This document shows positions 1 to 61,642 of a stretch of 61,642 bases of DNA, one piece after another. Both the position numbers and the translations under genes were made by a program. Origin of the DNA: Candidatus Sumerlaeota bacterium (GTDB taxonomy: Bacteria; Sumerlaeota; Sumerlaeia; MWCT01; JAUWMI01); contig JAUWMI010000028.1 in the NCBI GenBank assembly GCA_030613245.1, forward strand, positions 1 to 61,642. Direction: 5' to 3'. Numbering within the stretch: the first letter of the stretch is position 1; every line of letters begins with the position of its first letter. The notes beneath the pieces are model-generated. The model had not been told where the DNA came from. It made no database searches and worked only from the letters and a program-made list of their open reading frames with translations.

Positions 1-206
1 TAACAATAGAAAAAGGTCGGCTGAATAGTAGGGGCGTTTAATTAAACGCCCCTACTCATCCCGTTGGCTGGTGAAGAGGGAATACACAGCAGGCACATTA
101 CGTAATGAGGCACAGATCCAAGCAACTGCCGTACACTTGCCTAGATATGAAAACACTGAAGTTATTCAATGCATCAGAGGCTTTCTTGCTAACCTATCTG
201 ACAAAG
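1..206 (+). repeat. Long dispersed repeat, copy 1 (inverted partner at 32975-33181)
   Basis: These bases recur as the reverse complement at 32975-33181 with only scattered differences. The outer part (28-55) is a perfect GTAGGGGCG.../...CGCCCCTAC palindrome. The inner part can be read as an open frame from 71 (MKREYTAGTLRNEAQI...), also open in the other copy, but no family is recognised and either strand could be the meaningful one. The copy may extend beyond the left edge of the window. Confidence 0.85.
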
Positions 207-313
207 GGCCACATATTTTGAGCTTGCCAGCAGTTGATTTTATGGTCAGAATACGTTTCTCAATGCCTGCGCCGATAGTCAAAGGGTATTGCTTTTCATA
301 ACGGGCGAAGCTT

Positions 314-405
314 GATTTAAATCCGTGTGTATCTGCGTGCATCTGCGGTTGCAATAATAGCTCAAGCATTTAAACCGCGGATGAACGCAGATGAACACAG
401 ATAAA
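314..405. repeat. Inverted pair of the ACAGATGAACGCAGAT dispersed repeat
   Basis: The left arm reads GTGTATCTGCGTGCATCTGC and the right arm GCAGATGAACACAGAT, giving an imperfect inverted repeat around a short loop. The same family is at 3360-3437. It is a low-information dispersed repeat common in environmental bacterial genomes. The remaining bases from 206 to 513 show no gene. Confidence 0.7.
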
Positions 406-513
406 GACTTGTTGCTTGTTTTTCTTTTTATTTGTGAAAATTCAAAAAAATCATAAGGAACCTTTTTTATAGCGACGGAACTATTAACAGGTGCAACGAA
501 AGCAGAGATTGTA

Positions 514-1545
514 ATGGATGAGCCGGTGCGCGTGATTCAATATGGCGTTGGCGTAATGGGGAGTAATATAATCCAGTTGCTGTCCGAAAAACCCTGGGTG
601 AAGATTGTCGGGGCGATTGACATTGATCCAGAAAAAATAGGGCGCGACGTTGGCGCTGTTGCCGACCTGGAGGGCGAACTCGGCGTCAAAGTCACTTTTC
701 CGCCGGAAGAGGTGATCGGGAAAGTGACGGCAGACGTTATGTTGCATGCTACGACCGCATTCATGGACGAAGCGTACGGGCAAATCTTACGGGCCGTGAT
801 GGGCAGAATGAACGTGATCACTATTGCCCAGGAGCTCTTCTATCCTATTGGTGCGAACGTCCAACCAGCGGAGCGGCTTGACGAGCAGGCGAAGGCGTGT
901 GGCGTTAGCGTGCTGGCTACCGGCGTGAACGCTGGATTCGCCATGGACATGTTGCCGGTCTTTATGAGCGGTGTCTGTTGGGAAGTCGAGCGCGTTCGAG
1001 TGCGGCGCGCAGTTGATTTTTCGCACTACGGGCCGGGCACGATGCGCCAGATCGGTGCAGGATTGCTGCGCGCAGATGTTGAGAAAGGAATGCAGGAGGG
1101 AACAATGGGTCAAATTGGTTTGGCCGAGTCGGCGGCTATGATTGCCGCGTGTATGGGATGGGACCTGGACGAGATAGACCAGAGCAAGGAGCCGCTTGTC
1201 TCGCGCTCGCAGCGTGAAACACCATTTGTTACCATCCTGCCGGGCACAGTGTGTGGATTTCAGCAGAAGGTGTATGGGAAAAAGGCGGGACAGACGCTCG
1301 TCAGCATCGAGATGATAGGCATAGTGGCGCCCAGGCCGCATGAGGATGATGTGGACATGGGAGACTATGCGATGATAGAGGGGAAACCAAATGTGGAGAT
1401 CATGATTCCAGGCCAGATTGCACAGCGCGGTCGATTGGCCACAGCAGCGAGCGTCGTGAATCTCATTCCCAAAGTGCTCATCGCACCTTCTGGATTCTTG
1501 ACCATGAAGGATCTGCCAGTGCCATCACTCTGGGCTCGCCCCTGA
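514..1545 (+). CDS. 2,4-diaminopentanoate dehydrogenase-like NAD(P)-dependent oxidoreductase
   Basis: A 343-residue protein with an N-terminal Rossmann fold of the dihydrodipicolinate-reductase type. The dinucleotide-binding turn GVGVMGS is at residues 11-17, with an acidic residue after the second strand (AIDIDPEKIG). The rest resembles the C-terminal domain of 2,4-diaminopentanoate dehydrogenases and native amine dehydrogenases, where a Tyr/His-rich loop (RAVDFSHYGPGTMRQIG) follows the NTG.NAGFAMD-like segment. Family members reversibly deaminate diamino acids in ornithine fermentation or related amines. No other ornithine-fermentation gene is adjacent, so the substrate is open. The ATG at 514 is the natural start. 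The pabB-pabC fusion starts 18 bases downstream on the same strand, so the two may be co-transcribed. Confidence 0.75.
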   Translation: MDEPVRVIQYGVGVMGSNIIQLLSEKPWVKIVGAIDIDPEKIGRDVGAVADLEGELGVKVTFPPEEVIGKVTADVMLHATTAFMDEAYGQILRAVMGRMNVITIAQELFYPIGANVQPAERLDEQAKACGVSVLATGVNAGFAMDMLPVFMSGVCWEVERVRVRRAVDFSHYGPGTMRQIGAGLLRADVEKGMQEGTMGQIGLAESAAMIAACMGWDLDEIDQSKEPLVSRSQRETPFVTILPGTVCGFQQKVYGKKAGQTLVSIEMIGIVAPRPHEDDVDMGDYAMIEGKPNVEIMIPGQIAQRGRLATAASVVNLIPKVLIAPSGFLTMKDLPVPSLWARP

Positions 1546-1563
1546 TCTGTTACAGGATGACGA

Positions 1564-3327
1564 TTGGAATCTATGAAAGAAGCGATCGTACTCTTAGAAT
1601 CTTATGATTTGAATCGCAGTTCCCGGTCGTTTTTGTTCTGTGAGCCGGTAGATCAAGTTTTGGCCTTGAAGCAAGAGGAAGTATACTGCGGGCTGGATCG
1701 GGTGGAAGAAGCGGTACGGCATGGGTTGCATGCAGCGGGGTTTGTATCGTACGAGGCGGCAGCAGGGCTTGACCCGGCATTTCGCGTGCGCTCGGGCGGA
1801 GAATTTCCGCTGCTGTGGTTTGGGTTATTCCGGGAACGCCGGGAAGTCGCTGCTGATCAGCGAATGAGCGAGGGGACGTTTCGTTTGTCGGATTGGATTC
1901 CTTCTCGATCTCGAGACTCCTACGCAAGGGCAATTCACAGTGTTCGCGAGCAGATAGCTGCCGGAGATACCTACCAGGCAAATTTCACCATGCGCTTGCG
2001 CTCGTCATTCGAGGGTGATGATTTTGCCTTCTACCGCAGTCTGTGCCACTCGCAACGAGCAGCATATTGCGCGTATATCAACATTGGCCGCTACCGGATT
2101 CTCTCTGCATCTCCAGAGCTTTTCTTACATCTGCGGGACGGCACGTTGACCACTCGACCTATGAAGGGGACTTTTACGCGCGGCAAGTGGTCAGATGAAG
2201 ACAACCGGCACGCAGTGCTTCTGGAGCGCTCGGCCAAAGATCGCAGCGAAAATGTGATGATTGTTGATCTGCTTCGCAACGATCTCGGCCGCATTTCGCA
2301 AATTGGCAGTGTTCATGTCCCCCGGCTTTTTGAAGTGGAGAGGTACGATACCGTTCTGCAAATGACTTCTACGGTTACGTCCACGCTGCGCACGGATGTT
2401 TCGCTGTCGCAGCTCTTTGCGTCACTGTTTCCTTGCGGTTCAATTACCGGGGCGCCGAAGATACGAACCATGGAGATCATAGCGGAGCTGGAAGATTCGC
2501 CGCGCCGAATCTATACGGGGAGTATTGGCTTCATATCGCCAGGGCCTGAGGCGGTTTTCAATGTTGCAATTCGCACAGTTCTGCTGGATACGACAACGGG
2601 AACAGCAGAATTTGGTGTTGGGGGTGGCATTACTTACGACTCGACGCCTGACGGCGAATATGAGGAGTGTATGGTGAAGGCAAGGTTTCTGGGAGAGCGT
2701 CGTCCGGATTTCGATCTGCTGGAATCGCTGTTATATGAAAGAGGACACGGCTATTTTCTCCCGGAGCGACATCTGAAGAGGATGGCCGACTCTGCGCGCT
2801 ATTTTTGCTTTCGGTTTGAGGAAAGAGCAGTCAGGGAGGCGCTGGAGCGTGTTGCCAATATACTGGTCAGCGGGCAGCATAAGGTGCGTCTTCTGCTTTC
2901 GCGCAACGGGACATTGCGCGTGGAACACCAGCCTCTGCAGCAGAGGGCCTCTGGTGTGATGCCCACGGTAGCTCTCGCGACTAGCCCGGTTGATAGCAAT
3001 GATGTGTTTCTATTTCACAAGACAACAAACCGTGGCGTCTATGAATCTCGGGCAGCATCGCGGCCGGATTGTGACTATGTCATTCTTTGCAACGAACGCG
3101 GCGAGGTAACCGAATCTACGGAATCGAATATCGTGGCGGTTCTTGACGGACATCCGTGGACGCCGCCTTTGGAATGCGGACTTCTCGGGGGCACATATCG
3201 CACGGAACTACTAGAGAAAGGGCGCATCAAGGAACGGGTGTTGCGGCCTGACGAACTGGGTCGAGCGGAAGCAATCTACCTGATCAACTCGGTACGAAAG
3301 TGGATAAGGGTTCGACTTGTTGAATGA
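1564..3327 (+). CDS. pabB: Aminodeoxychorismate synthase component I fused to 4-amino-4-deoxychorismate lyase
   Basis: A 587-residue PabB-PabC fusion for p-aminobenzoate, and hence folate, synthesis. The chorismate-binding domain spans about 115-375 with RPMKGTFTRG (Lys201, the residue typical of PabB rather than isochorismate synthases), GSITGAPKIRTMEI and GVGGGITYDS. From about 380 it becomes a class IV aminotransferase-fold lyase, with HKTTNR (Lys486 as likely PLP lysine) and a TESTESNI motif. Both halves are complete. The start is taken as TTG 1564 because AGGA at 1554-1557 is spaced correctly for it; the ATG at 1573 is the alternative. No separate pabA (glutaminase) is present in the window. 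Confidence 0.92.
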   Translation: MESMKEAIVLLESYDLNRSSRSFLFCEPVDQVLALKQEEVYCGLDRVEEAVRHGLHAAGFVSYEAAAGLDPAFRVRSGGEFPLLWFGLFRERREVAADQRMSEGTFRLSDWIPSRSRDSYARAIHSVREQIAAGDTYQANFTMRLRSSFEGDDFAFYRSLCHSQRAAYCAYINIGRYRILSASPELFLHLRDGTLTTRPMKGTFTRGKWSDEDNRHAVLLERSAKDRSENVMIVDLLRNDLGRISQIGSVHVPRLFEVERYDTVLQMTSTVTSTLRTDVSLSQLFASLFPCGSITGAPKIRTMEIIAELEDSPRRIYTGSIGFISPGPEAVFNVAIRTVLLDTTTGTAEFGVGGGITYDSTPDGEYEECMVKARFLGERRPDFDLLESLLYERGHGYFLPERHLKRMADSARYFCFRFEERAVREALERVANILVSGQHKVRLLLSRNGTLRVEHQPLQQRASGVMPTVALATSPVDSNDVFLFHKTTNRGVYESRAASRPDCDYVILCNERGEVTESTESNIVAVLDGHPWTPPLECGLLGGTYRTELLEKGRIKERVLRPDELGRAEAIYLINSVRKWIRVRLVE

Positions 3328-3359
3328 GAAAATGGTGAGAAGCCACAGCATGAGCCATA

Positions 3360-3437
3360 GGTATTAGCCACAGATGAACACAGATACACACCGATTGGGG
3401 GCTTAAGTTACTGCGTTTGTCTGCGTGCATCTGTGGT
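3360..3437. repeat. Dispersed ACAGATGAACACAGAT repeat, inverted pair
   Basis: CCACAGATGAACACAGATAC on the left and GCGTGCATCTGTGGTTG on the right form inverted arms of the same family as 314-405. The right arm overlaps the 3' end of the metallophosphoesterase gene, so the repeat encodes that protein's last residues and its stop codon. Confidence 0.75.
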
Positions 3438-4325
3438 TGTTGTTTCTTCGTGCATTGTTACCATTTCCGGCACAGCATCCAAACCGTAATACTTGTGTTC
3501 AATCTGATCTTTAAAAACCTTCACGATTCTAAACCCGGATGGATCCTCTCCTAATGGTTTGCCTACAGGACCTGAGGTTATCATCTCCATGGTCCCGTCA
3601 TTAGCATAACAGTTACGGTGGTAATGTCCGGCAAAAACAGCTGATACATTGTTTTCTTTAAAAAGATTCAAGTACTTGGGACGCCGTTCTTTAGGGATAT
3701 TGAAATAGCCGTCTTTCTCCTGAGGATCTTTGAGGAACAATGGATGGTGTTGAAAAACGATGGTATGGATGGGCTTTTCATTATTAGCATTCTTCAATGC
3801 ACCACTTAACCACTCCCACTGCTTCTCCATCTCTTCACGGACTTTATCCGGACGATGAATAATTGTAGTGTTTATTACCACGAATTTACAACTCCCATAA
3901 TGAAAAGAATACCAATCTTTTCCGAATGTTTTTCTGTACCACTCAAGATTTTCTAAAGTCGGTTGGTTTCCCACGTCGTGGTTTCCTGGCACCCAATATA
4001 AGGGTATCTTTTTATCAAGTTTATGAGCGATTCGGAACAGTTCTTTGGTCTGCTCTTCATCACCAGGCTTGTTAATCAAATCACCGCAGATAACCACAAA
4101 AGCGGGCTTTAAGCGGTTTGCATGTGAAATGGCCTTTTCAAAAAGCTCGGTTTCTTTCTTGAAACTCATATTGGCAGCAAACATGCCAAACTGGGGGTCA
4201 GCCATCTGGACGAAGAAGAAAGGACCTTGCCATTTGGAGTGCTCTATTTCAGAAGAATACCTGGCACTCATGCAACATCCAGCAATAAGAACTAGAAGAA
4301 TAGCAATTTGAGATAGCTTCTTCAT
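3408..4325 (-). CDS. Calcineurin-like metallophosphoesterase lipoprotein
   Basis: A 305-residue protein. The N-terminus carries a lipoprotein signal (ILLVLIAGC, Cys17), so export and lipid anchoring are likely. The metallophosphoesterase core has the metal-ligand blocks ADPQFG (about residue 42), CGDLINKPGDE, PGNHDVGN, FQHHPLF and AGHYHRN in the usual order, most like CPPED1-type phosphatases. The substrate is not readable. The start ATG at 4325 has GGAGG upstream. The last eleven residues (TTTTDARRQTQ) and the stop come from a dispersed repeat (3360-3437), so the original C-terminus may have been replaced. It points the same way as the GH172 gene upstream and may be co-transcribed with it. 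Confidence 0.85.
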   Translation of the reverse strand: MKKLSQIAILLVLIAGCCMSARYSSEIEHSKWQGPFFFVQMADPQFGMFAANMSFKKETELFEKAISHANRLKPAFVVICGDLINKPGDEEQTKELFRIAHKLDKKIPLYWVPGNHDVGNQPTLENLEWYRKTFGKDWYSFHYGSCKFVVINTTIIHRPDKVREEMEKQWEWLSGALKNANNEKPIHTIVFQHHPLFLKDPQEKDGYFNIPKERRPKYLNLFKENNVSAVFAGHYHRNCYANDGTMEMITSGPVGKPLGEDPSGFRIVKVFKDQIEHKYYGLDAVPEMVTMHEETTTTDARRQTQ

Positions 4326-4403
4326 TCTCTCATTACCTCCATAACGTTGGCTTGAGCGATGAGTTTAGGTGTACTCGTTTAAGAAAAACTTGCCAACATC
4401 AAT

Positions 4404-5474
4404 TTACTGAAAGTTAACATGACGTTCTGCCAACGGAGGTAGAGATGGCAGATTCTTGTTTACGCCCTGTTGGTACCAGAATGCAACACTTGAATAATCA
4501 TTGGCTTTGTCATTGCCATGTCCGTGTTCTATGGTAGCGCGAATGGACTTTCGGAATCTCAATGGATCTGTGAGATAGAATCGGTACATCCCGTTGGTTC
4601 CCCACCATCGGTAATTGCTCCGATTCTCAATGCAGTGAAAACCAGTGTATGGGCCGGAATATTCATTAACCGGACATGCCCCGCCACCGAAAATCTCTTC
4701 TGTTCCCGTACCATGTATTGACGGGGGAAAGCCTTCACCATCTATGAAGATCATGTCGTCGCCTTCGCCCCACCACGCACGTTCGAAGTTCACTACAGTA
4801 AGAAAATACCCGACAAATTGTCCATTTCCTCTTACATTGAGAATCGTATAATTATTTTCTCCCGACAAATTCTGCATTTCTTTTTTCCCTTCAGGAGGGA
4901 CGACGGTTTCAGTTGGATTCTCTCTGTTCCACTGCGCATGTAGCCTCCCAACATCCGCAGGAAGAACAGAAGACTTATCATACATTTCGTAGTCAATGTG
5001 AAACCATATTCTGCCATCAAGATTGCCCTGGTTCTCGATCTCGATGCGTGCTCCGTTGGTAAACGGCATAGGGAGATAGCAATTAAATCCCCATGAGCTT
5101 TGTGCCTCTTGAAAAAATCCAGGATTGGTGGTAAAAGCCAGGGATCTGATGGGTCTTACCTGACCGTTGCTAATCCCAAAGAAATCTCCCAAAGGAACTT
5201 CAAAACTGGGCGTGTCTGCGCCATCCCAGAAAGCACGTAGCACTAACCCGCGAAAGATATTCAGCCTTGGATCTTCTTTATTTTCTATATACGTCCAATA
5301 GAAGTGTTTAATGCATCCTGGGTTCTGCTCCTCCAGTAATACCTGGGTTTGGCCCGAAGGAATAATTATCCAATCTTCGTTCCCTCCGGTGCGATCCCAG
5401 CTGGAAGCTCTCTTACTGCGGAAATCCCGCAAAAGGCATATTTGGGACAATAATCCGGCGTTTTTCATACTCAT
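4404..5474 (-). CDS. Glycoside hydrolase family 172 (DUF2961) enzyme
   Basis: A 356-residue protein matching the DUF2961/GH172 fold along its length: SSWDRTGGNEDW near residue 24, a WWGEGDDMIFIDGE block, HGTGTEEIFGGG, then RFYLTDPLRF...ATIEHG and the closing DYSSVAFWYQ. GH172 members include alpha-D-fructofuranosidases and D-arabinofuranosidases, acting as oligomers. The usual GTGTEDYF motif reads GTGTEEIF here, a small departure near the active site. No signal peptide is visible, so it is probably cytoplasmic. The ATG at 5474 is preceded by AGGAGG; a second ATG two codons on is also possible. The metallophosphoesterase gene follows on the same strand. Confidence 0.88.
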   Translation of the reverse strand: MSMKNAGLLSQICLLRDFRSKRASSWDRTGGNEDWIIIPSGQTQVLLEEQNPGCIKHFYWTYIENKEDPRLNIFRGLVLRAFWDGADTPSFEVPLGDFFGISNGQVRPIRSLAFTTNPGFFQEAQSSWGFNCYLPMPFTNGARIEIENQGNLDGRIWFHIDYEMYDKSSVLPADVGRLHAQWNRENPTETVVPPEGKKEMQNLSGENNYTILNVRGNGQFVGYFLTVVNFERAWWGEGDDMIFIDGEGFPPSIHGTGTEEIFGGGACPVNEYSGPYTGFHCIENRSNYRWWGTNGMYRFYLTDPLRFRKSIRATIEHGHGNDKANDYSSVAFWYQQGVNKNLPSLPPLAERHVNFQ

Positions 5475-6093
5475 GCTGCCTCCTATTTTTTAAACCATCT
5501 TACTCATGACGACTGCTCACAATTAGACTGCCTGACGCTCCACTTCGGCTTATGAAGGCGTCCGTCTTGGCGGACGCACTCCGAAGGACTATTAGCACAG
5601 TATGAGCGTTCAAAATCTACACGTGATGAATTCTCGGGCACTTTGAGTTACTAAGATTCCTCCAATAGAGCAACATGGGATGCGTGGGTGACAGGTTCAA
5701 TTTGTATCGTAACGCACTCATGGCAAACTTGGCAACAATAATTGTCAAATCATTTTTACTCTGAAGAAGTTGGAATAAACAATCGAATCGAAATTATCTA
5801 ATTGCAATCGGGGTATCATTCTTGCTTCATAAGTGTTCCCAAATTTTCCTATGGTTTTCTGCGGTTTCCTATTAGTACATGCTGCAAAATCAGGTAAGTT
5901 CAGTGTTGTCAGTTGTATGAAAAACAGACCTTGTGAAATCCGCTTGGCACCAAAATTATGCACAATGCTGAATGTAAGCCGTTAAAATAGAAGAGTATAG
6001 TACTCCTGCATTGACAGACATTTATTCCTAAGGTATTGTTGATACAGTAGATTGCGCAAGGGAGAGGTCTGTTTTATTTGGTGCTGCATATTA
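5475..6093. other. Gene-free stretch
   Basis: About 620 bases without a convincing gene. A GGCGTCCGTCTTGGCGGACGC-like hairpin lies near 5555-5578. A 72-codon minus-strand frame at 5745-5963 has no start context or recognisable motif. Confidence 0.5.
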
Positions 6094-6385
6094 TGAAAAA
6101 TGCATTCCCGCCATCCTGTGTTGTCCACATTGTACGGGAAGTCAATATTAACCCATAATAAATACAGGGCGACGAAGTGATTGAAGGAATGGTTCGATGC
6201 TTAAATTGCCATTATAATTGTGTGACATTTTCGAGGGAATTCCCCGGATGATATTGAACTTCAGGGCGAGAAAATAAATCGCTGACCAATCACCTGCAGC
6301 AATTTTCCAGTGGAAAGCGTATTGTCAAAGAGTTGAGCCGAGTGCTTATGACCGCATGAAAGAGTCATTCAAGTTGAGTATTTAA
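6094..6385 (+). pseudogene. Degraded N-terminus of a Trm112-like zinc-finger methyltransferase
   Basis: Reading across frameshifts gives K-CIPAILCCPHCTGSQ, then EVIEGMVRCLNCHYNC...FSREFP, then QWKAYCQRVEP...YDRMKESF. These line up with the CPCC / EEILEGLLHCNKCG..FEITEGVP / YQWEM..KSKFES blocks of the intact gene that starts 62 bases downstream. At least one frameshift and several stops break the frame, and the SAM-binding part is absent. It is most simply a decayed extra copy in a tandem methyltransferase family. Confidence 0.75.
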
Positions 6386-6447
6386 GAAGCATCTCCATTT
6401 CCTAAACATTCAACGACTGAGAACAATATGTTCACTAGGAGATACTA

Positions 6448-7386
6448 ATGCAGGAGAAATTCTTAGACATTATTGTATGTCCTTGCTGTAGAGAGTCGCT
6501 TTCTCTCACGAAAAAGAAGATTATTAACGAAGAGATTCTGGAAGGTCTTCTTCATTGTAATAAATGTGGTAATGCTTTTGAAATCACCGAAGGGGTACCC
6601 AGATTAATTCTCAATTTAGAGGAGAGAAAAGAGATCGCCAAGAGCTTTGGTTATCAATGGGAAATGAGAGCAAAGAGTAAATTTGAATCAAATTCACTTC
6701 TTTATGGTGAAACAGAAGAGCAAGAGCTTAAATCTTTTTTTCGATATTTCGGTATAGAACAAGCAGATTTGCAGGGGAAAGTTATTCTGGATGCGGGGTG
6801 CGGATGCGGAAGACTTACAAAGGCTTTAGCTCGATTTGGAAAGGAAATCGTTGGACTCGATATTTCATCTTCAATGGGAACGACCTATCAGACATGTATG
6901 CCCAGCAAGAATATCGCCCTTGTTCAAGCAGATGTTTTGAATCCGCCTTTCCGCAAGGCAACTTTTGATTATGTATGGGCTGAAGATACTATATGCTATG
7001 TAAAGGACGTTCGTAAAGCTTTTGACCTTCTCAGCGATCTGGTTAAACCCTCTGGCAAGCTTTTTGTGCGAGTTCCTTGCATCAATAGAAGTTGCTTTGC
7101 GGTTAAACTCCGGGGGGTATTGGGTTTTACTCATAGAATCCCAAGAAGGCTATTGTTTTGCTTTAGCTATTGCCTGGCCCCCTTTTGGAGCCTGGCCAAA
7201 ATTATGTTGCGAAAAAAAAGGAGCAGCATAAAAAGCAGTGCATTTTTCCTTTTTAACGCCTTTTCACCTGAATTCATAGAATACAAGAGTGAGGAAGAAT
7301 TAATAAACTGGTTCAAGGAAAACCATTTTTCCGATATTGAATTGACCCCTGATAAAGCAATAGCCATCCGCGGAACAAAGACATAA
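6448..7386 (+). CDS. Class I SAM-dependent methyltransferase with N-terminal Trm112-like zinc domain
   Basis: A 312-residue protein. Residues 1-55 form a Trm112p-like zinc ribbon with ligands C11, C14, C37 and C40, ending in the typical TEGVPRLIL. From about 110 a class I methyltransferase follows, with motif I VILDAGCGCGRL (112-123), an acidic residue closing strand 2 (GLDISSS) and a motif-II region around ADVLNPPF. The C-terminal third has hydrophobic patches. The acceptor is unknown; such two-domain proteins are common in surface-glycan and antibiotic-type clusters. The next gene is a close paralogue, and the region is visibly AT-richer than the flanking housekeeping genes, suggesting acquisition as a block. 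Confidence 0.85.
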   Translation: MQEKFLDIIVCPCCRESLSLTKKKIINEEILEGLLHCNKCGNAFEITEGVPRLILNLEERKEIAKSFGYQWEMRAKSKFESNSLLYGETEEQELKSFFRYFGIEQADLQGKVILDAGCGCGRLTKALARFGKEIVGLDISSSMGTTYQTCMPSKNIALVQADVLNPPFRKATFDYVWAEDTICYVKDVRKAFDLLSDLVKPSGKLFVRVPCINRSCFAVKLRGVLGFTHRIPRRLLFCFSYCLAPFWSLAKIMLRKKRSSIKSSAFFLFNAFSPEFIEYKSEEELINWFKENHFSDIELTPDKAIAIRGTKT

Positions 7387-7432
7387 TGAATATTTGAATT
7401 AGTGAAACTTGATCAGGCTAGTTAAACTCATT

Positions 7433-8365
7433 ATGAGGAAAAGACTTACTGAAATCGTATGCTGTCCAAATTGTAAGCAGGAGTTGATATTAAAACATGA
7501 AAAGACGCAAGGTGAGGAAATTGTTGAAGGAAAACTTGAATGCATGAGCTGCCACCATGCATATGAGATTTTTGAGGGTGTTCCTAGAATAATATTGGAT
7601 CTTAAGAAGAGAAAAGAAATCGCTAATCGCTATGGCTTTGAATGGGCAAAAAGAGTTGAAGACAGTTTCGAAAGCGACACGTTATATGGAAAAAGCGAAG
7701 AGGAGGAGCTTGACTATTTTTTCTCTAGCTTTGGAATTCAGCCTTCCGATTTAAATGGTAAAAGCGTCCTTGATGCAGGGTGTGGATGCGGAAGGCTGAC
7801 CAGAATGTTGGGACCTTATTGCAACGAAGTGGTGGGCATGGACATAGCGGCCTCAATTAATAGCGTTTATGATCATTGTAAATGTCAGAACAATATCCAT
7901 ATCCTTCAGGCTGATATATTAAAGTTGCCGTTTCGTACGAACTATTTTGATTTTGTATGGAGCAGTGGCGTTATCTCTTACACTGGAAGCAGTGATGAGG
8001 CTTTTCAAAGCCTTAGTAGCTTGGTGAAGCCACACGGAAAGCTATTTGTGCGTGTTTTTTCTAATTCAAACTTGACTGCTGCAGAGAGATTAAAAAAAAT
8101 CTTCTGGTTTTCGCACAAAGTTCCCAAAGAGGCCCTATTTTATCTTTGCTATTTACTAGCAATTCCTTGGAGCATTACCAAATATTTATTTGATAAACGA
8201 CATAAGTCGCTGAAGACGAACGCGTTTCATTTGTTTGACACGTTAGCCCACCCTTTTACTCGTCACTCGGAGGAGGAGGTAAAGAGCTGGTTCAAACGAG
8301 AAGGATTTTCTGTCATTATGAGTCGCGATGAAGGTGGTGTCTCAGTAAGCGGGATCAAGGAATAA
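7433..8365 (+). CDS. Second zinc-finger class I SAM methyltransferase (paralogue of 6448-7386)
   Basis: A 310-residue paralogue of the preceding gene, with the same zinc ligands (C11, C14, C37, C40), the FEGVPRIIL linker and motif I VLDAGCGCGRL. I place the start at ATG 7433 because it aligns residue for residue with the upstream protein; a TTG at 7409 would add eight residues that the paralogue lacks. The gap to the upstream gene is 46 bases, consistent with one transcript. The duplication suggests two sequential methylations or two acceptor positions on the product of this cluster. Confidence 0.85.
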   Translation: MRKRLTEIVCCPNCKQELILKHEKTQGEEIVEGKLECMSCHHAYEIFEGVPRIILDLKKRKEIANRYGFEWAKRVEDSFESDTLYGKSEEEELDYFFSSFGIQPSDLNGKSVLDAGCGCGRLTRMLGPYCNEVVGMDIAASINSVYDHCKCQNNIHILQADILKLPFRTNYFDFVWSSGVISYTGSSDEAFQSLSSLVKPHGKLFVRVFSNSNLTAAERLKKIFWFSHKVPKEALFYLCYLLAIPWSITKYLFDKRHKSLKTNAFHLFDTLAHPFTRHSEEEVKSWFKREGFSVIMSRDEGGVSVSGIKE

Positions 8366-8413
8366 CCATTGATTCTGTTATTCTGACAACAAATCAAGCA
8401 TCATTTGAAAACA

Positions 8414-9487
8414 ATGCAGCGCAATTCTAGAGTTAAAATAATAGACCCATCAAAGGACGAACGTTGGGATAACTTTATTTCGCAGCAGGAGTATTCGACC
8501 GTTTATCATCACTCTGTATGGAAAGAGCTTCTTCAAAATACCTTTGGGCACATAGAATCCCTTCACTTCGTTCTTGAGGATGCTGAAAACAATATAGTCG
8601 GCGGAATTCCTCTCTTCCTGGTAAAAAGCTGGCTGACAGGAAATAGATTGGTTTCAGTTCCATTTGCGTCGGTATGCAAACCCCTGGTTTCAGGATTGGA
8701 GGACCTTGAAGCACTTACAGAAGCCATGATTGAAAAACTGAGTGAATACAAATGTTCCTATCTAGAGCTAAGAACGAGGGACGACCATCCGTTCTGGGTT
8801 GTGAATAAATTCAAAGAAATATGCCAATTCAAAGGTCATATGTTAGCATTAAATAAAGACCGGGATACTTTGCTAAAATCATTTCATAAGACATCTATTC
8901 AGCAAAGAATTAAAAGGGCAGAAAGGGAGGGGTTAAGAGCTAGGATAGCTTCCTCCGAAAATGACCTGAAGGCCTTTTATCGTCTTCTTACATTCTTGCG
9001 GCTTAAGAAAATAGGATTGCCGCCTCCTCCTTACAAATTATTTAAAAATATGTGGGAAATCTTGAGACCTAAAAATATGCTTGTATTGCATCTAATAGAA
9101 TATGAGAAAAAAGTAATTGCCGGAATGCTGGTGTTTAAGTTCAACCAAATTGCCATATCAGAGCATTCGGCCACAGAGGGCCAATACCTGAAGAAATGTC
9201 CTGACCAACTTTTGTGGTGGAAGGCTATAGAATCAGCGCAAAAGGATGGATATAAATCCTTTGATTTTGGAAGAGTATCCATGGACAACAAGGGCCTACT
9301 TGACTTCAAGCGTAGATGGCAGCCCAGAGAATACAACCTGTTTAACTTGTATTTTCCTGAAGCAAAAGGAGTGTATTCTTCAAATAAGGAAGGCCTAAAA
9401 TACACATTAATGAATATGGCATGGCGTCACATGCCTGTGCCCATTGCAAGAATCGGAGGGCACTTTTTATACAAGCATTTGGGGTAA
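8414..9487 (+). CDS. FemAB-like GNAT-fold aminoacyl/acyl transferase
   Basis: A 357-residue protein of the FemAB / Acetyltransf_6 type. The first half has the YHHSVWKELL..TFG block, the middle the basic helix FHKTSIQQRIKRAEREGL, and the end a GNAT-like core with YKSFDFGRVSMDNKGLLDFKRRW. Known relatives add amino acids to peptidoglycan or act in exopolysaccharide (XrtA/PEP-CTERM-associated) systems; here the substrate is unknown. ATG 8414 is chosen over TTG 8405, which adds only three residues. A paralogue (11247-12299) lies on the other side of the carbamoyltransferase. The stop overlaps the ribosome-binding region of the next gene, suggesting coupled translation. Confidence 0.82.
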   Translation: MQRNSRVKIIDPSKDERWDNFISQQEYSTVYHHSVWKELLQNTFGHIESLHFVLEDAENNIVGGIPLFLVKSWLTGNRLVSVPFASVCKPLVSGLEDLEALTEAMIEKLSEYKCSYLELRTRDDHPFWVVNKFKEICQFKGHMLALNKDRDTLLKSFHKTSIQQRIKRAEREGLRARIASSENDLKAFYRLLTFLRLKKIGLPPPPYKLFKNMWEILRPKNMLVLHLIEYEKKVIAGMLVFKFNQIAISEHSATEGQYLKKCPDQLLWWKAIESAQKDGYKSFDFGRVSMDNKGLLDFKRRWQPREYNLFNLYFPEAKGVYSSNKEGLKYTLMNMAWRHMPVPIARIGGHFLYKHLG

Positions 9488-9493
9488 GTGATA

Positions 9494-11212
9494 ATGAGAA
9501 TACTCGGAATCCATGATGGCCATAATGCTTCGGTTTGTCTGTTAGAAGATGGCCATATTATAAGTGCAATACAGGAAGAGCGGCTCGCAAGAATCAAGAA
9601 TATTATGGGTCTCCCATCTCGAGCCATCAATGCGGTTCTTAAGTCAAGCGGCCTATCGTATGGCGACATTGATTTGATAGCGATGCACTCCAGACATATG
9701 CCAATGATTATCAATAGAGACCAGCTTCTTGAGGAATACGGGCATTCCGATTCAATGAATATGTATCTGAAAAGATTTGTTAAAGGAATGGTAAAGAAGA
9801 CTTTCCTGAAGAAACCTTATTTAGAACATAGACGGAGAGCGCGTGTTCAAGAAATTTTGGAGCAAGGGTTCGACTATGACAAGATTATCTTCGTTGAGCA
9901 TCATTTAGCACATGCAGCTGCGGCCTATTATGGATCGCCATGGAAAGGTAATGAAGAAATTCTGGTGCTTACGAATGATGCCGGTGGTGACTGGTTATGC
10001 GCGACTGTTAATGTAGGCAGAAATAATTCCATCAAGAGAATAGCGGAGATACCAGTCAGCCACTCAGTTGGGTATATCTATTCAATGCTTACATTCATTT
10101 TGGGAATGGTTCCTGAGGAGCATGAATATAAAGTCATGGGCATGGCACCCTATGCCGGTGCGGGCTACACCGAGAAATTTTACGGCGTATTAGATAAGCT
10201 CATAGAGTTCGACAAGTCTACTGGAGGAATAACGTGGTACCGCACAAATGGATGTCCTCATACACAATTCAGTTATAGGTTTTTTAGGCGCTTAACTGAG
10301 CTTCAAAGATTTGATGCAATATGCGGAGGATTGCAAAAGTTTATTGAAGAATTTATCATAACGTGGGTAAGGAATTGCATAGACAAGACGGGAATTCGAA
10401 AGGTTGCGCTGAGTGGCGGGGTGTTTATGAATGTGAAGGCAAACAAGCATATTTTAGAATTGCCAGAGGTTGAATCCCTGTTTGTCCTTCCATCTTGTGG
10501 TGATGAAACGAATGCTATGGGGGCTGCCTACCAGGTTTATGTAGAAGAAATGTCAAAACAAGGTCAGGAAGTAAAGATACCACCATTGAGAGACCTTTAT
10601 TGGGGTTTAGAATTCAAGAATGATGAGATTGAAGAGCTGCTAAAGAGAAAGCACCTGCTCTATGAGCGAAAAGATGATATAGAGAAAGAAATTGCTCTAC
10701 TCTTAAGCCGAGGTGAGATTGTTGCCAGGTTTAAGGGGAGAATGGAATTTGGTGCCAGGGCACTCGGCAACAGGTCGATTCTAGCTGATGCCAGGAATCT
10801 AAGTGTCATTAAGATTATCAATGAAATGATAAAAAACAGGGACTTCTGGATGCCTTTCGCCCCGTCGGTTCTGAAGGAAAGAGAAAATGACTATGTAATA
10901 AATCCAAAAGAAATGAAAGCGCCTTATATGATCATATGTTTTGATTCAACTGATAAAATCGATCACTTGAAAGCAGCATGTCATCCCTATGATAATACCG
11001 TGCGGCCGCAAATAGTTGAAAAAGACTGGGCTCCTGATTATTATCGGTTAATAAAGGAGTTTGAGAAAATCACAGGAGTAGGCGCGCTCTTGAACACTTC
11101 CTTTAACCTTCATGGGTATCCCATTGTTTGTTCACCGGAAGATGCCATTGGCGTCTTCCAGAAATCCGGGCTAAAATACTTAGCTTTAGAGGATTATCTT
11201 GTTAGCAAATAG
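9494..11212 (+). CDS. NodU/CmcH-type carbamoyltransferase
   Basis: A 572-residue protein of normal length for the family. The N-terminal Kae1-like ATPase fold begins GIHDGHNASVCLLEDG and has the metal-site segment EHHLAHAAAAYYGSPW and NDAGGDWL. The C-terminal YrdC-like domain contains FKGRMEFGARALGNRSILAD and ends with the NTSFNLHGYPIVCSPEDA block. Family members transfer carbamoyl from carbamoyl phosphate to hydroxyls of sugars or antibiotics (NodU, CmcH, TobZ). The setting among methyltransferases, FemAB-like proteins and a GT4 enzyme suggests decoration of an exported glycan or a glycosylated small molecule. ATG 9494 is used; GTG 9488 is an alternative two codons upstream. Confidence 0.92.
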   Translation: MRILGIHDGHNASVCLLEDGHIISAIQEERLARIKNIMGLPSRAINAVLKSSGLSYGDIDLIAMHSRHMPMIINRDQLLEEYGHSDSMNMYLKRFVKGMVKKTFLKKPYLEHRRRARVQEILEQGFDYDKIIFVEHHLAHAAAAYYGSPWKGNEEILVLTNDAGGDWLCATVNVGRNNSIKRIAEIPVSHSVGYIYSMLTFILGMVPEEHEYKVMGMAPYAGAGYTEKFYGVLDKLIEFDKSTGGITWYRTNGCPHTQFSYRFFRRLTELQRFDAICGGLQKFIEEFIITWVRNCIDKTGIRKVALSGGVFMNVKANKHILELPEVESLFVLPSCGDETNAMGAAYQVYVEEMSKQGQEVKIPPLRDLYWGLEFKNDEIEELLKRKHLLYERKDDIEKEIALLLSRGEIVARFKGRMEFGARALGNRSILADARNLSVIKIINEMIKNRDFWMPFAPSVLKERENDYVINPKEMKAPYMIICFDSTDKIDHLKAACHPYDNTVRPQIVEKDWAPDYYRLIKEFEKITGVGALLNTSFNLHGYPIVCSPEDAIGVFQKSGLKYLALEDYLVSK

Positions 11213-11246
11213 TTCCTGGGAAAGATAAATTCTGAGGTTTTGAAGT

Positions 11247-12299
11247 ATGAGATTTGAAAACATCGATCCCTCAAAAGATCTAGCATGGGACCGTTTTGTC
11301 CTTGAGAGCCAGCTTGGGTCAATCTATCACCTTTCGTCCTGGAAAGAAGTTATCTCTAAGACTTTTGGGGCTGAGCCATTTTATTTCGTCCTAAGGGATG
11401 AAAATGATTCCATTAGGGCCGGGTTGCCATTCTTTTTTGTAAAAAGTAGATTTACTGGGAAAAGGCTTGTGTCACTTCCTATGGCTTCTTTCTGCGATCC
11501 ATTGATTGATAACACAAGCGCTCTTGATGAACTCTTAAACGTAATCCTTCAGAAGTCTATGGAGTTTGATACTTCATATATTGAGATAAAGACTCTTAAT
11601 GAATTGAAGTTTCTAAATGAAAGAAATTTCAAATGCCATATGGATTATCAAACCCATATCTTGGCTTTAGATATGGATTTGGGCGTTATTGAGAAATCTT
11701 TTCATACTAATGTCAAGCGATGCCTGAAAAAGGCGAAGGGTAATAATGTTATAGTAAGGGAAGCGGCAAATAATGAAGATGTAAAACTATTTTTCAAATT
11801 GCATGTGCTTACGAGGGAAAAACATGGATTATTGCCTCAGCCGTTGAGCTTTTTTAAAAATATGTGGGAGATACTCTATCCAAAGGCGTTGTGCTCATTG
11901 CTGTTGGCAAGCTATGAGAATCGTACTATCGCAGGGGCGTTTTTCTTGAAGTTCAAAGATACCTTCTATTATGAGTATGGCGCCTGGGATGAGAAGTTCC
12001 ATAAACTATATCCAACTCACATTTTGTTATGGGAAGGCATCAAGATAGCTCATGGGGAGAAATACAAATTTTTTGATTTTGGAAGATCATCAGTGGAAAA
12101 TGAAGGGCTTAACGTTTTTAAAGAAAAGTGGGGAGGGCATGCGAAGCATTTATATTACTACTATTACCCTGATATTGGTGGTGTTGCTTTAGCAAAAACG
12201 AATGAGAAGAAATATTCCCTTATCAAACAAGTTAATCGCCACATGCCATCGCCGATTATGGGGATTGTGGGAGGTTACTTATACAAGCACTTCATATGA
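11247..12299 (+). CDS. FemAB-like GNAT-fold transferase, paralogue
   Basis: A 350-residue paralogue of 8414-9487. The shared blocks are IDPSKDLAWDRF at the start, SIYHLSSWKEV, FHTNVKRCLKKAK in the middle and YKFFDFGRSSVENEGLNVFKEKWG near the end, with a common HMPSPIMGIVGGYLYKH tail. Its presence on the far side of the carbamoyltransferase gives a symmetric methyltransferase-methyltransferase-Fem-NodU-Fem-GT4 order. The start ATG 11247 lies 34 bases after the carbamoyltransferase stop. Substrate unknown. Confidence 0.82.
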   Translation: MRFENIDPSKDLAWDRFVLESQLGSIYHLSSWKEVISKTFGAEPFYFVLRDENDSIRAGLPFFFVKSRFTGKRLVSLPMASFCDPLIDNTSALDELLNVILQKSMEFDTSYIEIKTLNELKFLNERNFKCHMDYQTHILALDMDLGVIEKSFHTNVKRCLKKAKGNNVIVREAANNEDVKLFFKLHVLTREKHGLLPQPLSFFKNMWEILYPKALCSLLLASYENRTIAGAFFLKFKDTFYYEYGAWDEKFHKLYPTHILLWEGIKIAHGEKYKFFDFGRSSVENEGLNVFKEKWGGHAKHLYYYYYPDIGGVALAKTNEKKYSLIKQVNRHMPSPIMGIVGGYLYKHFI

Positions 12300-12442
12300 T
12301 TTATGACATACCTATCTAATAATATAAGCGGCTCTTATATGAGAAACGTTGCATTTCCGGTTTTATAAACAGAGAGGCAAAAGGGACTAATAGGTGCAAT
12401 AGATCTTCTTAAGATGTAATTTTAATTGGAGCTTAGTCCAAA

Positions 12443-13618
12443 ATGAACATATGTGTCCTTGCCTGGGCTTTCTATGATTATGATGCTCGCATTAGAAGGG
12501 AAGCAGAGGCTTTAGTTGATAGAGGTGATTCGGTAGACGTAGTTTGCCTAAGGTGGAAAGGCGATAAAAAGCATAATACTGTGCATGGGGCCAACGTATA
12601 TAGAATTACCGAAAGAAAGCTAGAGGAAAAAGGGGCTCTAGATTATCTCGTCGCGGTTTTGAAATTCTTTATTCTATCTTGTTATTGGGTTACGAAGCTT
12701 CATTTCAGGAAGAGATATGATATTATTCATGTCCACTCAGTCCCAGACTTCGAAGTATTTGCTGCGTTAGTACCGAAATTATTGGGAGCTAAGATTATTC
12801 TCGATATCCATGATATTGTCCCAGAATTCTATGCACAGAAATTCTCTGTTAATCAGAACAGTCTCATTGTAAAGGCACTAAAGCTTATAGAAAAGATTAG
12901 TATTAAATTCTCAAATCATGTGATAATAGCAAATGATCTATGGCGGGATAAGTTGATAAAACGCTCCATCCGGGAAGATAAGTGCACGACACTGCTCAAT
13001 TTTCCTGACCCAAAAATCTTTAAGAGAAAAAATCATGTCAAATATAGTAACTTTACTTTGATCTATCATGGACTGTTGGCTAAGCACCAGGGATTAGATA
13101 TTGCGATTAAAGCGGTTAATGTACTTAAAGATGAGATTCCTTTGTTAGAGTTAGTGATTTATGGTAAGGGTCGCGATCAGCAGAGGTTGGGTAACTTGAC
13201 GAAAGAAATGCACTTAGAGGATAGAATCATTTTCAACGATTCGGTTCCTGTAGATCTTATTCCTGATATTATTAGTAAAGCGCATATTGGTGTGGTTCCA
13301 AAGAGAGGGGGAGATTTTTCCGGGGAAGCTTTTAGCACAAAAATATTGGAGTTTATAGCTGTAGGAGTACCAGTAATTGCAGCAAGAAACAGGATTGAAG
13401 AATATTATTTTAACGATTCTCAGATACTGTTTTTTGAGCCAGGCAATGAGGAAGATCTGGCAAAATGTATCTTGGAACTATATAGAAATTCTGCAAAGGG
13501 AGACGCGCTTGTAAAAAAGGCAGATGAATTCTTATCAACATTTAATTGGGAAGTTCATAAGGGTACGTTTTATCGTATAACAGACAATTTGGTGAGAAAA
13601 AACATTAAGAATGAGTGA
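12443..13618 (+). CDS. Glycosyltransferase family 4
   Basis: A 391-residue GT-B protein. The N-terminal domain starts NICVLAWAFYDYDARIRREAEAL, as in GT4 enzymes that bind lipid-linked acceptors, followed by DIIHVHSVPDFEVFAAL and ILDIHDIVPEF. The C-terminal nucleotide-sugar domain has LIYHGLLAKHQGLDIAIKAV and the EAFSTKILEFIAVGVPVIAAR segment that carries the E-x7-E-type donor site. The donor and acceptor cannot be named. It closes the AT-rich modification cluster; the 143-base gap upstream could hold its own promoter. Confidence 0.88.
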   Translation: MNICVLAWAFYDYDARIRREAEALVDRGDSVDVVCLRWKGDKKHNTVHGANVYRITERKLEEKGALDYLVAVLKFFILSCYWVTKLHFRKRYDIIHVHSVPDFEVFAALVPKLLGAKIILDIHDIVPEFYAQKFSVNQNSLIVKALKLIEKISIKFSNHVIIANDLWRDKLIKRSIREDKCTTLLNFPDPKIFKRKNHVKYSNFTLIYHGLLAKHQGLDIAIKAVNVLKDEIPLLELVIYGKGRDQQRLGNLTKEMHLEDRIIFNDSVPVDLIPDIISKAHIGVVPKRGGDFSGEAFSTKILEFIAVGVPVIAARNRIEEYYFNDSQILFFEPGNEEDLAKCILELYRNSAKGDALVKKADEFLSTFNWEVHKGTFYRITDNLVRKNIKNE

Positions 13619-13976
13619 TACTAGATTGAAAAAGAATACATACTCAAAATGTTCCATGTACTTATGAGTGAAAAAACGGTATCACGCCGAGATGAGACAA
13701 TCGTACTGTCCTTTGAACTCATAACCGATGTTTGAATGCATAAGTAACGCGCCTAAAAGGCAAAAGAAACCCTCATCTGCATCTGTTCTTCCTTCCCAGA
13801 AAAGAGAGTGCTCGATACCTGCGTTTCTTGCCCAGAAGTCACATAATGCCAACCTGGAAAAAAGTATGTAAGGATCAACCAGAATAAAAAGCGCCTGTGC
13901 TCTTAGACACGGAGTTTGTGGTGGCATTTCCTTCTTGTTTAATCTTTGCTGGTGGTTTTGCGAGAACTGGCTTTTA
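13619..13976. other. Gene-free stretch between GT4 and GH2 remnant
   Basis: About 360 bases. A minus-strand frame at 13682-13927 (81 codons) is open but lies directly downstream of a decayed GH2 tail, has no ribosome-binding site and no recognisable motif, so it is probably not a gene. Confidence 0.45.
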
Positions 13977-14054
13977 TTAAGCAGGGTTCCTTGCGCGGAG
14001 TTCTACGTCACGAATCTGGAGGGCGTGGCAGTTTTGCGTGAACGGATTCTCCTC
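13977..14054 (-). pseudogene. C-terminal relic of a GH2-like glycosidase
   Basis: The minus strand reads EENPFTQNCHALQIRDVELRA-RNPA followed by a stop, which matches the last residues of the intact GH2 gene ending at 14833 (EDAPTQAGRTLQIRDIELRA-KDNP) position by position. Upstream of this fragment the frame is lost. It is the tail of a second, deleted GH2 copy; the lipoprotein gene 14112-14726 now separates it from the intact copy. Confidence 0.75.
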
Positions 14055-14111
14055 ACTTTATCCATTGAGGGTTTTCATTCCAAGTATACGAACTTCCTGA
14101 TCTATAGAAAG

Positions 14112-14726
14112 TTACTTATTTTTCAAATACCCTTTTACGAATACCAGGATTCCAACAGGCTCTTTTCGGACGAAAAAGGGATAGTAAACCGCAGCATGTG
14201 TGGGTACGGTTCCCCCAAAAGGGCTAAATAAATCCGTAGCAAAAGGCTTCTTTAAATCAAGCGCCATTATCATATTCTCGTTGATCTCGATCTTGTGAGT
14301 CCCTTCGCGTTCGATAATATCTGAAGAGGAACAGAGAATTTGATATTGTGTGGCAGAGTCAACAAATCGGGCAATATAGATATATTCAGGCCACGCGGTT
14401 ACGTTGTCTACAAGCGCTTGTAATTGCTCTTTCATCCTGTCGTGCTTTATGCTTCGCCTGTATTCCTCAATGTCTATATCACTTGCGAAAAGCGAAAGAG
14501 TGACCATACGCGCCGCAACCTCCGCGCGGCGATATAGCTCTTTCTGCGCTTCGGCATCCCAAGCACGGTAAACATAGCCACGACTTCTTGGGAACGGATC
14601 ACCCTCCTTTATGATTTCTTGAATAGGAGAATAATAAACACCTTTGTCTTTGCTTAATATAGCACAGGACATCATTGTAATAGATAAAACGGCAAGCAGT
14701 GTGAATTGAAGGCATTTTCTTCTCAT
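14112..14726 (-). CDS. Predicted lipoprotein of unknown function, Cache-like sensor character
   Basis: A 204-residue protein with a lipoprotein signal (TMMSC, Cys21) and a preceding AAAAGGAGG ribosome-binding site. A helical stretch (RAWDAEAQKELYRRAEVAARM, then a second helix to about residue 110) is followed by a beta-rich segment with GTVPTHAAVYYPFFVRKEPVGILVFVKG. That ending resembles extracytoplasmic Cache or PAS-like sensor modules, but there is no transmembrane signalling partner nearby. It sits between a GH2 relic and the intact GH2 gene, on the same strand. Function unknown. Confidence 0.6.
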   Translation of the reverse strand: MRRKCLQFTLLAVLSITMMSCAILSKDKGVYYSPIQEIIKEGDPFPRSRGYVYRAWDAEAQKELYRRAEVAARMVTLSLFASDIDIEEYRRSIKHDRMKEQLQALVDNVTAWPEYIYIARFVDSATQYQILCSSSDIIEREGTHKIEINENMIMALDLKKPFATDLFSPFGGTVPTHAAVYYPFFVRKEPVGILVFVKGYLKNK

Positions 14727-14832
14727 ATCAAGCCCCTCCTTTTCGAAAATTGATACCGTTCTTCCGGGTCAATTCATATGGTACTAGCACGACACGTTAC
14801 ATTGCTAAGTTTTCATATACAATTCAACCCAA

Positions 14833-17730
14833 CTATTGCTTATCAGGATTATCCTTTGCCCGCAGTTCAATATCACGGATCTGAAGAGTGCGGCCGGCCT
14901 GCGTTGGGGCATCCTCTGGCACTAATAAAGTCAGTTTGTGTTTCCCCGTCGTTAATCCGGTAATCTGGCACTCTACAGGTACAAAATGCTCCCATCCGTC
15001 TGACCCTTGAAATTCCAGTTTCTGCGCTTCGCGGTCGTCAATCTGGATATGGAGTACAATGTTCTTAAGAGGGCTGGCCAAGTCCAGGGTGCAGAAAAAA
15101 TCGCTTTCTGTTTTGTTTTCGAATTCCCAGGTTAGATTATCTGCTGGTTGCGCGTTGAGATACCATTGGGTCTGAGCATATTCATAATGCACGCCTAGGC
15201 GGTCTTCATCAATGCTCTTTGCTTCGTAAATAGGCAGAATAATCAGCTCGTAAGGGCTTAACAGCCATTTCCAGCGAGTGGCGTATCGCGCCGGCATTTC
15301 GTCGTGAGTCAAGGGCTCGCGAGCAGCCAGCTCCACAGCGAAATCCTCGATCATCTTCCGGAGTTCTTCCGAGGTCATGCTTATCGAGGGGTGCCAGTTC
15401 GGGCCGGTCAGGTAGCGAAGGAGCTGGTCGAACATGTAGCGCGTAGCCACGGCCCGGGGGAAGCTCTGGGTCAGGTTGAGCGTGCTGACAAAGACCTTTC
15501 CTCGCCCTACCCCCAGCTCGACCATATAGCCTTTGCTGCGGCCGCGGTGGTAGCTGTCAATCGTCCGGATCAGAGGTTCGGTTCCTGGGGGAAAGCGATC
15601 CAACTGAAGGGATTTGGCCCGGTAAATCATTGGCCAGAAGTGGAGGTCGCAGAAACCCTCATGCGGGAAGTTCTCGAGGGCGGGATGGGGGTAGATGAGA
15701 GTTCCGCTGTTGCCATAGCGAGGTTTGGTATTGCTGCAGATCGTGAGCCACTTGGTGCAGTGCTCGTTCAGTTCTGGAAAGACCGGCGGTGCTTGGTCGT
15801 AGGGGATAAAGTGTGTGATGTGTAGTCCGAAAATACCTATCTCTTCCGGCCAGGGCCAACTTTTGTCTGAGATCATCCAGATACTCCCTCCACTCTTCAG
15901 GAAATCATAGAACGATTCCTGCCAGGAATCCGTGATGATCAGCCGGGACTCGCCACTCGTCACCTTCCAGTTTTCATCGTCAACATAATGAATGCCAGGA
16001 TAAACATCCAAATAGGTCTTCATCCGCTTGCGAGGATCCCAGAGAGTGACTTTTTTCTGCACAACAGGCTTCACGGTATCTTTGGGGAATGCCCAGAAGA
16101 ACCATTCGTTGTTGATATAGGTCGGCGACTCCGGCAGAGCGGCGCGAAGTGTCAGCTTTGCCGGTTTGGGCAGCTCAGGGATCGTCACACTGATTTTGCC
16201 GATCTCGGCGACATCTACAGCCCCGACGCTGACATGCTCGAAAGCGCCCTCGGCTAGAACCTGCGGACCGTTCATAAGCCACCACTGGCATTTCGATGCT
16301 GAGTACGGCTCCGGCCCATGATGCGAAATCTCCAGGGTAGCCTTCAGGGTATCGCCATACCAGAAGCTGCGTCCGTTCCAGGTGCATAACAGAACCGTCT
16401 CTCCGTTAGTGCGCAGGAATTCCTCGGCAGTGACGTTTTTGGGATCGGCGAAATCGTCAACCACGCCCGAGACCCGGTTTTGGCAGTCGGTGAAGCGCAA
16501 CATGCTATAGCCATCCAGTTCGCGAAACTTTCGGGCTTCTTCCAACATCTCTTTGCGGCAGAGAGCCTGGATTTTCTCCGAGTTTCGCACGAAGTCCGCA
16601 AGCAAGTGTTCCAGCCCGTTCTTCCTGGCGTTTTCAACAGCAAACTTGATCCAAAAGGGCTCTTCATGGTACTTCGCAGCCAGCGCCGGGTTGGGGTAGG
16701 AGGCGACCAGAGGATACTCATGGGCGATGATCGGGAACTCGTCGCTGCGCCCTTTGCGCTCGCCCCGCAGGTACAGCATGAAAGCCTCGCGGGCAAACTC
16801 TGCCACATGCTCGTATTCCCCAATGGGGCGTTCAATCAGGTCATATTTGCCAAGGTCATCGTTGAAAGGGTTGCTGCCCGAACGATTGAGCACGAGAACG
16901 CTTGGGTCCATCTCTTTGGCAAGGTTGTACAAAAGGTTCTGGCAGCGGATCAAACCCGGGTCGTTCTTGTAAATCTCGTTTCCCATGCTATAGATATACG
17001 TGCACGGATGGCGCCGGCCGCGTTCGATCATGCTGACCCAATCCTTTTTTGACTCCAGGAATCTGTCTGAGGCAGGGTCGGTTCCGATTTTCCCACCGAT
17101 CTCCATTTGAATGAGAAGACCGACTTCATCAGCTACGTCCAGGTAGGTATCGCTTGGCACATGCGAGTGGTGGCGGACTGCATTGAAACCATACCGTTTG
17201 ACCTGGGTGAGTCTCTTGACTATTCCCTTCCTATCCAGCTTCTCGAGGAACTCCTCTGGCTCATGTCCACAGACTCGGAAATAAAACGGCTTATTATTAA
17301 TGTAAAAGCGTGCTCCTCGGGTCTCGAATTTGCGCATGCCGAAGCGTTGGGTGGCTGAAGCTAGGAGGGAGCCGTCTGCAGCGTGAATGGCCATCTCCAG
17401 CCGGTACAGGTTAGGAGTTTTGGGATGCCAGAGGATGACCGGGTCTATATCCACCGGAAGAGAGGAGTATGAATCCGCCGCAGGCGTACTGAACGGAATG
17501 CCGCTGGTTTTTCGCTTTGAGCCATCAGGGTATTCAACGGTGATATCAACTTTTGCATTCTGGAAACGGCTCGCCGCTTCCTCGTCGAGCCATACGCGGA
17601 CTTCAATTTGCCCTCGATCAATATCCGAGAGGATGAAGATGTCTTGAATCGGCCGCTGCATAGCATTCTGGGCCAGCGCAGCAGAGACCAAAATCATCAA
17701 AACGACCGCGATCGTAATTGTCTTTGCCAT
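14833..17730 (-). CDS. Secreted glycoside hydrolase family 2 protein
   Basis: A 965-residue exported protein with a signal peptide (VVLMILVSAALAQ). It starts directly with a beta-sandwich (QDIFILSDIDRGQIEV) and then the TIM-barrel of GH2: HHSHVPSDTYLDVADEVGLL, the acid/base in YSMGNEIY (Glu252) and the likely nucleophile in IIAHEYPLV (Glu338). The usual N-terminal sugar-binding domain is missing. A long C-terminal part follows, including a DUF-like alpha/beta region (about 590-790) and a beta-sandwich tail (about 865-955) that could bind carbohydrate. The substrate (beta-galactoside, -glucuronide or -mannoside) cannot be decided. AGGAGG precedes the ATG. A relic of a similar gene lies at 13977-14054. 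Confidence 0.82.
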   Translation of the reverse strand: MAKTITIAVVLMILVSAALAQNAMQRPIQDIFILSDIDRGQIEVRVWLDEEAASRFQNAKVDITVEYPDGSKRKTSGIPFSTPAADSYSSLPVDIDPVILWHPKTPNLYRLEMAIHAADGSLLASATQRFGMRKFETRGARFYINNKPFYFRVCGHEPEEFLEKLDRKGIVKRLTQVKRYGFNAVRHHSHVPSDTYLDVADEVGLLIQMEIGGKIGTDPASDRFLESKKDWVSMIERGRRHPCTYIYSMGNEIYKNDPGLIRCQNLLYNLAKEMDPSVLVLNRSGSNPFNDDLGKYDLIERPIGEYEHVAEFAREAFMLYLRGERKGRSDEFPIIAHEYPLVASYPNPALAAKYHEEPFWIKFAVENARKNGLEHLLADFVRNSEKIQALCRKEMLEEARKFRELDGYSMLRFTDCQNRVSGVVDDFADPKNVTAEEFLRTNGETVLLCTWNGRSFWYGDTLKATLEISHHGPEPYSASKCQWWLMNGPQVLAEGAFEHVSVGAVDVAEIGKISVTIPELPKPAKLTLRAALPESPTYINNEWFFWAFPKDTVKPVVQKKVTLWDPRKRMKTYLDVYPGIHYVDDENWKVTSGESRLIITDSWQESFYDFLKSGGSIWMISDKSWPWPEEIGIFGLHITHFIPYDQAPPVFPELNEHCTKWLTICSNTKPRYGNSGTLIYPHPALENFPHEGFCDLHFWPMIYRAKSLQLDRFPPGTEPLIRTIDSYHRGRSKGYMVELGVGRGKVFVSTLNLTQSFPRAVATRYMFDQLLRYLTGPNWHPSISMTSEELRKMIEDFAVELAAREPLTHDEMPARYATRWKWLLSPYELIILPIYEAKSIDEDRLGVHYEYAQTQWYLNAQPADNLTWEFENKTESDFFCTLDLASPLKNIVLHIQIDDREAQKLEFQGSDGWEHFVPVECQITGLTTGKHKLTLLVPEDAPTQAGRTLQIRDIELRAKDNPDKQ

Positions 17731-17820
17731 GACGTACCTCCTACTCGAAATTTACGACTTGCAAGCTGTGATTAATTATGTCCGAGCACCGGGAATGGTT
17801 TCGAGCACTGCTTCAAACAT

Positions 17821-17893
17821 TTGCCACAGAGAGCACAGAGACCGCGGAGTGAAGAAATTAAATTTTTTGTGTCCTTTGTGCCTTTGTGGTGAA
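17821..17893. repeat. Dispersed repeat of the CCACAGAGAGCACAGAG type
   Basis: GCCACAGAGAGCACAGAGACC and CCTTTGTGCCTTTGTGG form inverted arms around an AT-rich centre, between the GH2 gene and the pseudopilin gene. A related GCAAAGTCGCAAAG/CTTTGCG pair is at 20118-20192. Confidence 0.6.
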
Positions 17894-17933
17894 TATATTT
17901 TCATCGTTTGGGTAGCTGCGGCACAGGGCCTGG

Positions 17934-18512
17934 CTATTCAGGCACGATCTGGCGATCTGTAGTTGTGGTTTCGCCGCCAAAGCGGCTGATATCGCCGTAT
18001 GACATGAGTCCGTTCGTTGGATCATACATGTTATTCACGCGTGAGGGGGTGCCGTCGGCGGAGAAATACGGTTCGTCACGGAGGCCATCGTGGACGCCAT
18101 TAGGCCCTGCGCTGACGAGGCCCCAGCCATATATCTTTTCTCCCGGCAGAGGAGTGTCGGACCATTTTGCATAGTTGCCGAACCATAGATAAGAGCCTTT
18201 CTTGAATGGATCACGCGCCTGCTTGAGGCTGCTGATATATGCAACGGGGGTTGTAAGAGCAGGTACGAATGTGGTCTCTGTGTTATTCGGCGGATACACA
18301 GGCGGGTAGGCGCCATGATCAGCGTGATATTGTTCAATCGCATCAGCCAGGATTGCTATGTTATTTTCAACTTTTGTGATTTTGGTCTTGATGGAGGCTG
18401 GCTGCAGGCTGGCAATAGTGATAAACGCCAACAGGCCGAGAATTGCTACGACAATCAGGAGTTCGATAATAGAAATGCCTTGGTGGAAAGTCTGTCGTCT
18501 TGGTCGGTTCAT
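17934..18512 (-). CDS. Type II secretion / type IV pilus pseudopilin (GspG-like)
   Basis: A 192-residue pseudopilin. The prepilin peptidase site is HQG|ISIIE with the required Glu at +5, followed by a hydrophobic helix ELLIVVAILGLLAFITIA. The globular part has the GspG-like features VENNIAILADAIEQYHADHGAYPP, DPFKKGSYLWFGNY and a terminal YDPTNGLMSYGDISRFG block. It probably enters a pseudopilus or pilus in the periplasm after cleavage. No other secretion genes are in the window, so it is an orphan. It lies upstream of the GH2 gene on the same strand with a 203-base gap. The GETTTTDRQ end resembles the repeat-derived tail of the metallophosphoesterase. Confidence 0.88.
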   Translation of the reverse strand: MNRPRRQTFHQGISIIELLIVVAILGLLAFITIASLQPASIKTKITKVENNIAILADAIEQYHADHGAYPPVYPPNNTETTFVPALTTPVAYISSLKQARDPFKKGSYLWFGNYAKWSDTPLPGEKIYGWGLVSAGPNGVHDGLRDEPYFSADGTPSRVNNMYDPTNGLMSYGDISRFGGETTTTDRQIVPE

Positions 18513-18584
18513 GATCTTGGTATCCTTTCTTAAAGTTTCTTATGCAAGATTCTTCCCCGCCGCGGCGGGTCAGAATGGCATCGT

Positions 18585-18642
18585 TTGTCCGCCTGAGGCG
18601 GGCTTGTCACTCTGAACGAAGTAAAGAGTCTCAATAGCATTC
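18585..18642. repeat. CCGCCTGAGGCGG / CTGAACGAAGTAAAGAGTCT dispersed repeat
   Basis: A short CCGCCTGAGGCGG palindrome is followed by CACTCTGAACGAAGTAAAGA. The same two-part unit is at 37998-38050 with CACCCTGAACGCAGTGAAGA. It is an intergenic repeat family with no coding content. Confidence 0.75.
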
Positions 18643-18694
18643 ATACTAAAGCATGTCACCCTAATGATGGATTAGAGCACTCAGGATGCCTACC

Positions 18695-19975
18695 CTATTT
18701 CCCCTGAAGATCGCGGAGCCGGATAGCCGCAGCATTGCGGTGCGCATCCATGCCCTCGTACTCAGCCTGGGTTTGTGAATAGCGGCCAAGTGTCACCGCT
18801 GCATCGCGGGTAGTGACCGCCTGGTGCGTAATGACCTTGAGAAACATTCCCATCCACAGACCACCGGTATAGCGCGCAGCTCGTCCCGTGGGCAAGATGT
18901 GATTTGTGCCTGCCACTTTATCTGCAAAGACCTCGGCAGTGAGCTCGCCCAAAAATAATGAGCCGTAGCTTGTGAGCAATGGCAGCAGCTCACGCGGATT
19001 ACGGGTATGGACCTCGAGATGTTCTGGTGCGTAGGCATTCGCCCACCGCGCAGCCTCTTTCAGCGTGTATGCTACTGCGACGATGCCGTTGTTTTCCCAT
19101 GCCGTGCGTGCCACCTTTTCCGTAGAGAGCGCCTTGAGCTGGCGTTCGATTTCGCGCAGAATTTCGCTGGCAAGTGCCTCAGAGTTGGTAACGAGAGCGC
19201 CGCGGGCATTGGGATCGTGCTCGCACTGTGCCAGGAGATCAGCGGCAATGTAGTCGGGCCGTGCGGAATCATCTGCAATGATCAGACATTCGCTTGGCCC
19301 GGCGAGGAAGTCAATTCCTACTGTGCCGAAGACCTGACGTTTCGCTTCCGTGACCCATTGATTGCCCGGGCCGACGATCAGATCCACTGGCTTGATGGTT
19401 TCCGTACCATAGGCAAATGCTGCAATTGCCTGCGCACCGCCAATGCAGTAGATATCATCAACGCCCATCACGTCCAAGGTGTAGAGAATGCCCAGGTTGA
19501 TCTCCTTGTTCCTGCCCGGCGGGGAGCAGGCGACAATGCGCTTCACGCCGGCCACTTTTGCGGGAATGACCGACATCACCGCAGAGGTCATGCATGGGTA
19601 ACGGCCTGCGGGAACGTATGCGCCACACGATTCAACGGGCACGAGGCGCTGTCCCATGGAGAGACCCGGTAGCATCTCGTGTTCAAACTCAGTCAGGGTT
19701 TTGCGCTGCGCTTCGGCAAATGCGGTAACGCGCTCGATGGCGAAATCAAGGCCTTTGCGGATGTCCGGTGGGAGCCAACCACGTGCTTTTATCTTCTCGT
19801 CTTGCGAGACCAGAAAAGATTCAGGCTCGTACTGGTCGAACAGCTTCGTGAAATGGCGCAACCCGACGTCGCCTTCTCGCCTGACGCGCTCAAGAATGGC
19901 GGCTACCTGTTCGCGGAGCTGCTGCTGATCTGCAGGCGCGGTAGGTTTCGCCGATTTTAATTCACGACATGCCAT
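18695..19975 (-). CDS. Histidinol dehydrogenase family protein, sulfopropanediol-dehydrogenase (HpsN)-like subgroup
   Basis: A 426-residue NAD-dependent, zinc-containing dehydrogenase of the HisD fold. Visible are VPAGRYPCMTSAVM, IDFLAGPSECLIIAD, LLAQCEHDPNA and the APEHLEV catalytic Glu-His pair. The C-terminal part (GTNHILPTGRAARYTGGLWMGMFLK and GMDAHRNAAAIRLRD) is closer to my recollection of HpsN-type sulfopropanediol dehydrogenases than to biosynthetic HisD, in which the GLW segment differs. No his genes are nearby, which fits a catabolic paralogue. An alignment is needed to separate the two. ATG 19975 has AAGGAG eight bases upstream. Confidence 0.8.
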   Translation of the reverse strand: MACRELKSAKPTAPADQQQLREQVAAILERVRREGDVGLRHFTKLFDQYEPESFLVSQDEKIKARGWLPPDIRKGLDFAIERVTAFAEAQRKTLTEFEHEMLPGLSMGQRLVPVESCGAYVPAGRYPCMTSAVMSVIPAKVAGVKRIVACSPPGRNKEINLGILYTLDVMGVDDIYCIGGAQAIAAFAYGTETIKPVDLIVGPGNQWVTEAKRQVFGTVGIDFLAGPSECLIIADDSARPDYIAADLLAQCEHDPNARGALVTNSEALASEILREIERQLKALSTEKVARTAWENNGIVAVAYTLKEAARWANAYAPEHLEVHTRNPRELLPLLTSYGSLFLGELTAEVFADKVAGTNHILPTGRAARYTGGLWMGMFLKVITHQAVTTRDAAVTLGRYSQTQAEYEGMDAHRNAAAIRLRDLQGK

Positions 19976-20079
19976 TAGCGTGCTCCTTTGATGGTCGTGT
20001 CTCTGCTGTCACATCAATATAGATATCGCCACGCCTGAACAAATGCAAGATTAATATCCAAAACGAGAAGCGAAGTCCT

Positions 20080-20108
20080 GTAGGGGCAGGTTTGAAACCT
20101 GCCCCCAC
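20080..20108. repeat. REP-type palindrome GTAGGGGCAGGTTT/AAACCTGCCCC
   Basis: A 29-base near-perfect palindrome. The same sequence family is at 30734-30762 and 32891-32919, with GC-richer relatives at 28-55, 20308-20342, 26027-26052 and 52351-52398. All copies are intergenic. Confidence 0.85.
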
Positions 20109-20117
20109 TATCTTGTT

Positions 20118-20192
20118 AAAGTTTCACGCAAAGCCGCAAAGTCGCAAAGAGAATAGGAACTTTGCGTTCTTGGCGTCTTTGCGCGAGATTTA
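20118..20192. repeat. Inverted repeat GCAAAGCCGCAAAG / CTTTGCG
   Basis: Imperfect inverted arms CGCAAAGCCGCAAAGTCGCA and GGCGTCTTTGCGCGAG. It is an intergenic dispersed repeat between the HisD-family gene and the LolA-like gene. Confidence 0.6.
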
Positions 20193-20307
20193 AGATCTGT
20201 AATCTCTTTAGTGTCCTCATTAATAAAAGTTCATTTTCTTATTCTGAATTTTTAGTGCTCCTAAGGCGCATAAACCACTACGACACAACGTAGATGAACG
20301 AACGAAA

Positions 20308-20342
20308 GGGCGATCCGCCGTAGGCGGACGGGTCGCCCCTAC
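20308..20342. repeat. REP-type palindrome GGGCGATCCGCC/GGCGGACGGGTCGCCC
   Basis: A nested palindrome with an inner CCGCCGTAGGCGG hairpin and outer GGGCGA..TCGCCC arms ending in CTAC, related to the other TAGGGGC repeats in the window. Confidence 0.75.
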
Positions 20343-20442
20343 TAAGTGCACGTCGTGCCGTCGTGGTTTGATTTTGTCAGGAAGTCAACGTTTTTGCCCT
20401 CCCTGTTTTCGCAACGTCCGTTTACCGGCTCAAGGTTTTGCG

Positions 20443-21267
20443 CTACTCGATTTTTGCCTTGTTTACCAGAGCCTGAATCTCGTCGGGTAACTTAAACAGA
20501 TCTTCGGGTATCTCGACGTTGTGCTCAACGCTCTCGGTGGTGATGATTGTGTCCTGTTCCAGGACCTTGACTTTTGCCTTATGTGGAATCAGGATGCCAT
20601 CGACCTCTTTGTAGTCGCTCAGAAAGCCCTCAATTGGAATGGTGCCCATCTGGTGCTCTATAATGGATTCCATCTTGACAAGCAGATTCGACTCTTGGTC
20701 GAAGTAGAACGTCTGGGGTTTCCCTGTTTTGGGCGTCATGACGACTTTGTAGCATGCCCTGCCTTCGATGAGCTCCACGCCGATACACTCTACCTTCTGG
20801 TAGACCTTTCGCCAGTAGACAAATTTGTTAAAGATGGCCTCGCTCAAAGCATCGGCCCTTTCCTGCCCCTCTTTGATCTTCGGGCCGGTAAACATGGACA
20901 GTTCCCAGGCCACGTCGCCGTTCGTCCCACTCTCCATCTTTCCCAGTGTACCCACTTTCGCTTGTGTAAACATCTTGTTGGGTTTGGCATGGCAGATGGT
21001 CGTGGTGACCTTGAAGCCCGCCTGAACGGTTTCATGTGTTGCATTGGTTACACGGTTATGAATCTTCTCATAGGCTTCTATGCCACCCGTAGCTTCGACA
21101 TACCTGTCGACGATCAGCTCGGCATCGGGTAGCTTTTCTTCCACCGCGTGAAGAACATTTGGCCGGGCAAAGCATACGAGGACAAGCGATAGAAATACGG
21201 ACAACGTCAGGCCGTTAATGCAATACCGACTGCACCGCATACGAGTTCTTCTTGTTCCCTTTTTCAT
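20443..21267 (-). CDS. LolA-like outer membrane lipoprotein-sorting family protein
   Basis: A 274-residue exported protein: basic N-terminus and hydrophobic signal segment to about residue 41, then DAELIVDRYVEATGGIEAYEKI, typical of the family in which a half beta-barrel binds lipid or lipoprotein. Later blocks are VELIEGRACYKVVMTPKTGKPQTFYFDQESNLLVKME and SDYKEVDGILIPHKAKV, which are common to LolA-like and DUF4292-type proteins. The cargo is unknown. It is the last gene of a minus-strand run; the S41 protease gene ends 64 bases upstream. AAAGGAGG lies in front of the ATG. Confidence 0.8.
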   Translation of the reverse strand: MKKGTRRTRMRCSRYCINGLTLSVFLSLVLVCFARPNVLHAVEEKLPDAELIVDRYVEATGGIEAYEKIHNRVTNATHETVQAGFKVTTTICHAKPNKMFTQAKVGTLGKMESGTNGDVAWELSMFTGPKIKEGQERADALSEAIFNKFVYWRKVYQKVECIGVELIEGRACYKVVMTPKTGKPQTFYFDQESNLLVKMESIIEHQMGTIPIEGFLSDYKEVDGILIPHKAKVKVLEQDTIITTESVEHNVEIPEDLFKLPDEIQALVNKAKIE

Positions 21268-21331
21268 AGTGTGCTAACCTCCTTTAACTGGATTTTGTTT
21301 TACGAGCCGGCCGGGAGCTTTTCCAGGCAGA

Positions 21332-22651
21332 CTATTTTTGACTTCGAATCCATGCGACCGCTGTTTCCAGAAAAAGATCCCGGCCCTGGACCAGGGCTTC
21401 CCGCGTTGGAACGACCTCCACATCCGGGGTCACGCCAATGCCTTCGAGCACTTCGCCGCCCTCGGAGCGGTAATTTGCAAAGGCGTATTGAAAGCCATCG
21501 CCGTTGGGTAGATTTTCAATGATCGAGGGCAACGCCGCTCCGCCCGTGCGTGATCCGAATATGCGGGCCCGGCCGAGGTCTTTGAGACCGCCTGCAAAAA
21601 TCTCCGAACATGAGGTGGACAGGCCGTCTACAATAATGACCACCGGGCCGGTATATATGGTTGCTCGCGGGTTCACGACAACCTTCAGCTCATTGTCGCG
21701 CATGTACAAGGTTCCGAGACGCCGATTCTTTTCCGCCACCAGCCAACCCGCCATGCCCATAGCCATATCGCCTACTCCGCCGGGATTACCTCTGATGTCG
21801 ATGATAAGGCCGTCGGCATCCATGAACGATTTCATGGCGTTGTTAAACGTAGGCATCACGTTGATGGGATCCAAAAAGCCGTTAAAGGCGATGTAGCCGA
21901 TGTTTTGGTCGATCGAGTCGACATCAATCCAGACATAGAGGGGAGGGAGATGTCCGATCTGAAACCTTTTGCCTTTCTTCTCGACCAGAGGGATGTTCAG
22001 GTCAACCGTCTGATCCGCACCGTCGCGAAACTGGACGACAACTGGGTCACCGACTTTTCCGCTCAATCGTGATTTTAAGGCGGAAGCTAAAATGAGGTCC
22101 TTATACGTCTTGCCGTCAAACTCCTCCGCAATCAATTGGAGCTTGGAAACGACGTCGTCCTCGCCAATGCGTATGATTTCCCATCCAGTTTTCACCCCTG
22201 CCTCAGCAGCTGGCGAATCTTCCTCGACCCGAGTAACCAGCGCGTGCCCGTCAATGATGCGAAGGTCAATGCCGGTGACACCGTCATACGCACCCTTTTT
22301 CCCCGGCTGGTTCATATCCTCATATACTTCCGCCGGGATGATGTTAAAGTGGGTCAGCTCAAGACGCGAGATCATGTCGTGCATCACCTTTCGCGCTTCG
22401 GACATCGTACGGGCCTGTTGTACCTTGGGCCGCAACTCGTCGTGGATCGCCTGCCAGTCGAGCCCGCCCAATTCCGGATCAAAGTGCTTGTCCCGAATTG
22501 TGGTCCAAACATACTCAAAGGACTCCAGGTTAAGCTGCCGCTGCTGCTGGGTTAACGCAGGCCTTTTCAATATCGCAGCGCAGTCTACCAGGGTCATTGC
22601 GACAGCCAGGCAGGCGATCGCCATCAGCATAGTGCGGTATCTTTTGTTCAT
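21332..22651 (-). CDS. S41 family (C-terminal processing) peptidase, lipoprotein
   Basis: A 439-residue protein with a lipobox-like TLVDC (Cys24). An N-terminal helical region (about 35-100) is followed by a PDZ domain (IDGHALVTRVEEDSPAAEAGVKTGWEI, about 130-195) and the S41 catalytic domain: IGYIAFNGF, GLIIDIRGNPGGVGD and the serine in GLSTSCSEIFAGGLKD, with SRTGGAALPS after it. It probably degrades or processes exported proteins at the cell envelope. Position between a winged-helix regulator and a LolA-like gene suggests an envelope-linked operon. AGGAGA precedes the ATG. Confidence 0.88.
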   Translation of the reverse strand: MNKRYRTMLMAIACLAVAMTLVDCAAILKRPALTQQQRQLNLESFEYVWTTIRDKHFDPELGGLDWQAIHDELRPKVQQARTMSEARKVMHDMISRLELTHFNIIPAEVYEDMNQPGKKGAYDGVTGIDLRIIDGHALVTRVEEDSPAAEAGVKTGWEIIRIGEDDVVSKLQLIAEEFDGKTYKDLILASALKSRLSGKVGDPVVVQFRDGADQTVDLNIPLVEKKGKRFQIGHLPPLYVWIDVDSIDQNIGYIAFNGFLDPINVMPTFNNAMKSFMDADGLIIDIRGNPGGVGDMAMGMAGWLVAEKNRRLGTLYMRDNELKVVVNPRATIYTGPVVIIVDGLSTSCSEIFAGGLKDLGRARIFGSRTGGAALPSIIENLPNGDGFQYAFANYRSEGGEVLEGIGVTPDVEVVPTREALVQGRDLFLETAVAWIRSQK

Positions 22652-22711
22652 CTTTTTCTCCTATTATGAATAGTGCATAGATTTCCGCGACTTTGTCGTC
22701 ATGATCCCATA

Positions 22712-23041
22712 TCACTCCGGCAAATCGTCAAGAACCTGCTTCATGCTCTGTCGGTAGACGCGGAATGCCTCCCGGCCTTTATCCGTGAGACGGAGAAGCG
22801 TCCGGGGAATCTTTGCTACGAACTCCTTTTTGATATCAACGTAGCCGGCGGCTTCCAGCTTGCTCAGATGTGAGGATAGATTTCCCCCCGTCAGCCCGGT
22901 TTGGCGCATTAAGAAGAGGAAGTCCGCGCTTTCAATGACGTAGAGATAGGCAAGGATTATCAGCCGCGCCGGTTCGTGGATGACCCGGTCAATGTCCGCA
23001 AGAGGCTGAGGGCCTTTGCCGTCCTTTTCAGGCGTTGACAT
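22712..23041 (-). CDS. Winged-helix transcriptional regulator (HTH_34 type)
   Basis: A 109-residue regulator. IHEPARLIILAYLYVIESADFLFLMRQTGLTGGNLSSHLSKLEAAGYVDI is a complete winged helix, with TGGNLSSHLSKLEAAGY as recognition helix, and LRLTDKGREAFRVY forms the wing and last helix. This is the PF13601 pattern, usually encoded beside a membrane protein, as here. The start ATG overlaps the 3' end of the upstream membrane-protein gene by 14 bases, and GAGGAGGAG inside that gene serves as ribosome-binding site. Likely an autoregulator of this operon. Confidence 0.88.
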   Translation of the reverse strand: MSTPEKDGKGPQPLADIDRVIHEPARLIILAYLYVIESADFLFLMRQTGLTGGNLSSHLSKLEAAGYVDIKKEFVAKIPRTLLRLTDKGREAFRVYRQSMKQVLDDLPE

Positions 23042-23651
23042 CGGACTCCTCCTCAGCCGGTAGTGGGTGTCTCCGCAGAAACCGTATAAAGATTACCAGC
23101 CCGCATAGAATCAGCAAAACGCCCATAACAAGGAAGTAGATGAACAGGCCGGTCTCCAGTGGCTTAAATCTGAGAATCGAGAGAACAAGGCCACTGATCA
23201 CCGATGCCAGGGCGAATGCATAGTGCCGGATAAGCCCTGATTTGGCGGCAATGGAGGAGAACATACCCGCCAGCAGCACCCCCACAAAGGCGGGAGACCA
23301 TTTCAGCCAGAGAGCGAAGTTTCGCACATCGCCAAAGATGACAAAACCAACCGCCATAGCTGCTATCAGGATCAACATGAGAGTCGCGATCCCTCCCACG
23401 ACCTCCTTGGGCTTTTCCTCAACAAGCTTGACGTACCCTATCCGGGGATATGTGAAGCGTTTCCTCATAGCCATGAGCACGGGCCTGAAGAGGAGAGGTG
23501 CAAGGACAAACGTTCCGATAAAAACCGGAGAAAGAGCGCGACTGGACATGGCTGCAAGACAGACGCCCATCACAAGCTCCATCAGGCCGTCCTGTTGAGA
23601 ACCCCTTAAAGCTCTTCGTTCGATTTCCTTTAGATTGACGTCTTTTACCAT
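23028..23651 (-). CDS. Polytopic membrane protein paired with HTH_34 regulator
   Basis: A 207-residue integral membrane protein with about five hydrophobic segments (near 25-60, 85-108, 112-132, 140-160 and 165-190). The N-terminus (LKEIERRALRGSQQDGLMELVMGV) is charged and a basic loop follows the first pair (AMRKRFTYPRIGYVKL). I do not recognise a transport or enzymatic motif. Its ATG overlaps the stop of the small gene upstream (AAATGGTAA), with AAAGGAGG in front, and its own end overlaps the regulator gene, so translation is tightly coupled. It may be the sensor or target for the regulator; that is inference. Confidence 0.75.
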   Translation of the reverse strand: MVKDVNLKEIERRALRGSQQDGLMELVMGVCLAAMSSRALSPVFIGTFVLAPLLFRPVLMAMRKRFTYPRIGYVKLVEEKPKEVVGGIATLMLILIAAMAVGFVIFGDVRNFALWLKWSPAFVGVLLAGMFSSIAAKSGLIRHYAFALASVISGLVLSILRFKPLETGLFIYFLVMGVLLILCGLVIFIRFLRRHPLPAEEESDVNA

Positions 23652-23857
23652 TTTAAGCCTCCTTTCCGGGCAACGCCCGCCATGGATCTTCGCATCTCGC
23701 CGAGACGTTTCTCGAGAACGCGCGATAAAACCGCGATTTCCTTCGCAGTTCTTGTGTTAAACGCCCCACTGGTCTGCGCTACAGCGCTGGCGGTTAAAAG
23801 GGATTCGCCAAACGCTATCGCAAGCAGAGCCGTTCTGTTTTCAAAGCGGTCTGTCAT
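23645..23857 (-). CDS. Small protein of unknown function
   Basis: A 70-residue protein starting MTDRFENRTALLAIAFGESLL, with one moderately hydrophobic stretch and a basic C-terminal helix (VLSRVLEKRLGEMRRSMAGVARKGG). The ATG at 23857 is preceded by a strong purine-rich AGGAGGAGAGGAAGA. An upstream in-frame start at 23905 is less likely. It overlaps the gene before it by 17 bases and the gene after it by 7, a coupled arrangement that argues the frame is real. No family recognised. Confidence 0.65.
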   Translation of the reverse strand: MTDRFENRTALLAIAFGESLLTASAVAQTSGAFNTRTAKEIAVLSRVLEKRLGEMRRSMAGVARKGGLKW

Positions 23858-24131
23858 TCTTCCTCTCCTCCTCTCTCTCTGTTTGTATTGTCGAAACCTT
23901 CTCAAAGTGACGTCTTTTCATTTGTGCATAATGCCACATCAAAAACGCTGGCATGTTCACTATGCGGTACTCGAAAGCGTCTTGTTTCGATTCAACCGAA
24001 AGCATTTCGCGCTTATACTCTTCGACCGTTACAGAGTATCTCGACGCCCATCGCCAGCAAAGCAGAGCCGAAGCGACCATGAGGCGGTCTGCGATGAGGG
24101 CAAGGAGTTCGGTCGAAAGTTCACGTTTCAC
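23841..24131 (-). CDS. Small protein of unknown function, first gene of the operon
   Basis: A 96-residue protein from a GTG start at 24131. It begins KRELSTELLALIADRLMVASALL and has a charged C-terminal half (FLMWHYAQMKRRHFEKVSTIQTEREEERKNDRPL). No signal peptide or known motif is visible. It overlaps the next gene by 17 bases and stands about 65 bases downstream of a TTGACA promoter candidate, so it looks like the leading gene of the run that ends at 20443. Confidence 0.6.
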   Translation of the reverse strand: MKRELSTELLALIADRLMVASALLCWRWASRYSVTVEEYKREMLSVESKQDAFEYRIVNMPAFLMWHYAQMKRRHFEKVSTIQTEREEERKNDRPL

Positions 24132-24201
24132 AGTTCCGGTTCTTATTTCGCAAAAGAATTTGGGACGAAAATCAGTTTGTATTGCAAACTATTATGCGCT
24201 A

Positions 24202-24230
24202 TAGATACGTCCCGCTTATGAGCATGTCAA
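24202..24230 (-). promoter_or_regulatory. Sigma-70-type promoter of the 24131-20443 operon
   Basis: On the minus strand a perfect TTGACA (24225-24230) is followed after 17 bases by TATCTA (24202-24207). Only three bases of the -10 match the consensus, but spacing and position in front of the first gene are right. Confidence 0.5.
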
Positions 24231-24231
24231 G

Positions 24232-24588
24232 CTTTTTTTTCAAAAAAAATTCATTAAACCCCAGTTCCGGACAAGAACAGGCCTTATATCATTGTAATCC
24301 TTCACCTTATGCCCAACATGGAATTACTTGTTTCGGCAATCAGTGACTCTTTATGGCCCGGAACTTCGGATAAAAGCGTACCTAATAGCCTTATTGGAAC
24401 GTGAATCGGCGTCTTTAGCGATATGGTGGGCACATAATAGGCGCAATTCCAGGTGCAACTGGGAATCCAGGCACAGAAGTCCTTGGTGATTCTCCTAAAC
24501 CCTTGAGAATAATGGGATTGGAGCTGGAGAGCGGCACTACGCTAAGCTAAAACCTGGGAAATCTTGAGTCCCCTGCGGCCAGCAACCC
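24232..24588. other. Gene-free stretch
   Basis: About 360 bases between the operon promoter and the glnS relic. I see no open frame with a start signal and no clear repeat. Confidence 0.4.
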
Positions 24589-24718
24589 CTAATGCTGCTG
24601 CTTATGCGCTTTATGGATTCTGGCCAGATTGTCGCGGAGGGAGTAGGGTGTGGTTGAAGACGAGCTTTTCTCAGGTAGAATCGCGACCAACCCAGAAGTA
24701 GCCCAGGCGTTCGAACCG
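24589..24718 (-). pseudogene. Relic of the C-terminus of glutaminyl-tRNA synthetase
   Basis: The minus strand reads RFERLGYFWVGRDST, a stop, EKLVFNHT, and after a frameshift TPYSLRDNLARIHKAHKQQH and a stop at 24589. This matches the end of GlnRS (FERLGYF.VDRDST.EKLVFNRTV.LRD..AKI). With an in-frame stop and a shifted frame it cannot be functional. No upstream catalytic part is present in the preceding bases. Confidence 0.75.
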
Positions 24719-24967
24719 GCAGCGGTGGCTTGGTTTTTTTTATCTTCCGGCGCGTTGACGTTATGAACGACCGGGTGTGATGAGCTGGTTGGTGAATGCA
24801 AGAGCCGGGAAAAACTCTTGATCGTTCTCGGTGGATGGGGGAGTATTGCCCGCGAATTCACGAGATGTACTTAATTATCCGGCATTATCACGGTGCGCAA
24901 GTCAGTTTGGAGCTCATAGACCATTAATTAACCGGAGGCTCATAAACTGCGAAAAGGAGGAAAAGCC

Positions 24968-25414
24968 ATGCGGGTGTTTGCTCTTCTCATGGGAGGATTT
25001 CTTGTACTCATAGCATTGATGACAATATTCATGCCTTTCACTTGCATCGGAGTGGTGGCGTCTGTCGTGCAAGGCCCGGCATTTCGTCTTGTCGGATTGG
25101 TTCTCATCGGGCTGAGTATCCCTTTTTATTACGCGGGCCAGAGCTTGCGCCATGGATGGTTATTTGTGGTTGTGGGCATCTGCTGTCTGAGCGTAGGCCT
25201 CTTGATTCTTGTTATGCCAAGACCAATGGCAAGCTGGCTGGACATCGCGTTTTTTCAGCGCTCAAACACGCATAAGATGGTTCTTGCGTACATTGGTGCG
25301 GTGATTCGGCTGGCGGTTGGGATTCTGTTTCTGCATGCTGGATTTCCAGAGCGTGTTATTGGGGCTGGGCCGCTCGGTGCATCTGAGGAGAAGGAGAAAG
25401 AAAAGGAGGAATAG
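24968..25414 (+). CDS. Small polytopic membrane protein
   Basis: A 148-residue protein with four hydrophobic segments (about 5-30, 37-55, 60-82 and 103-124) and a highly charged tail (SEEKEKEKEE). AAAAGGAGG lies just before the ATG. No motif assigns a function. The flavin reductase gene follows 70 bases downstream on the same strand, so the two may share a transcript. Confidence 0.75.
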   Translation: MRVFALLMGGFLVLIALMTIFMPFTCIGVVASVVQGPAFRLVGLVLIGLSIPFYYAGQSLRHGWLFVVVGICCLSVGLLILVMPRPMASWLDIAFFQRSNTHKMVLAYIGAVIRLAVGILFLHAGFPERVIGAGPLGASEEKEKEKEE

Positions 25415-25484
25415 AATGCAGGGTTTGAGGTGAGCGAACAATCCTGCAAGCGGATTGTATCATAAGAGAAACAAGGAGGATGAC

Positions 25485-26018
25485 ATGGGAAAAGTGGATA
25501 TTTCGTATACTGACTATTTCCCTGAAATGGCGCGATGGCTCTCTACTGATGGTATTCTCCTGGTTGCGCAGGGCAAAGATGGGAAACCAAACGCGATGAC
25601 GATCGGTTGGGGGACAGTGGGATGGATTTGGGGAAAGCCGATGTTCGTTGTATTGGTGCGGCCGTCGCGCCATACGTATGGTCTGATTGAGGAGGCTGGG
25701 GACTTTACGGTTAATGTTGCGCCACGCGCGCTCAGGGAAGCGCTTGAATTCTGCGGCACGATCTCAGGGAGGGATCACGACAAGTTTCGCGAGCAGGGCC
25801 TCACGCCGGTGGCGAGTCGCAAGATATCTTCGCCCATCATTCAGCAGTGCGTGATCCATTATGAATGCAAGGTGGTGCAGAAGACTGATGTGAACGCGGT
25901 AGCGTTTCTTCCTGAAATTACGGAGACTTACTACCCAAAGGATGACTTCCACCGCATCTATTTTGGTGAGATAGTGGCGGCTTATGCGGATCCTGATGCC
26001 AGCGAGAAGTTGGCGTAA
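25485..26018 (+). CDS. Flavin reductase-like (FMN-binding split barrel) protein
   Basis: A 177-residue protein of the flavin reductase domain family: DGILLVAQGKDGKPNAMTIGWGTVGWIWGKPMFVVLVRPSRHTYGLI is the FMN-binding split-barrel core and DFTVNVAP the following strand. A later Cys (CVIHYECKV) is common in the subgroup found in anaerobes. It probably binds FMN in the cytoplasm and passes electrons to an unknown partner. The ATG at 25485 is chosen because AAGGAGG stands directly upstream; the longer frame from 25455 lacks such a site. Confidence 0.88.
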   Translation: MGKVDISYTDYFPEMARWLSTDGILLVAQGKDGKPNAMTIGWGTVGWIWGKPMFVVLVRPSRHTYGLIEEAGDFTVNVAPRALREALEFCGTISGRDHDKFREQGLTPVASRKISSPIIQQCVIHYECKVVQKTDVNAVAFLPEITETYYPKDDFHRIYFGEIVAAYADPDASEKLA

Positions 26019-26026
26019 GACAAAAA

Positions 26027-26052
26027 GGGCGAACACATGGGTGCGCCCCTAC
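26027..26052. repeat. REP-type palindrome GGGCGAACAC/GTGCGCCCCTAC
   Basis: Imperfect palindrome directly after the flavin reductase stop codon, in the same family as 20308-20342. It could act as a transcript end, but no T-run follows. Confidence 0.6.
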
Positions 26053-26126
26053 AGGCCGATGAACCCATCACTAATAGAATTCTGATTGTCCCTAGAATTT
26101 TTATTGAGTCAAAGGGAGGTCGAGAA

Positions 26127-26702
26127 ATGTCTACTCGACAGCGGGTGCTCATCTGGGCGATTGTTCTGCTCATCACTGGGGCGTTGAGTTGTGGGGATTC
26201 CAACCGTACGGATCTTGAGGGTGAGCTGGAGCGGCTTGAAAAGCGCACGGCACGCTTGACTGAGGCGGTGAGGGCGCTGAGCGATGCAGCCGACGAGTTG
26301 GGCAAGCTTGTACCGGAGATGCGCCTGGCAGCCATTGATGTGACACTGCTGCGCACGGGCATGATGCTGACCCCATTGATTGCTTCTCCAGGCCGGGCAG
26401 GCCAGGCGGCCGTAGTGATTGGTCCTGTAGAACGCAGCTCGGATAGGCAGGGCAAGGTCACAGAGGTGGGGTGCCGGGTTGTCTTTGCCGGCTTCTCCCA
26501 GGCGGACACTGATAATCTCTCCAGAGAGGAACTCACGGCGATCTGCACTGCGATCTTGTCCCCTTTCAAGGTGGGATACCTTGCCTATTTCCCGGATGAT
26601 GCTGGCGTGTCTTTCCAGCTCAATCTTTTCCATATGGACTCTGCCCAGGGGCCGATTAAGTTTGGAAGCTACAGTATAGAGAAGGGATTGATCCGCAGGT
26701 AA
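26127..26702 (+). CDS. Predicted lipoprotein with N-terminal coiled coil
   Basis: A 191-residue protein. The signal segment VLIWAIVLLITGALSC gives Cys22 as lipidation site. Residues about 28-68 (TDLEGELERLEKRTARLTEAVRALSDAADELGKLV) have heptad spacing of a coiled coil, followed by a compact domain with a hydrophobic core up to SYSIEKGLIRR. GGGAGG precedes the ATG at 26127; the longer frame to 26037 starts inside a repeat. No family recognised. Probably periplasm-facing. Confidence 0.7.
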   Translation: MSTRQRVLIWAIVLLITGALSCGDSNRTDLEGELERLEKRTARLTEAVRALSDAADELGKLVPEMRLAAIDVTLLRTGMMLTPLIASPGRAGQAAVVIGPVERSSDRQGKVTEVGCRVVFAGFSQADTDNLSREELTAICTAILSPFKVGYLAYFPDDAGVSFQLNLFHMDSAQGPIKFGSYSIEKGLIRR

Positions 26703-26802
26703 TCTGGCAGAACACCATGAAGCATTCCTGGGTGAGGTTCTTCAGCAGCTTCTTTGAAAGCGGCTAGCGAGGCTCCAGCACCATCCGACTCATGCAGATG
26801 TA

Positions 26803-28566
26803 TTACTCGTAGTGAAGCCCAGTTCCGCGCGGAACGCAGTCAGGGATTGTGACCGGCAGCTGGCCCTGGGGATTAATTTCGCCGAACAGGACTTGCACGG
26901 CTGCGCGCTGGCAGATTGCAAGATAGCCCCAGGCACACAGGTAGGCATCAATGTCCGGGATGTGGCGTAGTAAATAAGGATTGCCAAATGATATGGCAAT
27001 GACGCTGCAGCCCTGTTTCTTAATTTCGCGCACAAGATTCAGCTGCTTCTCGGGCAGTTCCACCGTTCCTTTATTCACCCTCACCTTTACGAAAAGTCCG
27101 ACGATAATGATGCGATGTTTGCCCGCCTCGTCTCGCACGCTTGCGTAATGCTTGTCAGTGCTGTCCAGGTCAAGTGTTTTGCAGGTCAGACCAGGGAGTC
27201 GTTCCTGGAGCAAGCGTTCAAGCTCGGGCTTGCCCTCGTGTGGGTCACCGAAGATCGAGAGGCACATCACGTCCTGAGGCTTTAGGGTTTTTGGCAAAGG
27301 CAGCAGGTGGTTCTGATTTTTCACCAGCGTGATGCTCTGGCGGGCGGTCTGTTCGGCCAGTGCTTGGCTGGGGGAAGAGGCGAGAAAGGCCTGAGCCTTT
27401 GCAATATCAACGAAACGTTTCTTGTGAAGGCCGAGCCGGGTCTTCACTGTGAGGATGCGGCGGACTGATTCATTGATTCGTTCAGACAGAGAGTGCCCCT
27501 CATGAGTATTTGAGACAGTTTCGGTGCGTACTGCGCGAATGAGATGCTTGATGGTTGCGCCTAAGTCTGGGGGCCTCAGGATAATATCTGCACCAGCGCG
27601 AAGAGAACGGAGTGCAGCTTCGCCAGGCTGGTAATGGCGAGTAATTGCCCCCATACTCATGGCGTCCGTAACGATGAGACCTTTGAACCCGAGCGAATTG
27701 CGGAGCAGCCCGGTAAGAATTGGCTCAGAAAGTGTGGCGGGAGTTTTCGTATCGCCGGTGAGAGAGGGAACCACGATGTGGGCAGTCATGATTGCACCAA
27801 CACCAGCATCAATGACGCGTTTGAAAGGCAGGAGTTCGATCTGGTGAAGACGTTCCGCGCTTGCGTGGATTATAGGTAAGCTGGTATGGGAATCAATGTC
27901 TGTATCCCCATGGCCAGGAAAATGCTTTGCAGTTGCCAGGATGCCCGCATCGTGAATGCCGCGAGTGTAAGCCTCCCCAAGGCGTGCCACAAGTTCAGGG
28001 TCTTCGCCGAAAGAGCGAACATTAATAATAGGATTTGCCGGATTATTGTTGACATCCACTACAGGAGCAAACAGAGCGTGGTACCCAAGCGCTTTTGCTT
28101 CCTTACCAACCACCTTCCCTACTTCGTAGGCCAATTTCTCAGAGCTCGTTGCGCCGAGTGCCATAAGCGGAGGAAACGGAGTTGCTCCTTTGAGCAGGTA
28201 ACCAACGCCGTTTTCCATAGGCGACGTAATGAAAAGGGGAATTTTGGCCATCTCTTGCATGCGATTGATGAGCACAGGGGCTTGAGCGAGCGTGCTGAAG
28301 TAGATGTTGATTCCGCCAACTCTGTAGTCCTCGATAGCCTTTTTAATCTCCAGAAAGCGGGTTGAGGTGGTGGAGAAATCGTAGCCTGAGCAAGGGGCTT
28401 CGATGAGCTGGCCGATTTTTTCTTCCAGCGTCATTTCGACCAATGTCTGCTCGACCCATTTGACTGCCTCTTCGGACAGTTCCTCAGGAAAGCTTCCGGC
28501 GTTCAACCAGGCCGCAAAGCAGGCGAACACCATTAGTGGATGACAAACCCGATGATACACTCGCAT
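26803..28566 (-). CDS. Glycoside hydrolase family 3 beta-N-acetylhexosaminidase-like protein
   Basis: A 587-residue exported protein (signal peptide to about residue 24). The GH3 barrel has KIGQLIEAP, the NagZ-type loop KHFPGHGDTDIDSH (214-227, with Asp225 and His227 as the expected acid/base dyad) and VTDAMSMGA (nucleophile Asp301). The second alpha/beta sandwich domain follows from about 395 (SITLVKNQNHLLPL). The His-Asp loop marks N-acetylglucosaminidases rather than beta-glucosidases, so peptidoglycan or chitin fragments are likely substrates. The C-terminus is short but ends in a normal stop. AAAGGA precedes the ATG. Confidence 0.9.
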   Translation of the reverse strand: MRVYHRVCHPLMVFACFAAWLNAGSFPEELSEEAVKWVEQTLVEMTLEEKIGQLIEAPCSGYDFSTTSTRFLEIKKAIEDYRVGGINIYFSTLAQAPVLINRMQEMAKIPLFITSPMENGVGYLLKGATPFPPLMALGATSSEKLAYEVGKVVGKEAKALGYHALFAPVVDVNNNPANPIINVRSFGEDPELVARLGEAYTRGIHDAGILATAKHFPGHGDTDIDSHTSLPIIHASAERLHQIELLPFKRVIDAGVGAIMTAHIVVPSLTGDTKTPATLSEPILTGLLRNSLGFKGLIVTDAMSMGAITRHYQPGEAALRSLRAGADIILRPPDLGATIKHLIRAVRTETVSNTHEGHSLSERINESVRRILTVKTRLGLHKKRFVDIAKAQAFLASSPSQALAEQTARQSITLVKNQNHLLPLPKTLKPQDVMCLSIFGDPHEGKPELERLLQERLPGLTCKTLDLDSTDKHYASVRDEAGKHRIIIVGLFVKVRVNKGTVELPEKQLNLVREIKKQGCSVIAISFGNPYLLRHIPDIDAYLCAWGYLAICQRAAVQVLFGEINPQGQLPVTIPDCVPRGTGLHYE

Positions 28567-28636
28567 GACTGTCGCATTCCTTTCTGCCAGAATAAATGCG
28601 GTTCGAGCCGTCTCTTTCGTTGTTCACAGCCCAGAT

Positions 28637-28700
28637 GGGCATGGCACGATTGTTCAATGCTTGAGTTATACCAGCTGGACTCTGGTGGAAGCAAGCTGGA
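28637..28700 (-). promoter_or_regulatory. Upstream element shared with the radical SAM gene
   Basis: This block in front of the GH3 gene resembles 30466-30528 in front of the radical SAM gene: GGCAC.ATTGTT.AATGC..G..TTATA.CAGCTG and a following GAAGCAA. On the minus strand it contains TTGCTT and TATAAC 18 bases apart, so it may be a shared promoter type or a dispersed repeat. Confidence 0.4.
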
Positions 28701-28798
28701 AATTGCAAAGCGGTTTGCACAACCGCGTATGGTTTGGCTCTTACAATGAAAGTTCAACGGGTCATGTGGCTTATATTGATGAGGTGAACACCTTCTTC

Positions 28799-28875
28799 TT
28801 GTCCGTGCACTGAAAATGGGGTATAATGTATTGCGTGTTTGCAAAGTGCCGAGCAAGGCGAGGCATTTGTGCAAA
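28799..28875 (+). promoter_or_regulatory. Promoter-like sequence with downstream hairpin and no gene
   Basis: TTGTCC (28799-28804) and a perfect TATAAT (28822-28827) are 17 bases apart. Eleven bases on, 28838-28875 folds as TTTGC..TGCC..GGCA..GCAAA. No plus-strand gene follows, so a small RNA or a chance match are the options. Confidence 0.35.
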
Positions 28876-28918
28876 GTGTAGCCACAAACGCTCTTAGGGG
28901 CGGTTCTTTCTTTTCATT

Positions 28919-30418
28919 TCACAGGTATTTTTCAAAAGTCTTCCGAAAATGGAAGCCATAAATCGCAAAAGTCGTAGCTAATGGAAGAAATCGTGGACAC
29001 GTGAACAACGACCAGAAAATAAGTTTCCAATAATGAACCCTTTCTTTCCCTATTATTCCTAAACACAATATTGATTTAAAGAATGCCCCAAGATAGTTGA
29101 AATGGAATCGAAATATCCTTCTTTTTGACGGCTTATATTCTTTTAGAAACTCTCTGATCCGCTCATAATAATAAGCGGGAGAATAAATTGTAGAGAGAAT
29201 CTTTTTATAACCGTTAATAAGTGCGTCATAGTTCATTTTCGGAATGAAGTTAATTGAGCAGTCCGTATTGTCACCAGAAATATCTTTTAACAACCGATTC
29301 TCTTTTTCAAGACGATGGTAAAGTCTTGTGCCATGGAGAGCATTTAATAGGCCAACCATTGCAGTAACAATCCCACTTTTTTGAATGAACTTAATTTGTC
29401 TTTCGAAAATTGAAAGCGGATCATTATCAAAACCTACAATAAATCCTCCCTGCACCTGTAAACCAAACTTCTGGATTTTTTTAACGCAGGCGATTAAATC
29501 ACGATTCTTGTTCTGGAACTTAGTGCATTCGGTTAAACTCTCTTCGTTCGGAGTTTCAATGCCAACAAACACTGTATCAAATCCTGCTTTAACCATCAAT
29601 TGCATTAGTTCTTCATCGTCAGAAAGATCTATTGACGCTTGCGTGATAAAGGGGAACGGATACTTTCTCTGCTCCATCCATTTAGCAATAGCGGGCAAAA
29701 GTTCCCTTTTCAATTTCCTTTTATTCCCGATAAAATTATCATCAACAAAAAATACTCCGTCCCTCCAGCCCCGTGAGTATAGGCTCTCTAACTCTGCTAC
29801 TACCTGGTCTTTTGTCTTTGTTCGTGATATGCGTCCGTAGAGTAGAGTGATGTCACAGAATTCGCAATTAAAAGGACAACCCCGTGAATACTGAATATTC
29901 ATCGTGGCGTATTTTTTCATATTAATAAGTTCCCAGAGAGGGATGGGTGTCGTCTTTAAATCGGCCCATTGATCAGAAGTGTAAATATGGTTAGCACACC
30001 CATTTTTCAAATCTTCTAGGAATGGAGGTAGCGTAATTTCAGCCTCATTAAGCACAAAATGATCTACACCCTTGAATTCTTCATATCCAGTGGTAAAAAG
30101 AGGGCCACCAGCCACAATCTTAACACCTAATTCTTTGCATCTGGTGATGATTTCTTTTACAGATTCTTTTTGGATGGATATAGCACTGATAAAAACAAAA
30201 TCAGCCCACTTAAGGTCTTTATCATTCAGGGTCGTTACATTCATATCCACCAGTTTTTTCTCCCACTCTTCGGGAAGCATCGCAGCGATAGTCAATAACC
30301 CGAGGGGTGGATTAGTTGCCTTTTTAAAGATAAACTTTAAGGCATGTTTAAAACTCCAGAAGGTGTCTGGATACTTTGGATAAACAAGAAGTATTTTCAT
30401 TTTAGATTTCTTATTCAT
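28919..30418 (-). CDS. B12-binding-domain radical SAM protein with DUF4070-like C-terminus
   Basis: About 499 residues. An N-terminal cobalamin-binding-like Rossmann domain (ILLVYPKYPDTFW, PPLGLLTIAAMLP, DFVFISAISIQKESV, VAGGPLFT) is followed by a radical SAM core with the cluster motif CPFNCEFC and GRISRTKTKDQVVAEL, then the DUF4070-type C-terminal region with aromatic and basic segments. Relatives include hopanoid methylases and bacteriochlorophyll or lipid methylases. The B12 domain lacks a clear DxHxxG, as in many members. The start is taken at ATG 30418; ATG 30400 (MKILLVYP) is also possible. The gene is AT-rich compared with its neighbours. Confidence 0.85.
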   Translation of the reverse strand: MNKKSKMKILLVYPKYPDTFWSFKHALKFIFKKATNPPLGLLTIAAMLPEEWEKKLVDMNVTTLNDKDLKWADFVFISAISIQKESVKEIITRCKELGVKIVAGGPLFTTGYEEFKGVDHFVLNEAEITLPPFLEDLKNGCANHIYTSDQWADLKTTPIPLWELINMKKYATMNIQYSRGCPFNCEFCDITLLYGRISRTKTKDQVVAELESLYSRGWRDGVFFVDDNFIGNKRKLKRELLPAIAKWMEQRKYPFPFITQASIDLSDDEELMQLMVKAGFDTVFVGIETPNEESLTECTKFQNKNRDLIACVKKIQKFGLQVQGGFIVGFDNDPLSIFERQIKFIQKSGIVTAMVGLLNALHGTRLYHRLEKENRLLKDISGDNTDCSINFIPKMNYDALINGYKKILSTIYSPAYYYERIREFLKEYKPSKRRIFRFHFNYLGAFFKSILCLGIIGKERVHYWKLIFWSLFTCPRFLPLATTFAIYGFHFRKTFEKYL

Positions 30419-30465
30419 ATTTTTGAGGGGTGGCAAAGGTGACAAAAAGTTTCGCCTGAACGCAG

Positions 30466-30528
30466 ATCGCTGGCACCATTGTTGAATGCCCGGCTTATAT
30501 CAGCTGCTTGGATGAAGCAATGTCGCGT
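30466..30528 (-). promoter_or_regulatory. Upstream element shared with the GH3 gene
   Basis: This is the second copy of the block described at 28637-28700, about 50 bases in front of the radical SAM start. On the minus strand TTGCTT and TATAAG are 15 bases apart. The rest of 30529-30733 shows no gene. Confidence 0.4.
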
Positions 30529-30733
30529 ACCTCTGCAATGTGCAATTGCATAGAGCATACCTGCACTGAACGGGGGAACAAAAAATTTACGTTCAGCTGG
30601 ACAATTTTTGCATTGCGGTCATACGCTCGCCTTATGAATCGTATTTTTTCAGTAAACAAGGCATTGCTGCGGATTTATGCAACATACAAGGCGTTTAACT
30701 ATAGTTGTTCATAGGAAACTGCACACGAATGAA

Positions 30734-30762
30734 GTAGGGGCAGGTTTCAAACCTGCCCCTAC
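30734..30762. repeat. REP-type palindrome GTAGGGGCAGG/CCTGCCCCTAC
   Basis: A perfect 29-base palindrome 18 bases after the hflC stop codon. It would form a very stable hairpin in the hflKC mRNA, but there is no T-run for a classical terminator. Confidence 0.85.
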
Positions 30763-30779
30763 CAATTTCGATGTGTGGG

Positions 30780-31730
30780 TTAACGCCCTTCCGCTGGTAA
30801 TGAACGCTTTAAGTAATTAAAATAGTCTCCTTCCGTGGTCAGGATGATCCAGGTGTTCTGCTTTAAGGTGTCCTTATAGGATTCCATTGTTCGAAGGAAC
30901 GAGTAGAATTCCGGGTCCTTATTGTAGGCCTCTGCATAAATATTCGTCGCTTCGCCGTCGGCCCTGCCCTTAATCTCTTCAGATTTGCGATAGGCTTCCG
31001 AGAGTACTACCTTAAGTTCGCGTTCCTTCTTGCCAAGGATTTCCATGCGTAGTGCCTGGCCCTCGGAGCGATATTTTTCCGCCATCTGTTTGCGCTCGGC
31101 AATCATGCGGTCGTAGACTTTGCGTCGCACGGTTTCCACGTAGTTGATCCGCTTTATCTGCACGTCTACCAGCTCAATGCCATACTGGGGGACGATGGCC
31201 TGAGCCTCTTTAAGGATATCAGCGGCAATGACCTCGCGGCCGAACATAATTTCTTCTATCTCAACGATGGCGCTCTCTTCGCCTTCAGTGCCGATTTCAG
31301 TGGCCATTGGCCGATTACTCGAGCGAATCGCTTCGAGCAGGACGTGGGCTGTGAGTTGATTGCGCACGGCACTATCTATAATATCGTCCAGGCGTGCCTG
31401 GGCGCCAGCTTCACTGCGGACCGACTGGAGGAACTTTAGGGGTTCTGTAATGTGCCAGCGTGCGTAGGTGTCTACCCAGATGTACTTCTTGTCCAGTGTT
31501 GGAATCTGGGTCGGGTATCCATCCCACTCGAGCAGACGGTCTTCAAAGGAGTGAACCGTTTGAATGAAGGGCTTCTTGGTGTGGAGTCCCGGGTCTTTGA
31601 TTTCCCGGATCGGCTTTCCGAATTCCGTGATAACGACCTGCTGAGTTTCGGTCACGACGAAGAAGGTGCTGGCGAGGACAATGATTACGACGAGCAGCAG
31701 GCCCAGGAGGATGATCGGTATAGTTTTCAT
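30780..31730 (-). CDS. hflC: HflC, SPFH/band-7 subunit of the FtsH modulator complex
   Basis: A 316-residue protein with one N-terminal membrane anchor (IPIILLGLLLVVIIVLASTFFVV), then the SPFH domain (VVITEFGKPIREIKDPGLHTKKPFIQTV, WVDTYARWHITEP) and the long helix rich in Glu/Arg/Ala (AERKQMAEKYRSEGQALRMEILGKKERELK). YAEAYNKDPEFYSFLRTMESYK near the end is a hallmark of HflC. It forms a ring with HflK around FtsH at the inner membrane. The ATG overlaps the hflK stop (ATGA), so translation is coupled. Confidence 0.95.
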   Translation of the reverse strand: MKTIPIILLGLLLVVIIVLASTFFVVTETQQVVITEFGKPIREIKDPGLHTKKPFIQTVHSFEDRLLEWDGYPTQIPTLDKKYIWVDTYARWHITEPLKFLQSVRSEAGAQARLDDIIDSAVRNQLTAHVLLEAIRSSNRPMATEIGTEGEESAIVEIEEIMFGREVIAADILKEAQAIVPQYGIELVDVQIKRINYVETVRRKVYDRMIAERKQMAEKYRSEGQALRMEILGKKERELKVVLSEAYRKSEEIKGRADGEATNIYAEAYNKDPEFYSFLRTMESYKDTLKQNTWIILTTEGDYFNYLKRSLPAEGR

Positions 31731-32704
31731 TTTAGCCCTCCTTCCTTCGTGAGTGGCAGAAGCTGCAGGATGCCGCGCTGTGATTCGTCAATGATGTACT
31801 TGCGTTCGAGTTGTGGCAGCACCTGTGAAATAGTTTCAATGTAAATACGGCGGCGAGTGACATCTTTGGCATCCTTATACTCTTCCCAAACCGATACGAA
31901 CCGTGCGGCATCGCCTTTGGCAGTATTGGTGCGATTAATGGCATACGCCTCGGCCTCCTGGATCATTTTCTCTGCTTCCCCCTGTGCTCTGGGCACTTCG
32001 CGGTTGTATTCCTGCCAGGCTTCATTAACGAAGCGCTCGCGATCTTGTTTCGCCTCATTCACCTCGTTAAACGCTGCTTTCACTTCTTCAGGGGGATTGA
32101 CATCCTGGAGCTTAACCGTAACGATCGAGATGCCAGTTTCATAGGCATCAAGCAGCTGCTGCATCTTGACCTGCGCTTCCTGGTCTATCTCGATGCGGCG
32201 CATGGTGAGGACTTCGTCCACCGAGCTGTCGCCAGCGATATTGCGAAGCACGCTCTCCGAGACGTCGCGGATGGTTCTGCGTACGTCGCGCACCTTGAAG
32301 AGATAGTCGACCGGATCTTTGATCTTAAACTGGACAATCCACTCGACTATTGCACAGTTGAGATCGCCGCAGAGCATTAGCGCTTCGTCCTTCATTTCCC
32401 TTTCTGCGTACGTTGTGCGCACCCCGGGCTTCAACGTGCGAAAGCCAAACTCTTCTTTGAAAATGCGCTCCACCGCAGGCTTCTTTACGGTTTCAATCCA
32501 GAAGGGGAGCTTGAAGTGCAGCCCGGGTTGCGTAATGTGGATAAATTTGCCAAACCGCAGGACTACGCCGAGCTCATCTTGCGCTACGGTGTATACGCTG
32601 GTGAACAGCGCAACCAGGATCACGATGATGGCTATGATCCCGCCGCTTGCCCCGCTGATCTGGCGTAGATTCGGTTTCCATTCGATTTCCCGAACGTTCG
32701 CCAT
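31727..32704 (-). CDS. hflK: HflK, SPFH/band-7 subunit of the FtsH modulator complex
   Basis: A 325-residue partner of HflC: membrane segment GGIIAIIVILVALFTSVYTVA, SPFH core (GVVLRFGKFIHITQPGLHFKLPFWIETV, IVEWIVQFKIKDPVDYLFKVRD), VITVKLQDVNPPEEVKAAFNEVNEAKQDRERFVNEA and a coiled region with AEAYAINRTNTAKGDAARF. The Gly-rich N-terminal extension of enterobacterial HflK is absent. AGGAGG precedes the ATG at 32704. The two genes form a simple hflK-hflC operon. Confidence 0.95.
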   Translation of the reverse strand: MANVREIEWKPNLRQISGASGGIIAIIVILVALFTSVYTVAQDELGVVLRFGKFIHITQPGLHFKLPFWIETVKKPAVERIFKEEFGFRTLKPGVRTTYAEREMKDEALMLCGDLNCAIVEWIVQFKIKDPVDYLFKVRDVRRTIRDVSESVLRNIAGDSSVDEVLTMRRIEIDQEAQVKMQQLLDAYETGISIVTVKLQDVNPPEEVKAAFNEVNEAKQDRERFVNEAWQEYNREVPRAQGEAEKMIQEAEAYAINRTNTAKGDAARFVSVWEEYKDAKDVTRRRIYIETISQVLPQLERKYIIDESQRGILQLLPLTKEGGLK

Positions 32705-32890
32705 TATATCCTCCTCTCATAATATTGTGTGCGCAGGCGCAGCAGGCAGTCTGGTATGCTCCTCGGGCAGCACGGCGAGCCTGAAAAACAATTGACCAAT
32801 ATGGCAGACCACGCCTGCGATCTGCTGCCAAGAGAGCACCGAGTATTGGCGTTGTCAAGTCGGATCGTATAGGATTATACCTCATCCGTA

Positions 32891-32919
32891 GTGAGGGCAG
32901 GTTTCAAACCTGCCCCTAC
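32891..32919. repeat. REP-type palindrome GTGAGGGCAGG/CCTGCCCCTAC
   Basis: Third copy of the GCAGGTTT.AAACCTGC palindrome, with two changed bases in the left arm. It lies between hflK and the inverted long repeat. Confidence 0.8.
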
Positions 32920-32974
32920 AATCTGCGCGAGGCATATAGGGGCGAGCCCGCGGTTCGAGCATATTTTTTTTGGT

Positions 32975-33181
32975 TCTTTGTCAGATAGGTTAGCAAGAAA
33001 GCCTGTGATGCATTGGATAACTTCAGTGTTTTCGTATCTCGGCAAGCGTACGGCAAGTGCTCGGATCTGTGCCTCATTACGTAATGTGCCTGCTGTGTAT
33101 TCCCTCTTCACCAGCCAACAGGACGAGTAGGGGTGTTTAATTAAACGCCCCCATTATTCAGCCGACCTTTTTCTATTGTTA
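32975..33181 (-). repeat. Long dispersed repeat, copy 2 (inverted partner of 1-206)
   Basis: The minus strand from 33181 to 32975 reproduces 1-206, including the TTTAATTAAACGCCCC palindrome end and the MKREYTAGTLRNEAQI frame. The bases from 33182 to 33451 hold a CCCCTCACC...GGTGAGGGGG inverted repeat (33250-33302) and no gene. Confidence 0.85.
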
Positions 33182-33249
33182 CGATCAAAAAACGCTAACT
33201 CATTTGACAAAGAGCCTCTTTTTCTATGATTTTGTTAATGCATTCATAG

Positions 33250-33302
33250 CCCCCTCACCCCTTCCCTCTCCCCACTGGGGAGAGGAGTAAGGTGAGGGGG
33301 TA
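33250..33302. repeat. CCCCTCACCCC / GGTGAGGGGG inverted repeat
   Basis: Inverted arms CCCCCTCACC and GGTGAGGGGG enclose CTCTCCCCACTGGGGAGAG, itself a palindrome. This nested hairpin is a common intergenic repeat and lies between two copies of AACTCATTTGA.AAAGAGCC (33197-33215 and 33320-33338). Confidence 0.75.
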
Positions 33303-33451
33303 TCTCTCCCAAAATGGTAACTCATTTGAGAAAGAGCCTTTTTTTTAATAAATAATAATTGTCTTTTGGACATTTCTGTAACATAGACAGGCTTGGATAA
33401 GCAGCGATACCAGGCTGTTCAATATTTTGTTTTGAGGCAACATCGAGTGGA

Positions 33452-35875
33452 ATGAAAGGAGAGATGACGTTGGCGCGGCGAAGAATGCGAAAAGCCCCAG
33501 CCGGATCGTTGGCCCAGTATCGGATTCCTGACGAGCCAGCCATTTTCCGCGCACCGGACGTTACATATCACCACCTGGTCCAGTGGACGGCCGTTACGCG
33601 CGAGAGAGAAGGTGTGTGGTTCGAGTGCGTTACCAATTCGGGCCGTCAGGTGTCTGTTGTTATTACTCCGGTATCGCCTGTGGTCTTTCGCATCCAGATG
33701 GGGATGCGAGGAGGGCAGTTCTTTCAGAGCAGTCCCATGCTGGCTCGCGCCGGCAGCCGTCCTGTGCGCTTCAGCATGAAAAAGAGAGCACAAGGCGTGT
33801 GGATTGAAACGTCGCGCGTGCGGCTCTGGGTTCGGCAGAATCCCTGGCAACTGCAGCTGTATCGCGGGGATCAGGCGATCTGGCAAGAACAGGTGGAAGA
33901 TGTTGATCTGTTCGGCAACCCGATTGTTCCAGCTCTGGGATTCATTATGGATAAGAAGGGAAAAGAGGTCGAGCGCGTTTTTGAATCCTTTGCGCTATCG
34001 TCAGAAGAACACCTCTATGGGCTGGGTGAGCGCTATACGAAGCTTGATCAGCGCGGGCAGAAAAGCGTGTCATGGAACGTTGATACGCTGGGCCTCACCA
34101 CCACTGATGCAAGCTATAAGAACATCCCGTTTTTCATGAGCTCGCGCGGCTACGGCGTGTTCATCCATGCCAGCCAGAAGATTGTGTATGAGATGGGGAG
34201 TTATTCCTCTCTCACTGCGTCGTTTTGCGTACATGCGCCCTGGCTCGACTATTTTCTCATTGCCGGTGCGAATTATAAGGAGTTGCTCTTTTATTACACG
34301 GCATTGACAGGACGGCCAGGAGTACCCCCACCTTGGTCCTTTGGTTTATGGATGTCGCGCTGCAAGTACAAGAGTATTCAGGAAGTCAAGCGCGTGGTGC
34401 AGGGATTGCGTCGCCGCGGGATTCCATGTGATGTGATTCATCTCGACCCGCTCTGGCTCAAGCATCACCGCCAATGGAAAAGCGATGGGTGCGATTTCGA
34501 GTGGAACGAACAAGCCTTTGGCCCGCTGGAAAGGACAATCGCCTGGCTGAAGAAGTGGGGTATGAGACTCTGCCTGTGGGAGAATCCCTACGTGCCGCGC
34601 GGCACTGCAATGTATCGCGAAGGAAAGGCGTGCGGATTTTTTCCACGCGATCCCACGGGCCGCGTCTGTCATCTTGATGATCCGGTTGTGCGCACACCAA
34701 TGGCACCCGTGGATTTTAGCAATCCCAAAGCAGTTGAGTGGTTTCAGGATAAACACAGGCCATTGCTCCGGGCGGGCGTCAGCATGTTCAAAACCGACTA
34801 TGGCGAGGCAATTCCAAAGCGGGCGATTTTTGCAAACGGGATGCGCGGCGATGAAATGCACAATCTCTACCCGCTGCTTTACAATCAGGCGGTATTTGAT
34901 GTGATCCGCAGCGAGACTGGCGCTGGTATTGTCTGGGGACGGTCGGGCTATGCAGGGAGCCAACGCTATCCTGTAGTCTGGAGCGGAGATAGTCGCAGCA
35001 CGTGGGAGGCAATGGTGTGCACTCTGCGCAGTGGGTTGAGCCTGGCGCTGTCAGGGGTCGCATTCTGGAGTCACGACATTGGGGGGTTCTGGGGCAAGCG
35101 TCCGTCCGAGGCGCTCTACATTCGCTGGGCGCAGTTTGGACTGCTCAGCTCGCATGCGCGGTTTCACGGTACGTCGGCGCGGGAGCCGTGGGTGTTTGGC
35201 CGGCGTGCAGTCAGTATTGTGCGCCGCTTCGCTCGACTCCGCTATTCCCTGCTTCCTTATCTTTATTCTTACGCACACGTGGCACATCAGACAGGGATTC
35301 CTCTGATGCGCCCAATGATTCTGGAATTTCCCGATGACCCGCAATGTGCACACCTGGACACGCAGTACATGCTGGGAGCGGAACTCCTTGTGGCACCGAT
35401 TTTCAGCCCGGATGGTCGGCGCACGGTGTACTTGCCGCAAGGCCGCTGGCACGATTTCTGGACGAACAAGAAGTATCAGGGGCCGGTAGTTCTTAGCTGC
35501 CAGGCGCCGCTGACTCGCATTCCTTTGTTCATTCGAGGGGATGCCATCATACCCCAGATTGTGCCACGGCAACGAATTTCTCACGCCCGATTTTCAAACC
35601 TCAGGCTCATGGTTTTTGTGGAGCGACATGCCACCTTCACCCTAAAGGACGATGATGAAGAAGTGGTATTTCATGCGACGAGGGCCAGTAAGATGATAAT
35701 GCTGCACGCCGGCGCGTCGCATAGGCGTTACCGAATTTTGTTACCCGGCATTGCGCAGCCACGGGCATTGGGCGTGGAAGGCGAGGCGCATGGCTTGCGG
35801 TGGGGCTGGAAAGCCGGCAATCTATGGGTAACGTTCCGCGCGCGAGGCCAGTGGACACTGAAGATCCGTAGTTGA
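33452..35875 (+). CDS. Glycoside hydrolase family 31 alpha-xylosidase-like enzyme
   Basis: An 807-residue protein. The N-terminal beta-sandwich covers about 45-285; the barrel starts at PPPWSFGLWMSRCKYKS. The nucleophile lies in FKTDYGEAIP (Asp449) and the acid/base in WSGDSRSTWEAM (Asp513). The KTDYGE loop and the DPLWLK metal-free substrate loop are like YicI-type alpha-xylosidases rather than maltases. No signal peptide, so a cytoplasmic enzyme for imported xylogluco-oligosaccharides or alpha-glucosides is likely. Three starts are possible (ATG 33452, ATG 33464, TTG 33470); AAAGGAG at 33455-33461 is best placed for TTG 33470, but I keep the longest frame. Confidence 0.9.
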   Translation: MKGEMTLARRRMRKAPAGSLAQYRIPDEPAIFRAPDVTYHHLVQWTAVTREREGVWFECVTNSGRQVSVVITPVSPVVFRIQMGMRGGQFFQSSPMLARAGSRPVRFSMKKRAQGVWIETSRVRLWVRQNPWQLQLYRGDQAIWQEQVEDVDLFGNPIVPALGFIMDKKGKEVERVFESFALSSEEHLYGLGERYTKLDQRGQKSVSWNVDTLGLTTTDASYKNIPFFMSSRGYGVFIHASQKIVYEMGSYSSLTASFCVHAPWLDYFLIAGANYKELLFYYTALTGRPGVPPPWSFGLWMSRCKYKSIQEVKRVVQGLRRRGIPCDVIHLDPLWLKHHRQWKSDGCDFEWNEQAFGPLERTIAWLKKWGMRLCLWENPYVPRGTAMYREGKACGFFPRDPTGRVCHLDDPVVRTPMAPVDFSNPKAVEWFQDKHRPLLRAGVSMFKTDYGEAIPKRAIFANGMRGDEMHNLYPLLYNQAVFDVIRSETGAGIVWGRSGYAGSQRYPVVWSGDSRSTWEAMVCTLRSGLSLALSGVAFWSHDIGGFWGKRPSEALYIRWAQFGLLSSHARFHGTSAREPWVFGRRAVSIVRRFARLRYSLLPYLYSYAHVAHQTGIPLMRPMILEFPDDPQCAHLDTQYMLGAELLVAPIFSPDGRRTVYLPQGRWHDFWTNKKYQGPVVLSCQAPLTRIPLFIRGDAIIPQIVPRQRISHARFSNLRLMVFVERHATFTLKDDDEEVVFHATRASKMIMLHAGASHRRYRILLPGIAQPRALGVEGEAHGLRWGWKAGNLWVTFRARGQWTLKIRS

Positions 35876-36106
35876 ATCAAAGTAAACGTTTGGCGGTCTT
35901 ATGACCGCTGTTACTTCGTAGCTGAAAGTACGCTCTTTGTGATCGCCCGACACTTTTGCGAAAATCAGCACCTTCCGCGCAGGAGAAAAGCACTTCATCT
36001 TCTGAAGATCAGTTCCTGGTTCAATTTAGTGCTTTACAAGCCTTCGAGGATGCCTTACAAGGCGTTTGTTGAGCGAAACAAGACAGATAAAAAAACGGAG
36101 TGACGG

Positions 36107-37291
36107 ATGAACAAGCCTGTTGAGGTTCCAGAGCCTGGGCCTATGCTGTCGGCCCAGCGTGAGCGCCCGCCAGTTGCAGGATTTTGGGTCCGCTGTATTG
36201 CATGCATTCTCGACGTGATTCTGCTCGGCTTCTTTGCTTACGCCATGGTGTTTGTCCTGAAGGAGCAGCTGCTTATGCTCGGCAAGCTAGCTCCATATTT
36301 TGGCCTGGCGATCATATTCTGCTATTTCTGGCTCGCGAATGGACCGGTAGGCAAAGGAAAGACCATTGGCAAGAGTCTGTTCAATATCACTACCCTTAGA
36401 TACGATGGCCAGCCTCTGGAGCTGAAAGAAGCGCTGGTACGAACGCTGGTTCAAGTGGAATACTGGCTGGCGCAGTATATCATTGTTCCGTTCTTTTTGC
36501 ACGATGTAAGCAGCCAGACGCCGCTGATGATCTCGTATACGATTGTGAATTTGGCGGTTGCGTTTCTTATTGCAAATGCCGTGCTGATTGGTGTGCACCC
36601 ATTCAAGCAGGGATTTCACGATCTGCTGGCCAGGAGCTATGTGGCCAAGGATCCTCCCCGCTTAACTGAGGAGCAGCTGGTAGCAACACCGGATGAGCGA
36701 ATGGCCAAATGGCGGCGTTCAGCGTTTCAATCGGCCGGGATTGCGTTTGTGGTAGTCCTTGTCATTTCGCTCTACAACGGATTTCGGACCGTCTATAGCG
36801 AAGGGACTATGAAGGCAATCCGGTTAACTCAAGAGGCCAGGGAATTATTTAGCATTGAGGGATTCGAGCTCGTGGCAGTGGGGGGGACGTCGCTTCCCTC
36901 AGAAGAAGAGCCGGCTGGCAGCCGTCAGGTTGAGCGCCGACAGGAACGACCCGATGACTTGGTTACCTCCACAGGCGCACCCGCGGCCAAGCCCAAGCGT
37001 TACTCATTTGCGTTTTTGTATGTCCGGTACGGTAGTATTGATGAGGAGATTCTGGAACATGACCGTTACGTTCGTGTCTTGCTTGCAGAGTCAAAGGATT
37101 GGGTGAGAGAAAAGCTGCGTACGGATCTTCAAGATATGACCGAGCAAGGACTCAATCCCGAGCGGGTAATGTTTGTCTTTGAAGAATGGCTAAATCTGGT
37201 GCTTTATAACTACAAGAATCGGGTATATCAGACGTCACTGCCCCTGGACTTGGCTATCGAGGAGTCTCCATCCTCTGCCGCTTACCCATAA
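36107..37291 (+). CDS. RDD family membrane protein
   Basis: A 394-residue protein. An RDD domain (about 22-180) begins AGFWVRCIACILDVILLGFF, where the Arg-Asp signature sits in the first membrane segment, and continues with GKTIGKSLFNITTLRYDGQPL and QGFHDLLARSYV. A fourth membrane segment near 205-222 leads into a hydrophilic C-terminal domain of about 170 residues that I do not recognise. RDD proteins have been linked to ion exchange, but this architecture is unassigned. CGGAG precedes the ATG. Confidence 0.82.
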   Translation: MNKPVEVPEPGPMLSAQRERPPVAGFWVRCIACILDVILLGFFAYAMVFVLKEQLLMLGKLAPYFGLAIIFCYFWLANGPVGKGKTIGKSLFNITTLRYDGQPLELKEALVRTLVQVEYWLAQYIIVPFFLHDVSSQTPLMISYTIVNLAVAFLIANAVLIGVHPFKQGFHDLLARSYVAKDPPRLTEEQLVATPDERMAKWRRSAFQSAGIAFVVVLVISLYNGFRTVYSEGTMKAIRLTQEARELFSIEGFELVAVGGTSLPSEEEPAGSRQVERRQERPDDLVTSTGAPAAKPKRYSFAFLYVRYGSIDEEILEHDRYVRVLLAESKDWVREKLRTDLQDMTEQGLNPERVMFVFEEWLNLVLYNYKNRVYQTSLPLDLAIEESPSSAAYP

Positions 37292-37514
37292 TCCGCTCAG
37301 CACTCATCATCTCCTGACCTGACAGTTGCAGATCAATAGGCCAACGCATGGCCCGGCGAAAGGCGTGCGGCTAGCCTTCTGGCTGGTTATCTTCTCGGTC
37401 AAGAGGGGGCGAGATCCGTCGGATAATCTCTGAGCGAATGGCAAGTGGATATTTGATATAATTGGGGTTAGCTCAATGAGGACCGAAAAATTCTTGTGTC
37501 CCTTGACAAACTGC
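37292..37514. other. Gene-free stretch upstream of the cold-shock gene
   Basis: Together with the promoter and leader (37515-37721) this makes a 430-base gap. No other gene or repeat is visible. Confidence 0.4.
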
Positions 37515-37542
37515 TTGACACTGCGATTTCTTTGCGTATGAT
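37515..37542 (+). promoter_or_regulatory. Sigma-70 promoter of the cold-shock gene
   Basis: TTGACA (37515-37520), 16 bases, then TATGAT (37537-37542). A second TTGACA lies 12 bases upstream. Transcription would begin near 37550, leaving a leader of about 170 bases, as in cspA-type genes with a temperature-responsive 5' region. Confidence 0.75.
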
Positions 37543-37721
37543 ACGTAATTCAGTTGGTTGAGGATGGCCATTTTTGGGCCCTGAAAGTTTTTACTGGCTG
37601 GTCACATGCTTAGGGAGAAAAGTTACGCTTACTTAGCAAGTCTGTGTATCGCGTTCAGTTGAATCTTCGGGCACTAAGTGGGACGGTCTTCAAATATTGC
37701 CTTCAGAAGGGCGGTGCTTGA

Positions 37722-37922
37722 ATGTCAGAAGGGAAGGTTAAGTGGTTCAATGACCGCAAAGGGTATGGGTTCATTGAGCAGGAAGACGGAAAAGACGTCT
37801 TCGTACATCACAGTGCAATTGTAGGCGACGGTTTTAAGACGCTGAAGGAAGGTCAGCGCGTGAAATTCGACGTTACTGAGGGGCCGAAAGGTCCGCAGGC
37901 AAGTAATGTTGTGACAGAATAG
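37722..37922 (+). CDS. Cold-shock domain protein (CspA family)
   Basis: A 66-residue protein with both RNA-binding motifs, [21 protein letters not shown] containing RNP1 (KGYGFI) and RNP2 (VFVHH), and the usual ending [11 protein letters not shown]. It binds single-stranded RNA or DNA and acts as an RNA chaperone. It is monocistronic: its own promoter with a long leader lies upstream and a strong terminator starts 25 bases after the stop. Confidence 0.96.
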
Positions 37923-37946
37923 ATGTAAAGTCGCGTAAGGCACTGC

Positions 37947-37981
37947 GTCCCATCAGAATGAAGTTCTGATGGGACTTTTTT
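37947..37981 (+). terminator. Rho-independent terminator of the cold-shock gene
   Basis: GTCCCATCAGAA (37947-37958) pairs with TTCTGATGGGAC (37964-37975) without mismatch around a five-base loop and is followed by six T residues. Confidence 0.93.
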
Positions 37982-37997
37982 GTTGGAGTGCACTTGG

Positions 37998-38050
37998 TTG
38001 CCTCAGGCGGACAGGCCACCCTGAACGCAGTGAAGAGTCTCAAGAGTATT
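37998..38050. repeat. CCTCAGGCGG / CTGAACGCAGTGAAGAGTCT dispersed repeat
   Basis: Second copy of the unit at 18585-18642, located between the convergent cold-shock and FTR1 genes. Confidence 0.7.
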
Positions 38051-38097
38051 AGGCCAGTAGAATCAAAGACTATATCTTCTTAACTGCGGAACGTGGG

Positions 38098-38940
38098 TTA
38101 CGAAGACTCGCCTTTGGGATTTCTGTAGATACTCAATAGGTAGAGACCCACTCCCAGCCAGTAAGTGATGTAAGCCAGGAGCTCGCTGAGGGAGGGGTTG
38201 CCATTATAGCCGAAAAGCGATTTGAATATCGAGCCGATCGCCCCATTCTCGTGAAGCAGCGGATAACTGCCATCCGGGTTCTGGGGGGGATTGATATCCC
38301 ATAGGTGTTCGATGATGGCAGGGATGATCCCCGCTTCGTTCAGCTCGTGCACCCCATAGGCGAGAAGCCCCGCGGCGAATATGAGCAAGAGGACGCTTGT
38401 CCATTGAAAGAATATGCGCATACTCAGCCTGTAGATCCCTTTGTAGGCGAGCAGGGTGAGAACGATCACTGCAGCCAAGCCCAAGCCGAGACCGGTCAGG
38501 AGACCTGCGGGATCCTGCAGCGCTAAGGTCCCCAAGAAGAGCACCGTCTCTACTCCCTCGCGGAAGACGGCGATAAATGCCAGGGTAGCTATGCCGAAGA
38601 GCTGCCCCCTGGAGATGGAGACTTCCACTCGCTCTTGGAGCTCCCCCTTGATCCTTCGAGCATTCCGTGCCATCCAGAAGATCATGTAGGTGAGCACTGC
38701 CGTGGCGGTGAGCGCGGCCAGGCCTTCGAAGAGTTCCTCAGCTCGGCCAGAGAGCCCACCGAAGGCCATCATGAAGATCCAGCCGAGGAAGATGCTTACC
38801 AGTATCGCAACCCCGGCGCCCAGATAGAGGTAGCGATTGAGGTCTGCTCTGTTGAGTTTGGAGAGGTAGGCCGCAATGATGCCGATGATCAATGCTGCCT
38901 CCAGCGCCTCCCTAAAGGTGATGAGAAAGCTTGCTATCAT
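38098..38940 (-). CDS. FTR1/EfeU-family high-affinity iron permease
   Basis: A 280-residue membrane protein with seven hydrophobic segments. The two iron-coordination motifs are FREALEAAL near the start and FREGVETVLFL near residue 130 (R-E-x-x-E type), which define FTR1 permeases. It moves ferric (or oxidised ferrous) iron across the inner membrane; no EfeO or EfeB partner is present. The start is ATG 38940 with AGGAGG nine bases before it; GTG 38949 is the alternative. An operator matching that of the feo operon lies just upstream, so it belongs to the same iron regulon although it is a separate transcript. Confidence 0.92.
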   Translation of the reverse strand: MIASFLITFREALEAALIIGIIAAYLSKLNRADLNRYLYLGAGVAILVSIFLGWIFMMAFGGLSGRAEELFEGLAALTATAVLTYMIFWMARNARRIKGELQERVEVSISRGQLFGIATLAFIAVFREGVETVLFLGTLALQDPAGLLTGLGLGLAAVIVLTLLAYKGIYRLSMRIFFQWTSVLLLIFAAGLLAYGVHELNEAGIIPAIIEHLWDINPPQNPDGSYPLLHENGAIGSIFKSLFGYNGNPSLSELLAYITYWLGVGLYLLSIYRNPKGESS

Positions 38941-39006
38941 CAGGAACACCTCCTGTAGTTATAGGACTAATTATTTTCGCCATTCATTCTTCTTGCGAGG
39001 GCCCAA

Positions 39007-39041
39007 ATTATAGGCAATTCTAGCAAAGCTAGGCTTGCCTA
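39007..39041 (-). promoter_or_regulatory. FTR1 promoter with DtxR-type operator
   Basis: On the minus strand TATAAT (39007-39012) forms the -10 region. The palindrome TAGGCAAGCCTA (39030-39041) covers the -35 area and a further half site TTGCCTA (39011-39017) overlaps the -10. The same palindrome, extended to 16 bases, stands in front of the regulator gene at 42135-42150. Confidence 0.75.
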
Positions 39042-39060
39042 TCTTTATGCCGAAAAATTT

Positions 39061-41082
39061 TTATACGAACGCACTTGCCAATTGAAAAAATATTACAGCC
39101 ACTATCCAGCCAAGAAGCAAAGTGTAGCCGACAGCCAGACCGGTCCAGCGCCAGTTGGTCTCTCTTTTTATAGTGGCAATTGCCGGTATACACGGAATAT
39201 AAATCAAACACATTAACATAAATGCATAAGCACTGACCGGAGTGAAGTATTGCAACAGGGCAACTCTTAATCCCTCTTGTCCCACGCCATACAAGGTGCC
39301 CAGAGTTCCTACTACTATTTCCTTTGCCAGTATGCCAAAAATTAGCGCCACGGCAGCTTGCCAGAAGCCGAACCCAGCTGGTTCTAGCAAGGGAGCAAAG
39401 AGAGAACCCAATTTGCCGATGAGACTTTCTTGTGAGGCATATTCCACACCAATTGGCAAGGAAGCCAGCAACCATATTGCCATTACGCCGGCTACAATTA
39501 TCGTGCCCGCCTTTCTCAGAAACAAGCTACCTCGCTCCCACATATGGATGAAGACGCCTTTTAGCTGTGGCATTCGATAAGGTGGCAGCTCCATGATAAG
39601 CGGCGCCACTTCTTCCTTGAAGAAGATAGTCTTAAACAGCCGGGCTATAAGAATGGCAAGTACCATGCCGGTAAGATAAAGGGAGAAGAGCACCAATCCT
39701 TGATGCTTAGAAAAGAAGGCGCCTGCAAACAGAATATAAATGGGCAGCCGGGCAGAACAGGACATCAAGGGATTCACCAGAATGGTAAGGATTCGGTCCT
39801 TTCTTGATTCCAGTGTCCTGGTGGCCATAATTCCGGGAATGTTGCAACCAAACCCTATGAGAAGCGGAATGAAGGACTTGCCGTGCAGGCCCAGTGCGTG
39901 CATGAATCTATCCATAACAAATGCCGCTCGGGCCATATAACCCGAGTCTTCCAGGATAGCTATCACCAGGAATAGGAGCATAATGTTGGGCAAAAAGACC
40001 AGTACCGATCCCACCCCGCTAATAATGCCATCTGAAACAAGCGAGGAGAGCCATACGGGGCCTCCAATAGTGGCAATTCCCGCGGAGACCGCTCCGCCTA
40101 GCCAGCCAAACAGAGCATCAATCCAATCAGCAATAGGATTGCCGAGGGCAAATACCAGCTGAAAGGTGAGCCATATCAGCGCCAGAAAGATAGGGATGCC
40201 CAGCACTTTATTCAGCACGACGCTGTCAATTCTATCAGAAACATCCAGCCGCTCTTTTATGCCTAATTTCTTCTTGCTACATTCCCTTACCAATCCATCT
40301 AAGAATCCATATCTTCTTTCTACAATAGCGGTTTCCAGGTCGTAGCCCATGTGCCGCTCCAACTTAATTCTACTTTCTAATACCCGCTGTTGTATCTCTT
40401 TACCCTGAGGCCAGGTTTTTACTTGGTCCAGCACCTCAGGGTCGCCTTCCAGCAGCTTGACCACCAGCCAGCGTAAGGGATAGGGCTTCGATAATTTCTT
40501 ATCCTTGAGTAGTTCTGATAACGTTTCTATCTCAGCTTCTATATCCCGGTCGTAATCTATCTTGAATGTAATTTCCTTTTGCTGCTCTGTGGCAGTTTCT
40601 ACGATAGCTTTTCTCAGGGCATCAATGCCTATTCCCTTGTTGGCCACAGTCTTTACTACAGGGATACCGAGGATGCTTGAAAGAGCTTCCGTATTAATGC
40701 TAACGCCTCTAGCTTCCAATATATCCATCATATTGAGATCTAGTACCAAATTGAGACCGAGCTCCAGGAATTGCGCCACCAGATAGAGATTCCGCTCCAG
40801 GTTGGAGGAATCAATTACCGCTACTACTAAGTCTGGGGTCTCGTGAAGCAGGAATTCGCGGGCTATTCTTTCATCAAGCGAATAAGCGGTCAGGCCGTAC
40901 GTTCCCGGCAGGTCAACCACCGTCACCTCAACTTCATCATAGAAGAACCTGCCCTCTTTTTTCTCTACCGTTACCCCGGGCCAGTTACCTACATGCTGGC
41001 GCGAGCCGGTGAGATTATTAAATACGGAAGTCTTGCCGGAATTAGGATTGCCGGCCAGTGCTATTCTTATTGTCTGAGCCAT
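39061..41082 (-). CDS. feoB: Ferrous iron transporter FeoB
   Basis: A 673-residue FeoB. The N-terminal G domain has the P-loop GNPNSGKTS, the switch region QHVGNWPGVTVEKKEG, G3 DLPGTYGLTAYSLDE and an NMMD motif for guanine recognition. The membrane part contains the two Gate regions, including LIGFGCNIPGIMATRT and MSCSARLPIYILFAGAFF, and ends with a hydrophobic helix. It imports Fe(II) under low-oxygen conditions. The C-terminal FeoB_associated Cys region is absent. The ATG stands six bases after the feoA stop, consistent with coupling. Confidence 0.97.
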   Translation of the reverse strand: MAQTIRIALAGNPNSGKTSVFNNLTGSRQHVGNWPGVTVEKKEGRFFYDEVEVTVVDLPGTYGLTAYSLDERIAREFLLHETPDLVVAVIDSSNLERNLYLVAQFLELGLNLVLDLNMMDILEARGVSINTEALSSILGIPVVKTVANKGIGIDALRKAIVETATEQQKEITFKIDYDRDIEAEIETLSELLKDKKLSKPYPLRWLVVKLLEGDPEVLDQVKTWPQGKEIQQRVLESRIKLERHMGYDLETAIVERRYGFLDGLVRECSKKKLGIKERLDVSDRIDSVVLNKVLGIPIFLALIWLTFQLVFALGNPIADWIDALFGWLGGAVSAGIATIGGPVWLSSLVSDGIISGVGSVLVFLPNIMLLFLVIAILEDSGYMARAAFVMDRFMHALGLHGKSFIPLLIGFGCNIPGIMATRTLESRKDRILTILVNPLMSCSARLPIYILFAGAFFSKHQGLVLFSLYLTGMVLAILIARLFKTIFFKEEVAPLIMELPPYRMPQLKGVFIHMWERGSLFLRKAGTIIVAGVMAIWLLASLPIGVEYASQESLIGKLGSLFAPLLEPAGFGFWQAAVALIFGILAKEIVVGTLGTLYGVGQEGLRVALLQYFTPVSAYAFMLMCLIYIPCIPAIATIKRETNWRWTGLAVGYTLLLGWIVAVIFFQLASAFV

Positions 41083-41088
41083 GTATTT

Positions 41089-41337
41089 TTATTCGCTTTT
41101 TGGGCGCGGTGATGATAGATACGTTACAAAGATTTTCTTGGCCATGCCGAAACCGAGTCCATATCGAGCTTCATCTCGGCTGATAATCACTGGGCCTCTT
41201 CTAACGTTGGCAATGACTTTCACAATAGTGCCTTCATAAATACCCATATGGGCCAGTCGGGAACGCAACCTGCTTCCCGCTACAATTCGGGCTACCTTAA
41301 CTTTTGCTCCTGTTGGTGTCATGCTAAGAGGTACCAT
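41089..41337 (-). CDS. feoA: FeoA-domain protein
   Basis: An 82-residue SH3-like FeoA protein (VPLSMTPTGAKVKVARIVAGSRLRSRLAHMGIYEGTIVKVI, then GPVIISRDEARYGLGFGMAKKIFV). It supports FeoB at the inner membrane. It starts four bases after the end of the regulator gene, whose 3' end carries the AGGAGG that serves it. Confidence 0.95.
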   Translation of the reverse strand: MVPLSMTPTGAKVKVARIVAGSRLRSRLAHMGIYEGTIVKVIANVRRGPVIISRDEARYGLGFGMAKKIFVTYLSSPRPKSE

Positions 41338-41341
41338 TTAT

Positions 41342-42100
41342 TCACGCATCCTCCTTTGCTGCCGATGACTGGATCTCCACGGTGATTGCCGATGCTTCTT
41401 CTTTCCTCAATGATAGATGATAGCCCTTAACGATAACATCAATTGGATCGCCTAGGGGGGCTATCTTTTCTAGCCTGACCTTTGTCCCTGGAACCATACC
41501 CATATCCAGCAAGCGTCTTTTTAGACTACTCTCAGCCGACACTCTAACCACTTTAGCCTCCTGGCCCACTTTAAGAGTGGAGAGCTTTACGTGCTCTTTG
41601 TTTACTTGGTCCCTTCCATCATCAACCTGCATAGAGTTTCCTTCCCGACAACATTTCTCCGGATGCTCGCCATGTCTTACAAAATAGTGAAATCTGGATA
41701 GCCACAGCGGTTCTCCCTCCGGGCACGTCTCAATGAACTTTATGAACTTTACAATGCGCTCCATTGTATCCTTATTAAGATAGTGTTCCACCTGACAGGC
41801 GTCTTTCACAGCAGACTCGAACTCGATACCCAATATTTCGTGAAAGAACTTCGTAAGAGTTTCATGCCTTTCATATATCTTCTTTGCCCTATCTATGCCT
41901 TGCTGGGTAAGTTCCACATAGCCATACCTTTCGTGAATCACCAGTCCTTTGTCGGCCAGGATTTTTAATGCCCCTACCACTGAGGCCGTTTTGACATTGA
42001 GGCGCTTGACAATGTTCTTTACCCTCACAACTTTTTCCTTAAGACTTGTTACCCATATTGCCTCTAAATAATCTTCAAGACTCTGTGTTAAAGATTTCAT
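41342..42100 (-). CDS. DtxR/MntR-family metal-dependent regulator with C-terminal FeoA domain
   Basis: A 252-residue regulator. LTQSLEDYLEAIWV to about residue 60 is the DtxR winged helix, IYERHETLTKFFHEILGIEFESAVKDACQVEHYLNKDTMERIVKFI is the metal-binding/dimerisation domain (His, Glu, Cys ligands), a CPEGEPLW/HPEKCC linker follows, and residues about 178-245 repeat the FeoA fold (VKLSTLKVGQEAKVVRVSAESSLKRRLLDMGMVPGTKV). It probably represses the feo genes and FTR1 when iron or manganese is sufficient. ATG 42100 has AAAAGG eight bases upstream; ATG 42118 is an alternative start. Confidence 0.92.
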   Translation of the reverse strand: MKSLTQSLEDYLEAIWVTSLKEKVVRVKNIVKRLNVKTASVVGALKILADKGLVIHERYGYVELTQQGIDRAKKIYERHETLTKFFHEILGIEFESAVKDACQVEHYLNKDTMERIVKFIKFIETCPEGEPLWLSRFHYFVRHGEHPEKCCREGNSMQVDDGRDQVNKEHVKLSTLKVGQEAKVVRVSAESSLKRRLLDMGMVPGTKVRLEKIAPLGDPIDVIVKGYHLSLRKEEASAITVEIQSSAAKEDA

Positions 42101-42121
42101 TTTTTTTGGCCTTTTCATAGT

Positions 42122-42178
42122 TTGCCTAATAATTGTTAGGCAAGCCTAACTCTACCCTTTCTTCAGGCTCTCAGTCAA
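42122..42178 (-). promoter_or_regulatory. Promoter and DtxR-type operator of the regulator-feoA-feoB operon
   Basis: The perfect palindrome GTTAGGCAAGCCTAAC spans 42135-42150; a second, overlapping pair TTGCCTAA/TTAGGCAA spans 42122-42143. On the minus strand TTGACT (42173-42178) and TAGAGT (42149-42154) are 18 bases apart, so a bound repressor would cover the start of transcription. Shared half sites with 39030-39041 argue for one regulator. Confidence 0.8.
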
Positions 42179-42331
42179 GCAAAAATTGGAAAATTTTAAT
42201 GGCTTGTAACTCAAATTATCTCAATTGTAGACGGGAAGAGATTGGAGCGTAGTGAGTCATTTTGCAAAGTGCAGTGGTAAAGCTTTCCTTGGTGCTCAGG
42301 TAGTGAATGTAGGGCGGGGCAAGAAAATAGA

Positions 42332-42420
42332 TGGTGCCGAAGCGGGGATTTGAACCCCGACGAGGTTGCCCCCACATGACCCTGAATCATGCGCGTCTGC
42401 CAATTCCGCCACTTCGGCAC
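42332..42420 (-). tRNA. tRNA-Leu (anticodon CAG)
   Basis: The minus strand from 42420 reads GTGCCGAAGTGGCGGAATTG, a class II tRNA with long variable arm. The anticodon arm is CATGA-TTCAGGG-TCATG, anticodon CAG; the T arm contains GGGGTTCAAATCCCC and the acceptor closes with CGGCAC plus an encoded CCA. Confidence 0.97.
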
Positions 42421-42795
42421 AGGAAATTGCAATGGGAGGGATAGTAAGACTATCAATTTTTAGGTAGTACAAATACCGATTTTGGGACTGGGTTGCAAGG
42501 GATTTTTATATGGCCCTCGTTCTTGCCTCGCAGGAAACGGCTATAGTGGTGAATGTTTTTGGCCGGCTTCACTATTTGGGCGACGGCTCTCCATGCCTTC
42601 GGCTGCTCATCTGGTGACTCTGGCTTTTCTTAGACTCGCTTTCAAATTGACAATTTTCAGGTATTCCGTCAAGCATCGTCTTTGTAACACAGTATGGGTG
42701 ACCAGATGGTAGAGGCATGCTCGTGCCAGTTGTAATGTTTATGGTGTGAACATGAGCTCCGATGTTCTTCGTAGCGAAAGCGAAGGAGGAAGCAC
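42421..42795. other. Gene-free stretch upstream of the ornithine cyclodeaminase gene
   Basis: About 375 bases between a divergent tRNA and the next gene. A GGAGG ribosome-binding site for the next gene stands at the end (42783-42795). I see no clear promoter or repeat. Confidence 0.45.
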
Positions 42796-44037
42796 ATGGT
42801 GCGTGAGACGATTCTGCTGGAAGGGCAGATTATCAATAACCAGTCGTTAAATCAGATGCTGGACGCAGTGCTTGAAATGGGTGGCGACTTCAAGATTGAG
42901 CACCTGGAAATCGGAAAGCGTCGCGACGATCCGAGCCGGGCCAGGATTCAGATTCTAGCAAGTGACAAGGCGATGTTAAGCCGGATACTGGAGAAGGTCT
43001 CGAAGCAGGGCGCCACGGTATTGCGGCCGGAAGAAGTACGCGTTGCCATCGCGGATCGCGACGGTGTATTTCCGGAGGATTTCTATTCGACCACGAATCT
43101 GGAGACAGAGATATTTCACCGTGGGCGCTGGATTGCAGTGAAAAGCATCGAAATGGACTGTGGGATTCGCTACGATGAGGCAAGAGGGGAGCCGGAATGC
43201 ATACCGATCATTCGAGCAAAGAAAGGTGACAGGATAGTTGTAGGACGGGAAGGCATACGGGTGATACCGGCGCAGCGGCAAACGCGGAAAGAAATTTTCA
43301 GCTTCATGAGCAGTGCTGTGTCGTCAGAGAAGCCAAAGAAGCTGCTCATCTCGCAGATAGCCAAGCGGATGCGCGAGCTGCGCGATCTGCGGGGAAGCAT
43401 TGTGTTTGTGTGCGGGCCAGCGATTATTCACACCGGGGCAAGCGAGTCGCTCTGCGCATTGATTCGTAATGGCTACGTACATGTCTTGCTGGCCGGGAAT
43501 GCCCTGGCCACGCACGATATTGAGGCAGCGCTCTTCGGCACGTCGCTCGGCATTTCGCTCGAGGATGGTGTGGCTATGGAGGGCGGACATCGCAATCACC
43601 TGCGCGCGATCAACGCAATTCGCCGAGCGGGATCAATCAAGCGGGCGGTCGAGCAAGGCCTTCTTACAAGAGGGGTCATGTACACCTGCGTGGTTCGCAA
43701 CGTACCGGTTGTACTGGCGGGCTCGATCCGGGATGATGGGCCTATGCCGGAAGTCATTACTGACGTCATGGAGGCGCAGGATGCGATGCGGCGTGAGGCC
43801 AGAGGCGCGGACATGGTATTGATGATAGCCACCATGCTGCATAGCATTGCCGTAGGAAACGTACTACCAGCGCGCGTGCAGAGCATTTGCGTGGACATCA
43901 ATCATGCGGTGGTGACCAAGCTGGTGGATCGGGGCAGTTTCCAGGCGATCGGAATCGTAACAGATGCCGAGTCGTTTGTGCGCGAGCTGGCTTACGAGCT
44001 GTGTCCAGAGAGCGAGTTGGAGGAGATTCGGGAGTAA
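42796..44037 (+). CDS. Archaeal-type ornithine cyclodeaminase (TIGR00300 / LOR-SDH region family)
   Basis: A 413-residue protein of the TIGR00300 family. The N-terminal LOR/SDH conserved region covers ETILLEGQIINNQSLNQMLDAVLEMGGDFKIE, and the middle has NLETEIFHRGRWIAV and MDCGIRYD. The C-terminal Rossmann-like part contains FVCGPAIIHTGASESLC, GNALATHDIEAALFGTSLG and VDINHAVVTKLVDRGSFQAIGIVTD. Characterised relatives convert ornithine to proline and ammonia, and the domain also forms the C-terminal half of cyanobacterial arginine dihydrolase AgrE/ArgZ. It is free-standing here. AAGGAGG precedes the ATG. Confidence 0.88.
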   Translation: MVRETILLEGQIINNQSLNQMLDAVLEMGGDFKIEHLEIGKRRDDPSRARIQILASDKAMLSRILEKVSKQGATVLRPEEVRVAIADRDGVFPEDFYSTTNLETEIFHRGRWIAVKSIEMDCGIRYDEARGEPECIPIIRAKKGDRIVVGREGIRVIPAQRQTRKEIFSFMSSAVSSEKPKKLLISQIAKRMRELRDLRGSIVFVCGPAIIHTGASESLCALIRNGYVHVLLAGNALATHDIEAALFGTSLGISLEDGVAMEGGHRNHLRAINAIRRAGSIKRAVEQGLLTRGVMYTCVVRNVPVVLAGSIRDDGPMPEVITDVMEAQDAMRREARGADMVLMIATMLHSIAVGNVLPARVQSICVDINHAVVTKLVDRGSFQAIGIVTDAESFVRELAYELCPESELEEIRE

Positions 44038-44215
44038 AGGCTTGTGGATACGGACTTCTGAGAACAGCTGGATGTGGCGAAAGCGCTGGAGCACATCTGG
44101 TTGTATACTGCTGGGACGTTATGCCTGTGCAGTTCAGGCTCCGGGCTGCTGTGATGTGTGATAGTGGAGTGTGAGAATGACATGGGAATAGGTAGGGGCA
44201 AGAGGAGCATGAGCA

Positions 44216-44965
44216 TTGCCGACTGATGATGGTTTGGCCATTATTATTCCCGCCTTTAATGAAGAGGAGCGGATTATTCCGACGCTGGAGAGCCTGGCTG
44301 CGTTGCTTCAGCGTTACAAGAATGCGCAGGTTACTGTGGTAAATGATGGGAGCACGGATCGGACGGCTCAGCAGGTCGAGGAATTCATCAGTGCACAGGC
44401 TGGTCAATTCCATCTGATAAACTTGGCCGAAAATCAAGGTAAAGGTGCTGCAGTTAAATACGGGATATTAAACACCAGGCACGCGATTGTGGGATTTATG
44501 GACGCGGATTTGCCGTATGATCTCACGAGCATCAGCGATGCGGTGGAGCGGCTTCAAGCTGGTAGCGCTGATATTGTAATCGGGGCGCGAGATTTGAAAG
44601 AATCACACATGGCGTATGCGCCATCGCTTCTGCGTCGCATCTCAGGAAGAGCGTATTCCGTACTTATCGGCCTGGTTCTGATGAAAGGAATTCCAGATAC
44701 GCAGTGCGGGCTGAAGTTCTTCCAGGGTGATGTTGCGCGAACAATCTTCGAGCGGGTGACAATCCCCGGGTTTGGCTTTGATGTGGAAGTTCTTTATATT
44801 GCCCGCAAGTGGGGCTATCGCATCCAGCGCATTCCCGTGGTTCTCAGTCATTCGCATCATTCAAAAGTTCGTTTGATTCATGATTCCATACAGATGTTTT
44901 TCGATCTATTTCGTATTCGGCGTAATGACCAGCGGGGTCTCTATTGGCAGCAACATGCACGATGA
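44216..44965 (+). CDS. Glycosyltransferase family 2, dolichyl/polyprenyl-phosphate sugar transferase-like
   Basis: A 249-residue GT-A enzyme: IIIPAFNEEERI, VVNDGSTDRT, ENQGKGAAVKYGI, and the metal site FMDADLPYD, followed by RRISGRAYSVLIGLVLMKGIPDTQCGLKFF and GFGFDVEVLYIARKWGYRIQRIPV. This is the pattern of dolichyl-phosphate beta-glucosyltransferase and polyprenyl-phosphate glycosyltransferases, which load lipid carriers for membrane GT-C enzymes. TTG 44216 is the only reasonable start; AGAGGAG is nine bases upstream. A large membrane protein of GT-C type follows 68 bases on, a fitting acceptor partner. Confidence 0.9.
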   Translation: MPTDDGLAIIIPAFNEEERIIPTLESLAALLQRYKNAQVTVVNDGSTDRTAQQVEEFISAQAGQFHLINLAENQGKGAAVKYGILNTRHAIVGFMDADLPYDLTSISDAVERLQAGSADIVIGARDLKESHMAYAPSLLRRISGRAYSVLIGLVLMKGIPDTQCGLKFFQGDVARTIFERVTIPGFGFDVEVLYIARKWGYRIQRIPVVLSHSHHSKVRLIHDSIQMFFDLFRIRRNDQRGLYWQQHAR

Positions 44966-45033
44966 GGCTGTCCGGATTAGGCGAGCAGCGCTGGCGGCTG
45001 CCGCTTCGTATCCTGCAGATCACTTAGCCCATA

Positions 45034-47298
45034 ATGGGAGCAAAGCAATACGCCATGCAGGACACTCGCACTGGATCTAGGCAACAGGGTGTTACCGCCA
45101 TTGTACTCGTTCTGGTTCTCTATTGCATCATCACAGTGGTTATGCTGTATCCGTTTGTTCCCCTCTGGCAGATCGGTTCAAAGCTTCAGTATGGCGACGC
45201 TGGGCTGTTCGCCTACATTCTGGCCTGGGATAACCATGCGCTGCTGCATCAACCGCGTGAGATTTTTAACGCCTCGTTCTTCTATCCTCACCGAAATACA
45301 CTGGCCTACTCAGAGAGTCTCATCGGTGTCAGTTTGCTCACATTGCCTTTTTGGCTCGTGAAGCATAACCCTGTATTCTCGTACAATGTAGTGCTCTACC
45401 TTATGCACATCTTGAGCGCGCTCACGATGTTCTTGCTGTGCGATTATCTGGTTAAAAACAGGTTCGCTGCATTTATCGGCGGGCTGATCTTTGCATTTAA
45501 CAGCGACAACATGTGGCATAGTGCGGGTCACATACACGTGCTGAGTATTATGTGGATCCCGCTGGTTATACTGTTCATCTGGAAATATATGGAGAGTGCA
45601 CAGCTGCGGTATCTGGTTGCAGCGGGGCTTTTTCTGGTCTGGCAAGTTCTAAGCAGCTGGTATTTAGGCGTCCTGGTACTCTACGTCCTTGCATGTGTTC
45701 TTCTTTACCGCGTTATTGAGAAGTGGGGCGATGGAGGGATGCGACGGGGATGGGTCACACTGGGGATGGTGGGGGTGGCACTGTTGATCTGTTTCCCAAT
45801 CATGCGTCAGCATAAGAAGGTTGCCGACGAGTTTCAGGGCTGGCGCACCCTTGGACAAGCTATTAACCATAGTGCTGACTTTGGCGGGTATCTGTTGCCG
45901 CCAACTGAAGTAAATCGCAACATCACGCTTGTCGGCCATCTTGTTAAAACGGTGGTGCAAAAAAAACGCCTTGGTGAAAACAACCAGTTCCTTGGCTACA
46001 TACCCCTGGCCCTGTTGTGTGCAGAAGGGGTAATTGTGGGTCGGCGATGGCGACGCAAGGCGCTAAGCTCTCAAGATCGAAACTCGCTTTTTTTTATCGG
46101 ACTTCTGTTGCTGTCCGGTGTCATCTCGTTCGGCCCGTTCCTGATTCTCTTCGACCACGTTACACCGGTTCGGCTCCCGTTTTACTATTTATTCATCTGC
46201 CTGCCGCCGATTCGTTTCATACGGAGCATCTCGCGTTTTTCCATTGTGGTGTATTTGTGCCTTGGCATCTGCTGTAGCTCTATAATATCGCGCTTTTTCA
46301 ACCGCATCCGACTCAGTTCTCTCCAGACATTTAGCCTGACGGGTCTGCTGGCCTGCGTGGTCTTGCTCGAATACTGGGTGCCGCACTCAGTACCATCGTT
46401 CCACTTCTGCTATCCCGAGACACATCGTTGGATTGCGCAGCAGCCGGATGAGGGGGCAATTATTGAGCTCCCGCCCAACGATAGCGAGTTCTATTTTCTG
46501 AGCTCAACCTTGCACTGGCGTCCCATATGGAATGGATTCATCGGATCGCCCAATACGGTGTATGAGGAGCAGAAGAAAGTGCTGTATCGGTTTCCCGATC
46601 TGGCGAGTCTCGATTTGCTGCGAGAACTTGGTATTGTTTATATTATCGTACACGGTCAGGAGCTCGTAGAGCGAGCACGGCAATCGCCCTATCTGAGTCT
46701 GGAGTTCGATGGTGATTCTGATGTGATATGTTCGCTGGTGAACGAGGCGGAGATTAAGCGTGCGGCTGCTGCGGAGCGCCAGGCATATCGCCGTGAGCTT
46801 GTGCAGGATTATACGCGTTTGGCGCGTACCTATTCTACACTCAGCTTCGAATTCGACAGATTAAAGAATAGCGAAGGATGGGAGGCGTGGCACGCGATGA
46901 CGCCATTTGATGTACGTTACGGAGTGGCGACGTCGCAAGTGAAGAACATCTTTGCCTTCTGCGGTCGTGTCCTTTCACCACCGGTACCATCGAGGGCGTA
47001 CACGCAGCTCGAGGTTCGCATGAAGCTGAGCAACCTGAGGGGTCAGAACACCGCAGCCAAGCTTTACTGGTTAACACCCACCAGACCAATGGATGAAGTG
47101 AGGACAATGCGAATTCCAACCGTTGCGGATGGTCAGTTTCATACATATACATTTGATTTGTTCTCGTCCAGGGCGTGGACAGAGTCGCAGTGGGTCGCTG
47201 CGCTGCGGCTCGATCCATACGAACTCAGCTTTCCAGGCTTGAATGTGGCCATTGATTATATTCGGTTGAAGACGGAGCCCGGGCCTGTAGGGGAGTAG
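45034..47298 (+). CDS. Large polytopic membrane protein, GT-C-like glycosyltransferase
   Basis: A 754-residue protein with about eleven hydrophobic segments in the first 440 residues. After the first membrane helix comes a periplasmic loop YGDAGLFAYILAWDNHALLH with acidic residues, as in GT-C transferases that use polyprenyl-phosphate sugars, then FASFFYPHRN-like sequence (NASFFYPHRNTLAY). The soluble C-terminal 300 residues include a predicted helical part (ERQAYRRELVQDYTRLAR) and a beta-sandwich resembling a carbohydrate-binding fold (TQLEVRMKLSNLRGQN to the end). Catalytic residues are not proven. It follows a polyprenyl-phosphate sugar transferase-like gene. Confidence 0.75.
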   Translation: MGAKQYAMQDTRTGSRQQGVTAIVLVLVLYCIITVVMLYPFVPLWQIGSKLQYGDAGLFAYILAWDNHALLHQPREIFNASFFYPHRNTLAYSESLIGVSLLTLPFWLVKHNPVFSYNVVLYLMHILSALTMFLLCDYLVKNRFAAFIGGLIFAFNSDNMWHSAGHIHVLSIMWIPLVILFIWKYMESAQLRYLVAAGLFLVWQVLSSWYLGVLVLYVLACVLLYRVIEKWGDGGMRRGWVTLGMVGVALLICFPIMRQHKKVADEFQGWRTLGQAINHSADFGGYLLPPTEVNRNITLVGHLVKTVVQKKRLGENNQFLGYIPLALLCAEGVIVGRRWRRKALSSQDRNSLFFIGLLLLSGVISFGPFLILFDHVTPVRLPFYYLFICLPPIRFIRSISRFSIVVYLCLGICCSSIISRFFNRIRLSSLQTFSLTGLLACVVLLEYWVPHSVPSFHFCYPETHRWIAQQPDEGAIIELPPNDSEFYFLSSTLHWRPIWNGFIGSPNTVYEEQKKVLYRFPDLASLDLLRELGIVYIIVHGQELVERARQSPYLSLEFDGDSDVICSLVNEAEIKRAAAAERQAYRRELVQDYTRLARTYSTLSFEFDRLKNSEGWEAWHAMTPFDVRYGVATSQVKNIFAFCGRVLSPPVPSRAYTQLEVRMKLSNLRGQNTAAKLYWLTPTRPMDEVRTMRIPTVADGQFHTYTFDLFSSRAWTESQWVAALRLDPYELSFPGLNVAIDYIRLKTEPGPVGE

Positions 47299-47359
47299 GA
47301 GTCGGGCGTGTTGCGTAGTGCGGGGGAAGTAATCTTCTGAGAGAGAGGTTGCGTGAATA

Positions 47360-48127
47360 GTGGAGATTGACGTTGCATTGGAGCTGAATGCAGCGCGCAA
47401 AGCCATACGAAGGATGTCGGCCAGGAAGTTATTAGCCGAGCGTGTGGTGGTAGTGTTTGACGTGCTGCGAGCGACGAGTTGTATCGTGACTGCGCTGGCA
47501 AATGGTTCACGCGCGGTCGTGCCAGTTCTCACTCCCCAGGAGGGAAAGTGTGTACGCCAGGCGTATGGTGGGGAGACGCTGCTCTGCGGCGAACGGCGCG
47601 GAATAAGAATCCGTGGCTTTGACCTTAGCAATAGCCCGCAGGAATTTACCCGGGAGGTCGTACAGGGAAAGACGCTTATTATGACCACGACAAATGGTAC
47701 GCGCGCGATTCGGTACGTGTTGGGGGCACGATGTATACTTATGGGAGCGTTCCTGAACCTTTCGGCGGTTTGTCGGATGGTATCAGGGGTAAGGCGGCTC
47801 TCGATAGTGTGTGCTGGTACAGAGGGCGCGGTTAGCCTGGAGGATGTGGCTGGGGCAGGGGCACTCATTAAATATATTCAGACCAGTTATCGCAGCGAGC
47901 GGCTGATTCTGACCGACGCAGCGCACCTTGCTCTGATTACGTTTGAAAATCACGAACATCAGATTGTAGATCTCCTGCGCAATAGCACTCACGGCCGTTA
48001 CCTGGCGAAGCTTGGATTTGAGGCCGATATTAACGATTGTGCGCAGGTTGACACTGCGGATGTAGTTCCAGTGGTGGATGAGACAACGGGGGAGATTCGG
48101 CCGTATGTGTTACAGCCGCTATCGTAA
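47360..48127 (+). CDS. comB: 2-phosphosulfolactate phosphatase family protein (ComB-like)
   Basis: A 255-residue protein matching ComB: VVVFDVLRATSCIVTALANGSRAVVPV, GERRGIRIRGFDLSNSPQEF, MTTTNGTRAI, CAGTEGAVSLEDVAGAGAL and a final DCAQVDTADVVPVV. ComB removes phosphate from 2-phosphosulfolactate on the way to coenzyme M, but homologues are widespread in bacteria without coenzyme M, where the role is uncertain. The start is GTG 47360. The 3' end overlaps the convergent lepB gene by nine bases. Confidence 0.9.
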   Translation: MEIDVALELNAARKAIRRMSARKLLAERVVVVFDVLRATSCIVTALANGSRAVVPVLTPQEGKCVRQAYGGETLLCGERRGIRIRGFDLSNSPQEFTREVVQGKTLIMTTTNGTRAIRYVLGARCILMGAFLNLSAVCRMVSGVRRLSIVCAGTEGAVSLEDVAGAGALIKYIQTSYRSERLILTDAAHLALITFENHEHQIVDLLRNSTHGRYLAKLGFEADINDCAQVDTADVVPVVDETTGEIRPYVLQPLS

Positions 48128-48940
48128 AAAGCGTATCTGACGCGGGGGCCAGTAGCGGACAAATGCTTTGCCCTTTAAGTTGTCCAGTGGCACGCCGCCC
48201 CATACCCGGCTATCGCGGCTATTCTTCGTATTGTCGCCAAAGACGTAGACCTGATCGGGTGGCACGGTGGTTGGGCGAAACAGGATGCCTTCGCATACTT
48301 GCTGGTAGCGGATATATTTGAGGGGCTCAGGCGATGTTATCTTTTCACCGTTAACGTACAGGAAGCCATTGTGAATGGCAATATTATCGCCGGGCGGTCC
48401 CACGGCACGCTTGATGTAAATAGGTCTGGCTGGATCCCAGATGACCAGGGGGACTTTAAATACAACGATATCGCCAATTTTTGGTGGAGAAAACCAGTAG
48501 GCGAATTTACAAACAGCGATCATGTCGTGGCGCTTCTTAAACTTGCGCTTCAGGCGGTTTATTTTATGGAGCGGCGGACCGTTGATGACTTCGTCTCTTA
48601 TGTAGTGATCGCCTTCTTTATAAAAGACATGGATTCGGGTCGGTCCTTTCGACAACACAAGGTCTTCATCGCCGTCATCATCGTAATCGTACATTGCCAC
48701 CATGTCGCCGATGAGGGTAGGCGACATTGAGCCTGTGGGGATTTTAAACAGCTCGAGAACAAAGGTACGGATGAACATTGCAAGGATGTAGGCGATCACG
48801 AGGGCGTCGAGCCATTCGCGCATGTGGGTAAAAACGCCTTTCGGTTGCCGTGCTTGTTTGGCGCCAGACGAGGGCGGTTCACCAGCGCGCGAACTGGTTT
48901 CGGCTTGTGATGATCTGAGTTGTCCGCGTTGTGCAGTCAT
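48119..48940 (-). CDS. lepB: Signal peptidase I with an inserted Asp-rich calcium-loop-like segment
   Basis: A 273-residue signal peptidase I. After a hydrophilic N-terminus and one membrane helix (WLDALVIAYILAMFIRTFVL) come the catalytic blocks KIPTGSMSPTLIGD (Ser71), YIKRAVGPPGDNI (Lys177) and FGDNTKNSRDSRVWG. Ser and Lys are 106 residues apart, against about 55 in E. coli LepB; the extra length includes YDYDDDGDEDL, a DxDxDGDxD loop as in FG-GAP/VCBS repeats, and a very basic stretch. It cleaves signal peptides at the outer face of the inner membrane. ATG 48940 is used; the frame could extend to 48994. Confidence 0.93.
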   Translation of the reverse strand: MTAQRGQLRSSQAETSSRAGEPPSSGAKQARQPKGVFTHMREWLDALVIAYILAMFIRTFVLELFKIPTGSMSPTLIGDMVAMYDYDDDGDEDLVLSKGPTRIHVFYKEGDHYIRDEVINGPPLHKINRLKRKFKKRHDMIAVCKFAYWFSPPKIGDIVVFKVPLVIWDPARPIYIKRAVGPPGDNIAIHNGFLYVNGEKITSPEPLKYIRYQQVCEGILFRPTTVPPDQVYVFGDNTKNSRDSRVWGGVPLDNLKGKAFVRYWPPRQIRFLR

Positions 48941-49212
48941 TTTCGGCTTGCTTTGCCCCAAAAAGTAGGGCAAACATACTGAACACCTAAACATTGGTCA
49001 AGGGGAAATACCGGCTGTATCATGGGAACCGATGGGTGTTTGTAAAGAGCACAGGAATTACCTCTTGATCCAGATTTATCGGAAGTTAGCAGCCGCGACG
49101 AGGTAATAATGGTGATCGCATACGGTGAAGCCAACATGGAGTTGTGGCGAGACCGTTGTGTGCGGCATCGCTTTGATCTTGACAAGCTGGCTACCATATT
49201 TTACATACGAAC

Positions 49213-50100
49213 ATGAAAAAAGTTTCTATTCAGGCTAATGCAAAGATTAACTTGTTTTTGAACGTTCTGGGCCGGAGAGATGACCAATACCACGACATAC
49301 AAACAGTGCTCCAGAACGTTTCACTATGCGATCAGTTGCTCTTTGAAAAGCATGCACATGGGATAGTAATTGAGTCGTCCTCGGGCGAGCTCCCGAAAAA
49401 GAGTGGCAATACAGTGTATCGGGCGGTGAAGTGCCTGCAGCGGGCGTTTCCCCGGCGTATAGATGGGCTGAAAGTTTACATTGACAAGCGTATTCCTATT
49501 GGGTCAGGTCTGGGAGGCGGTAGTACGGATGCCGCAGCAGCGTTCGTTGCAGTGGATAGACTCTGGCAGCTTGGGCTTTCTATGGAACAGATGCGTGCCA
49601 TGGCTAAAGAGGTAGGGATGGACGTCGCGTTCTTTTTACCCGGCGGATGTGCGGTGGCCCGGGGGCGCGGGGAACAGATCACGCCTGTGGTACACGATGC
49701 GCTGTTCTTTGTGGTGGTGGTGTTTCCGGGATTTGCGATTTCTACGCGGAAGGCGTACGCAGAATACGACACCACTGTACCGGGTCCGGCGCAGGTTGAT
49801 GCAGCCACGGTTCTGGCAGCGCTCCGCAGCGGGTCAATTGAGGAGCTGGGAGGAGCACTGTTCAATACATTCGAACAGGTGCTGGCATCAGCGTATCCTG
49901 GGCTTGGGAAGATCAAAGCGCAGCTTGTGGAGCTAGGATGCGCGGGTGCGTTGCTGAGTGGAAGCGGTTCGGCGGTGTATGGGCTGGTGCGTGAGCGGGA
50001 GGTTGGAGAAGCAATAGTGAAACGCTTGCGGTCTCAGCATCAGTTCGTGCAACTTGCGGAACCAGTCGGGCGAGGGTGTGAGGTTTGCATCGAGTCGTAA
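49213..50100 (+). CDS. ispE: 4-diphosphocytidyl-2-C-methyl-D-erythritol kinase
   Basis: A 295-residue GHMP kinase: IQANAKINLFLNVLGRRDDQYHDIQTVLQ at the start, the ATP-binding loop PIGSGLGGGSTDAAAAF (Gly-rich motif), DVAFFLPGGCAVARGRGE and GALLSGSGSAVYGL. It phosphorylates CDP-methylerythritol in the non-mevalonate isoprenoid pathway, so this organism uses the MEP route. No strong ribosome-binding site precedes the ATG. spoVG follows 49 bases on, a neighbour pair that also occurs in other bacteria. Confidence 0.96.
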   Translation: MKKVSIQANAKINLFLNVLGRRDDQYHDIQTVLQNVSLCDQLLFEKHAHGIVIESSSGELPKKSGNTVYRAVKCLQRAFPRRIDGLKVYIDKRIPIGSGLGGGSTDAAAAFVAVDRLWQLGLSMEQMRAMAKEVGMDVAFFLPGGCAVARGRGEQITPVVHDALFFVVVVFPGFAISTRKAYAEYDTTVPGPAQVDAATVLAALRSGSIEELGGALFNTFEQVLASAYPGLGKIKAQLVELGCAGALLSGSGSAVYGLVREREVGEAIVKRLRSQHQFVQLAEPVGRGCEVCIES

Positions 50101-50149
50101 AGTCCTTTTCAACATAGCAGCATACATCAGGAAGGTGGTGACGCAGGGA

Positions 50150-50488
50150 ATGGCAGGACTAGAGATTACAGAGGTCAGGGTAAGGCCGTTCAGCAAGGAA
50201 GATGAGAAATTGAAGGCCTTTGCTACCATAACGTTCAGCGACTGTTTTGTGGTCAGTGACCTCAAGGTGATCAAGGGCAAGAAAGGACTTTTTGTCGCAA
50301 TGCCGAGTCGCAAGCGCAAGGATGGAACTTTTAAGGACGTTGCGCATCCTCTGAACAACGAGACGAGGCAATTGATCGAGAAAAAAGTCCTCGCCGCCTA
50401 CGAGGAAGCACTTGCACAGGAAACAACGGGATCGAGTCCGATAGATGAACCAGCTGAAATTGTTGAGGATGAATTTTCAGATAAATAG
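50150..50488 (+). CDS. spoVG: SpoVG family RNA/DNA-binding regulator
   Basis: A 112-residue SpoVG protein: GLEITEVRVRPF, KAFATITFSDCFVVSDLKVIKGKKGLFVAMPSRKRKDGTFKDVAHPLN and a charged tail. SpoVG binds nucleic acid and affects septum formation and global regulation; it occurs in many non-sporulating bacteria, and nothing here implies sporulation. The start ATG 50150 gives the usual family N-terminus; the open frame upstream overlaps ispE and is not used. Confidence 0.95.
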   Translation: MAGLEITEVRVRPFSKEDEKLKAFATITFSDCFVVSDLKVIKGKKGLFVAMPSRKRKDGTFKDVAHPLNNETRQLIEKKVLAAYEEALAQETTGSSPIDEPAEIVEDEFSDK

Positions 50489-50693
50489 GCTGTTCCAGTC
50501 AGACTCTTCGCTGTGCGAACAATTCTTGAACGGGTTTGGGTAAGTAAAGCCGCAGGACAGGAAACTCATAATACCCAAGCCCTTGTTTTTTTGTATCCGC
50601 CGTGCTGCGTGGTGAATGCGGGTAGTAGAGTAGTCGAAATATGGGGACGCATGGGCGAAGGGTTATGGCGTTTTAGCGCGTTGAGGTGACGGA

Positions 50694-51095
50694 ATGACGC
50701 GAGGAAGTCTTTTCAAAATCTGCGGCATCGGCCTGGGTGTATTGCTGGGACTGTTTGTATTATTGTCGCTGAATTTCTGGCTACGCGCACGGGCGAACTT
50801 CGAACAGGCCGAGACAGCCTACGCGAGTGGCGACGTTCAGCTGGCGGTTAAGTACTACGATCAGACTATTCGCAATTACAGTCTATTCAACTCGTATGGC
50901 AGGCTGGCAAAGGAACGACTACTGGCTATTGCTGCTGATTATGAAGAAGCCCAGAACTCCCGTGCGGCCCTTGATACCTATCAGACACTCCTCTCTGCAC
51001 TGTCCGCCGTTGAAACCGGCTTTTCTCCAAACCGTGCGCCTATTGAGCGTCTTGAAACCAGGATAGCTACCTTGCGCGAACAGGTCGTACGATAA
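50694..51095 (+). CDS. Membrane-anchored small helical-repeat protein
   Basis: A 133-residue protein with one N-terminal membrane segment (GIGLGVLLGLFVLLSLNFWL) and a helical region resembling one and a half TPR units (ARANFEQAETAYASGDVQLAVKYYDQTIRNYSLFNSYGRLAKERLL). The soluble part is probably periplasmic. GAGGTGACGG precedes the ATG. No family assignment. Confidence 0.65.
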   Translation: MTRGSLFKICGIGLGVLLGLFVLLSLNFWLRARANFEQAETAYASGDVQLAVKYYDQTIRNYSLFNSYGRLAKERLLAIAADYEEAQNSRAALDTYQTLLSALSAVETGFSPNRAPIERLETRIATLREQVVR

Positions 51096-51219
51096 CTCCC
51101 TTCCAACTTGCACGTCTCTTGTGATTCATCAAGATCAACCGGGCGATCTCTTTTTTCCGTTCATAGAGCCGAAATGGATATTGTGAATGTTCCCCATGCT
51201 TAACTATTTTGCCATAGCC

Positions 51220-51265
51220 ACGTGTCACGGGCTTCCAGCGTGGCACGGGCTTCCAGCCCGTGAAT
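51220..51265. repeat. GGCACGGGCTTCCAGCCCGTG dispersed repeat, tandem and palindromic
   Basis: CACGGGCTTCCAGC occurs twice in a row; the second copy continues into CCGTG and so forms a hairpin. The rest of 51096-51500 has no gene; the uppP start follows. Confidence 0.65.
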
Positions 51266-51500
51266 CATGCGCAACAAATTCCATGCATTGCCTTTCCGCT
51301 GCGCTGTACTTTGTTGCCACGGAGAGCATTTCTGTTGACTTTGTCGTCGGCCTTGAGCTAGAAGGGGTTTTATGAAGTCTGCTCAAGGAGGGAGAAGCCT
51401 GCCACGCGCTTGTCAATGTTTTGCCAGTGACTGTGGACCGTTGATAGTGTGCTTCATGTTCCCTCTGTTGCGTTAGTGTTCCTAGCGATTGGATGCTGTA

Positions 51501-52334
51501 ATGAACCTCTTTGAGTCAATATTCCTCGGTATTCTCCAGGGTATCACGGAATTCCTGCCTATCAGTAGCTCTGGCCACCTTGTTATTGCTCAAGGACTCC
51601 TTGATATAGACCGCCCGGACTCTGTGATCTACGAAGTGCTGGTTCACTTTGGCACCCTGTGTGCTATTGTTGTTGTATTTTATTCGAGGCTTGCCGGGCT
51701 TGTGCGCTTTGTTTTTCGTGAGGGGTGGAGCAAGGCGAAGGCTCGCGGAGTCGGCGGCGCTCTGTGGCATGATAATGACGGCCGCTTCCTCTCGCTGCTC
51801 GTGATCGGCTCGATTCCAACCGCCCTGATCGGATTATTATTTGAAAGGCCGCTGAGCGGTCTGTTTAATCAACCGATGCTAGCTGGGATGGCGCTCTGCG
51901 TGACCGGATTCATTCTGCTGACTTCGCGATGGGAGCGCAGTGCAGCTCATCAGGTAACCGTGAGTCAGATGCCTGCTCTGGTTGCGCTGCTCATTGGTAT
52001 TGCTCAGGGGATAGCAATTACTCCGGGGATTTCGCGTTCAGGGATAACAATCACAGTAGCGCTTCTACTTGGTGTGGCGAGAAAAGACGCCGCAGATTTC
52101 TCGTTTGTGCTTGTCATACCGGCTACGGTGGGGGCAATGCTGCTCAGCCTAACACGCGTTGATGCTATGTATGACATTGGTCTGGGTGCCGCAGTGGCTG
52201 GGTTGATTGCCGCTTTTGTGTGCGGTGTAGTAGCGCTGCGGATTTTGCTGCGCTTTGTGTATAAGGGGCGTCTCTACTCGTTTGCATGGTACTGCTTGGT
52301 CGTTGGTGTTTTTGTTATATTTTATTTTCTCTGA
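51501..52334 (+). CDS. uppP: Undecaprenyl-diphosphatase UppP
   Basis: A 277-residue polytopic membrane protein with the UppP signatures QGITEFLPISSSGHLVI near the start and ITPGISRSGITITVALLLG in the middle. It recycles undecaprenyl pyrophosphate for peptidoglycan and other envelope glycans. ATG 51501 is preferred over TTG 51489, as family members start directly before the first helix. Confidence 0.96.
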   Translation: MNLFESIFLGILQGITEFLPISSSGHLVIAQGLLDIDRPDSVIYEVLVHFGTLCAIVVVFYSRLAGLVRFVFREGWSKAKARGVGGALWHDNDGRFLSLLVIGSIPTALIGLLFERPLSGLFNQPMLAGMALCVTGFILLTSRWERSAAHQVTVSQMPALVALLIGIAQGIAITPGISRSGITITVALLLGVARKDAADFSFVLVIPATVGAMLLSLTRVDAMYDIGLGAAVAGLIAAFVCGVVALRILLRFVYKGRLYSFAWYCLVVGVFVIFYFL

Positions 52335-52350
52335 TACCCTTAGCTCAATT

Positions 52351-52398
52351 GTAGGGGCGGGGTTACCCCGCCCCGGGACGAGGAGACCTCGCCCCCAC
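52351..52398. repeat. REP-type palindrome GTAGGGGCGGGG/CCCCGCCCC with second arm
   Basis: GGGGCGGGGTTACCCCGCCCC is a very stable hairpin 17 bases after the uppP stop, followed by GACGAGGAGACCTCG and GCCCCCAC, which closes the outer palindrome. It could stop or protect the uppP transcript. Confidence 0.8.
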
Positions 52399-52505
52399 AA
52401 AGTCATGTCGCAAACCCTATATGGGTTCTCGAAAAGTCCTTAAAGATCAATAATTTTGCTGGCAGATAGCCCGCTACAGATTCCCAAGAGTCAAGAAATT
52501 AGAGC

Positions 52506-52535
52506 TTGCATTACCCGTATCGGCTCTACTATAAA
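52506..52535 (+). promoter_or_regulatory. Promoter candidate of ftsK
   Basis: TTGCAT (52506-52511) and TATAAA (52530-52535) with an 18-base spacer; the start codon lies 39 bases further on. Confidence 0.5.
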
Positions 52536-52574
52536 GAACACGTGATCTTGTGACAGTTGAGGTTCTCGTTCCCG

Positions 52575-54908
52575 ATGGCGAAAGCGAAGAAGCGGCAGAC
52601 GTTCCTGGGGATCACGGAAGAGACGAAGAATGAAATCTTCGGCACCCTGTATATACTTCTCGGCCTCTTTTTACTCCTCTCCTTGATCCTGGCTAAAGGG
52701 GGCCGCACCCTGATAGGCCCCGTAGGAGCCAAGATCTCCTCAACCCTGATCTTTCTTATGGGTCATTATGTGGTGTACGTCATTCCCCTCCTTGTGATCG
52801 CCTGGGGCGTTAAAGTTTTTCGAGGAATGCGCACCCAGAACCTGCTGGTCAAAGTATTCGGCCTTGGTCTGTTTGTGCTCTCCATTTGTACCCTGCTTTG
52901 CCTGCCTTTTTATCAAAATGAAGAGATGAGTGAGAGAAGTTTCCAATTCGGAGGGGCGATAGGTAATTTTCTGACTACCTCACACGGGCTAGGCATTCCG
53001 CAGTACCTTGGGCTGCTCGGCACGTCACTTATCTTCGCGAGTTTCTTGATCATTTCGGTGCTGCTCACAACCAATTTTCTTTTCTACAATTTCTTCAATC
53101 GTGTGGGAACAAGGTTTCAGGAGCGGGTTGGAGAGTGGCGCAAAAAGCGGCGTGAGAGGAAGCTGACATTCAAAAGAACACATGCGGCCAGGGTTTTTAA
53201 TGTTGGGGATGTGACACGGGGGGAGAAAGGAAAAGCCAAGATCGCACCGGTGCCCCGCAGCGGACCAGAGATTGTTGATCGCACGGGTGCAGAGCCTGAG
53301 GTTCCGGCTAAAAAACCCAGGCCAGAGAAACTAAGTGCTGCGCAAAAGAGGATAGTGGTCCAGGAAGAACTCCATCTCTTCCCCGATTATCAGCTGCCGT
53401 CGCTAGACCTGCTCGATAGTCCGCCAAGAGTTGAGCAGACAATGTCGCGCGAGGAGTGGCTTGAAATCTCAGCTACACTCGAAAAAACGCTGAGCGACCA
53501 TAGCATCGAGGCACAGGTAGTGCAGGTGACCCAAGGCCCGGTGGTTACGCGGTTTGAACTTCAACCAGCGCCCGGTGTTAAGATTAACCGCATCGTCACG
53601 CTGGAAAACGACATAGCAATGGTGCTGCGTGCCCAGCAGGTGCGCATAGTCGCGCCGATCCCTGGCAAGGCCGTCGTTGGCATTGAAATTCCCAATCGCA
53701 AGATGACGAACGTATATCTGAAAGAACTCATGACGCATGAGCGTCTGAAGAATCATCCTTCTCCGCTAGCGTTCGTGCTGGGCAAGACCATTGCCGGTGA
53801 GCCGTACCTAGTTGATCTGGCTACCCTGCCCCATCTGCTACTTGCCGGGGCTACGGGCTCGGGAAAAAGCGTGTGCCTGAATTCCATGATTGCATGTATA
53901 CTGTTTCGCCAGCCGCCGTCCCACGTTAAGTTTATCATGATTGACCCAAAGCGAGTGGAGCTCACTGTGTTCAATGACATTCCTCACCTCCTGGCTCCTG
54001 TGGTCTATAATGCGCGAAAAGCTGCGGCTGCGCTCGGCTGGGCGGTCGAGCAGATGGAAAACCGCTACCGGCGCCTGGTAGATGCCGGTGTACGCAACAT
54101 TGAGGCATACAACGAGCTGGCTACTGATCCTACGAATTTAGAAGAAGCGGTCGAAAAGACGCCGGAGTTCATGCCACACATCGTTATCGTCATTGATGAG
54201 CTGGCAGATCTCATGGTGATTGCGCGCAACGAGGTGGAAGAAAACGTCATGCGGCTGGCACAGATGGCGCGCGCTGTGGGCATTCACCTCGTGATTGCCA
54301 CGCAACGACCTTCAGTGAATGTAATCACCGGCATCATCAAAGCGAATTTTCCTACCCGCATTGCCTTTCAGGTCTCCTCAAAGGTGGATTCGCGCACCAT
54401 TCTTGATATCAATGGTGCTGAGGCGTTGCTGGGACGCGGCGATATGCTCTTTTCACCTGGCGGTGCACCCAAGCCGATCAGAATTCAGGGCACCCTTGTT
54501 ACTGAGGAAGAGGTCGAGCGACTGGCCGATTACATTCGTGAACAAGCCGCTGCGCAGTACATAAAACACGATTTTCAGCCGAAGAAATTAGTGCGTCGTG
54601 AGTCGAGCCAGAACTCAACCGGGTTCGGTAGAACTGATGACGGCGCAGACGAGGAACCGATTGACGACGAACTGTACAGTCAGGCGCTGAAGCTGATTTT
54701 GGAAGCACGCAAGGCCTCGGTGTCGCTAATTCAGCGCAGGTTGAGGGTTGGCTATGCACGCGCAGGACGCCTTATGGATATGATGGAAGAAGCCGGCATT
54801 GTGGGAGAGTTTCAGGGAAGCAAGCCGCGCGAAATTCTGATAGATCCGGCAGAGTTCCTGGCACGCTTGAAGGAAGCCGAAGAGCAGAAGAAAGATCAGG
54901 TGATCTGA
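52575..54908 (+). CDS. ftsK: DNA translocase FtsK/SpoIIIE
   Basis: A 777-residue translocase. Four membrane segments occupy about 20-175, a short linker follows, then the alpha domain (about 270-370) and the ATPase beta domain with Walker A LLAGATGSGKSVCLN and Walker B HIVIVIDELADLM, plus RPSVNVITGIIKANFPTRIAF. The C-terminal gamma winged helix (DELYSQALKLILEARKASVSLIQRRLRVGYARAGRLMDMMEEAGIV and GSKPREILI) reads the chromosome polarity sequence. It pumps DNA at the division septum. ATG 52575 is used rather than TTG 52557. The linker is short compared with E. coli FtsK. Confidence 0.97.
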   Translation: MAKAKKRQTFLGITEETKNEIFGTLYILLGLFLLLSLILAKGGRTLIGPVGAKISSTLIFLMGHYVVYVIPLLVIAWGVKVFRGMRTQNLLVKVFGLGLFVLSICTLLCLPFYQNEEMSERSFQFGGAIGNFLTTSHGLGIPQYLGLLGTSLIFASFLIISVLLTTNFLFYNFFNRVGTRFQERVGEWRKKRRERKLTFKRTHAARVFNVGDVTRGEKGKAKIAPVPRSGPEIVDRTGAEPEVPAKKPRPEKLSAAQKRIVVQEELHLFPDYQLPSLDLLDSPPRVEQTMSREEWLEISATLEKTLSDHSIEAQVVQVTQGPVVTRFELQPAPGVKINRIVTLENDIAMVLRAQQVRIVAPIPGKAVVGIEIPNRKMTNVYLKELMTHERLKNHPSPLAFVLGKTIAGEPYLVDLATLPHLLLAGATGSGKSVCLNSMIACILFRQPPSHVKFIMIDPKRVELTVFNDIPHLLAPVVYNARKAAAALGWAVEQMENRYRRLVDAGVRNIEAYNELATDPTNLEEAVEKTPEFMPHIVIVIDELADLMVIARNEVEENVMRLAQMARAVGIHLVIATQRPSVNVITGIIKANFPTRIAFQVSSKVDSRTILDINGAEALLGRGDMLFSPGGAPKPIRIQGTLVTEEEVERLADYIREQAAAQYIKHDFQPKKLVRRESSQNSTGFGRTDDGADEEPIDDELYSQALKLILEARKASVSLIQRRLRVGYARAGRLMDMMEEAGIVGEFQGSKPREILIDPAEFLARLKEAEEQKKDQVI

Positions 54909-55189
54909 AGTAGCACGGCGCGTACCGTGTCGATAATAAGGGGCGGATTGGCATTGGAGCGAAGCAAGCGGCGAGAGTAGACGCCGCTATTTTTTCTTGG
55001 TGAACTGTATTGTTAATCAAAAAGAAAGCAACATGGCATTACTGGAATGTACTTTACGTGAATCATGAAATCGCTCGTAACTAAAGGTTTAGGAGGGGAG
55101 CGCGAGGGGTTCCGCCGCGGCGGACCCCTCGCATTTGCTCATGCACAATTAAGGTATACACACGTTTTGGGAAGAGGATGGACCACGGC

Positions 55190-56143
55190 ATGCGATTTCT
55201 GGTAATGGGTGCTGGCGCGATCGGGAGTGTGTTTGGCGGCTTGCTGACCAAGACTGGGGAGGACGTTACCCTCATAGGCCGCGACCCCCACATCGCAGCC
55301 ATTCGTGCACACGGACTCAAGATCAATGGTATCTGGGGCGAGCACAAGGTACGGATTGCACGCACCGTTACGTCTGCGGCTCAATTGGCGGGTGAAAAAT
55401 TTGACGTGGTCTTGATCTGTGTCAAGTCGTACGATACTGCACATGCAGTCCGGCAGGTTATTCCTTGCATCCATCAGATGTCTCTGCTCGTTTCACTCCA
55501 GAACGGGTTGGGCAACATCGAGACTATTGCAGAGAGCGTTGGTTGGGAGCGCACGCTCGGCGGCCGCGTGATTTTTGGCGCAGAGGTAGTTGAGCCTGGG
55601 TGGGTGCGCGTGACTGTGTATGCCGAAGAGGTGATGCTGGGCGCCAAGGACGAGCGCGTGGCACGCGAGCGAATCGAGTCGATTGTGGAGTGTGTTAACC
55701 GCGCGGGGATTCCCTCGTTATTCACTGCCGACATCGAAAAGTTCGTCTGGTCTAAAGTGCTTTACAATGCCGCTCTGAATCCACTGAGTACCATTTTGCG
55801 CTCACCATATGGATACTTGCTGGAGAATGAAGGCACGCGAGAAATCATGCGGATGATCGTCGAGGAAATCTTTCGAGTGGCAAATGCCAGGGACGTGGCG
55901 CTCTTCTGGAATCAACCGCGGGAGTACATTGATCTCCTGTTTGGCCGTCTTATTCCAGCCACGGCGCAGCATCATCCCTCAATGCTGCAAGATATACTCC
56001 GGAACAAACCTACCGAAATTGATGCGATCAATGGTGCAATCTGCCGCATGGGGGATGAATGTGGTGTGCGGACGCCCGTGAACAACCTTCTCTGCACCCT
56101 CATCAAAGCCCTTGAAAAGGCAAGTCCTCATAAGGCCTACTGA
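55190..56143 (+). CDS. panE: 2-dehydropantoate 2-reductase
   Basis: A 317-residue NADP-dependent reductase: Rossmann turn VMGAGAIGSVFGGLL, CVKSYDTAHAV, SLQNGLGNIE, and the C-terminal ApbA domain with KFVWSKVLYNAALNPLSTI (the active-site Lys region) and HHPSMLQDILRNKPTEIDAINGAI. It makes pantoate for coenzyme A. The ATG at 55190 places the Rossmann motif at the usual distance and has AAGAGG upstream; ATG 55178 would add four residues. The 280 bases between ftsK and this gene contain only a short CGCCGCGGCGG hairpin. Confidence 0.92.
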   Translation: MRFLVMGAGAIGSVFGGLLTKTGEDVTLIGRDPHIAAIRAHGLKINGIWGEHKVRIARTVTSAAQLAGEKFDVVLICVKSYDTAHAVRQVIPCIHQMSLLVSLQNGLGNIETIAESVGWERTLGGRVIFGAEVVEPGWVRVTVYAEEVMLGAKDERVARERIESIVECVNRAGIPSLFTADIEKFVWSKVLYNAALNPLSTILRSPYGYLLENEGTREIMRMIVEEIFRVANARDVALFWNQPREYIDLLFGRLIPATAQHHPSMLQDILRNKPTEIDAINGAICRMGDECGVRTPVNNLLCTLIKALEKASPHKAY

Positions 56144-56282
56144 ACCCCAGATAAATTTACTATTGCATTAGTTCTATTCTTGACAAATCTGGCAAAATAT
56201 TCAAGATGTGAGGATAGGCAATGATTGTCCCTGTGGAATTCTGCGAATTTCAGAACGGCCTATGAAATTCAAGTCAAACAAG

Positions 56283-56327
56283 AAAATATTTGGACATGAT
56301 TAACAAGATTAACAAGATTACAGAAGA
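56283..56327. repeat. GATTAACAAGATTAACAAGATTACAG repeat, left of the GxxExxY gene
   Basis: An AT-rich repeat (ATATTTGGACATGATTAACA...) also found at 56721-56800 and 58931-59011. Similar sequences often flank GxxExxY genes in my experience; the first copy ends just before that gene. Confidence 0.7.
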
Positions 56328-56336
56328 CGCTCAGTA

Positions 56337-56705
56337 ATGGATATTGATAGACTGACAGAAAAGATAATTGGGTGCGCATACAAAGTCCATAATAGTCTTG
56401 GACCGGGTTTTGTTGAAAAGGTCTATGAAAATGCTTTGCGTATCGACCTGGAGGAGCGTCGACTCAAAGTAAAACAGCAGGAACCTGTTACTGTTTACTA
56501 CCGCGAGCATATTGTTGGAGAGTTTTCCGCGGATCTTATAATTGAGGATCGAATCGTAGTGGAGCTCAAAGCAATACGCAACGTGGCAAAGGAACATGAA
56601 GTTCAACTGGTCAATTATCTTAATGCCACAAAGATCGACCATGGGCTGCTGATAAATTTCGGGTCTTCAGTGGAAGTGAAAAGAAAATTCAGGGAATACG
56701 ATTGA
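56337..56705 (+). CDS. GxxExxY protein (PDDEXK_3 family)
   Basis: A 122-residue protein with the family signature LGPGFVEKVYENAL (G-x-x-E-x-x-Y at residues 24-30 approximately) and the nuclease-like core GEFSADLIIEDRIVVELKAI followed by HEVQLVNYLNATKIDHGLLINFG. The D...ExK spacing is that of a PDDEXK fold. The biological role of this very common family is not settled. It is flanked by copies of one AT-rich repeat on both sides, which suggests the gene moves or spreads with that repeat. It stands directly before the first cassette element. Confidence 0.9.
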   Translation: MDIDRLTEKIIGCAYKVHNSLGPGFVEKVYENALRIDLEERRLKVKQQEPVTVYYREHIVGEFSADLIIEDRIVVELKAIRNVAKEHEVQLVNYLNATKIDHGLLINFGSSVEVKRKFREYD

Positions 56706-56720
56706 AGAGACAAATAGTTT

Positions 56721-56800
56721 TTAATCTTGTGAATCTTGTAAATCCTGTCTAAAAAAATATTTGGACATGATTAACAAGATTTACAGGATGACGGAAAAAG
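56721..56800. repeat. ATCTTGTAAATCCTGTC / GATTTACAGGAT inverted repeat, right of the GxxExxY gene
   Basis: AATCTTGTAAATCCTGTC and GATTAACAAGATTTACAGGA are inverted arms separated by TAAAAAAATATTTGGACAT. It continues straight into cassette element 1. Confidence 0.75.
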
Positions 56801-56808
56801 GGCAAAGC

Positions 56809-56989
56809 GGGGACAGGTTAATTAATAGAGATATTGGGGGGAGCATAAGACGAAGAAATAAGGGAAAGCACGTACACGGGGCGTCCGACCTGCACGAGCC
56901 ATTTCATAGAAAAACTAGAAAGGCTGCCAGGCCGTTGTCTGAAACGACAGAAACCGGGACGAAAAAGGTGAAATACATAACCTGTCCCC
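56809..56989 (+). mobile_element. Cassette element 1
   Basis: GGGGACAGGTTA at the left end and TAACCTGTCCCC at the right end are exact inverted repeats. The interior reads GRPTCTSHFIEKLERLLGR.LKRQKPG in one frame, like the C-terminus of REP-associated-type transposases, but no transposase gene is attached. The element is followed directly by ATGTT. Confidence 0.85.
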
Positions 56990-57032
56990 ATGTTCTCCCT
57001 GATTGCATACACGCAAGCGGGTGCATTTAAAA

Positions 57033-57224
57033 ATGACAATAAAGCGCATAATTCAGTTATTGTTCGCGACTATTTGGTTTCTTTTTGCCTTATTTGTTCT
57101 GATAGCGAGCTCCAAGAATATGACGTTTCATATCTTCATATTTGCATGCGCCACAGTAAACTTATTCATGATTTTGATTGAAAATAAGTTGAAAAAACAG
57201 GGAGACAAAACGGGAACAGGTTAA
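57033..57224 (+). CDS. Cassette 1 gene: small membrane protein
   Basis: A 63-residue protein with two hydrophobic segments (IIQLLFATIWFLFALFVLIA and FHIFIFACATVNLFMILI) and a basic end. The stop codon TAA is made by the first bases of element 2 (ACAGGTTAA). ATG 57033 is taken as the start; upstream in-frame or element-linked ATGs (56990 in another frame, 57003 in this one) are possible. No family recognised. Confidence 0.5.
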   Translation: MTIKRIIQLLFATIWFLFALFVLIASSKNMTFHIFIFACATVNLFMILIENKLKKQGDKTGTG

Positions 57225-57392
57225 TTAATAGAAATATTGGGGGGAGCATAAGACGAAGAAAACAGGGAAAGCACGTACACGGGGCCTGCGACCGGCGCGC
57301 CCCATTTCATAGAAAAACTAGAAAGGCTGCTAGGCCGTTGTCTGAAACGACAGTAACGGGAACGCAAAAGAAGAAATACATAACCTGTCCTC
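57211..57392 (+). mobile_element. Cassette element 2
   Basis: Same layout as element 1; the left end is slightly decayed (CGGGAACAGGTTA) and the right end is TAACCTGTCCTC followed by ATGTT. The interior has the ACCGGCGCGCCCCATTTCAT variant shared with elements 4 and 5. Confidence 0.85.
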
Positions 57393-57420
57393 ATGTTCAC
57401 CGCCATAAATCTATACGAGT

Positions 57421-57837
57421 ATGGGAACAATGAGCAATCTTTTTAAAGTTATGCTGATTGCACTGGCAGCGATTGCTATTTCCTTGGCTATATATTTCCA
57501 CCAGTTGGGAAAAACAGAAATCATTGGAGAGACTATCCTAACGGCCACAAGATATGAGGGGACTATACGTATTTCTGAAAAACGGAATTACTCTAAATAT
57601 AAACACATTCTTGATGATTTTCTTAGGGATTACATAAAGTGGACACTCCAACAAAAGCGCGCAGGTGTTGTTCTCCGTGCTTATATAGCAAAGCGCACTG
57701 TTCGAGGTAGATCTGTTATATTCTATGTTATAATCGGAGGTGGCAATTGGGCGGATCATTTAGAGTTGAAATTCCGCAGGACAAATGGAAAGTGGCAGCT
57801 AAGGAACCAGAAAAAACTGTATACGATAATACGGTAA
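57421..57837 (+). CDS. Cassette 2 gene: membrane-anchored small protein
   Basis: A 138-residue protein with one N-terminal membrane anchor (VMLIALAAIAISLAIYFHQL) and a mixed, basic soluble domain (GETILTATRYEGTIRISEKRNY ... ELKFRRTNGKWQLRNQKKL). The end looks like a beta-strand pair. Unlike the other cassettes it has its own stop before element 3; an RHS-like scrap fills the gap. A second ATG lies three codons downstream. Unknown family. Confidence 0.6.
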   Translation: MGTMSNLFKVMLIALAAIAISLAIYFHQLGKTEIIGETILTATRYEGTIRISEKRNYSKYKHILDDFLRDYIKWTLQQKRAGVVLRAYIAKRTVRGRSVIFYVIIGGGNWADHLELKFRRTNGKWQLRNQKKLYTIIR

Positions 57838-57851
57838 AATATTGATAGATA

Positions 57852-57977
57852 GGGAAATAGGGACAGCTACCTAATTCCCTGTGGTCCAAAAGGTGAAGGG
57901 CGCTGACACCACGCGGTACGTGTATGACGGGCTGAAGGTGGTTTGCCTCAGGCGGAAGCAGGTGAACGGAACAAAGC
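57852..57977 (+). pseudogene. Short inverted-repeat scrap and RHS/YD-repeat relic
   Basis: AGGGAAATAGGGACAGCTAC and AATTCCCTG look like the end of a different small element. Directly after, VKGADTTRYVYDGLKVV can be read in frame, which is a YD repeat of RHS proteins; the frame then runs into element 3. Only about 17 codons remain. Confidence 0.5.
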
Positions 57978-58158
57978 GGGGACAGGTTAATTAATAGAGA
58001 TATTGGGGGGAGCATAAGACGAAGAAATCAGTGAAAGTACGTACACGGGGCGTCCGACCTGCACGAGCCATTTCATAGAAAAACTAGAAAGGCTGCTAGG
58101 CCGTTGTCTGAAACGACAGAAACCGGGACTAAAAAGGGGAAATCCATAACCTGTCCGC
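57978..58158 (+). mobile_element. Cassette element 3
   Basis: GGGGACAGGTTAATTAATAG at the left, TAACCTGTCCGC at the right; the ATG of the next gene starts at the very next base. This element-gene pair recurs as element 6 plus 61161 onward. Confidence 0.88.
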
Positions 58159-58758
58159 ATGTTGCCTAGGATTAAGAGATCAAAAAAATCGGGCTTTTTA
58201 AACAATCGCATGCATAAGCTAATCAAATATTTCATCGCCATGTTGGTGGTTGCTGTTTTATTGTTAGCTATGTCAAGAGTCCTAGTTAGCATTGTGCAAA
58301 AACTCCTTACCTGCGATTACACTATAGCACTTGGAATTAGGAACGATAAGCAAGAGAAATGGTTACTAGCTTTTATGCCCTTTGTTGGAAAGGAAATGAC
58401 GAAGCCTTTGAGAATAAATCTTCCTCCTTTAAAAAACTCTCTCGCAGAGGAAGATTGCTACCGACAATATGTAATAATAACAGGGGCACTGCGCGGAGAA
58501 GTGGTTTGTGTCCGTTTTCATTACCGCATGCCATATAGAAATTTCTTCTTGTTAGTATTAGGTTGGAGAATTGACCCCAGTATTATATCTTTAGACTTGG
58601 ACGATCTGGCTTCTTATTTTAAAACGGAACCTGATTATCAAAAGTTCTTCTTTAACCCTGATTATACAGGTATCGCAGACCTAGATGATTATAAGCCGTT
58701 CGCCACGATCGATTTAAGCGGCCAAAGCGGGGGGGCAAAGTGGGGACAGGTTAAGTAA
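58159..58758 (+). CDS. Cassette 3 gene: membrane-anchored protein, family A copy 1
   Basis: A 199-residue protein. The basic N-terminus (PRIKRSKKSGFLNNR) precedes a membrane anchor (FIAMLVVAVLLLAMSRVLVSIV); the rest is soluble and probably outside the cytoplasm, with LLAFMPFVGKEMTKPLRINLPPL and FLLVLGWRIDPSIISLDLDDLASYF. The last residues (KWGQVK) and stop are encoded by element 4. A start at ATG 58210 directly before the anchor is possible, since no ribosome-binding site precedes 58159. A near-identical gene begins at 61161. Family not recognised. Confidence 0.65.
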   Translation: MLPRIKRSKKSGFLNNRMHKLIKYFIAMLVVAVLLLAMSRVLVSIVQKLLTCDYTIALGIRNDKQEKWLLAFMPFVGKEMTKPLRINLPPLKNSLAEEDCYRQYVIITGALRGEVVCVRFHYRMPYRNFFLLVLGWRIDPSIISLDLDDLASYFKTEPDYQKFFFNPDYTGIADLDDYKPFATIDLSGQSGGAKWGQVK

Positions 58759-58921
58759 TAGAGATATTGGGGGAGCATAAGACGAAGAAATCAGGGAAAG
58801 CATGTACACGGGGCCTGCGACCGGCGCGCCCCATTTCATAGAAAAACTAGAAAGGCTGCCAGGCCGTTGTCTGAAAAGACAGAAACCGGGACGAAAAAGG
58901 GGAAATCCATAACCTGTCCCC
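58742..58921 (+). mobile_element. Cassette element 4
   Basis: GGGGACAGGTTAAGTAATAG to TAACCTGTCCCC, followed by ATGTT. The left end supplies the stop codon of the preceding gene. Confidence 0.88.
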
Positions 58922-58930
58922 ATGTTCACC

Positions 58931-59011
58931 TTTAATCTTATAAATCCTGTCAAAAAACAAAATATTTAGACATGATTAACAAGATTTACAGGATTACAGA
59001 AAAACGTCAGG
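58931..59011. repeat. GxxExxY-type AT-rich repeat inside cassette 4
   Basis: AATCTTATAAATCCTGTC and GATTAACAAGATTTACAGGA match the repeat at 56721-56800. It is followed by a GGATTTCGT...ACGAAATCC hairpin (59015-59041). No GxxExxY gene is attached to this copy. Confidence 0.75.
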
Positions 59012-59101
59012 GATGGATTTCGTAGCCTGTCCACGAAATCCGCCGAAATTGGAAATCGCCCCGATTTTTATTGGAATAACAGCGTTTGTTTACGAATTTA
59101 A

Positions 59102-59707
59102 ATGAAAATGCATCTTGAAAAACAGAGATACCAAAAAGGATCGACAATTCGCATTCTTTATTGGATTTTTGTTTCGGTTTCTTCTGGCATCATTTTGTTG
59201 TTTTTTCTCTATGGCTTTTTCTTTGGTATCCCAGCATTTTTGGATGCTCAGGCAAGAGCAAAATATTATGCCGCTTCTAGAAGCATCGGAGAGGTGATTC
59301 CCGCAATAATGAAATATCAGAAAGAAAAAGGAGTATTCCCTATTTCCCAGAACGCTTTTGACATAACAGACGTATTAAATATTCAACCACCTTCATACAA
59401 AAATGAGCCTGTAAAAATCCTCTATCGATCCGATGGGGAAAGATTCGTTATTGCGTATGACGGGTCTATAGAGCATTACAATGTAAGTGATTCCTTCTTT
59501 TCTGAAGATATTCCTTTAAAACATAATGTTATAGTTGACCTTTATGATCCCACGAATGGATCATCAAGCCCTTCCTGTATGATTATATATGGTGATGCAC
59601 AAGAGAGGAATGAAGAAAATAGTTTTGATAATCTTACTGGATCAATAAAAAGGGAAATCAGAGACAAATATCATGCAGGGGCCAAAGCGGGGGGACAGGT
59701 TAAGTAA
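59102..59707 (+). CDS. Cassette 4 gene: pseudopilin-like protein with altered N-terminus
   Basis: A 201-residue protein. After a membrane segment (ILYWIFVSVSSGIILLFFLYGFFF) comes GIPAFLDAQARAKYYAASRSIGEVIPAIMKYQKEKGVFP, which lines up with the IPNFL.AQ.RAK.......AL..Y....G.YP region of GspG-type pseudopilins, and VDLYDPTNGSSSPSCMIIYGD matches their DPTNG...GD ending. The prepilin peptidase motif (G followed by FTLIE) is absent, so it should stay membrane-anchored. The last residues and stop come from element 5. Confidence 0.65.
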   Translation: MKMHLEKQRYQKGSTIRILYWIFVSVSSGIILLFFLYGFFFGIPAFLDAQARAKYYAASRSIGEVIPAIMKYQKEKGVFPISQNAFDITDVLNIQPPSYKNEPVKILYRSDGERFVIAYDGSIEHYNVSDSFFSEDIPLKHNVIVDLYDPTNGSSSPSCMIIYGDAQERNEENSFDNLTGSIKREIRDKYHAGAKAGGQVK

Positions 59708-59874
59708 TAGAGGAACCGGGGAGGCACAAGAGGGAGAAATCAGGAAGAACACCTACAACACCAGGGCGTCCGACCGGCGCGCCCCATTTCATAGAAAAAC
59801 TAGAAAGGCTGCTAGGCCGTTGTCTGAAACGACAGAAACCGGGGCTAAAAAGGGGAAATACATAACCTGTCCCC
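59691..59874 (+). mobile_element. Cassette element 5
   Basis: GGGGACAGGTTAAGTAATAG to TAACCTGTCCCC; the interior near the left end diverges (GGAACCGGGGAGGCACAAGA). ATG of the next frame follows at 59875. Confidence 0.86.
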
Positions 59875-59898
59875 ATGTTCTGCCCAAAGGATTTTACT

Positions 59899-60993
59899 AT
59901 GATAAAAAAAACTGTTAGATTATGCGCTGTAATCGGTGGAACCGTAGTTTTGTTACTTTTCTTTTTAGCCCACAAGACTAAAGCCGAAATCAACTCTCAG
60001 GTGGGCAAGATTGATGCCGCTGGTATTCTTGAAGAAGTCAGTAGGAAGCGGGCAGCGATTAGGAGCTTAGAGACAGATTTTCTATTTGGGGGTCCCAGTA
60101 ACTCACAGAATACGCTTCACTTGCTATACAAGAAACCCTATAAAGTTCACATTACAGGGTTCAAAGTCACTACGACTGGAGATGAAGTGGAAGTTATCTT
60201 TGTAAAGAACAAAGACCAAAACCTAATATTATCTCAAATCGAGTGTAGCGATGAAAAGATAAAAGCTTACCTTGTTTTCAAGAAAGAACAAAGTCAATTC
60301 GAATCTAGACTAACGCTGAATGAAGTTTTGGAACAAAACCAATTCAAGTATTGTGGAATCGCAATCAAGCACGATACAAAAGACGACATCGTTATTTTAA
60401 CAAATGAAATCCCTGTGACCACTCCTGATGTGACATTTGGCGCTATTTTGAGGGAAACCGATCCTCCTGATGTGAATTATGGCGCTATTTTGAGGGAAAC
60501 CGAATTTTTGACACAGTATTGGCAACGTGGGATCGAGCTCTTTCTTTTAAATCTTTGCCCACGGAACGTTCTAGTTTCTGGGAGCCGCGTAGAAGTAGAA
60601 GGCACTGAACAAGAGAAAGGCAAACAGATTTACATACTCAAAAGTACTGTTGAAACAAAAAATTACGAGGGAAAAAGTGAAGCTCGAATCCTGCGAATGT
60701 GGCTGGATATTGAAGATCAAACTGTTTTTAGAACAGAACTTAATCGTTTTTGTAGGGATGATTCTACGAGTTACACAATAACAGCTGTAGTCAAGCAAAC
60801 TCATGAAATACCAGAAGGAATGGAACTTCCCTCTTGTATAGAGATACAAAATACTGCCAGCCCGACGGAAAGAAAAATTCTCAGTTTACGTAATCTTACA
60901 ATCAACCCACAAATCAGCGATGAGAGATTTTTCATTGATATCGGAGAACAGGAGGACAGGTTATATCTGGGAAAGCGGGGACAGGTTAATTAA
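59899..60993 (+). CDS. Cassette 5 gene: exported protein with LolA-like features
   Basis: A 364-residue protein. The N-terminus (IKKTVRLCAVIGGTVVLLLFFLAHKTKA) is a signal peptide or anchor. GILEEVSRKRAAIRSLETDF and the following beta-rich region (LHLLYKKPYKVHITGF) are reminiscent of LolA-like carriers, as is the later LRMWLDIEDQTVFRTELNRF. A short tandem duplication (DVTFGAILRETD then DVNYGAILRETE, 60428-60502) sits mid-protein. The final residues GQVN and stop are encoded by element 6. The frame is open back to ATG 59875 at the element border, but ATG 59899 gives a normal signal peptide. Confidence 0.65.
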   Translation: MIKKTVRLCAVIGGTVVLLLFFLAHKTKAEINSQVGKIDAAGILEEVSRKRAAIRSLETDFLFGGPSNSQNTLHLLYKKPYKVHITGFKVTTTGDEVEVIFVKNKDQNLILSQIECSDEKIKAYLVFKKEQSQFESRLTLNEVLEQNQFKYCGIAIKHDTKDDIVILTNEIPVTTPDVTFGAILRETDPPDVNYGAILRETEFLTQYWQRGIELFLLNLCPRNVLVSGSRVEVEGTEQEKGKQIYILKSTVETKNYEGKSEARILRMWLDIEDQTVFRTELNRFCRDDSTSYTITAVVKQTHEIPEGMELPSCIEIQNTASPTERKILSLRNLTINPQISDERFFIDIGEQEDRLYLGKRGQVN

Positions 60994-61160
60994 TAGAGAT
61001 ATTTGGGGGAGCATAAGACGAAGAAATCAGGGAAAGCACGTACACGGGGCGTCAGACCGGCACAAGCCGTTTCGTAGAAAAACTAGAAAGGCTGCTAGGC
61101 CGTTGTCTGAAACGACAGAAACCACCGGAACGCAAAAGGCGAAATTCATAACCTGTCGCC
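60977..61160 (+). mobile_element. Cassette element 6
   Basis: GGGGACAGGTTAATTAATAG to TAACCTGTCGCC; ATG follows at 61161. Together with the next gene it repeats the element 3 plus cassette 3 arrangement. Confidence 0.87.
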
Positions 61161-61642
61161 ATGTTGCCTAGGATTAAGAGATCAAAAAAATCGGGCTTTT
61201 TAAACAATCGCATGCATAAGTTAATCAAATATTTCATTGCCATGTTGGTGGTTGGTGTTTTATTGTTAGCTATCTTAAGAGTCCTAGTTAGCCTTGTGCA
61301 AAAAAGCCTTACTGACGATTACACTATAGTACTTAGAATTAGGAACGATAAGCACGAGAAATGGTTACTAGCTTTTATGCCCTTTGTTGGAAAGGAAATG
61401 ACGAAGCCTTTGAGAATAAATATTCCTCCTTTAAAGCACGCTCTCCCAGGGGAAGATTGCTACCGACAATATGAAATAATAACAGGGGCACTGGACCGAG
61501 AAGTGGTTTGTGTCCGTTTTCATTACCGCATGCCGTATAGAAATTTCTTCTTGTTAGTTTTAGGTTGGAGAATTGACCCCAGTATTATATCTTTAGACTT
61601 GGACGATCTGGCTTCTTATTTTAAAACGGAACCTGATTATCA
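61161..61642 (+). CDS. Cassette 6 gene: family A copy 2, cut by the window edge
   Basis: 160 codons are visible and the frame is open to the window edge. It aligns with 58159-58640 over 482 bases without a gap; I count 26 substitutions, about 20 of them changing the residue. The membrane anchor (MLVVGVLLLAILRVLVSLV) and the FMPFVGKEMTKPLRIN and GWRIDPSIISLDLDDL blocks are intact. No stop or indel has arisen, so the copy is probably functional or recent. Confidence 0.7.
   Translation, partial: MLPRIKRSKKSGFLNNRMHKLIKYFIAMLVVGVLLLAILRVLVSLVQKSLTDDYTIVLRIRNDKHEKWLLAFMPFVGKEMTKPLRINIPPLKHALPGEDCYRQYEIITGALDREVVCVRFHYRMPYRNFFLLVLGWRIDPSIISLDLDDLASYFKTEPDY

Follow-up and report, generated by a model that had tools for sequence, protein, structure and literature searches.

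A block of six intact genes in a 61,642-nt contig of a Candidatus Sumerlaeota bacterium (hereafter the window, the whole stretch analysed) is, we think, rather likely to be an imported accessory operon for the decoration of a surface glycan, either an exopolysaccharide or an LPS-type glycan, with the backbone made elsewhere. The block spans 6448-13618, entirely on the + strand, and encodes two methyltransferases (MT1 and MT2), a FemAB-like protein (FEM1), a carbamoyltransferase (CARB), a second FemAB-like protein (FEM2), and a glycosyltransferase (GT4), preceded by a methyltransferase relic; this content and order agree with the first-pass annotation (Table 1). Most probably the encoded enzymes modify a sugar polymer of the cell surface with methyl, carbamoyl, and acyl or aminoacyl groups.

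Table 1. The block genes and the adjacent relic, with positions in the window and domain matches.
Feature	Assignment	Position	Strand	Evidence
Relic	Methyltransferase relic, third Trm112-type	6113-6283	+	Gene start only, internal stops
MT1	Class I SAM methyltransferase, Trm112-like zinc-ribbon start	6448-7386	+	Methyltransf_11 E 2.7e-19, Trm112p E 5e-7
MT2	MT1 paralogue	7409-8365	+	Methyltransf_11 E 6e-17, Trm112p E 7e-9
FEM1	FemAB/GNAT-like acyl- or aminoacyl-transferase	8405-9487	+	Acetyltransf_6 E 5e-15, FemAB E 4e-10
CARB	NodU/TobZ-type O-carbamoyltransferase, both domains	9488-11212	+	Carbam_trans_N E 2e-45, Carbam_trans_C E 3e-59
FEM2	FEM1 paralogue	11247-12299	+	Acetyltransf_6 E 1e-16, FemAB E 1e-13
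GT4	Family 4 glycosyltransferase	12443-13618	+	Glycos_transf_1 E 8e-22

The ORF coordinates leave gaps of 22, 39, 0, 34, and 143 nt from MT1 to GT4, and the six genes would presumably be co-transcribed. Counts of promoter-like signals (31 against 21.9 expected, sd 5.2) and terminator-like signals (8 against 6.8) were of no help here. The two duplicated families that had been proposed are genuine: MT1 and MT2 share 44% identity over 311 aa, and FEM1 and FEM2, which flank CARB, 40% over 351 aa. The reported AT-richness is evident as well, with a GC content of 0.37-0.41 in the block versus about 0.50-0.57 in most of the window. Individual block genes have values of 0.373-0.417 compared with 0.48-0.58 for most other tested genes, and their GC3 is 0.36-0.42, the corresponding range in 18 reference genes from the window being 0.48-0.66. 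The low-GC zone exceeds the six genes, including also 3408-5474 and 14112-14726 (0.42-0.46). Among 39 genomes of the class, FemAB and methyltransferase relatives at useful scores were found only in this genome. The block is probably an imported accessory set. Flanking repeats of an island edge were not detected in 3200-15000, where the repeats are short or lie between paralogues. The sole tRNA gene of the window is located at 42332-42418, away from the block. We rejected a phage origin, the PHROGs matches being to generic carbamoyltransferase, glycosyltransferase, and methyltransferase families; in scans of viral contigs, none of 94 FemAB candidates was a relative, and the methyltransferase search yielded five loci at 24-28% identity.

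MT1 carries the zinc-ribbon motif CPCC...CNKC and the motif LDAGCGCGR. The relic that had been suspected upstream proved real: its DNA is 67.6% identical to 7454-7624 in MT2 (E 5e-8), and a tblastn search of 5475-6447 with MT2 also gave a match interrupted by stops (E 1e-6), although the relic itself retains only the Trm112-like start, roughly the first quarter of a methyltransferase gene. Because a neighbouring methyltransferase paralogue has decayed, the operon may be declining. One could go further and regard the whole block as the decaying remnant of an imported polysaccharide locus that was formerly complete, but lost its Wzx/Wzy and sugar-making genes and retains little or no function. 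The relic, the low GC, the scarcity of relatives of the FemAB proteins and methyltransferases in the 39 class genomes, and the complete polysaccharide loci occupied by relatives elsewhere would all fit; nevertheless, six long frames are intact with their catalytic motifs, and both members of each paralogue pair have stayed open despite an identity of only 40-44%, making such a remnant unlikely. The methyltransferases were also compared with the Mads anti-phage defence system, which was dismissed since MT1 (model positions 289-422) and MT2 (291-413) match only the generic methyltransferase part of the 492-position PADLOC model mad2; none of the remaining block proteins, four in number, had a PADLOC match. 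A search of 17 genomes of the class of genome G062 gave no methyltransferase relative at E 1e-35, a negative that carries no information.

The assignment of CARB is supported over the full protein by Carbam_trans_N (156 bits, cut-off 24) and Carbam_trans_C (199.7 bits, cut-off 27), and its nearest PDB matches are TobZ, the novobiocin carbamoyltransferase, and GdmN. H138, H142, D164, and D339 of CARB align with TobZ residues that we take to be its His/His/Asp/Asp metal site, and they are invariant in all four rows of alignment A4. CARB thereby shares with the TobZ/decarbamoylnovobiocin/NodU family (PF02543 and PF16861) both domains, the metal-site residues, and a carbamoyl-adenylate domain motif, and it keeps the stretch E-F-G-A-R-A-L-G-N-R-S. 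Against the NodU equivalog NF041651 it reached 96 of 1000 bits, below the curated cut-off. TobZ converts carbamoyl phosphate into a carbamoyl-adenylate, from which the carbamoyl group passes to a hydroxyl acceptor. GT4 has an E-x7-E motif at residue 295.

FEM1 matches FemX by profile (E 2e-8). Its structure model (pLDDT 73.7, pTM 0.72) has the FemX-like double GNAT fold, with FemX as the top matches (E 2e-16, TM 0.62). The model also resembles Sbb17/Sba18 (TM 0.55), which are aminoacyl-tRNA-dependent peptide synthases with structures solved with streptothrisamine. K302 of FEM1 aligns with FemX chain residue 305, and a lysine occupies this site in all 32 rows that reach it, in an alignment of 35 rows restricted to FemAB homologues; with Lys305, whose role is treated in PMC12945691, so conserved, a possible use of aminoacyl-tRNA becomes testable. 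That FEM1 and FEM2 depend on aminoacyl-tRNA and attach amino acids to a surface sugar that is also carbamoylated and methylated is a tentative idea, which we hold to be rather doubtful. The best NCBIfam match of both proteins, nearly over the full length, is TIGR03019 (XrtA/PEP-CTERM FemAB). Their scores of 152.9 and 115.4 bits fall far below the cut-off of 260.35, and the genome (an assembly 96% complete) had no match to exosortase PF09721 at E <= 0.001, a search that was positive in one of 14 control genomes. Membership in an exosortase/PEP-CTERM system is therefore rejected, and the exosortase link suggested earlier fails.

Known systems offer partial parallels. HfsK of Caulobacter crescentus, a FemX-like tandem GNAT linked to the holdfast polysaccharide, has an exact role that its authors call unclear (PMC5362036), and its gene is located outside the hfs locus (PMC8449245). 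By these descriptions, HfsK and FEM1/FEM2 are alike as FemX-like tandem-GNAT proteins tied to exopolysaccharide and encoded outside the backbone locus, and both extend C-terminally beyond FemX, by about 28 residues in FEM1 and 25 in HfsK. Unlike HfsK, the block has two FemAB copies flanking a carbamoyltransferase. Deletion of hfsK and its paralogues in H. baltica left holdfast binding unaffected (PMC8449245), and the HfsK precedent is thus not general. The Pseudomonas core-LPS genes PA5002-PA5005 encode a PIG-L deacetylase, a GNAT, the glycosyltransferase WapH, and the carbamoyltransferase WapO (PMC8005017). As described there, they resemble the block in the adjoining GNAT, glycosyltransferase, and carbamoyltransferase genes for a surface glycan, but are without the methyltransferase pair.

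A further parallel is the Fem-like, Gly-tRNA-dependent enzyme of BD-12 biosynthesis, whose substrate is a pathway intermediate bearing a carbamoylated amino sugar (PMC12945691 and PMC10156733). By description, this Orf11 shares the FemX-type fold with FEM1 and FEM2, but belongs to a soluble antibiotic pathway. Such a precedent, together with the Sbb17/Sba18 match and the antibiotic roles of the nearest solved carbamoyltransferases, might point to a small-molecule pathway, in which the FemAB pair adds tRNA-borne amino acids and CARB a carbamoyl group to a streptothricin-like amino-sugar antibiotic finished by the methyltransferases. We find this quite improbable, as NRPS, PKS, amino-sugar, and streptolidine-type genes were not seen among the window proteins tested and the FemAB and GT4 relatives sit in polysaccharide loci.

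Since the block has no backbone gene, its link to a glycan rests on relatives. Glycan genes accompany the FemAB homologue in 13 of 14 stretches outside the query MAG (by blastp to a labelled set), the lone exception being a 4.5 kb contig, and each of the four annotated FemAB regions examined on plasmids is a polysaccharide locus. FemAB and a related GT4 share one locus in three distant genomes; GT4 relatives (29-35% identity) lie within FemAB loci L049, L088, and L087, of which L049 has the order GT4-GT4-FemAB-deacetylase-like-DegT-Gfo/Idh, and L088 contains Wzx, Wzy_C, GT2/GT4, DegT, FemAB, and a methyltransferase. The same gene kinds as in the block recur in L125 with Wzx, Wzy, AsnB, two GT4, a carbamoyltransferase, a deacetylase+FemAB ORF, and three methyltransferases; identities to the block are 28-29% for the one Trm112-type methyltransferase, 31% for the carbamoyltransferase, and 20%, a weak match, for FemAB. 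The block consists of parts of known kinds, in an exact six-gene order that we did not find elsewhere; this is weak evidence of absence because the one scan of genome contigs with the FemAB pair reached its two loci only through two short peptide patterns.

Glycan-type neighbours are absent at two of eight methyltransferase loci examined and occur in only four of nine further carbamoyltransferase subfamily stretches, and on plasmids no polysaccharide locus was seen in the regions surrounding a Trm112-type methyltransferase and a carbamoyltransferase. CARB relatives of about 50% identity (45-51%) exist in four of the 39 class genomes, and these four closest relatives have other neighbours, with none of the remaining block genes in the stretches examined. 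The occurrence of the genes apart in relatives, named beforehand as grounds for refuting the cluster, thus holds for the carbamoyltransferases of the class but not for the linked FemAB and GT4. Lone carbamoyltransferases and a low-GC zone extending well past the block could suggest a chance gathering of unrelated genes, each with a different role; the single strand, the gaps of 0-143 nt, the two paralogue pairs enclosing or preceding CARB, and the FemAB-GT4 linkage in three other genomes render it highly improbable. The glycan-decoration reading proposed in the first-pass annotation is supported in part, by the FemAB relatives in exopolysaccharide loci and by L125, but not as to exosortase.

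For the decoration of a surface glycan, GT4 would add a sugar to a lipid-linked precursor, which MT1 and MT2 might methylate. CARB would transfer a carbamoyl group from carbamoyl phosphate, via carbamoyl-adenylate as in TobZ, onto a hydroxyl, and FEM1 and FEM2 might acylate or aminoacylate sugar amino groups, as proposed for HfsK. Consistent with the claimed absence of backbone genes, Pfam detected no flippase, polymerase, initiating transferase, NRPS, or PKS among the 30 window proteins searched, and no complete Wzx/Wzy polysaccharide locus among them. Elsewhere the genome has 13 Wzy_C genes over the cut-off and three initiating sugar transferases (PF02397), and decoration of a glycan whose backbone comes from elsewhere, as had been supposed, is the best-supported reading.

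What HfsK and other exopolysaccharide-linked FemAB proteins transfer is unsettled, and the block provides a compact set in which donor and acceptor can be tested. If FEM1 and FEM2 were indeed aminoacyl-tRNA-dependent, the polysaccharide-associated FemAB family, including HfsK and the XrtA FemAB proteins, would constitute a tRNA-fed system for glycan aminoacylation and would differ from a set of CoA-dependent acetyltransferases. Otherwise, the block would be a further case of a mobile module for surface-glycan decoration.

The six intact ORFs of the AT-rich block were assigned by Pfam to two methyltransferases with a Trm112-like start (MT1 and MT2), two FemAB/Acetyltransf_6 proteins (FEM1 and FEM2), a carbamoyltransferase with both domains (CARB), and a family 4 glycosyltransferase (GT4). 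These ORFs and domains, the identities between the paralogues (MT1 and MT2, 44%, 311 aa; FEM1 and FEM2, 40%, 351 aa), and a match to MT2 in the remnant of a third methyltransferase confirm the gene set, gene order, two duplicated families, and methyltransferase relic of the first-pass annotation. Because the gaps from MT1 to GT4 are only 22, 39, 0, 34, and 143 nt, the six genes likely form one transcription unit. The window is one entire contig (C59) of a 4.29-Mb assembly with 97 contigs.

Features of the block and other stretches of the window
Feature	Position	Description
Inverted repeat	3368-3436	22-nt arms, 82% complementary; left edge of low-GC zone, directly after PabB gene
Low-GC zone outside block	3408-5474; 14112-14726	
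Methyltransferase relic	6113-6283	closest to MT2; 67.6% DNA identity, E 5e-8; internal stops
Block	6448-13618	+ strand
MT1	6448-7386	
MT2	7409-8365	
FEM1	8405-9487	
CARB	9488-11212	
FEM2	11247-12299	
GT4	12443-13618	
B12-binding radical SAM gene	28919-30445	GC 0.378, as low as block; isolated among normal-GC neighbours
Contig right end	56266-61642	AT-rich; six copies of a 192-nt element between small unknown ORFs, five 68-96% identical to the first
ORF	56337-56705	GxxExxY-like
Duplicated ORF start	58122-58421; 61124-61423	3.0-kb spacing, 93%

The block genes have a GC of 0.373–0.417 and a GC3 of 0.36–0.42, compared with a GC of 0.445–0.575 for 18 reference genes in the window, and the low-GC zone is wider than the block. 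Among 39 genomes of the same class, the FemAB profile found both window copies and two weak matches in two other genomes (E 8e-20 and 9e-17), and the methyltransferase profile had no match at E ≤ 1e-20 beyond MT1 and MT2 themselves. The carbamoyltransferase search matched 34 of 61 genomes, the source genome included; relatives near 50% occurred in only four others (G005, G008, G020, and G024), from whose fetched carbamoyltransferase stretches the other block genes were absent by tblastn. The block's composition and its patchy distribution in the class support horizontal acquisition. Neither a tRNA scan of the window nor a repeat search around the block found island edges.

The block is most likely a decoration operon acting on a surface glycan, as suggested by the neighbourhoods of its relatives. 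A FemAB match at E ≤ 1e-40 was found in 19 of 397 genomes of the class of a Planctomycetota MAG, which itself carries three FemAB genes with polysaccharide deacetylase, methyltransferase, radical SAM, and ATP-grasp proteins (L048/L101); one FemAB homologue there (L048, 10001-11071) has a TAG within its frame. Stretches were fetched from 14 of the 18 other matching genomes, and blastp against a reference set labelled from plasmid annotation and Pfam detected glycan genes in 13, the exception being a 4.5-kb contig. L088 contains Wzx, Wzy_C, GT2/GT4, DegT, FemAB, and a methyltransferase. A Clostridia MAG contig (L049) has two GT4 genes, FemAB (40% identity), a deacetylase-like ORF (assigned by eye and blastp kin, with no Pfam match at 1e-4), DegT, and Gfo/Idh; the second GT4 is 35% identical to that of the window, and the first ORF resembles an O-antigen ligase/polymerase, with no Pfam match at 1e-4. 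FemAB and a relative of the window GT4 (29–35%) co-occur in L049, L088, and L087; in L087 they are separated by ~9 kb. All four annotated plasmid FemAB regions viewed, out of 19 records with a match, were polysaccharide loci.

The methyltransferase profile matched 9 of 397 genomes at 1e-28, and six of eight fetched stretches had glycan genes. An asparagine synthase-like gene lies near a Trm112-type methyltransferase in five of the eight (L125, L127, L129, L130, and L131). Within ~14 kb, L125 encodes Wzx, AsnB, Wzy, two GT4 proteins, a carbamoyltransferase, three methyltransferases (one with a Trm112 start), and one ORF combining deacetylase and FemAB domains. The kinds of gene in the block are already known and are found together in L125; a FemAB pair flanking a carbamoyltransferase was seen in no other locus examined. 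Counting against the glycan interpretation, nine additional stretches carrying carbamoyltransferases of the same subfamily as CARB included only four (L142, L147, L149, and L150) with glycan-type neighbours and none with a close FemAB.

The decoration of a glycan proposed in the first-pass annotation was upheld in part, by the relatives in polysaccharide loci, and the suggested exosortase link was ruled out as far as tested, with no exosortase in the source genome. A backbone supplied from elsewhere, which the first-pass annotation assumed, is possible because 13 Wzy_C matches over the cut-off, one more below it, and three initiating sugar transferases all lie on other contigs.

Precedents exist for the block's enzyme kinds. 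HfsK and its paralogues affect the holdfast exopolysaccharide in C. crescentus from outside the backbone locus (PMC5362036, PMC8449245), and their deletion in H. baltica reportedly gave no holdfast effect (PMC8449245). Among the core-LPS genes of Pseudomonas, the carbamoyltransferase gene wapO has a GNAT gene and a glycosyltransferase as neighbours (PMC8005017), and the BD-12 pathway includes a Fem-like enzyme that adds glycine to an intermediate containing a carbamoylated amino sugar (PMC12945691, PMC10156733). Full-text searches combining FemAB, carbamoyltransferase, and glycosyltransferase returned only staphylococcal work, apparently unrelated by title and abstract; those combining carbamoyltransferase/NodU, O-antigen, methyltransferase, and glycosyltransferase returned a genome survey only, and literature on FemAB with PEP-CTERM and exopolysaccharide was found.

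CARB aligns with TobZ, decarbamoylnovobiocin carbamoyltransferase, and GdmN. Its H138, H142, D164, and D339, invariant in a four-member alignment, align with the metal-site residues of TobZ.

FEM1 and FEM2 matched FemX in profile comparison (E 2e-8). The structure modelled for FEM1 from five sequences was of moderate quality (pTM 0.72; pLDDT 73.7, falling below 50 in the last 40 residues); its first match was FemX (TM 0.62), followed by Sbb17/Sba18 (TM 0.55), aminoacyl-tRNA-dependent enzymes whose structures were solved with streptothrisamine. Position K302 of FEM1, which aligns with Lys305 of FemX, is lysine in every homologue row that reaches it (32 of the 35 rows), with at least one gene present twice; this conservation is compatible with, and short of proof of, aminoacyl-tRNA use. 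Like HfsK, whose 25-residue extension is required for membrane association (PMC5362036), FEM1 extends past the end of FemX, by ~28 residues. Which donor polysaccharide-linked FemAB proteins use is the point of general interest.

Follow-up and report, generated by a model that had tools for sequence, protein, structure and literature searches.

Probable deleted RAYT transposons alternate with single genes in co-oriented, cassette-like arrays of a Sumerlaeota genome

Integrons are the usual example of bacterial storage of single genes as interchangeable cassettes, and their attC sites follow the consensus RYYYAAC...GTTRRRY. Integron arrays and CALINs are built from tandem single-gene units in one orientation with a repeat after each, their site families are array-specific, and CALINs occur without a nearby integrase; the arrays reported here share all of these properties. 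A second group of related systems comprises RAYT transposases, REPs and REPINs (Nunvar 2010, PMC2817692; Bertels and Rainey 2011, PMC3116915; Quentin 2018, PMC6006769). REPINs measure about 70-110 bp, are dispersed and mostly occur as singlets, while ordered clusters consist of tandem REPINs including their flanks (PMC3116915). MITEs and mobile insertion cassettes with a passenger gene form a third group (reviewed in PMC10969869; for an Aeromonas qnrS2 cassette see PMC5444012), in which, as here, transposon-end remnants flank genes devoid of a transposase of their own. Our literature search, which was incomplete and is therefore weak evidence of novelty, retrieved no gene-cassette arrays derived from RAYT elements.

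The window, i.e. the whole stretch of 61,642 nucleotides analysed here (contig JAUWMI010000028.1 of a Candidatus Sumerlaeota bacterium, our C59), ends in such an array. Six elements of 180-184 bp, all on the plus strand, had been noticed in the first-pass annotation and were found again at 56809, 57212, 57978, 58742, 59691 and 60977. The features of the region are:

56280-56325: R2 repeat, a dispersed imperfect palindrome of ~75 bp, near the GxxExxY gene
56337-56705, plus strand: GxxExxY (PDDEXK_3) gene at the array head (PF13366, E=1.5e-41)
56716-56800, plus strand: a further copy of R2, which forms a second dispersed family besides the element, at the head of the array (genome-wide repeat search)
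56809-56989, plus strand: element E1, very probably a deleted RAYT transposon, as are E2 to E6
57003-57224, plus strand: gene A, small membrane protein, 73 codons from TTG, stop inside E2
57212-57392, plus strand: element E2
57421-57837, plus strand: gene B (138 aa), with a membrane segment at the N-terminus and no match in Pfam
57978-58158, plus strand: element E3
58159-58758, plus strand: gene C (199 aa), with its stop codon in E4
58742-58921, plus strand: element E4, its first 60 bp apparently co-duplicated with gene C
58934-59004, plus strand: internal R2 copy, separating E4 from gene D
59102-59707, plus strand: gene D (201 aa), with an N-terminal membrane anchor and its stop codon in E5
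59691-59874, plus strand: element E5, more diverged than any other copy in the window array
59875-60993, plus strand: gene E, 372 aa, exported, stop inside E6
60977-61160, plus strand: element E6
61161-61642, plus strand: gene C again, truncated where the contig stops, the rest lying on contig C40 (L031)

As had been proposed, the element supplies the stop codon of four of the five complete preceding genes (at 57224, 58758, 59707 and 60993, not at 57837). The ATG noted behind each element indeed lies at the same offset past CCTGTC(N)3 in all six copies; its reading as a general start codon did not hold up, since only some copies place it in the reading frame of the gene and several genes apparently start further in (gene A likely at an ATG near 57035). 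It is thus a conserved flank. The array also runs past the right edge of the window, as predicted: the final 50 bases are identical to the first 50 of the reverse-complemented contig C40, and across this 50-bp overlap, on which the joining of the two contigs would rest, C40 adds the end of the gene C copy, a seventh element (E7), membrane genes of 148 and 142 aa, two R2 repeats and a convergent gene, at which point the array has ended. An Rfam scan of the window returned one tRNA only. The stretch between gene B and E3 (57840-57977) reads DTTRYVYDGLKVV and resembles a piece of an RHS/YD repeat; another array (C22) likewise adjoins an RHS-type gene.

The right half of the element corresponds to the last ~38 codons and the stop of a REP-associated (RAYT/Y1) transposase. 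In many copies the frame reads GRPTGAPHFIEKLERLLGRCLKRQKPGRKRGNT followed by a stop, which falls within the terminal ATAACCTGTCCCC, and this tail peptide corresponds to the C-termini of PF01797-bearing ORFs in two genomes of the phylum (G032, G009). In G032, locus L080 is a complete transposon of ~800 bp composed of GGGGACAGTCATC, a Y1 gene and GATGACTGTCCCC; its protein shares 54% identity with the element peptide (E=4e-10) and scores 79.3 bits against NCBIfam REP_Tyr_transpos, just under the cut-off of 80. The ends of the element match those of this autonomous relative (GGGGACAG...Y1 gene...CTGTCCCC) and include 12-bp inverted repeats (GGGGACAGGTTA...TAACCTGTCCCC), and 26 copies with inverted ends but without transposase coding capacity are present in the genome. 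Since both the tail peptide and the ends match a complete RAYT transposon, the element is, on sequence grounds, almost certainly an internally deleted, non-autonomous RAYT transposon (MITE). Like REPs and REPINs it would be a non-autonomous derivative of a Y1 locus with inverted ends able to pair, and would need a transposase in trans. It differs from REPINs in that copies measure 181 bp, retain transposase codons and alternate with genes; the alignment contains no GTAG-type foot, and the copies stand in arrays, with no intact singletons, instead of being dispersed. MITE-bounded insertion cassettes, in turn, are single units enclosed by two ends, whereas here long arrays run in one direction and neighbouring genes share one element. 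In another family, RAYT copies of G018 (L095, on C7 and C10) have an internal deletion and keep both N- and C-terminal codons, which represents an independent formation of such elements; G018 was considered as a second example of the system and rejected, having only three tail-bearing copies and no array. Yet another RAYT type (317-343 aa, inverted flanks GACCCC/GGGGTC, about 11 copies in G013) is found in two genomes that belong to the order of the window genome (L069 in G015, L070 in G013).

The first-pass annotation had described the layout as integron-like in form, with different repeats and no integrase in the window, and this description extends to the whole assembly. One could still suppose a degenerate integron (CALIN) whose attC sites escaped recognition, as one co-oriented gene per interval followed by a repeat is exactly what a CALIN looks like. 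However, the element ends read ...GGTTAAKTAAT and ATAACC..., i.e. GTT...AAC, the reverse of the attC order when compared with the consensus, and the repeat encodes a transposase tail; judged by its sequence, the element is not an attC site. No integron integrase was found in the assembly, where all four tyrosine recombinases stay far under the TIGR02249 cut-off (the best reaches 104.7 bits against 265). These data already contradict a CALIN, which we regard as scarcely tenable. Integrons further differ in that the repeat here derives from a deleted RAYT transposon and often provides the stop codon. The distance on the 3' side is also less strict than in an integron, several genes being separated from the following element by 16-175 bp.

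The element was searched for in the genome's own assembly (4.29 Mb, 96% complete). It yielded 23 matches, or 26 copies when partial ones are counted, and these form eight arrays: C59 with C40 (7 copies), C3 (4), C88 (4), C26 (3), and C56, C97, C69 and C22 with 2 copies each. Orientation is uniform inside each array, for which the chance under random orientation of 26 copies in eight arrays is 2^-18 (3.8e-6). A single gene occupies 16 of the 18 intervals and two genes the other 2, all co-oriented with the element; against a same-strand neighbour background of 0.73, the co-oriented genes alone give p ~0.002 for 20 transitions. Several arrays (C88, C56, C69, C22, C40) end where a convergent gene starts, and the last copy is often truncated with its left end kept. 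The initial suspicion of a cassette-like array beyond random insertion of a small transposon thus stands genome-wide, and neither randomly oriented copies nor copies mostly away from small genes, which would have spoken against it, were encountered. Replication-strand bias was rejected as the cause of co-orientation: the C59, C3 and C40 arrays lie on the GC-skew-positive strand, C88 on the opposite one, so that not all arrays are explained. A role as terminator or promoter was likewise discarded, such sites being fewer than in shuffled sequences and absent from the elements. Among 40 genomes of the phylum the element DNA was present in its own genome only, and the exact left-end pattern found no relatives in viral and genome collections (matches at L047 and L048 were chance matches without an element). 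Since contigs C59, C40 and C3 end in or near arrays, a short-read assembler might have linked unrelated genes through repeat copies, but we hold such an artefact to be very improbable: the copies are 4-20% apart, the intervals span 200-2000 bp, and the eight arrays stand in separate contig contexts, that of C26 in the interior of a 294-kb contig.

How the arrays grew is suggested by the relations among their copies. Element distance is 0.090 within arrays versus 0.188 between them (permutation p=1e-5), and C59 and C3 share one element family. The two C22 copies flank one gene and share an internal insertion, which means that local copying involved an element already damaged by then. Gene C occurs twice in the C59-C40 array, and a homolog lies between two elements of array C56; it is the only gene family seen twice in an array setting. 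Its dN of 0.29 and dS of 1.30 against the C56 homolog mark gene C as a real, constrained gene (an AlphaFold model with pLDDT 40 was left unused). The two gene C copies differ by 2-7%, the elements upstream of them by 9.8%, a distance no smaller than for random pairs (rank 30 of 55), and the downstream elements E4 and E7 differ at 1 of 61 positions in the left 60 bp (1.6%) and by 6.7% beyond; outside there is no similarity. Because gene and downstream left 60 bp are alike and the upstream elements are not, the duplicated unit, as read from these alignments, comprises gene C together with the left end, or more, of the element on its 3' side, without the upstream element, and the crossover would have lain inside the downstream element. 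Mosaic elements are indicated in an 18-copy set, where 109 of 496 site pairs are incompatible and clustered (p=0.0075); the C59/C3 copies by themselves give no significant signal of recombination (p=0.24).

From these observations we favour, at a probability of roughly 0.5, a model in which a gene and its 3' element spread together as a unit, through recombination between elements in direct repeat, so that arrays like those of integrons arise in another way. An array would probably be seeded by one element copy landing downstream of a gene, and would grow by direct-repeat units, each a gene with an element at its 3' end. The driver would be homologous recombination between element copies, to which nicking of the Y1 type at their ends may contribute. 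Elements in direct repeat could loop out and re-insert units in one orientation, leading to an integron-like array without integrase. We infer the mobility of the units, the action of a RecA-type enzyme rather than a missing transposase, and the route by which new genes would enter. Several points count against this model: a single gene family is seen twice, the C59/C3 signal lacks significance, C59 and C40 are joined through a 50-bp overlap, the 3' distances are loose, and the left ends, conserved within arrays as well (p=0.02), would also fit a still-active transposon.

The main rival is serial insertion, in which a deleted RAYT transposon targets sites just behind genes, in the direction of the gene and near an existing copy; by local hopping at an AAAGC/AATAC target, co-oriented resident genes would gain one copy each and never move. 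The left flank of the element is indeed a short conserved motif, AAAGC or AATAC/AATGC, of the kind Y1 elements use, elements come after genes and often at or over the stop codon, and array-specific families are compatible with local spread; the two truncated left-end copies outside the arrays (C55, C19) likewise each sit behind one gene and before a following co-oriented one. However, no intact solitary copy exists at other gene ends in the 4.29 Mb, the interval genes are AT-rich and mostly without family matches, unlike their surroundings, and the right flank is also conserved (AT[GAT]TT genome-wide, with exceptions), which insertion would not yield. Neither would one expect dead, interrupted copies to be duplicated around a gene as in C22, and the severed gene 3' ends expected beyond the element were not recognised, although this check was not rigorous. 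We therefore consider serial insertion possible but rather unlikely, and prefer the spread of gene-element units.

The element boundaries raise a further alternative. Left tandem scars made of extra partial copies of 'target+GGG' are present at 9 of 27 left boundaries (background 1.5% per 60 bp), and short tandem duplications occur on the right in 4 of 21 (background 0.65%). Together these scars hint that DNA was broken and rejoined more than once precisely where the elements end, which supports the favoured model as well. Conservation between families is highest in the left 12 bp (distance 0.064 versus a mean of 0.21, p=0.005). Scars at exactly two boundaries, a highly conserved left end retained even by truncated last copies, and ends that pair as a 12-bp stem on either strand are what a second cassette system would leave behind, in which a Y1/RAYT-type enzyme, now absent or acting in trans, moves single-stranded circles of gene and element site-specifically. 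Folding, however, is only weakly better than in shuffles (z -1.8, -2.7). The first-pass annotation had advised looking for a recombinase or Y1 transposase, and the element did prove to be of Y1 (RAYT) lineage, but no transposase with the element's tail is present in the 96% complete assembly, whose three PF01797 genes all lack this tail and are unrelated. A cassette system with such a dedicated enzyme appears doubtful to us.

Should recombination among the elements operate as we favour, transposon remnants alone could build a cassette architecture through direct-repeat recombination, and cassette storage would be easier to evolve than thought; current software, which seeks attC and IntI, would miss such arrays. 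The wider proposition that the arrays constitute an integron-independent cassette system, with deleted RAYT ends serving as recombination sites and genes with their 3' element being stored, duplicated and shuffled at several loci, is put forward tentatively and with low confidence. It would give RAYT remnants a possible role beyond that of dispersed repeats.

The arrays also point to an unexplored pool of AT-rich, mostly unannotated genes. In the window, interval DNA has 36-43% GC compared with 49% overall. The impression that the intervals carry small membrane or exported genes is borne out in the window array by N-terminal hydrophobic segments and does not extend to other arrays, which contain ARMT1-like, FGE-sulfatase, FG-GAP, RCC1, CHAT-like, Imm11-like and (weakly) GIY-YIG-like genes. 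Most small interval genes have no family match, gene E resembles LolA_like only weakly and below the cut-off (E=0.0019), and PADLOC returned nothing convincing as regards a defence function of the window genes.

R2 occupies the same islands as the element: 10 of its 11 best genome-wide copies lie in or beside element arrays and the eleventh at the edge of contig C33, and it brackets the arrays C3, C88 and C59-C40 (L027, L028, L031) around GxxExxY genes. The genome holds seven of these genes, two of which head arrays (2 of 8); the proteins heading the window array and C88 are 96.6% identical (blastp). The GxxExxY nuclease was considered as the recombinase and dismissed, since 5 of the 7 genomic copies lie elsewhere.

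A short motif like W-x-[LF]-[YF](E) closes six proteins of the genome (DWLLY, QWCLYE, NWFFYE and WWLFE, for example), where ~0.3 would be expected from the internal rate; most of the six have a hydrophobic segment at the N-terminus, and a C-terminal sorting signal is possible. They are encoded at L029:9086-10579, L033:7242-8375, L115:5910-6665, L119:542-2809, L122:126-2351 and L128:2468-3133. Elsewhere in the window, an AT-rich block (6448-13618, 38-41% GC) with methyltransferase, GNAT/FemAB-like, carbamoyltransferase and glycosyltransferase genes is, judged by eye, probably a surface-polysaccharide island.
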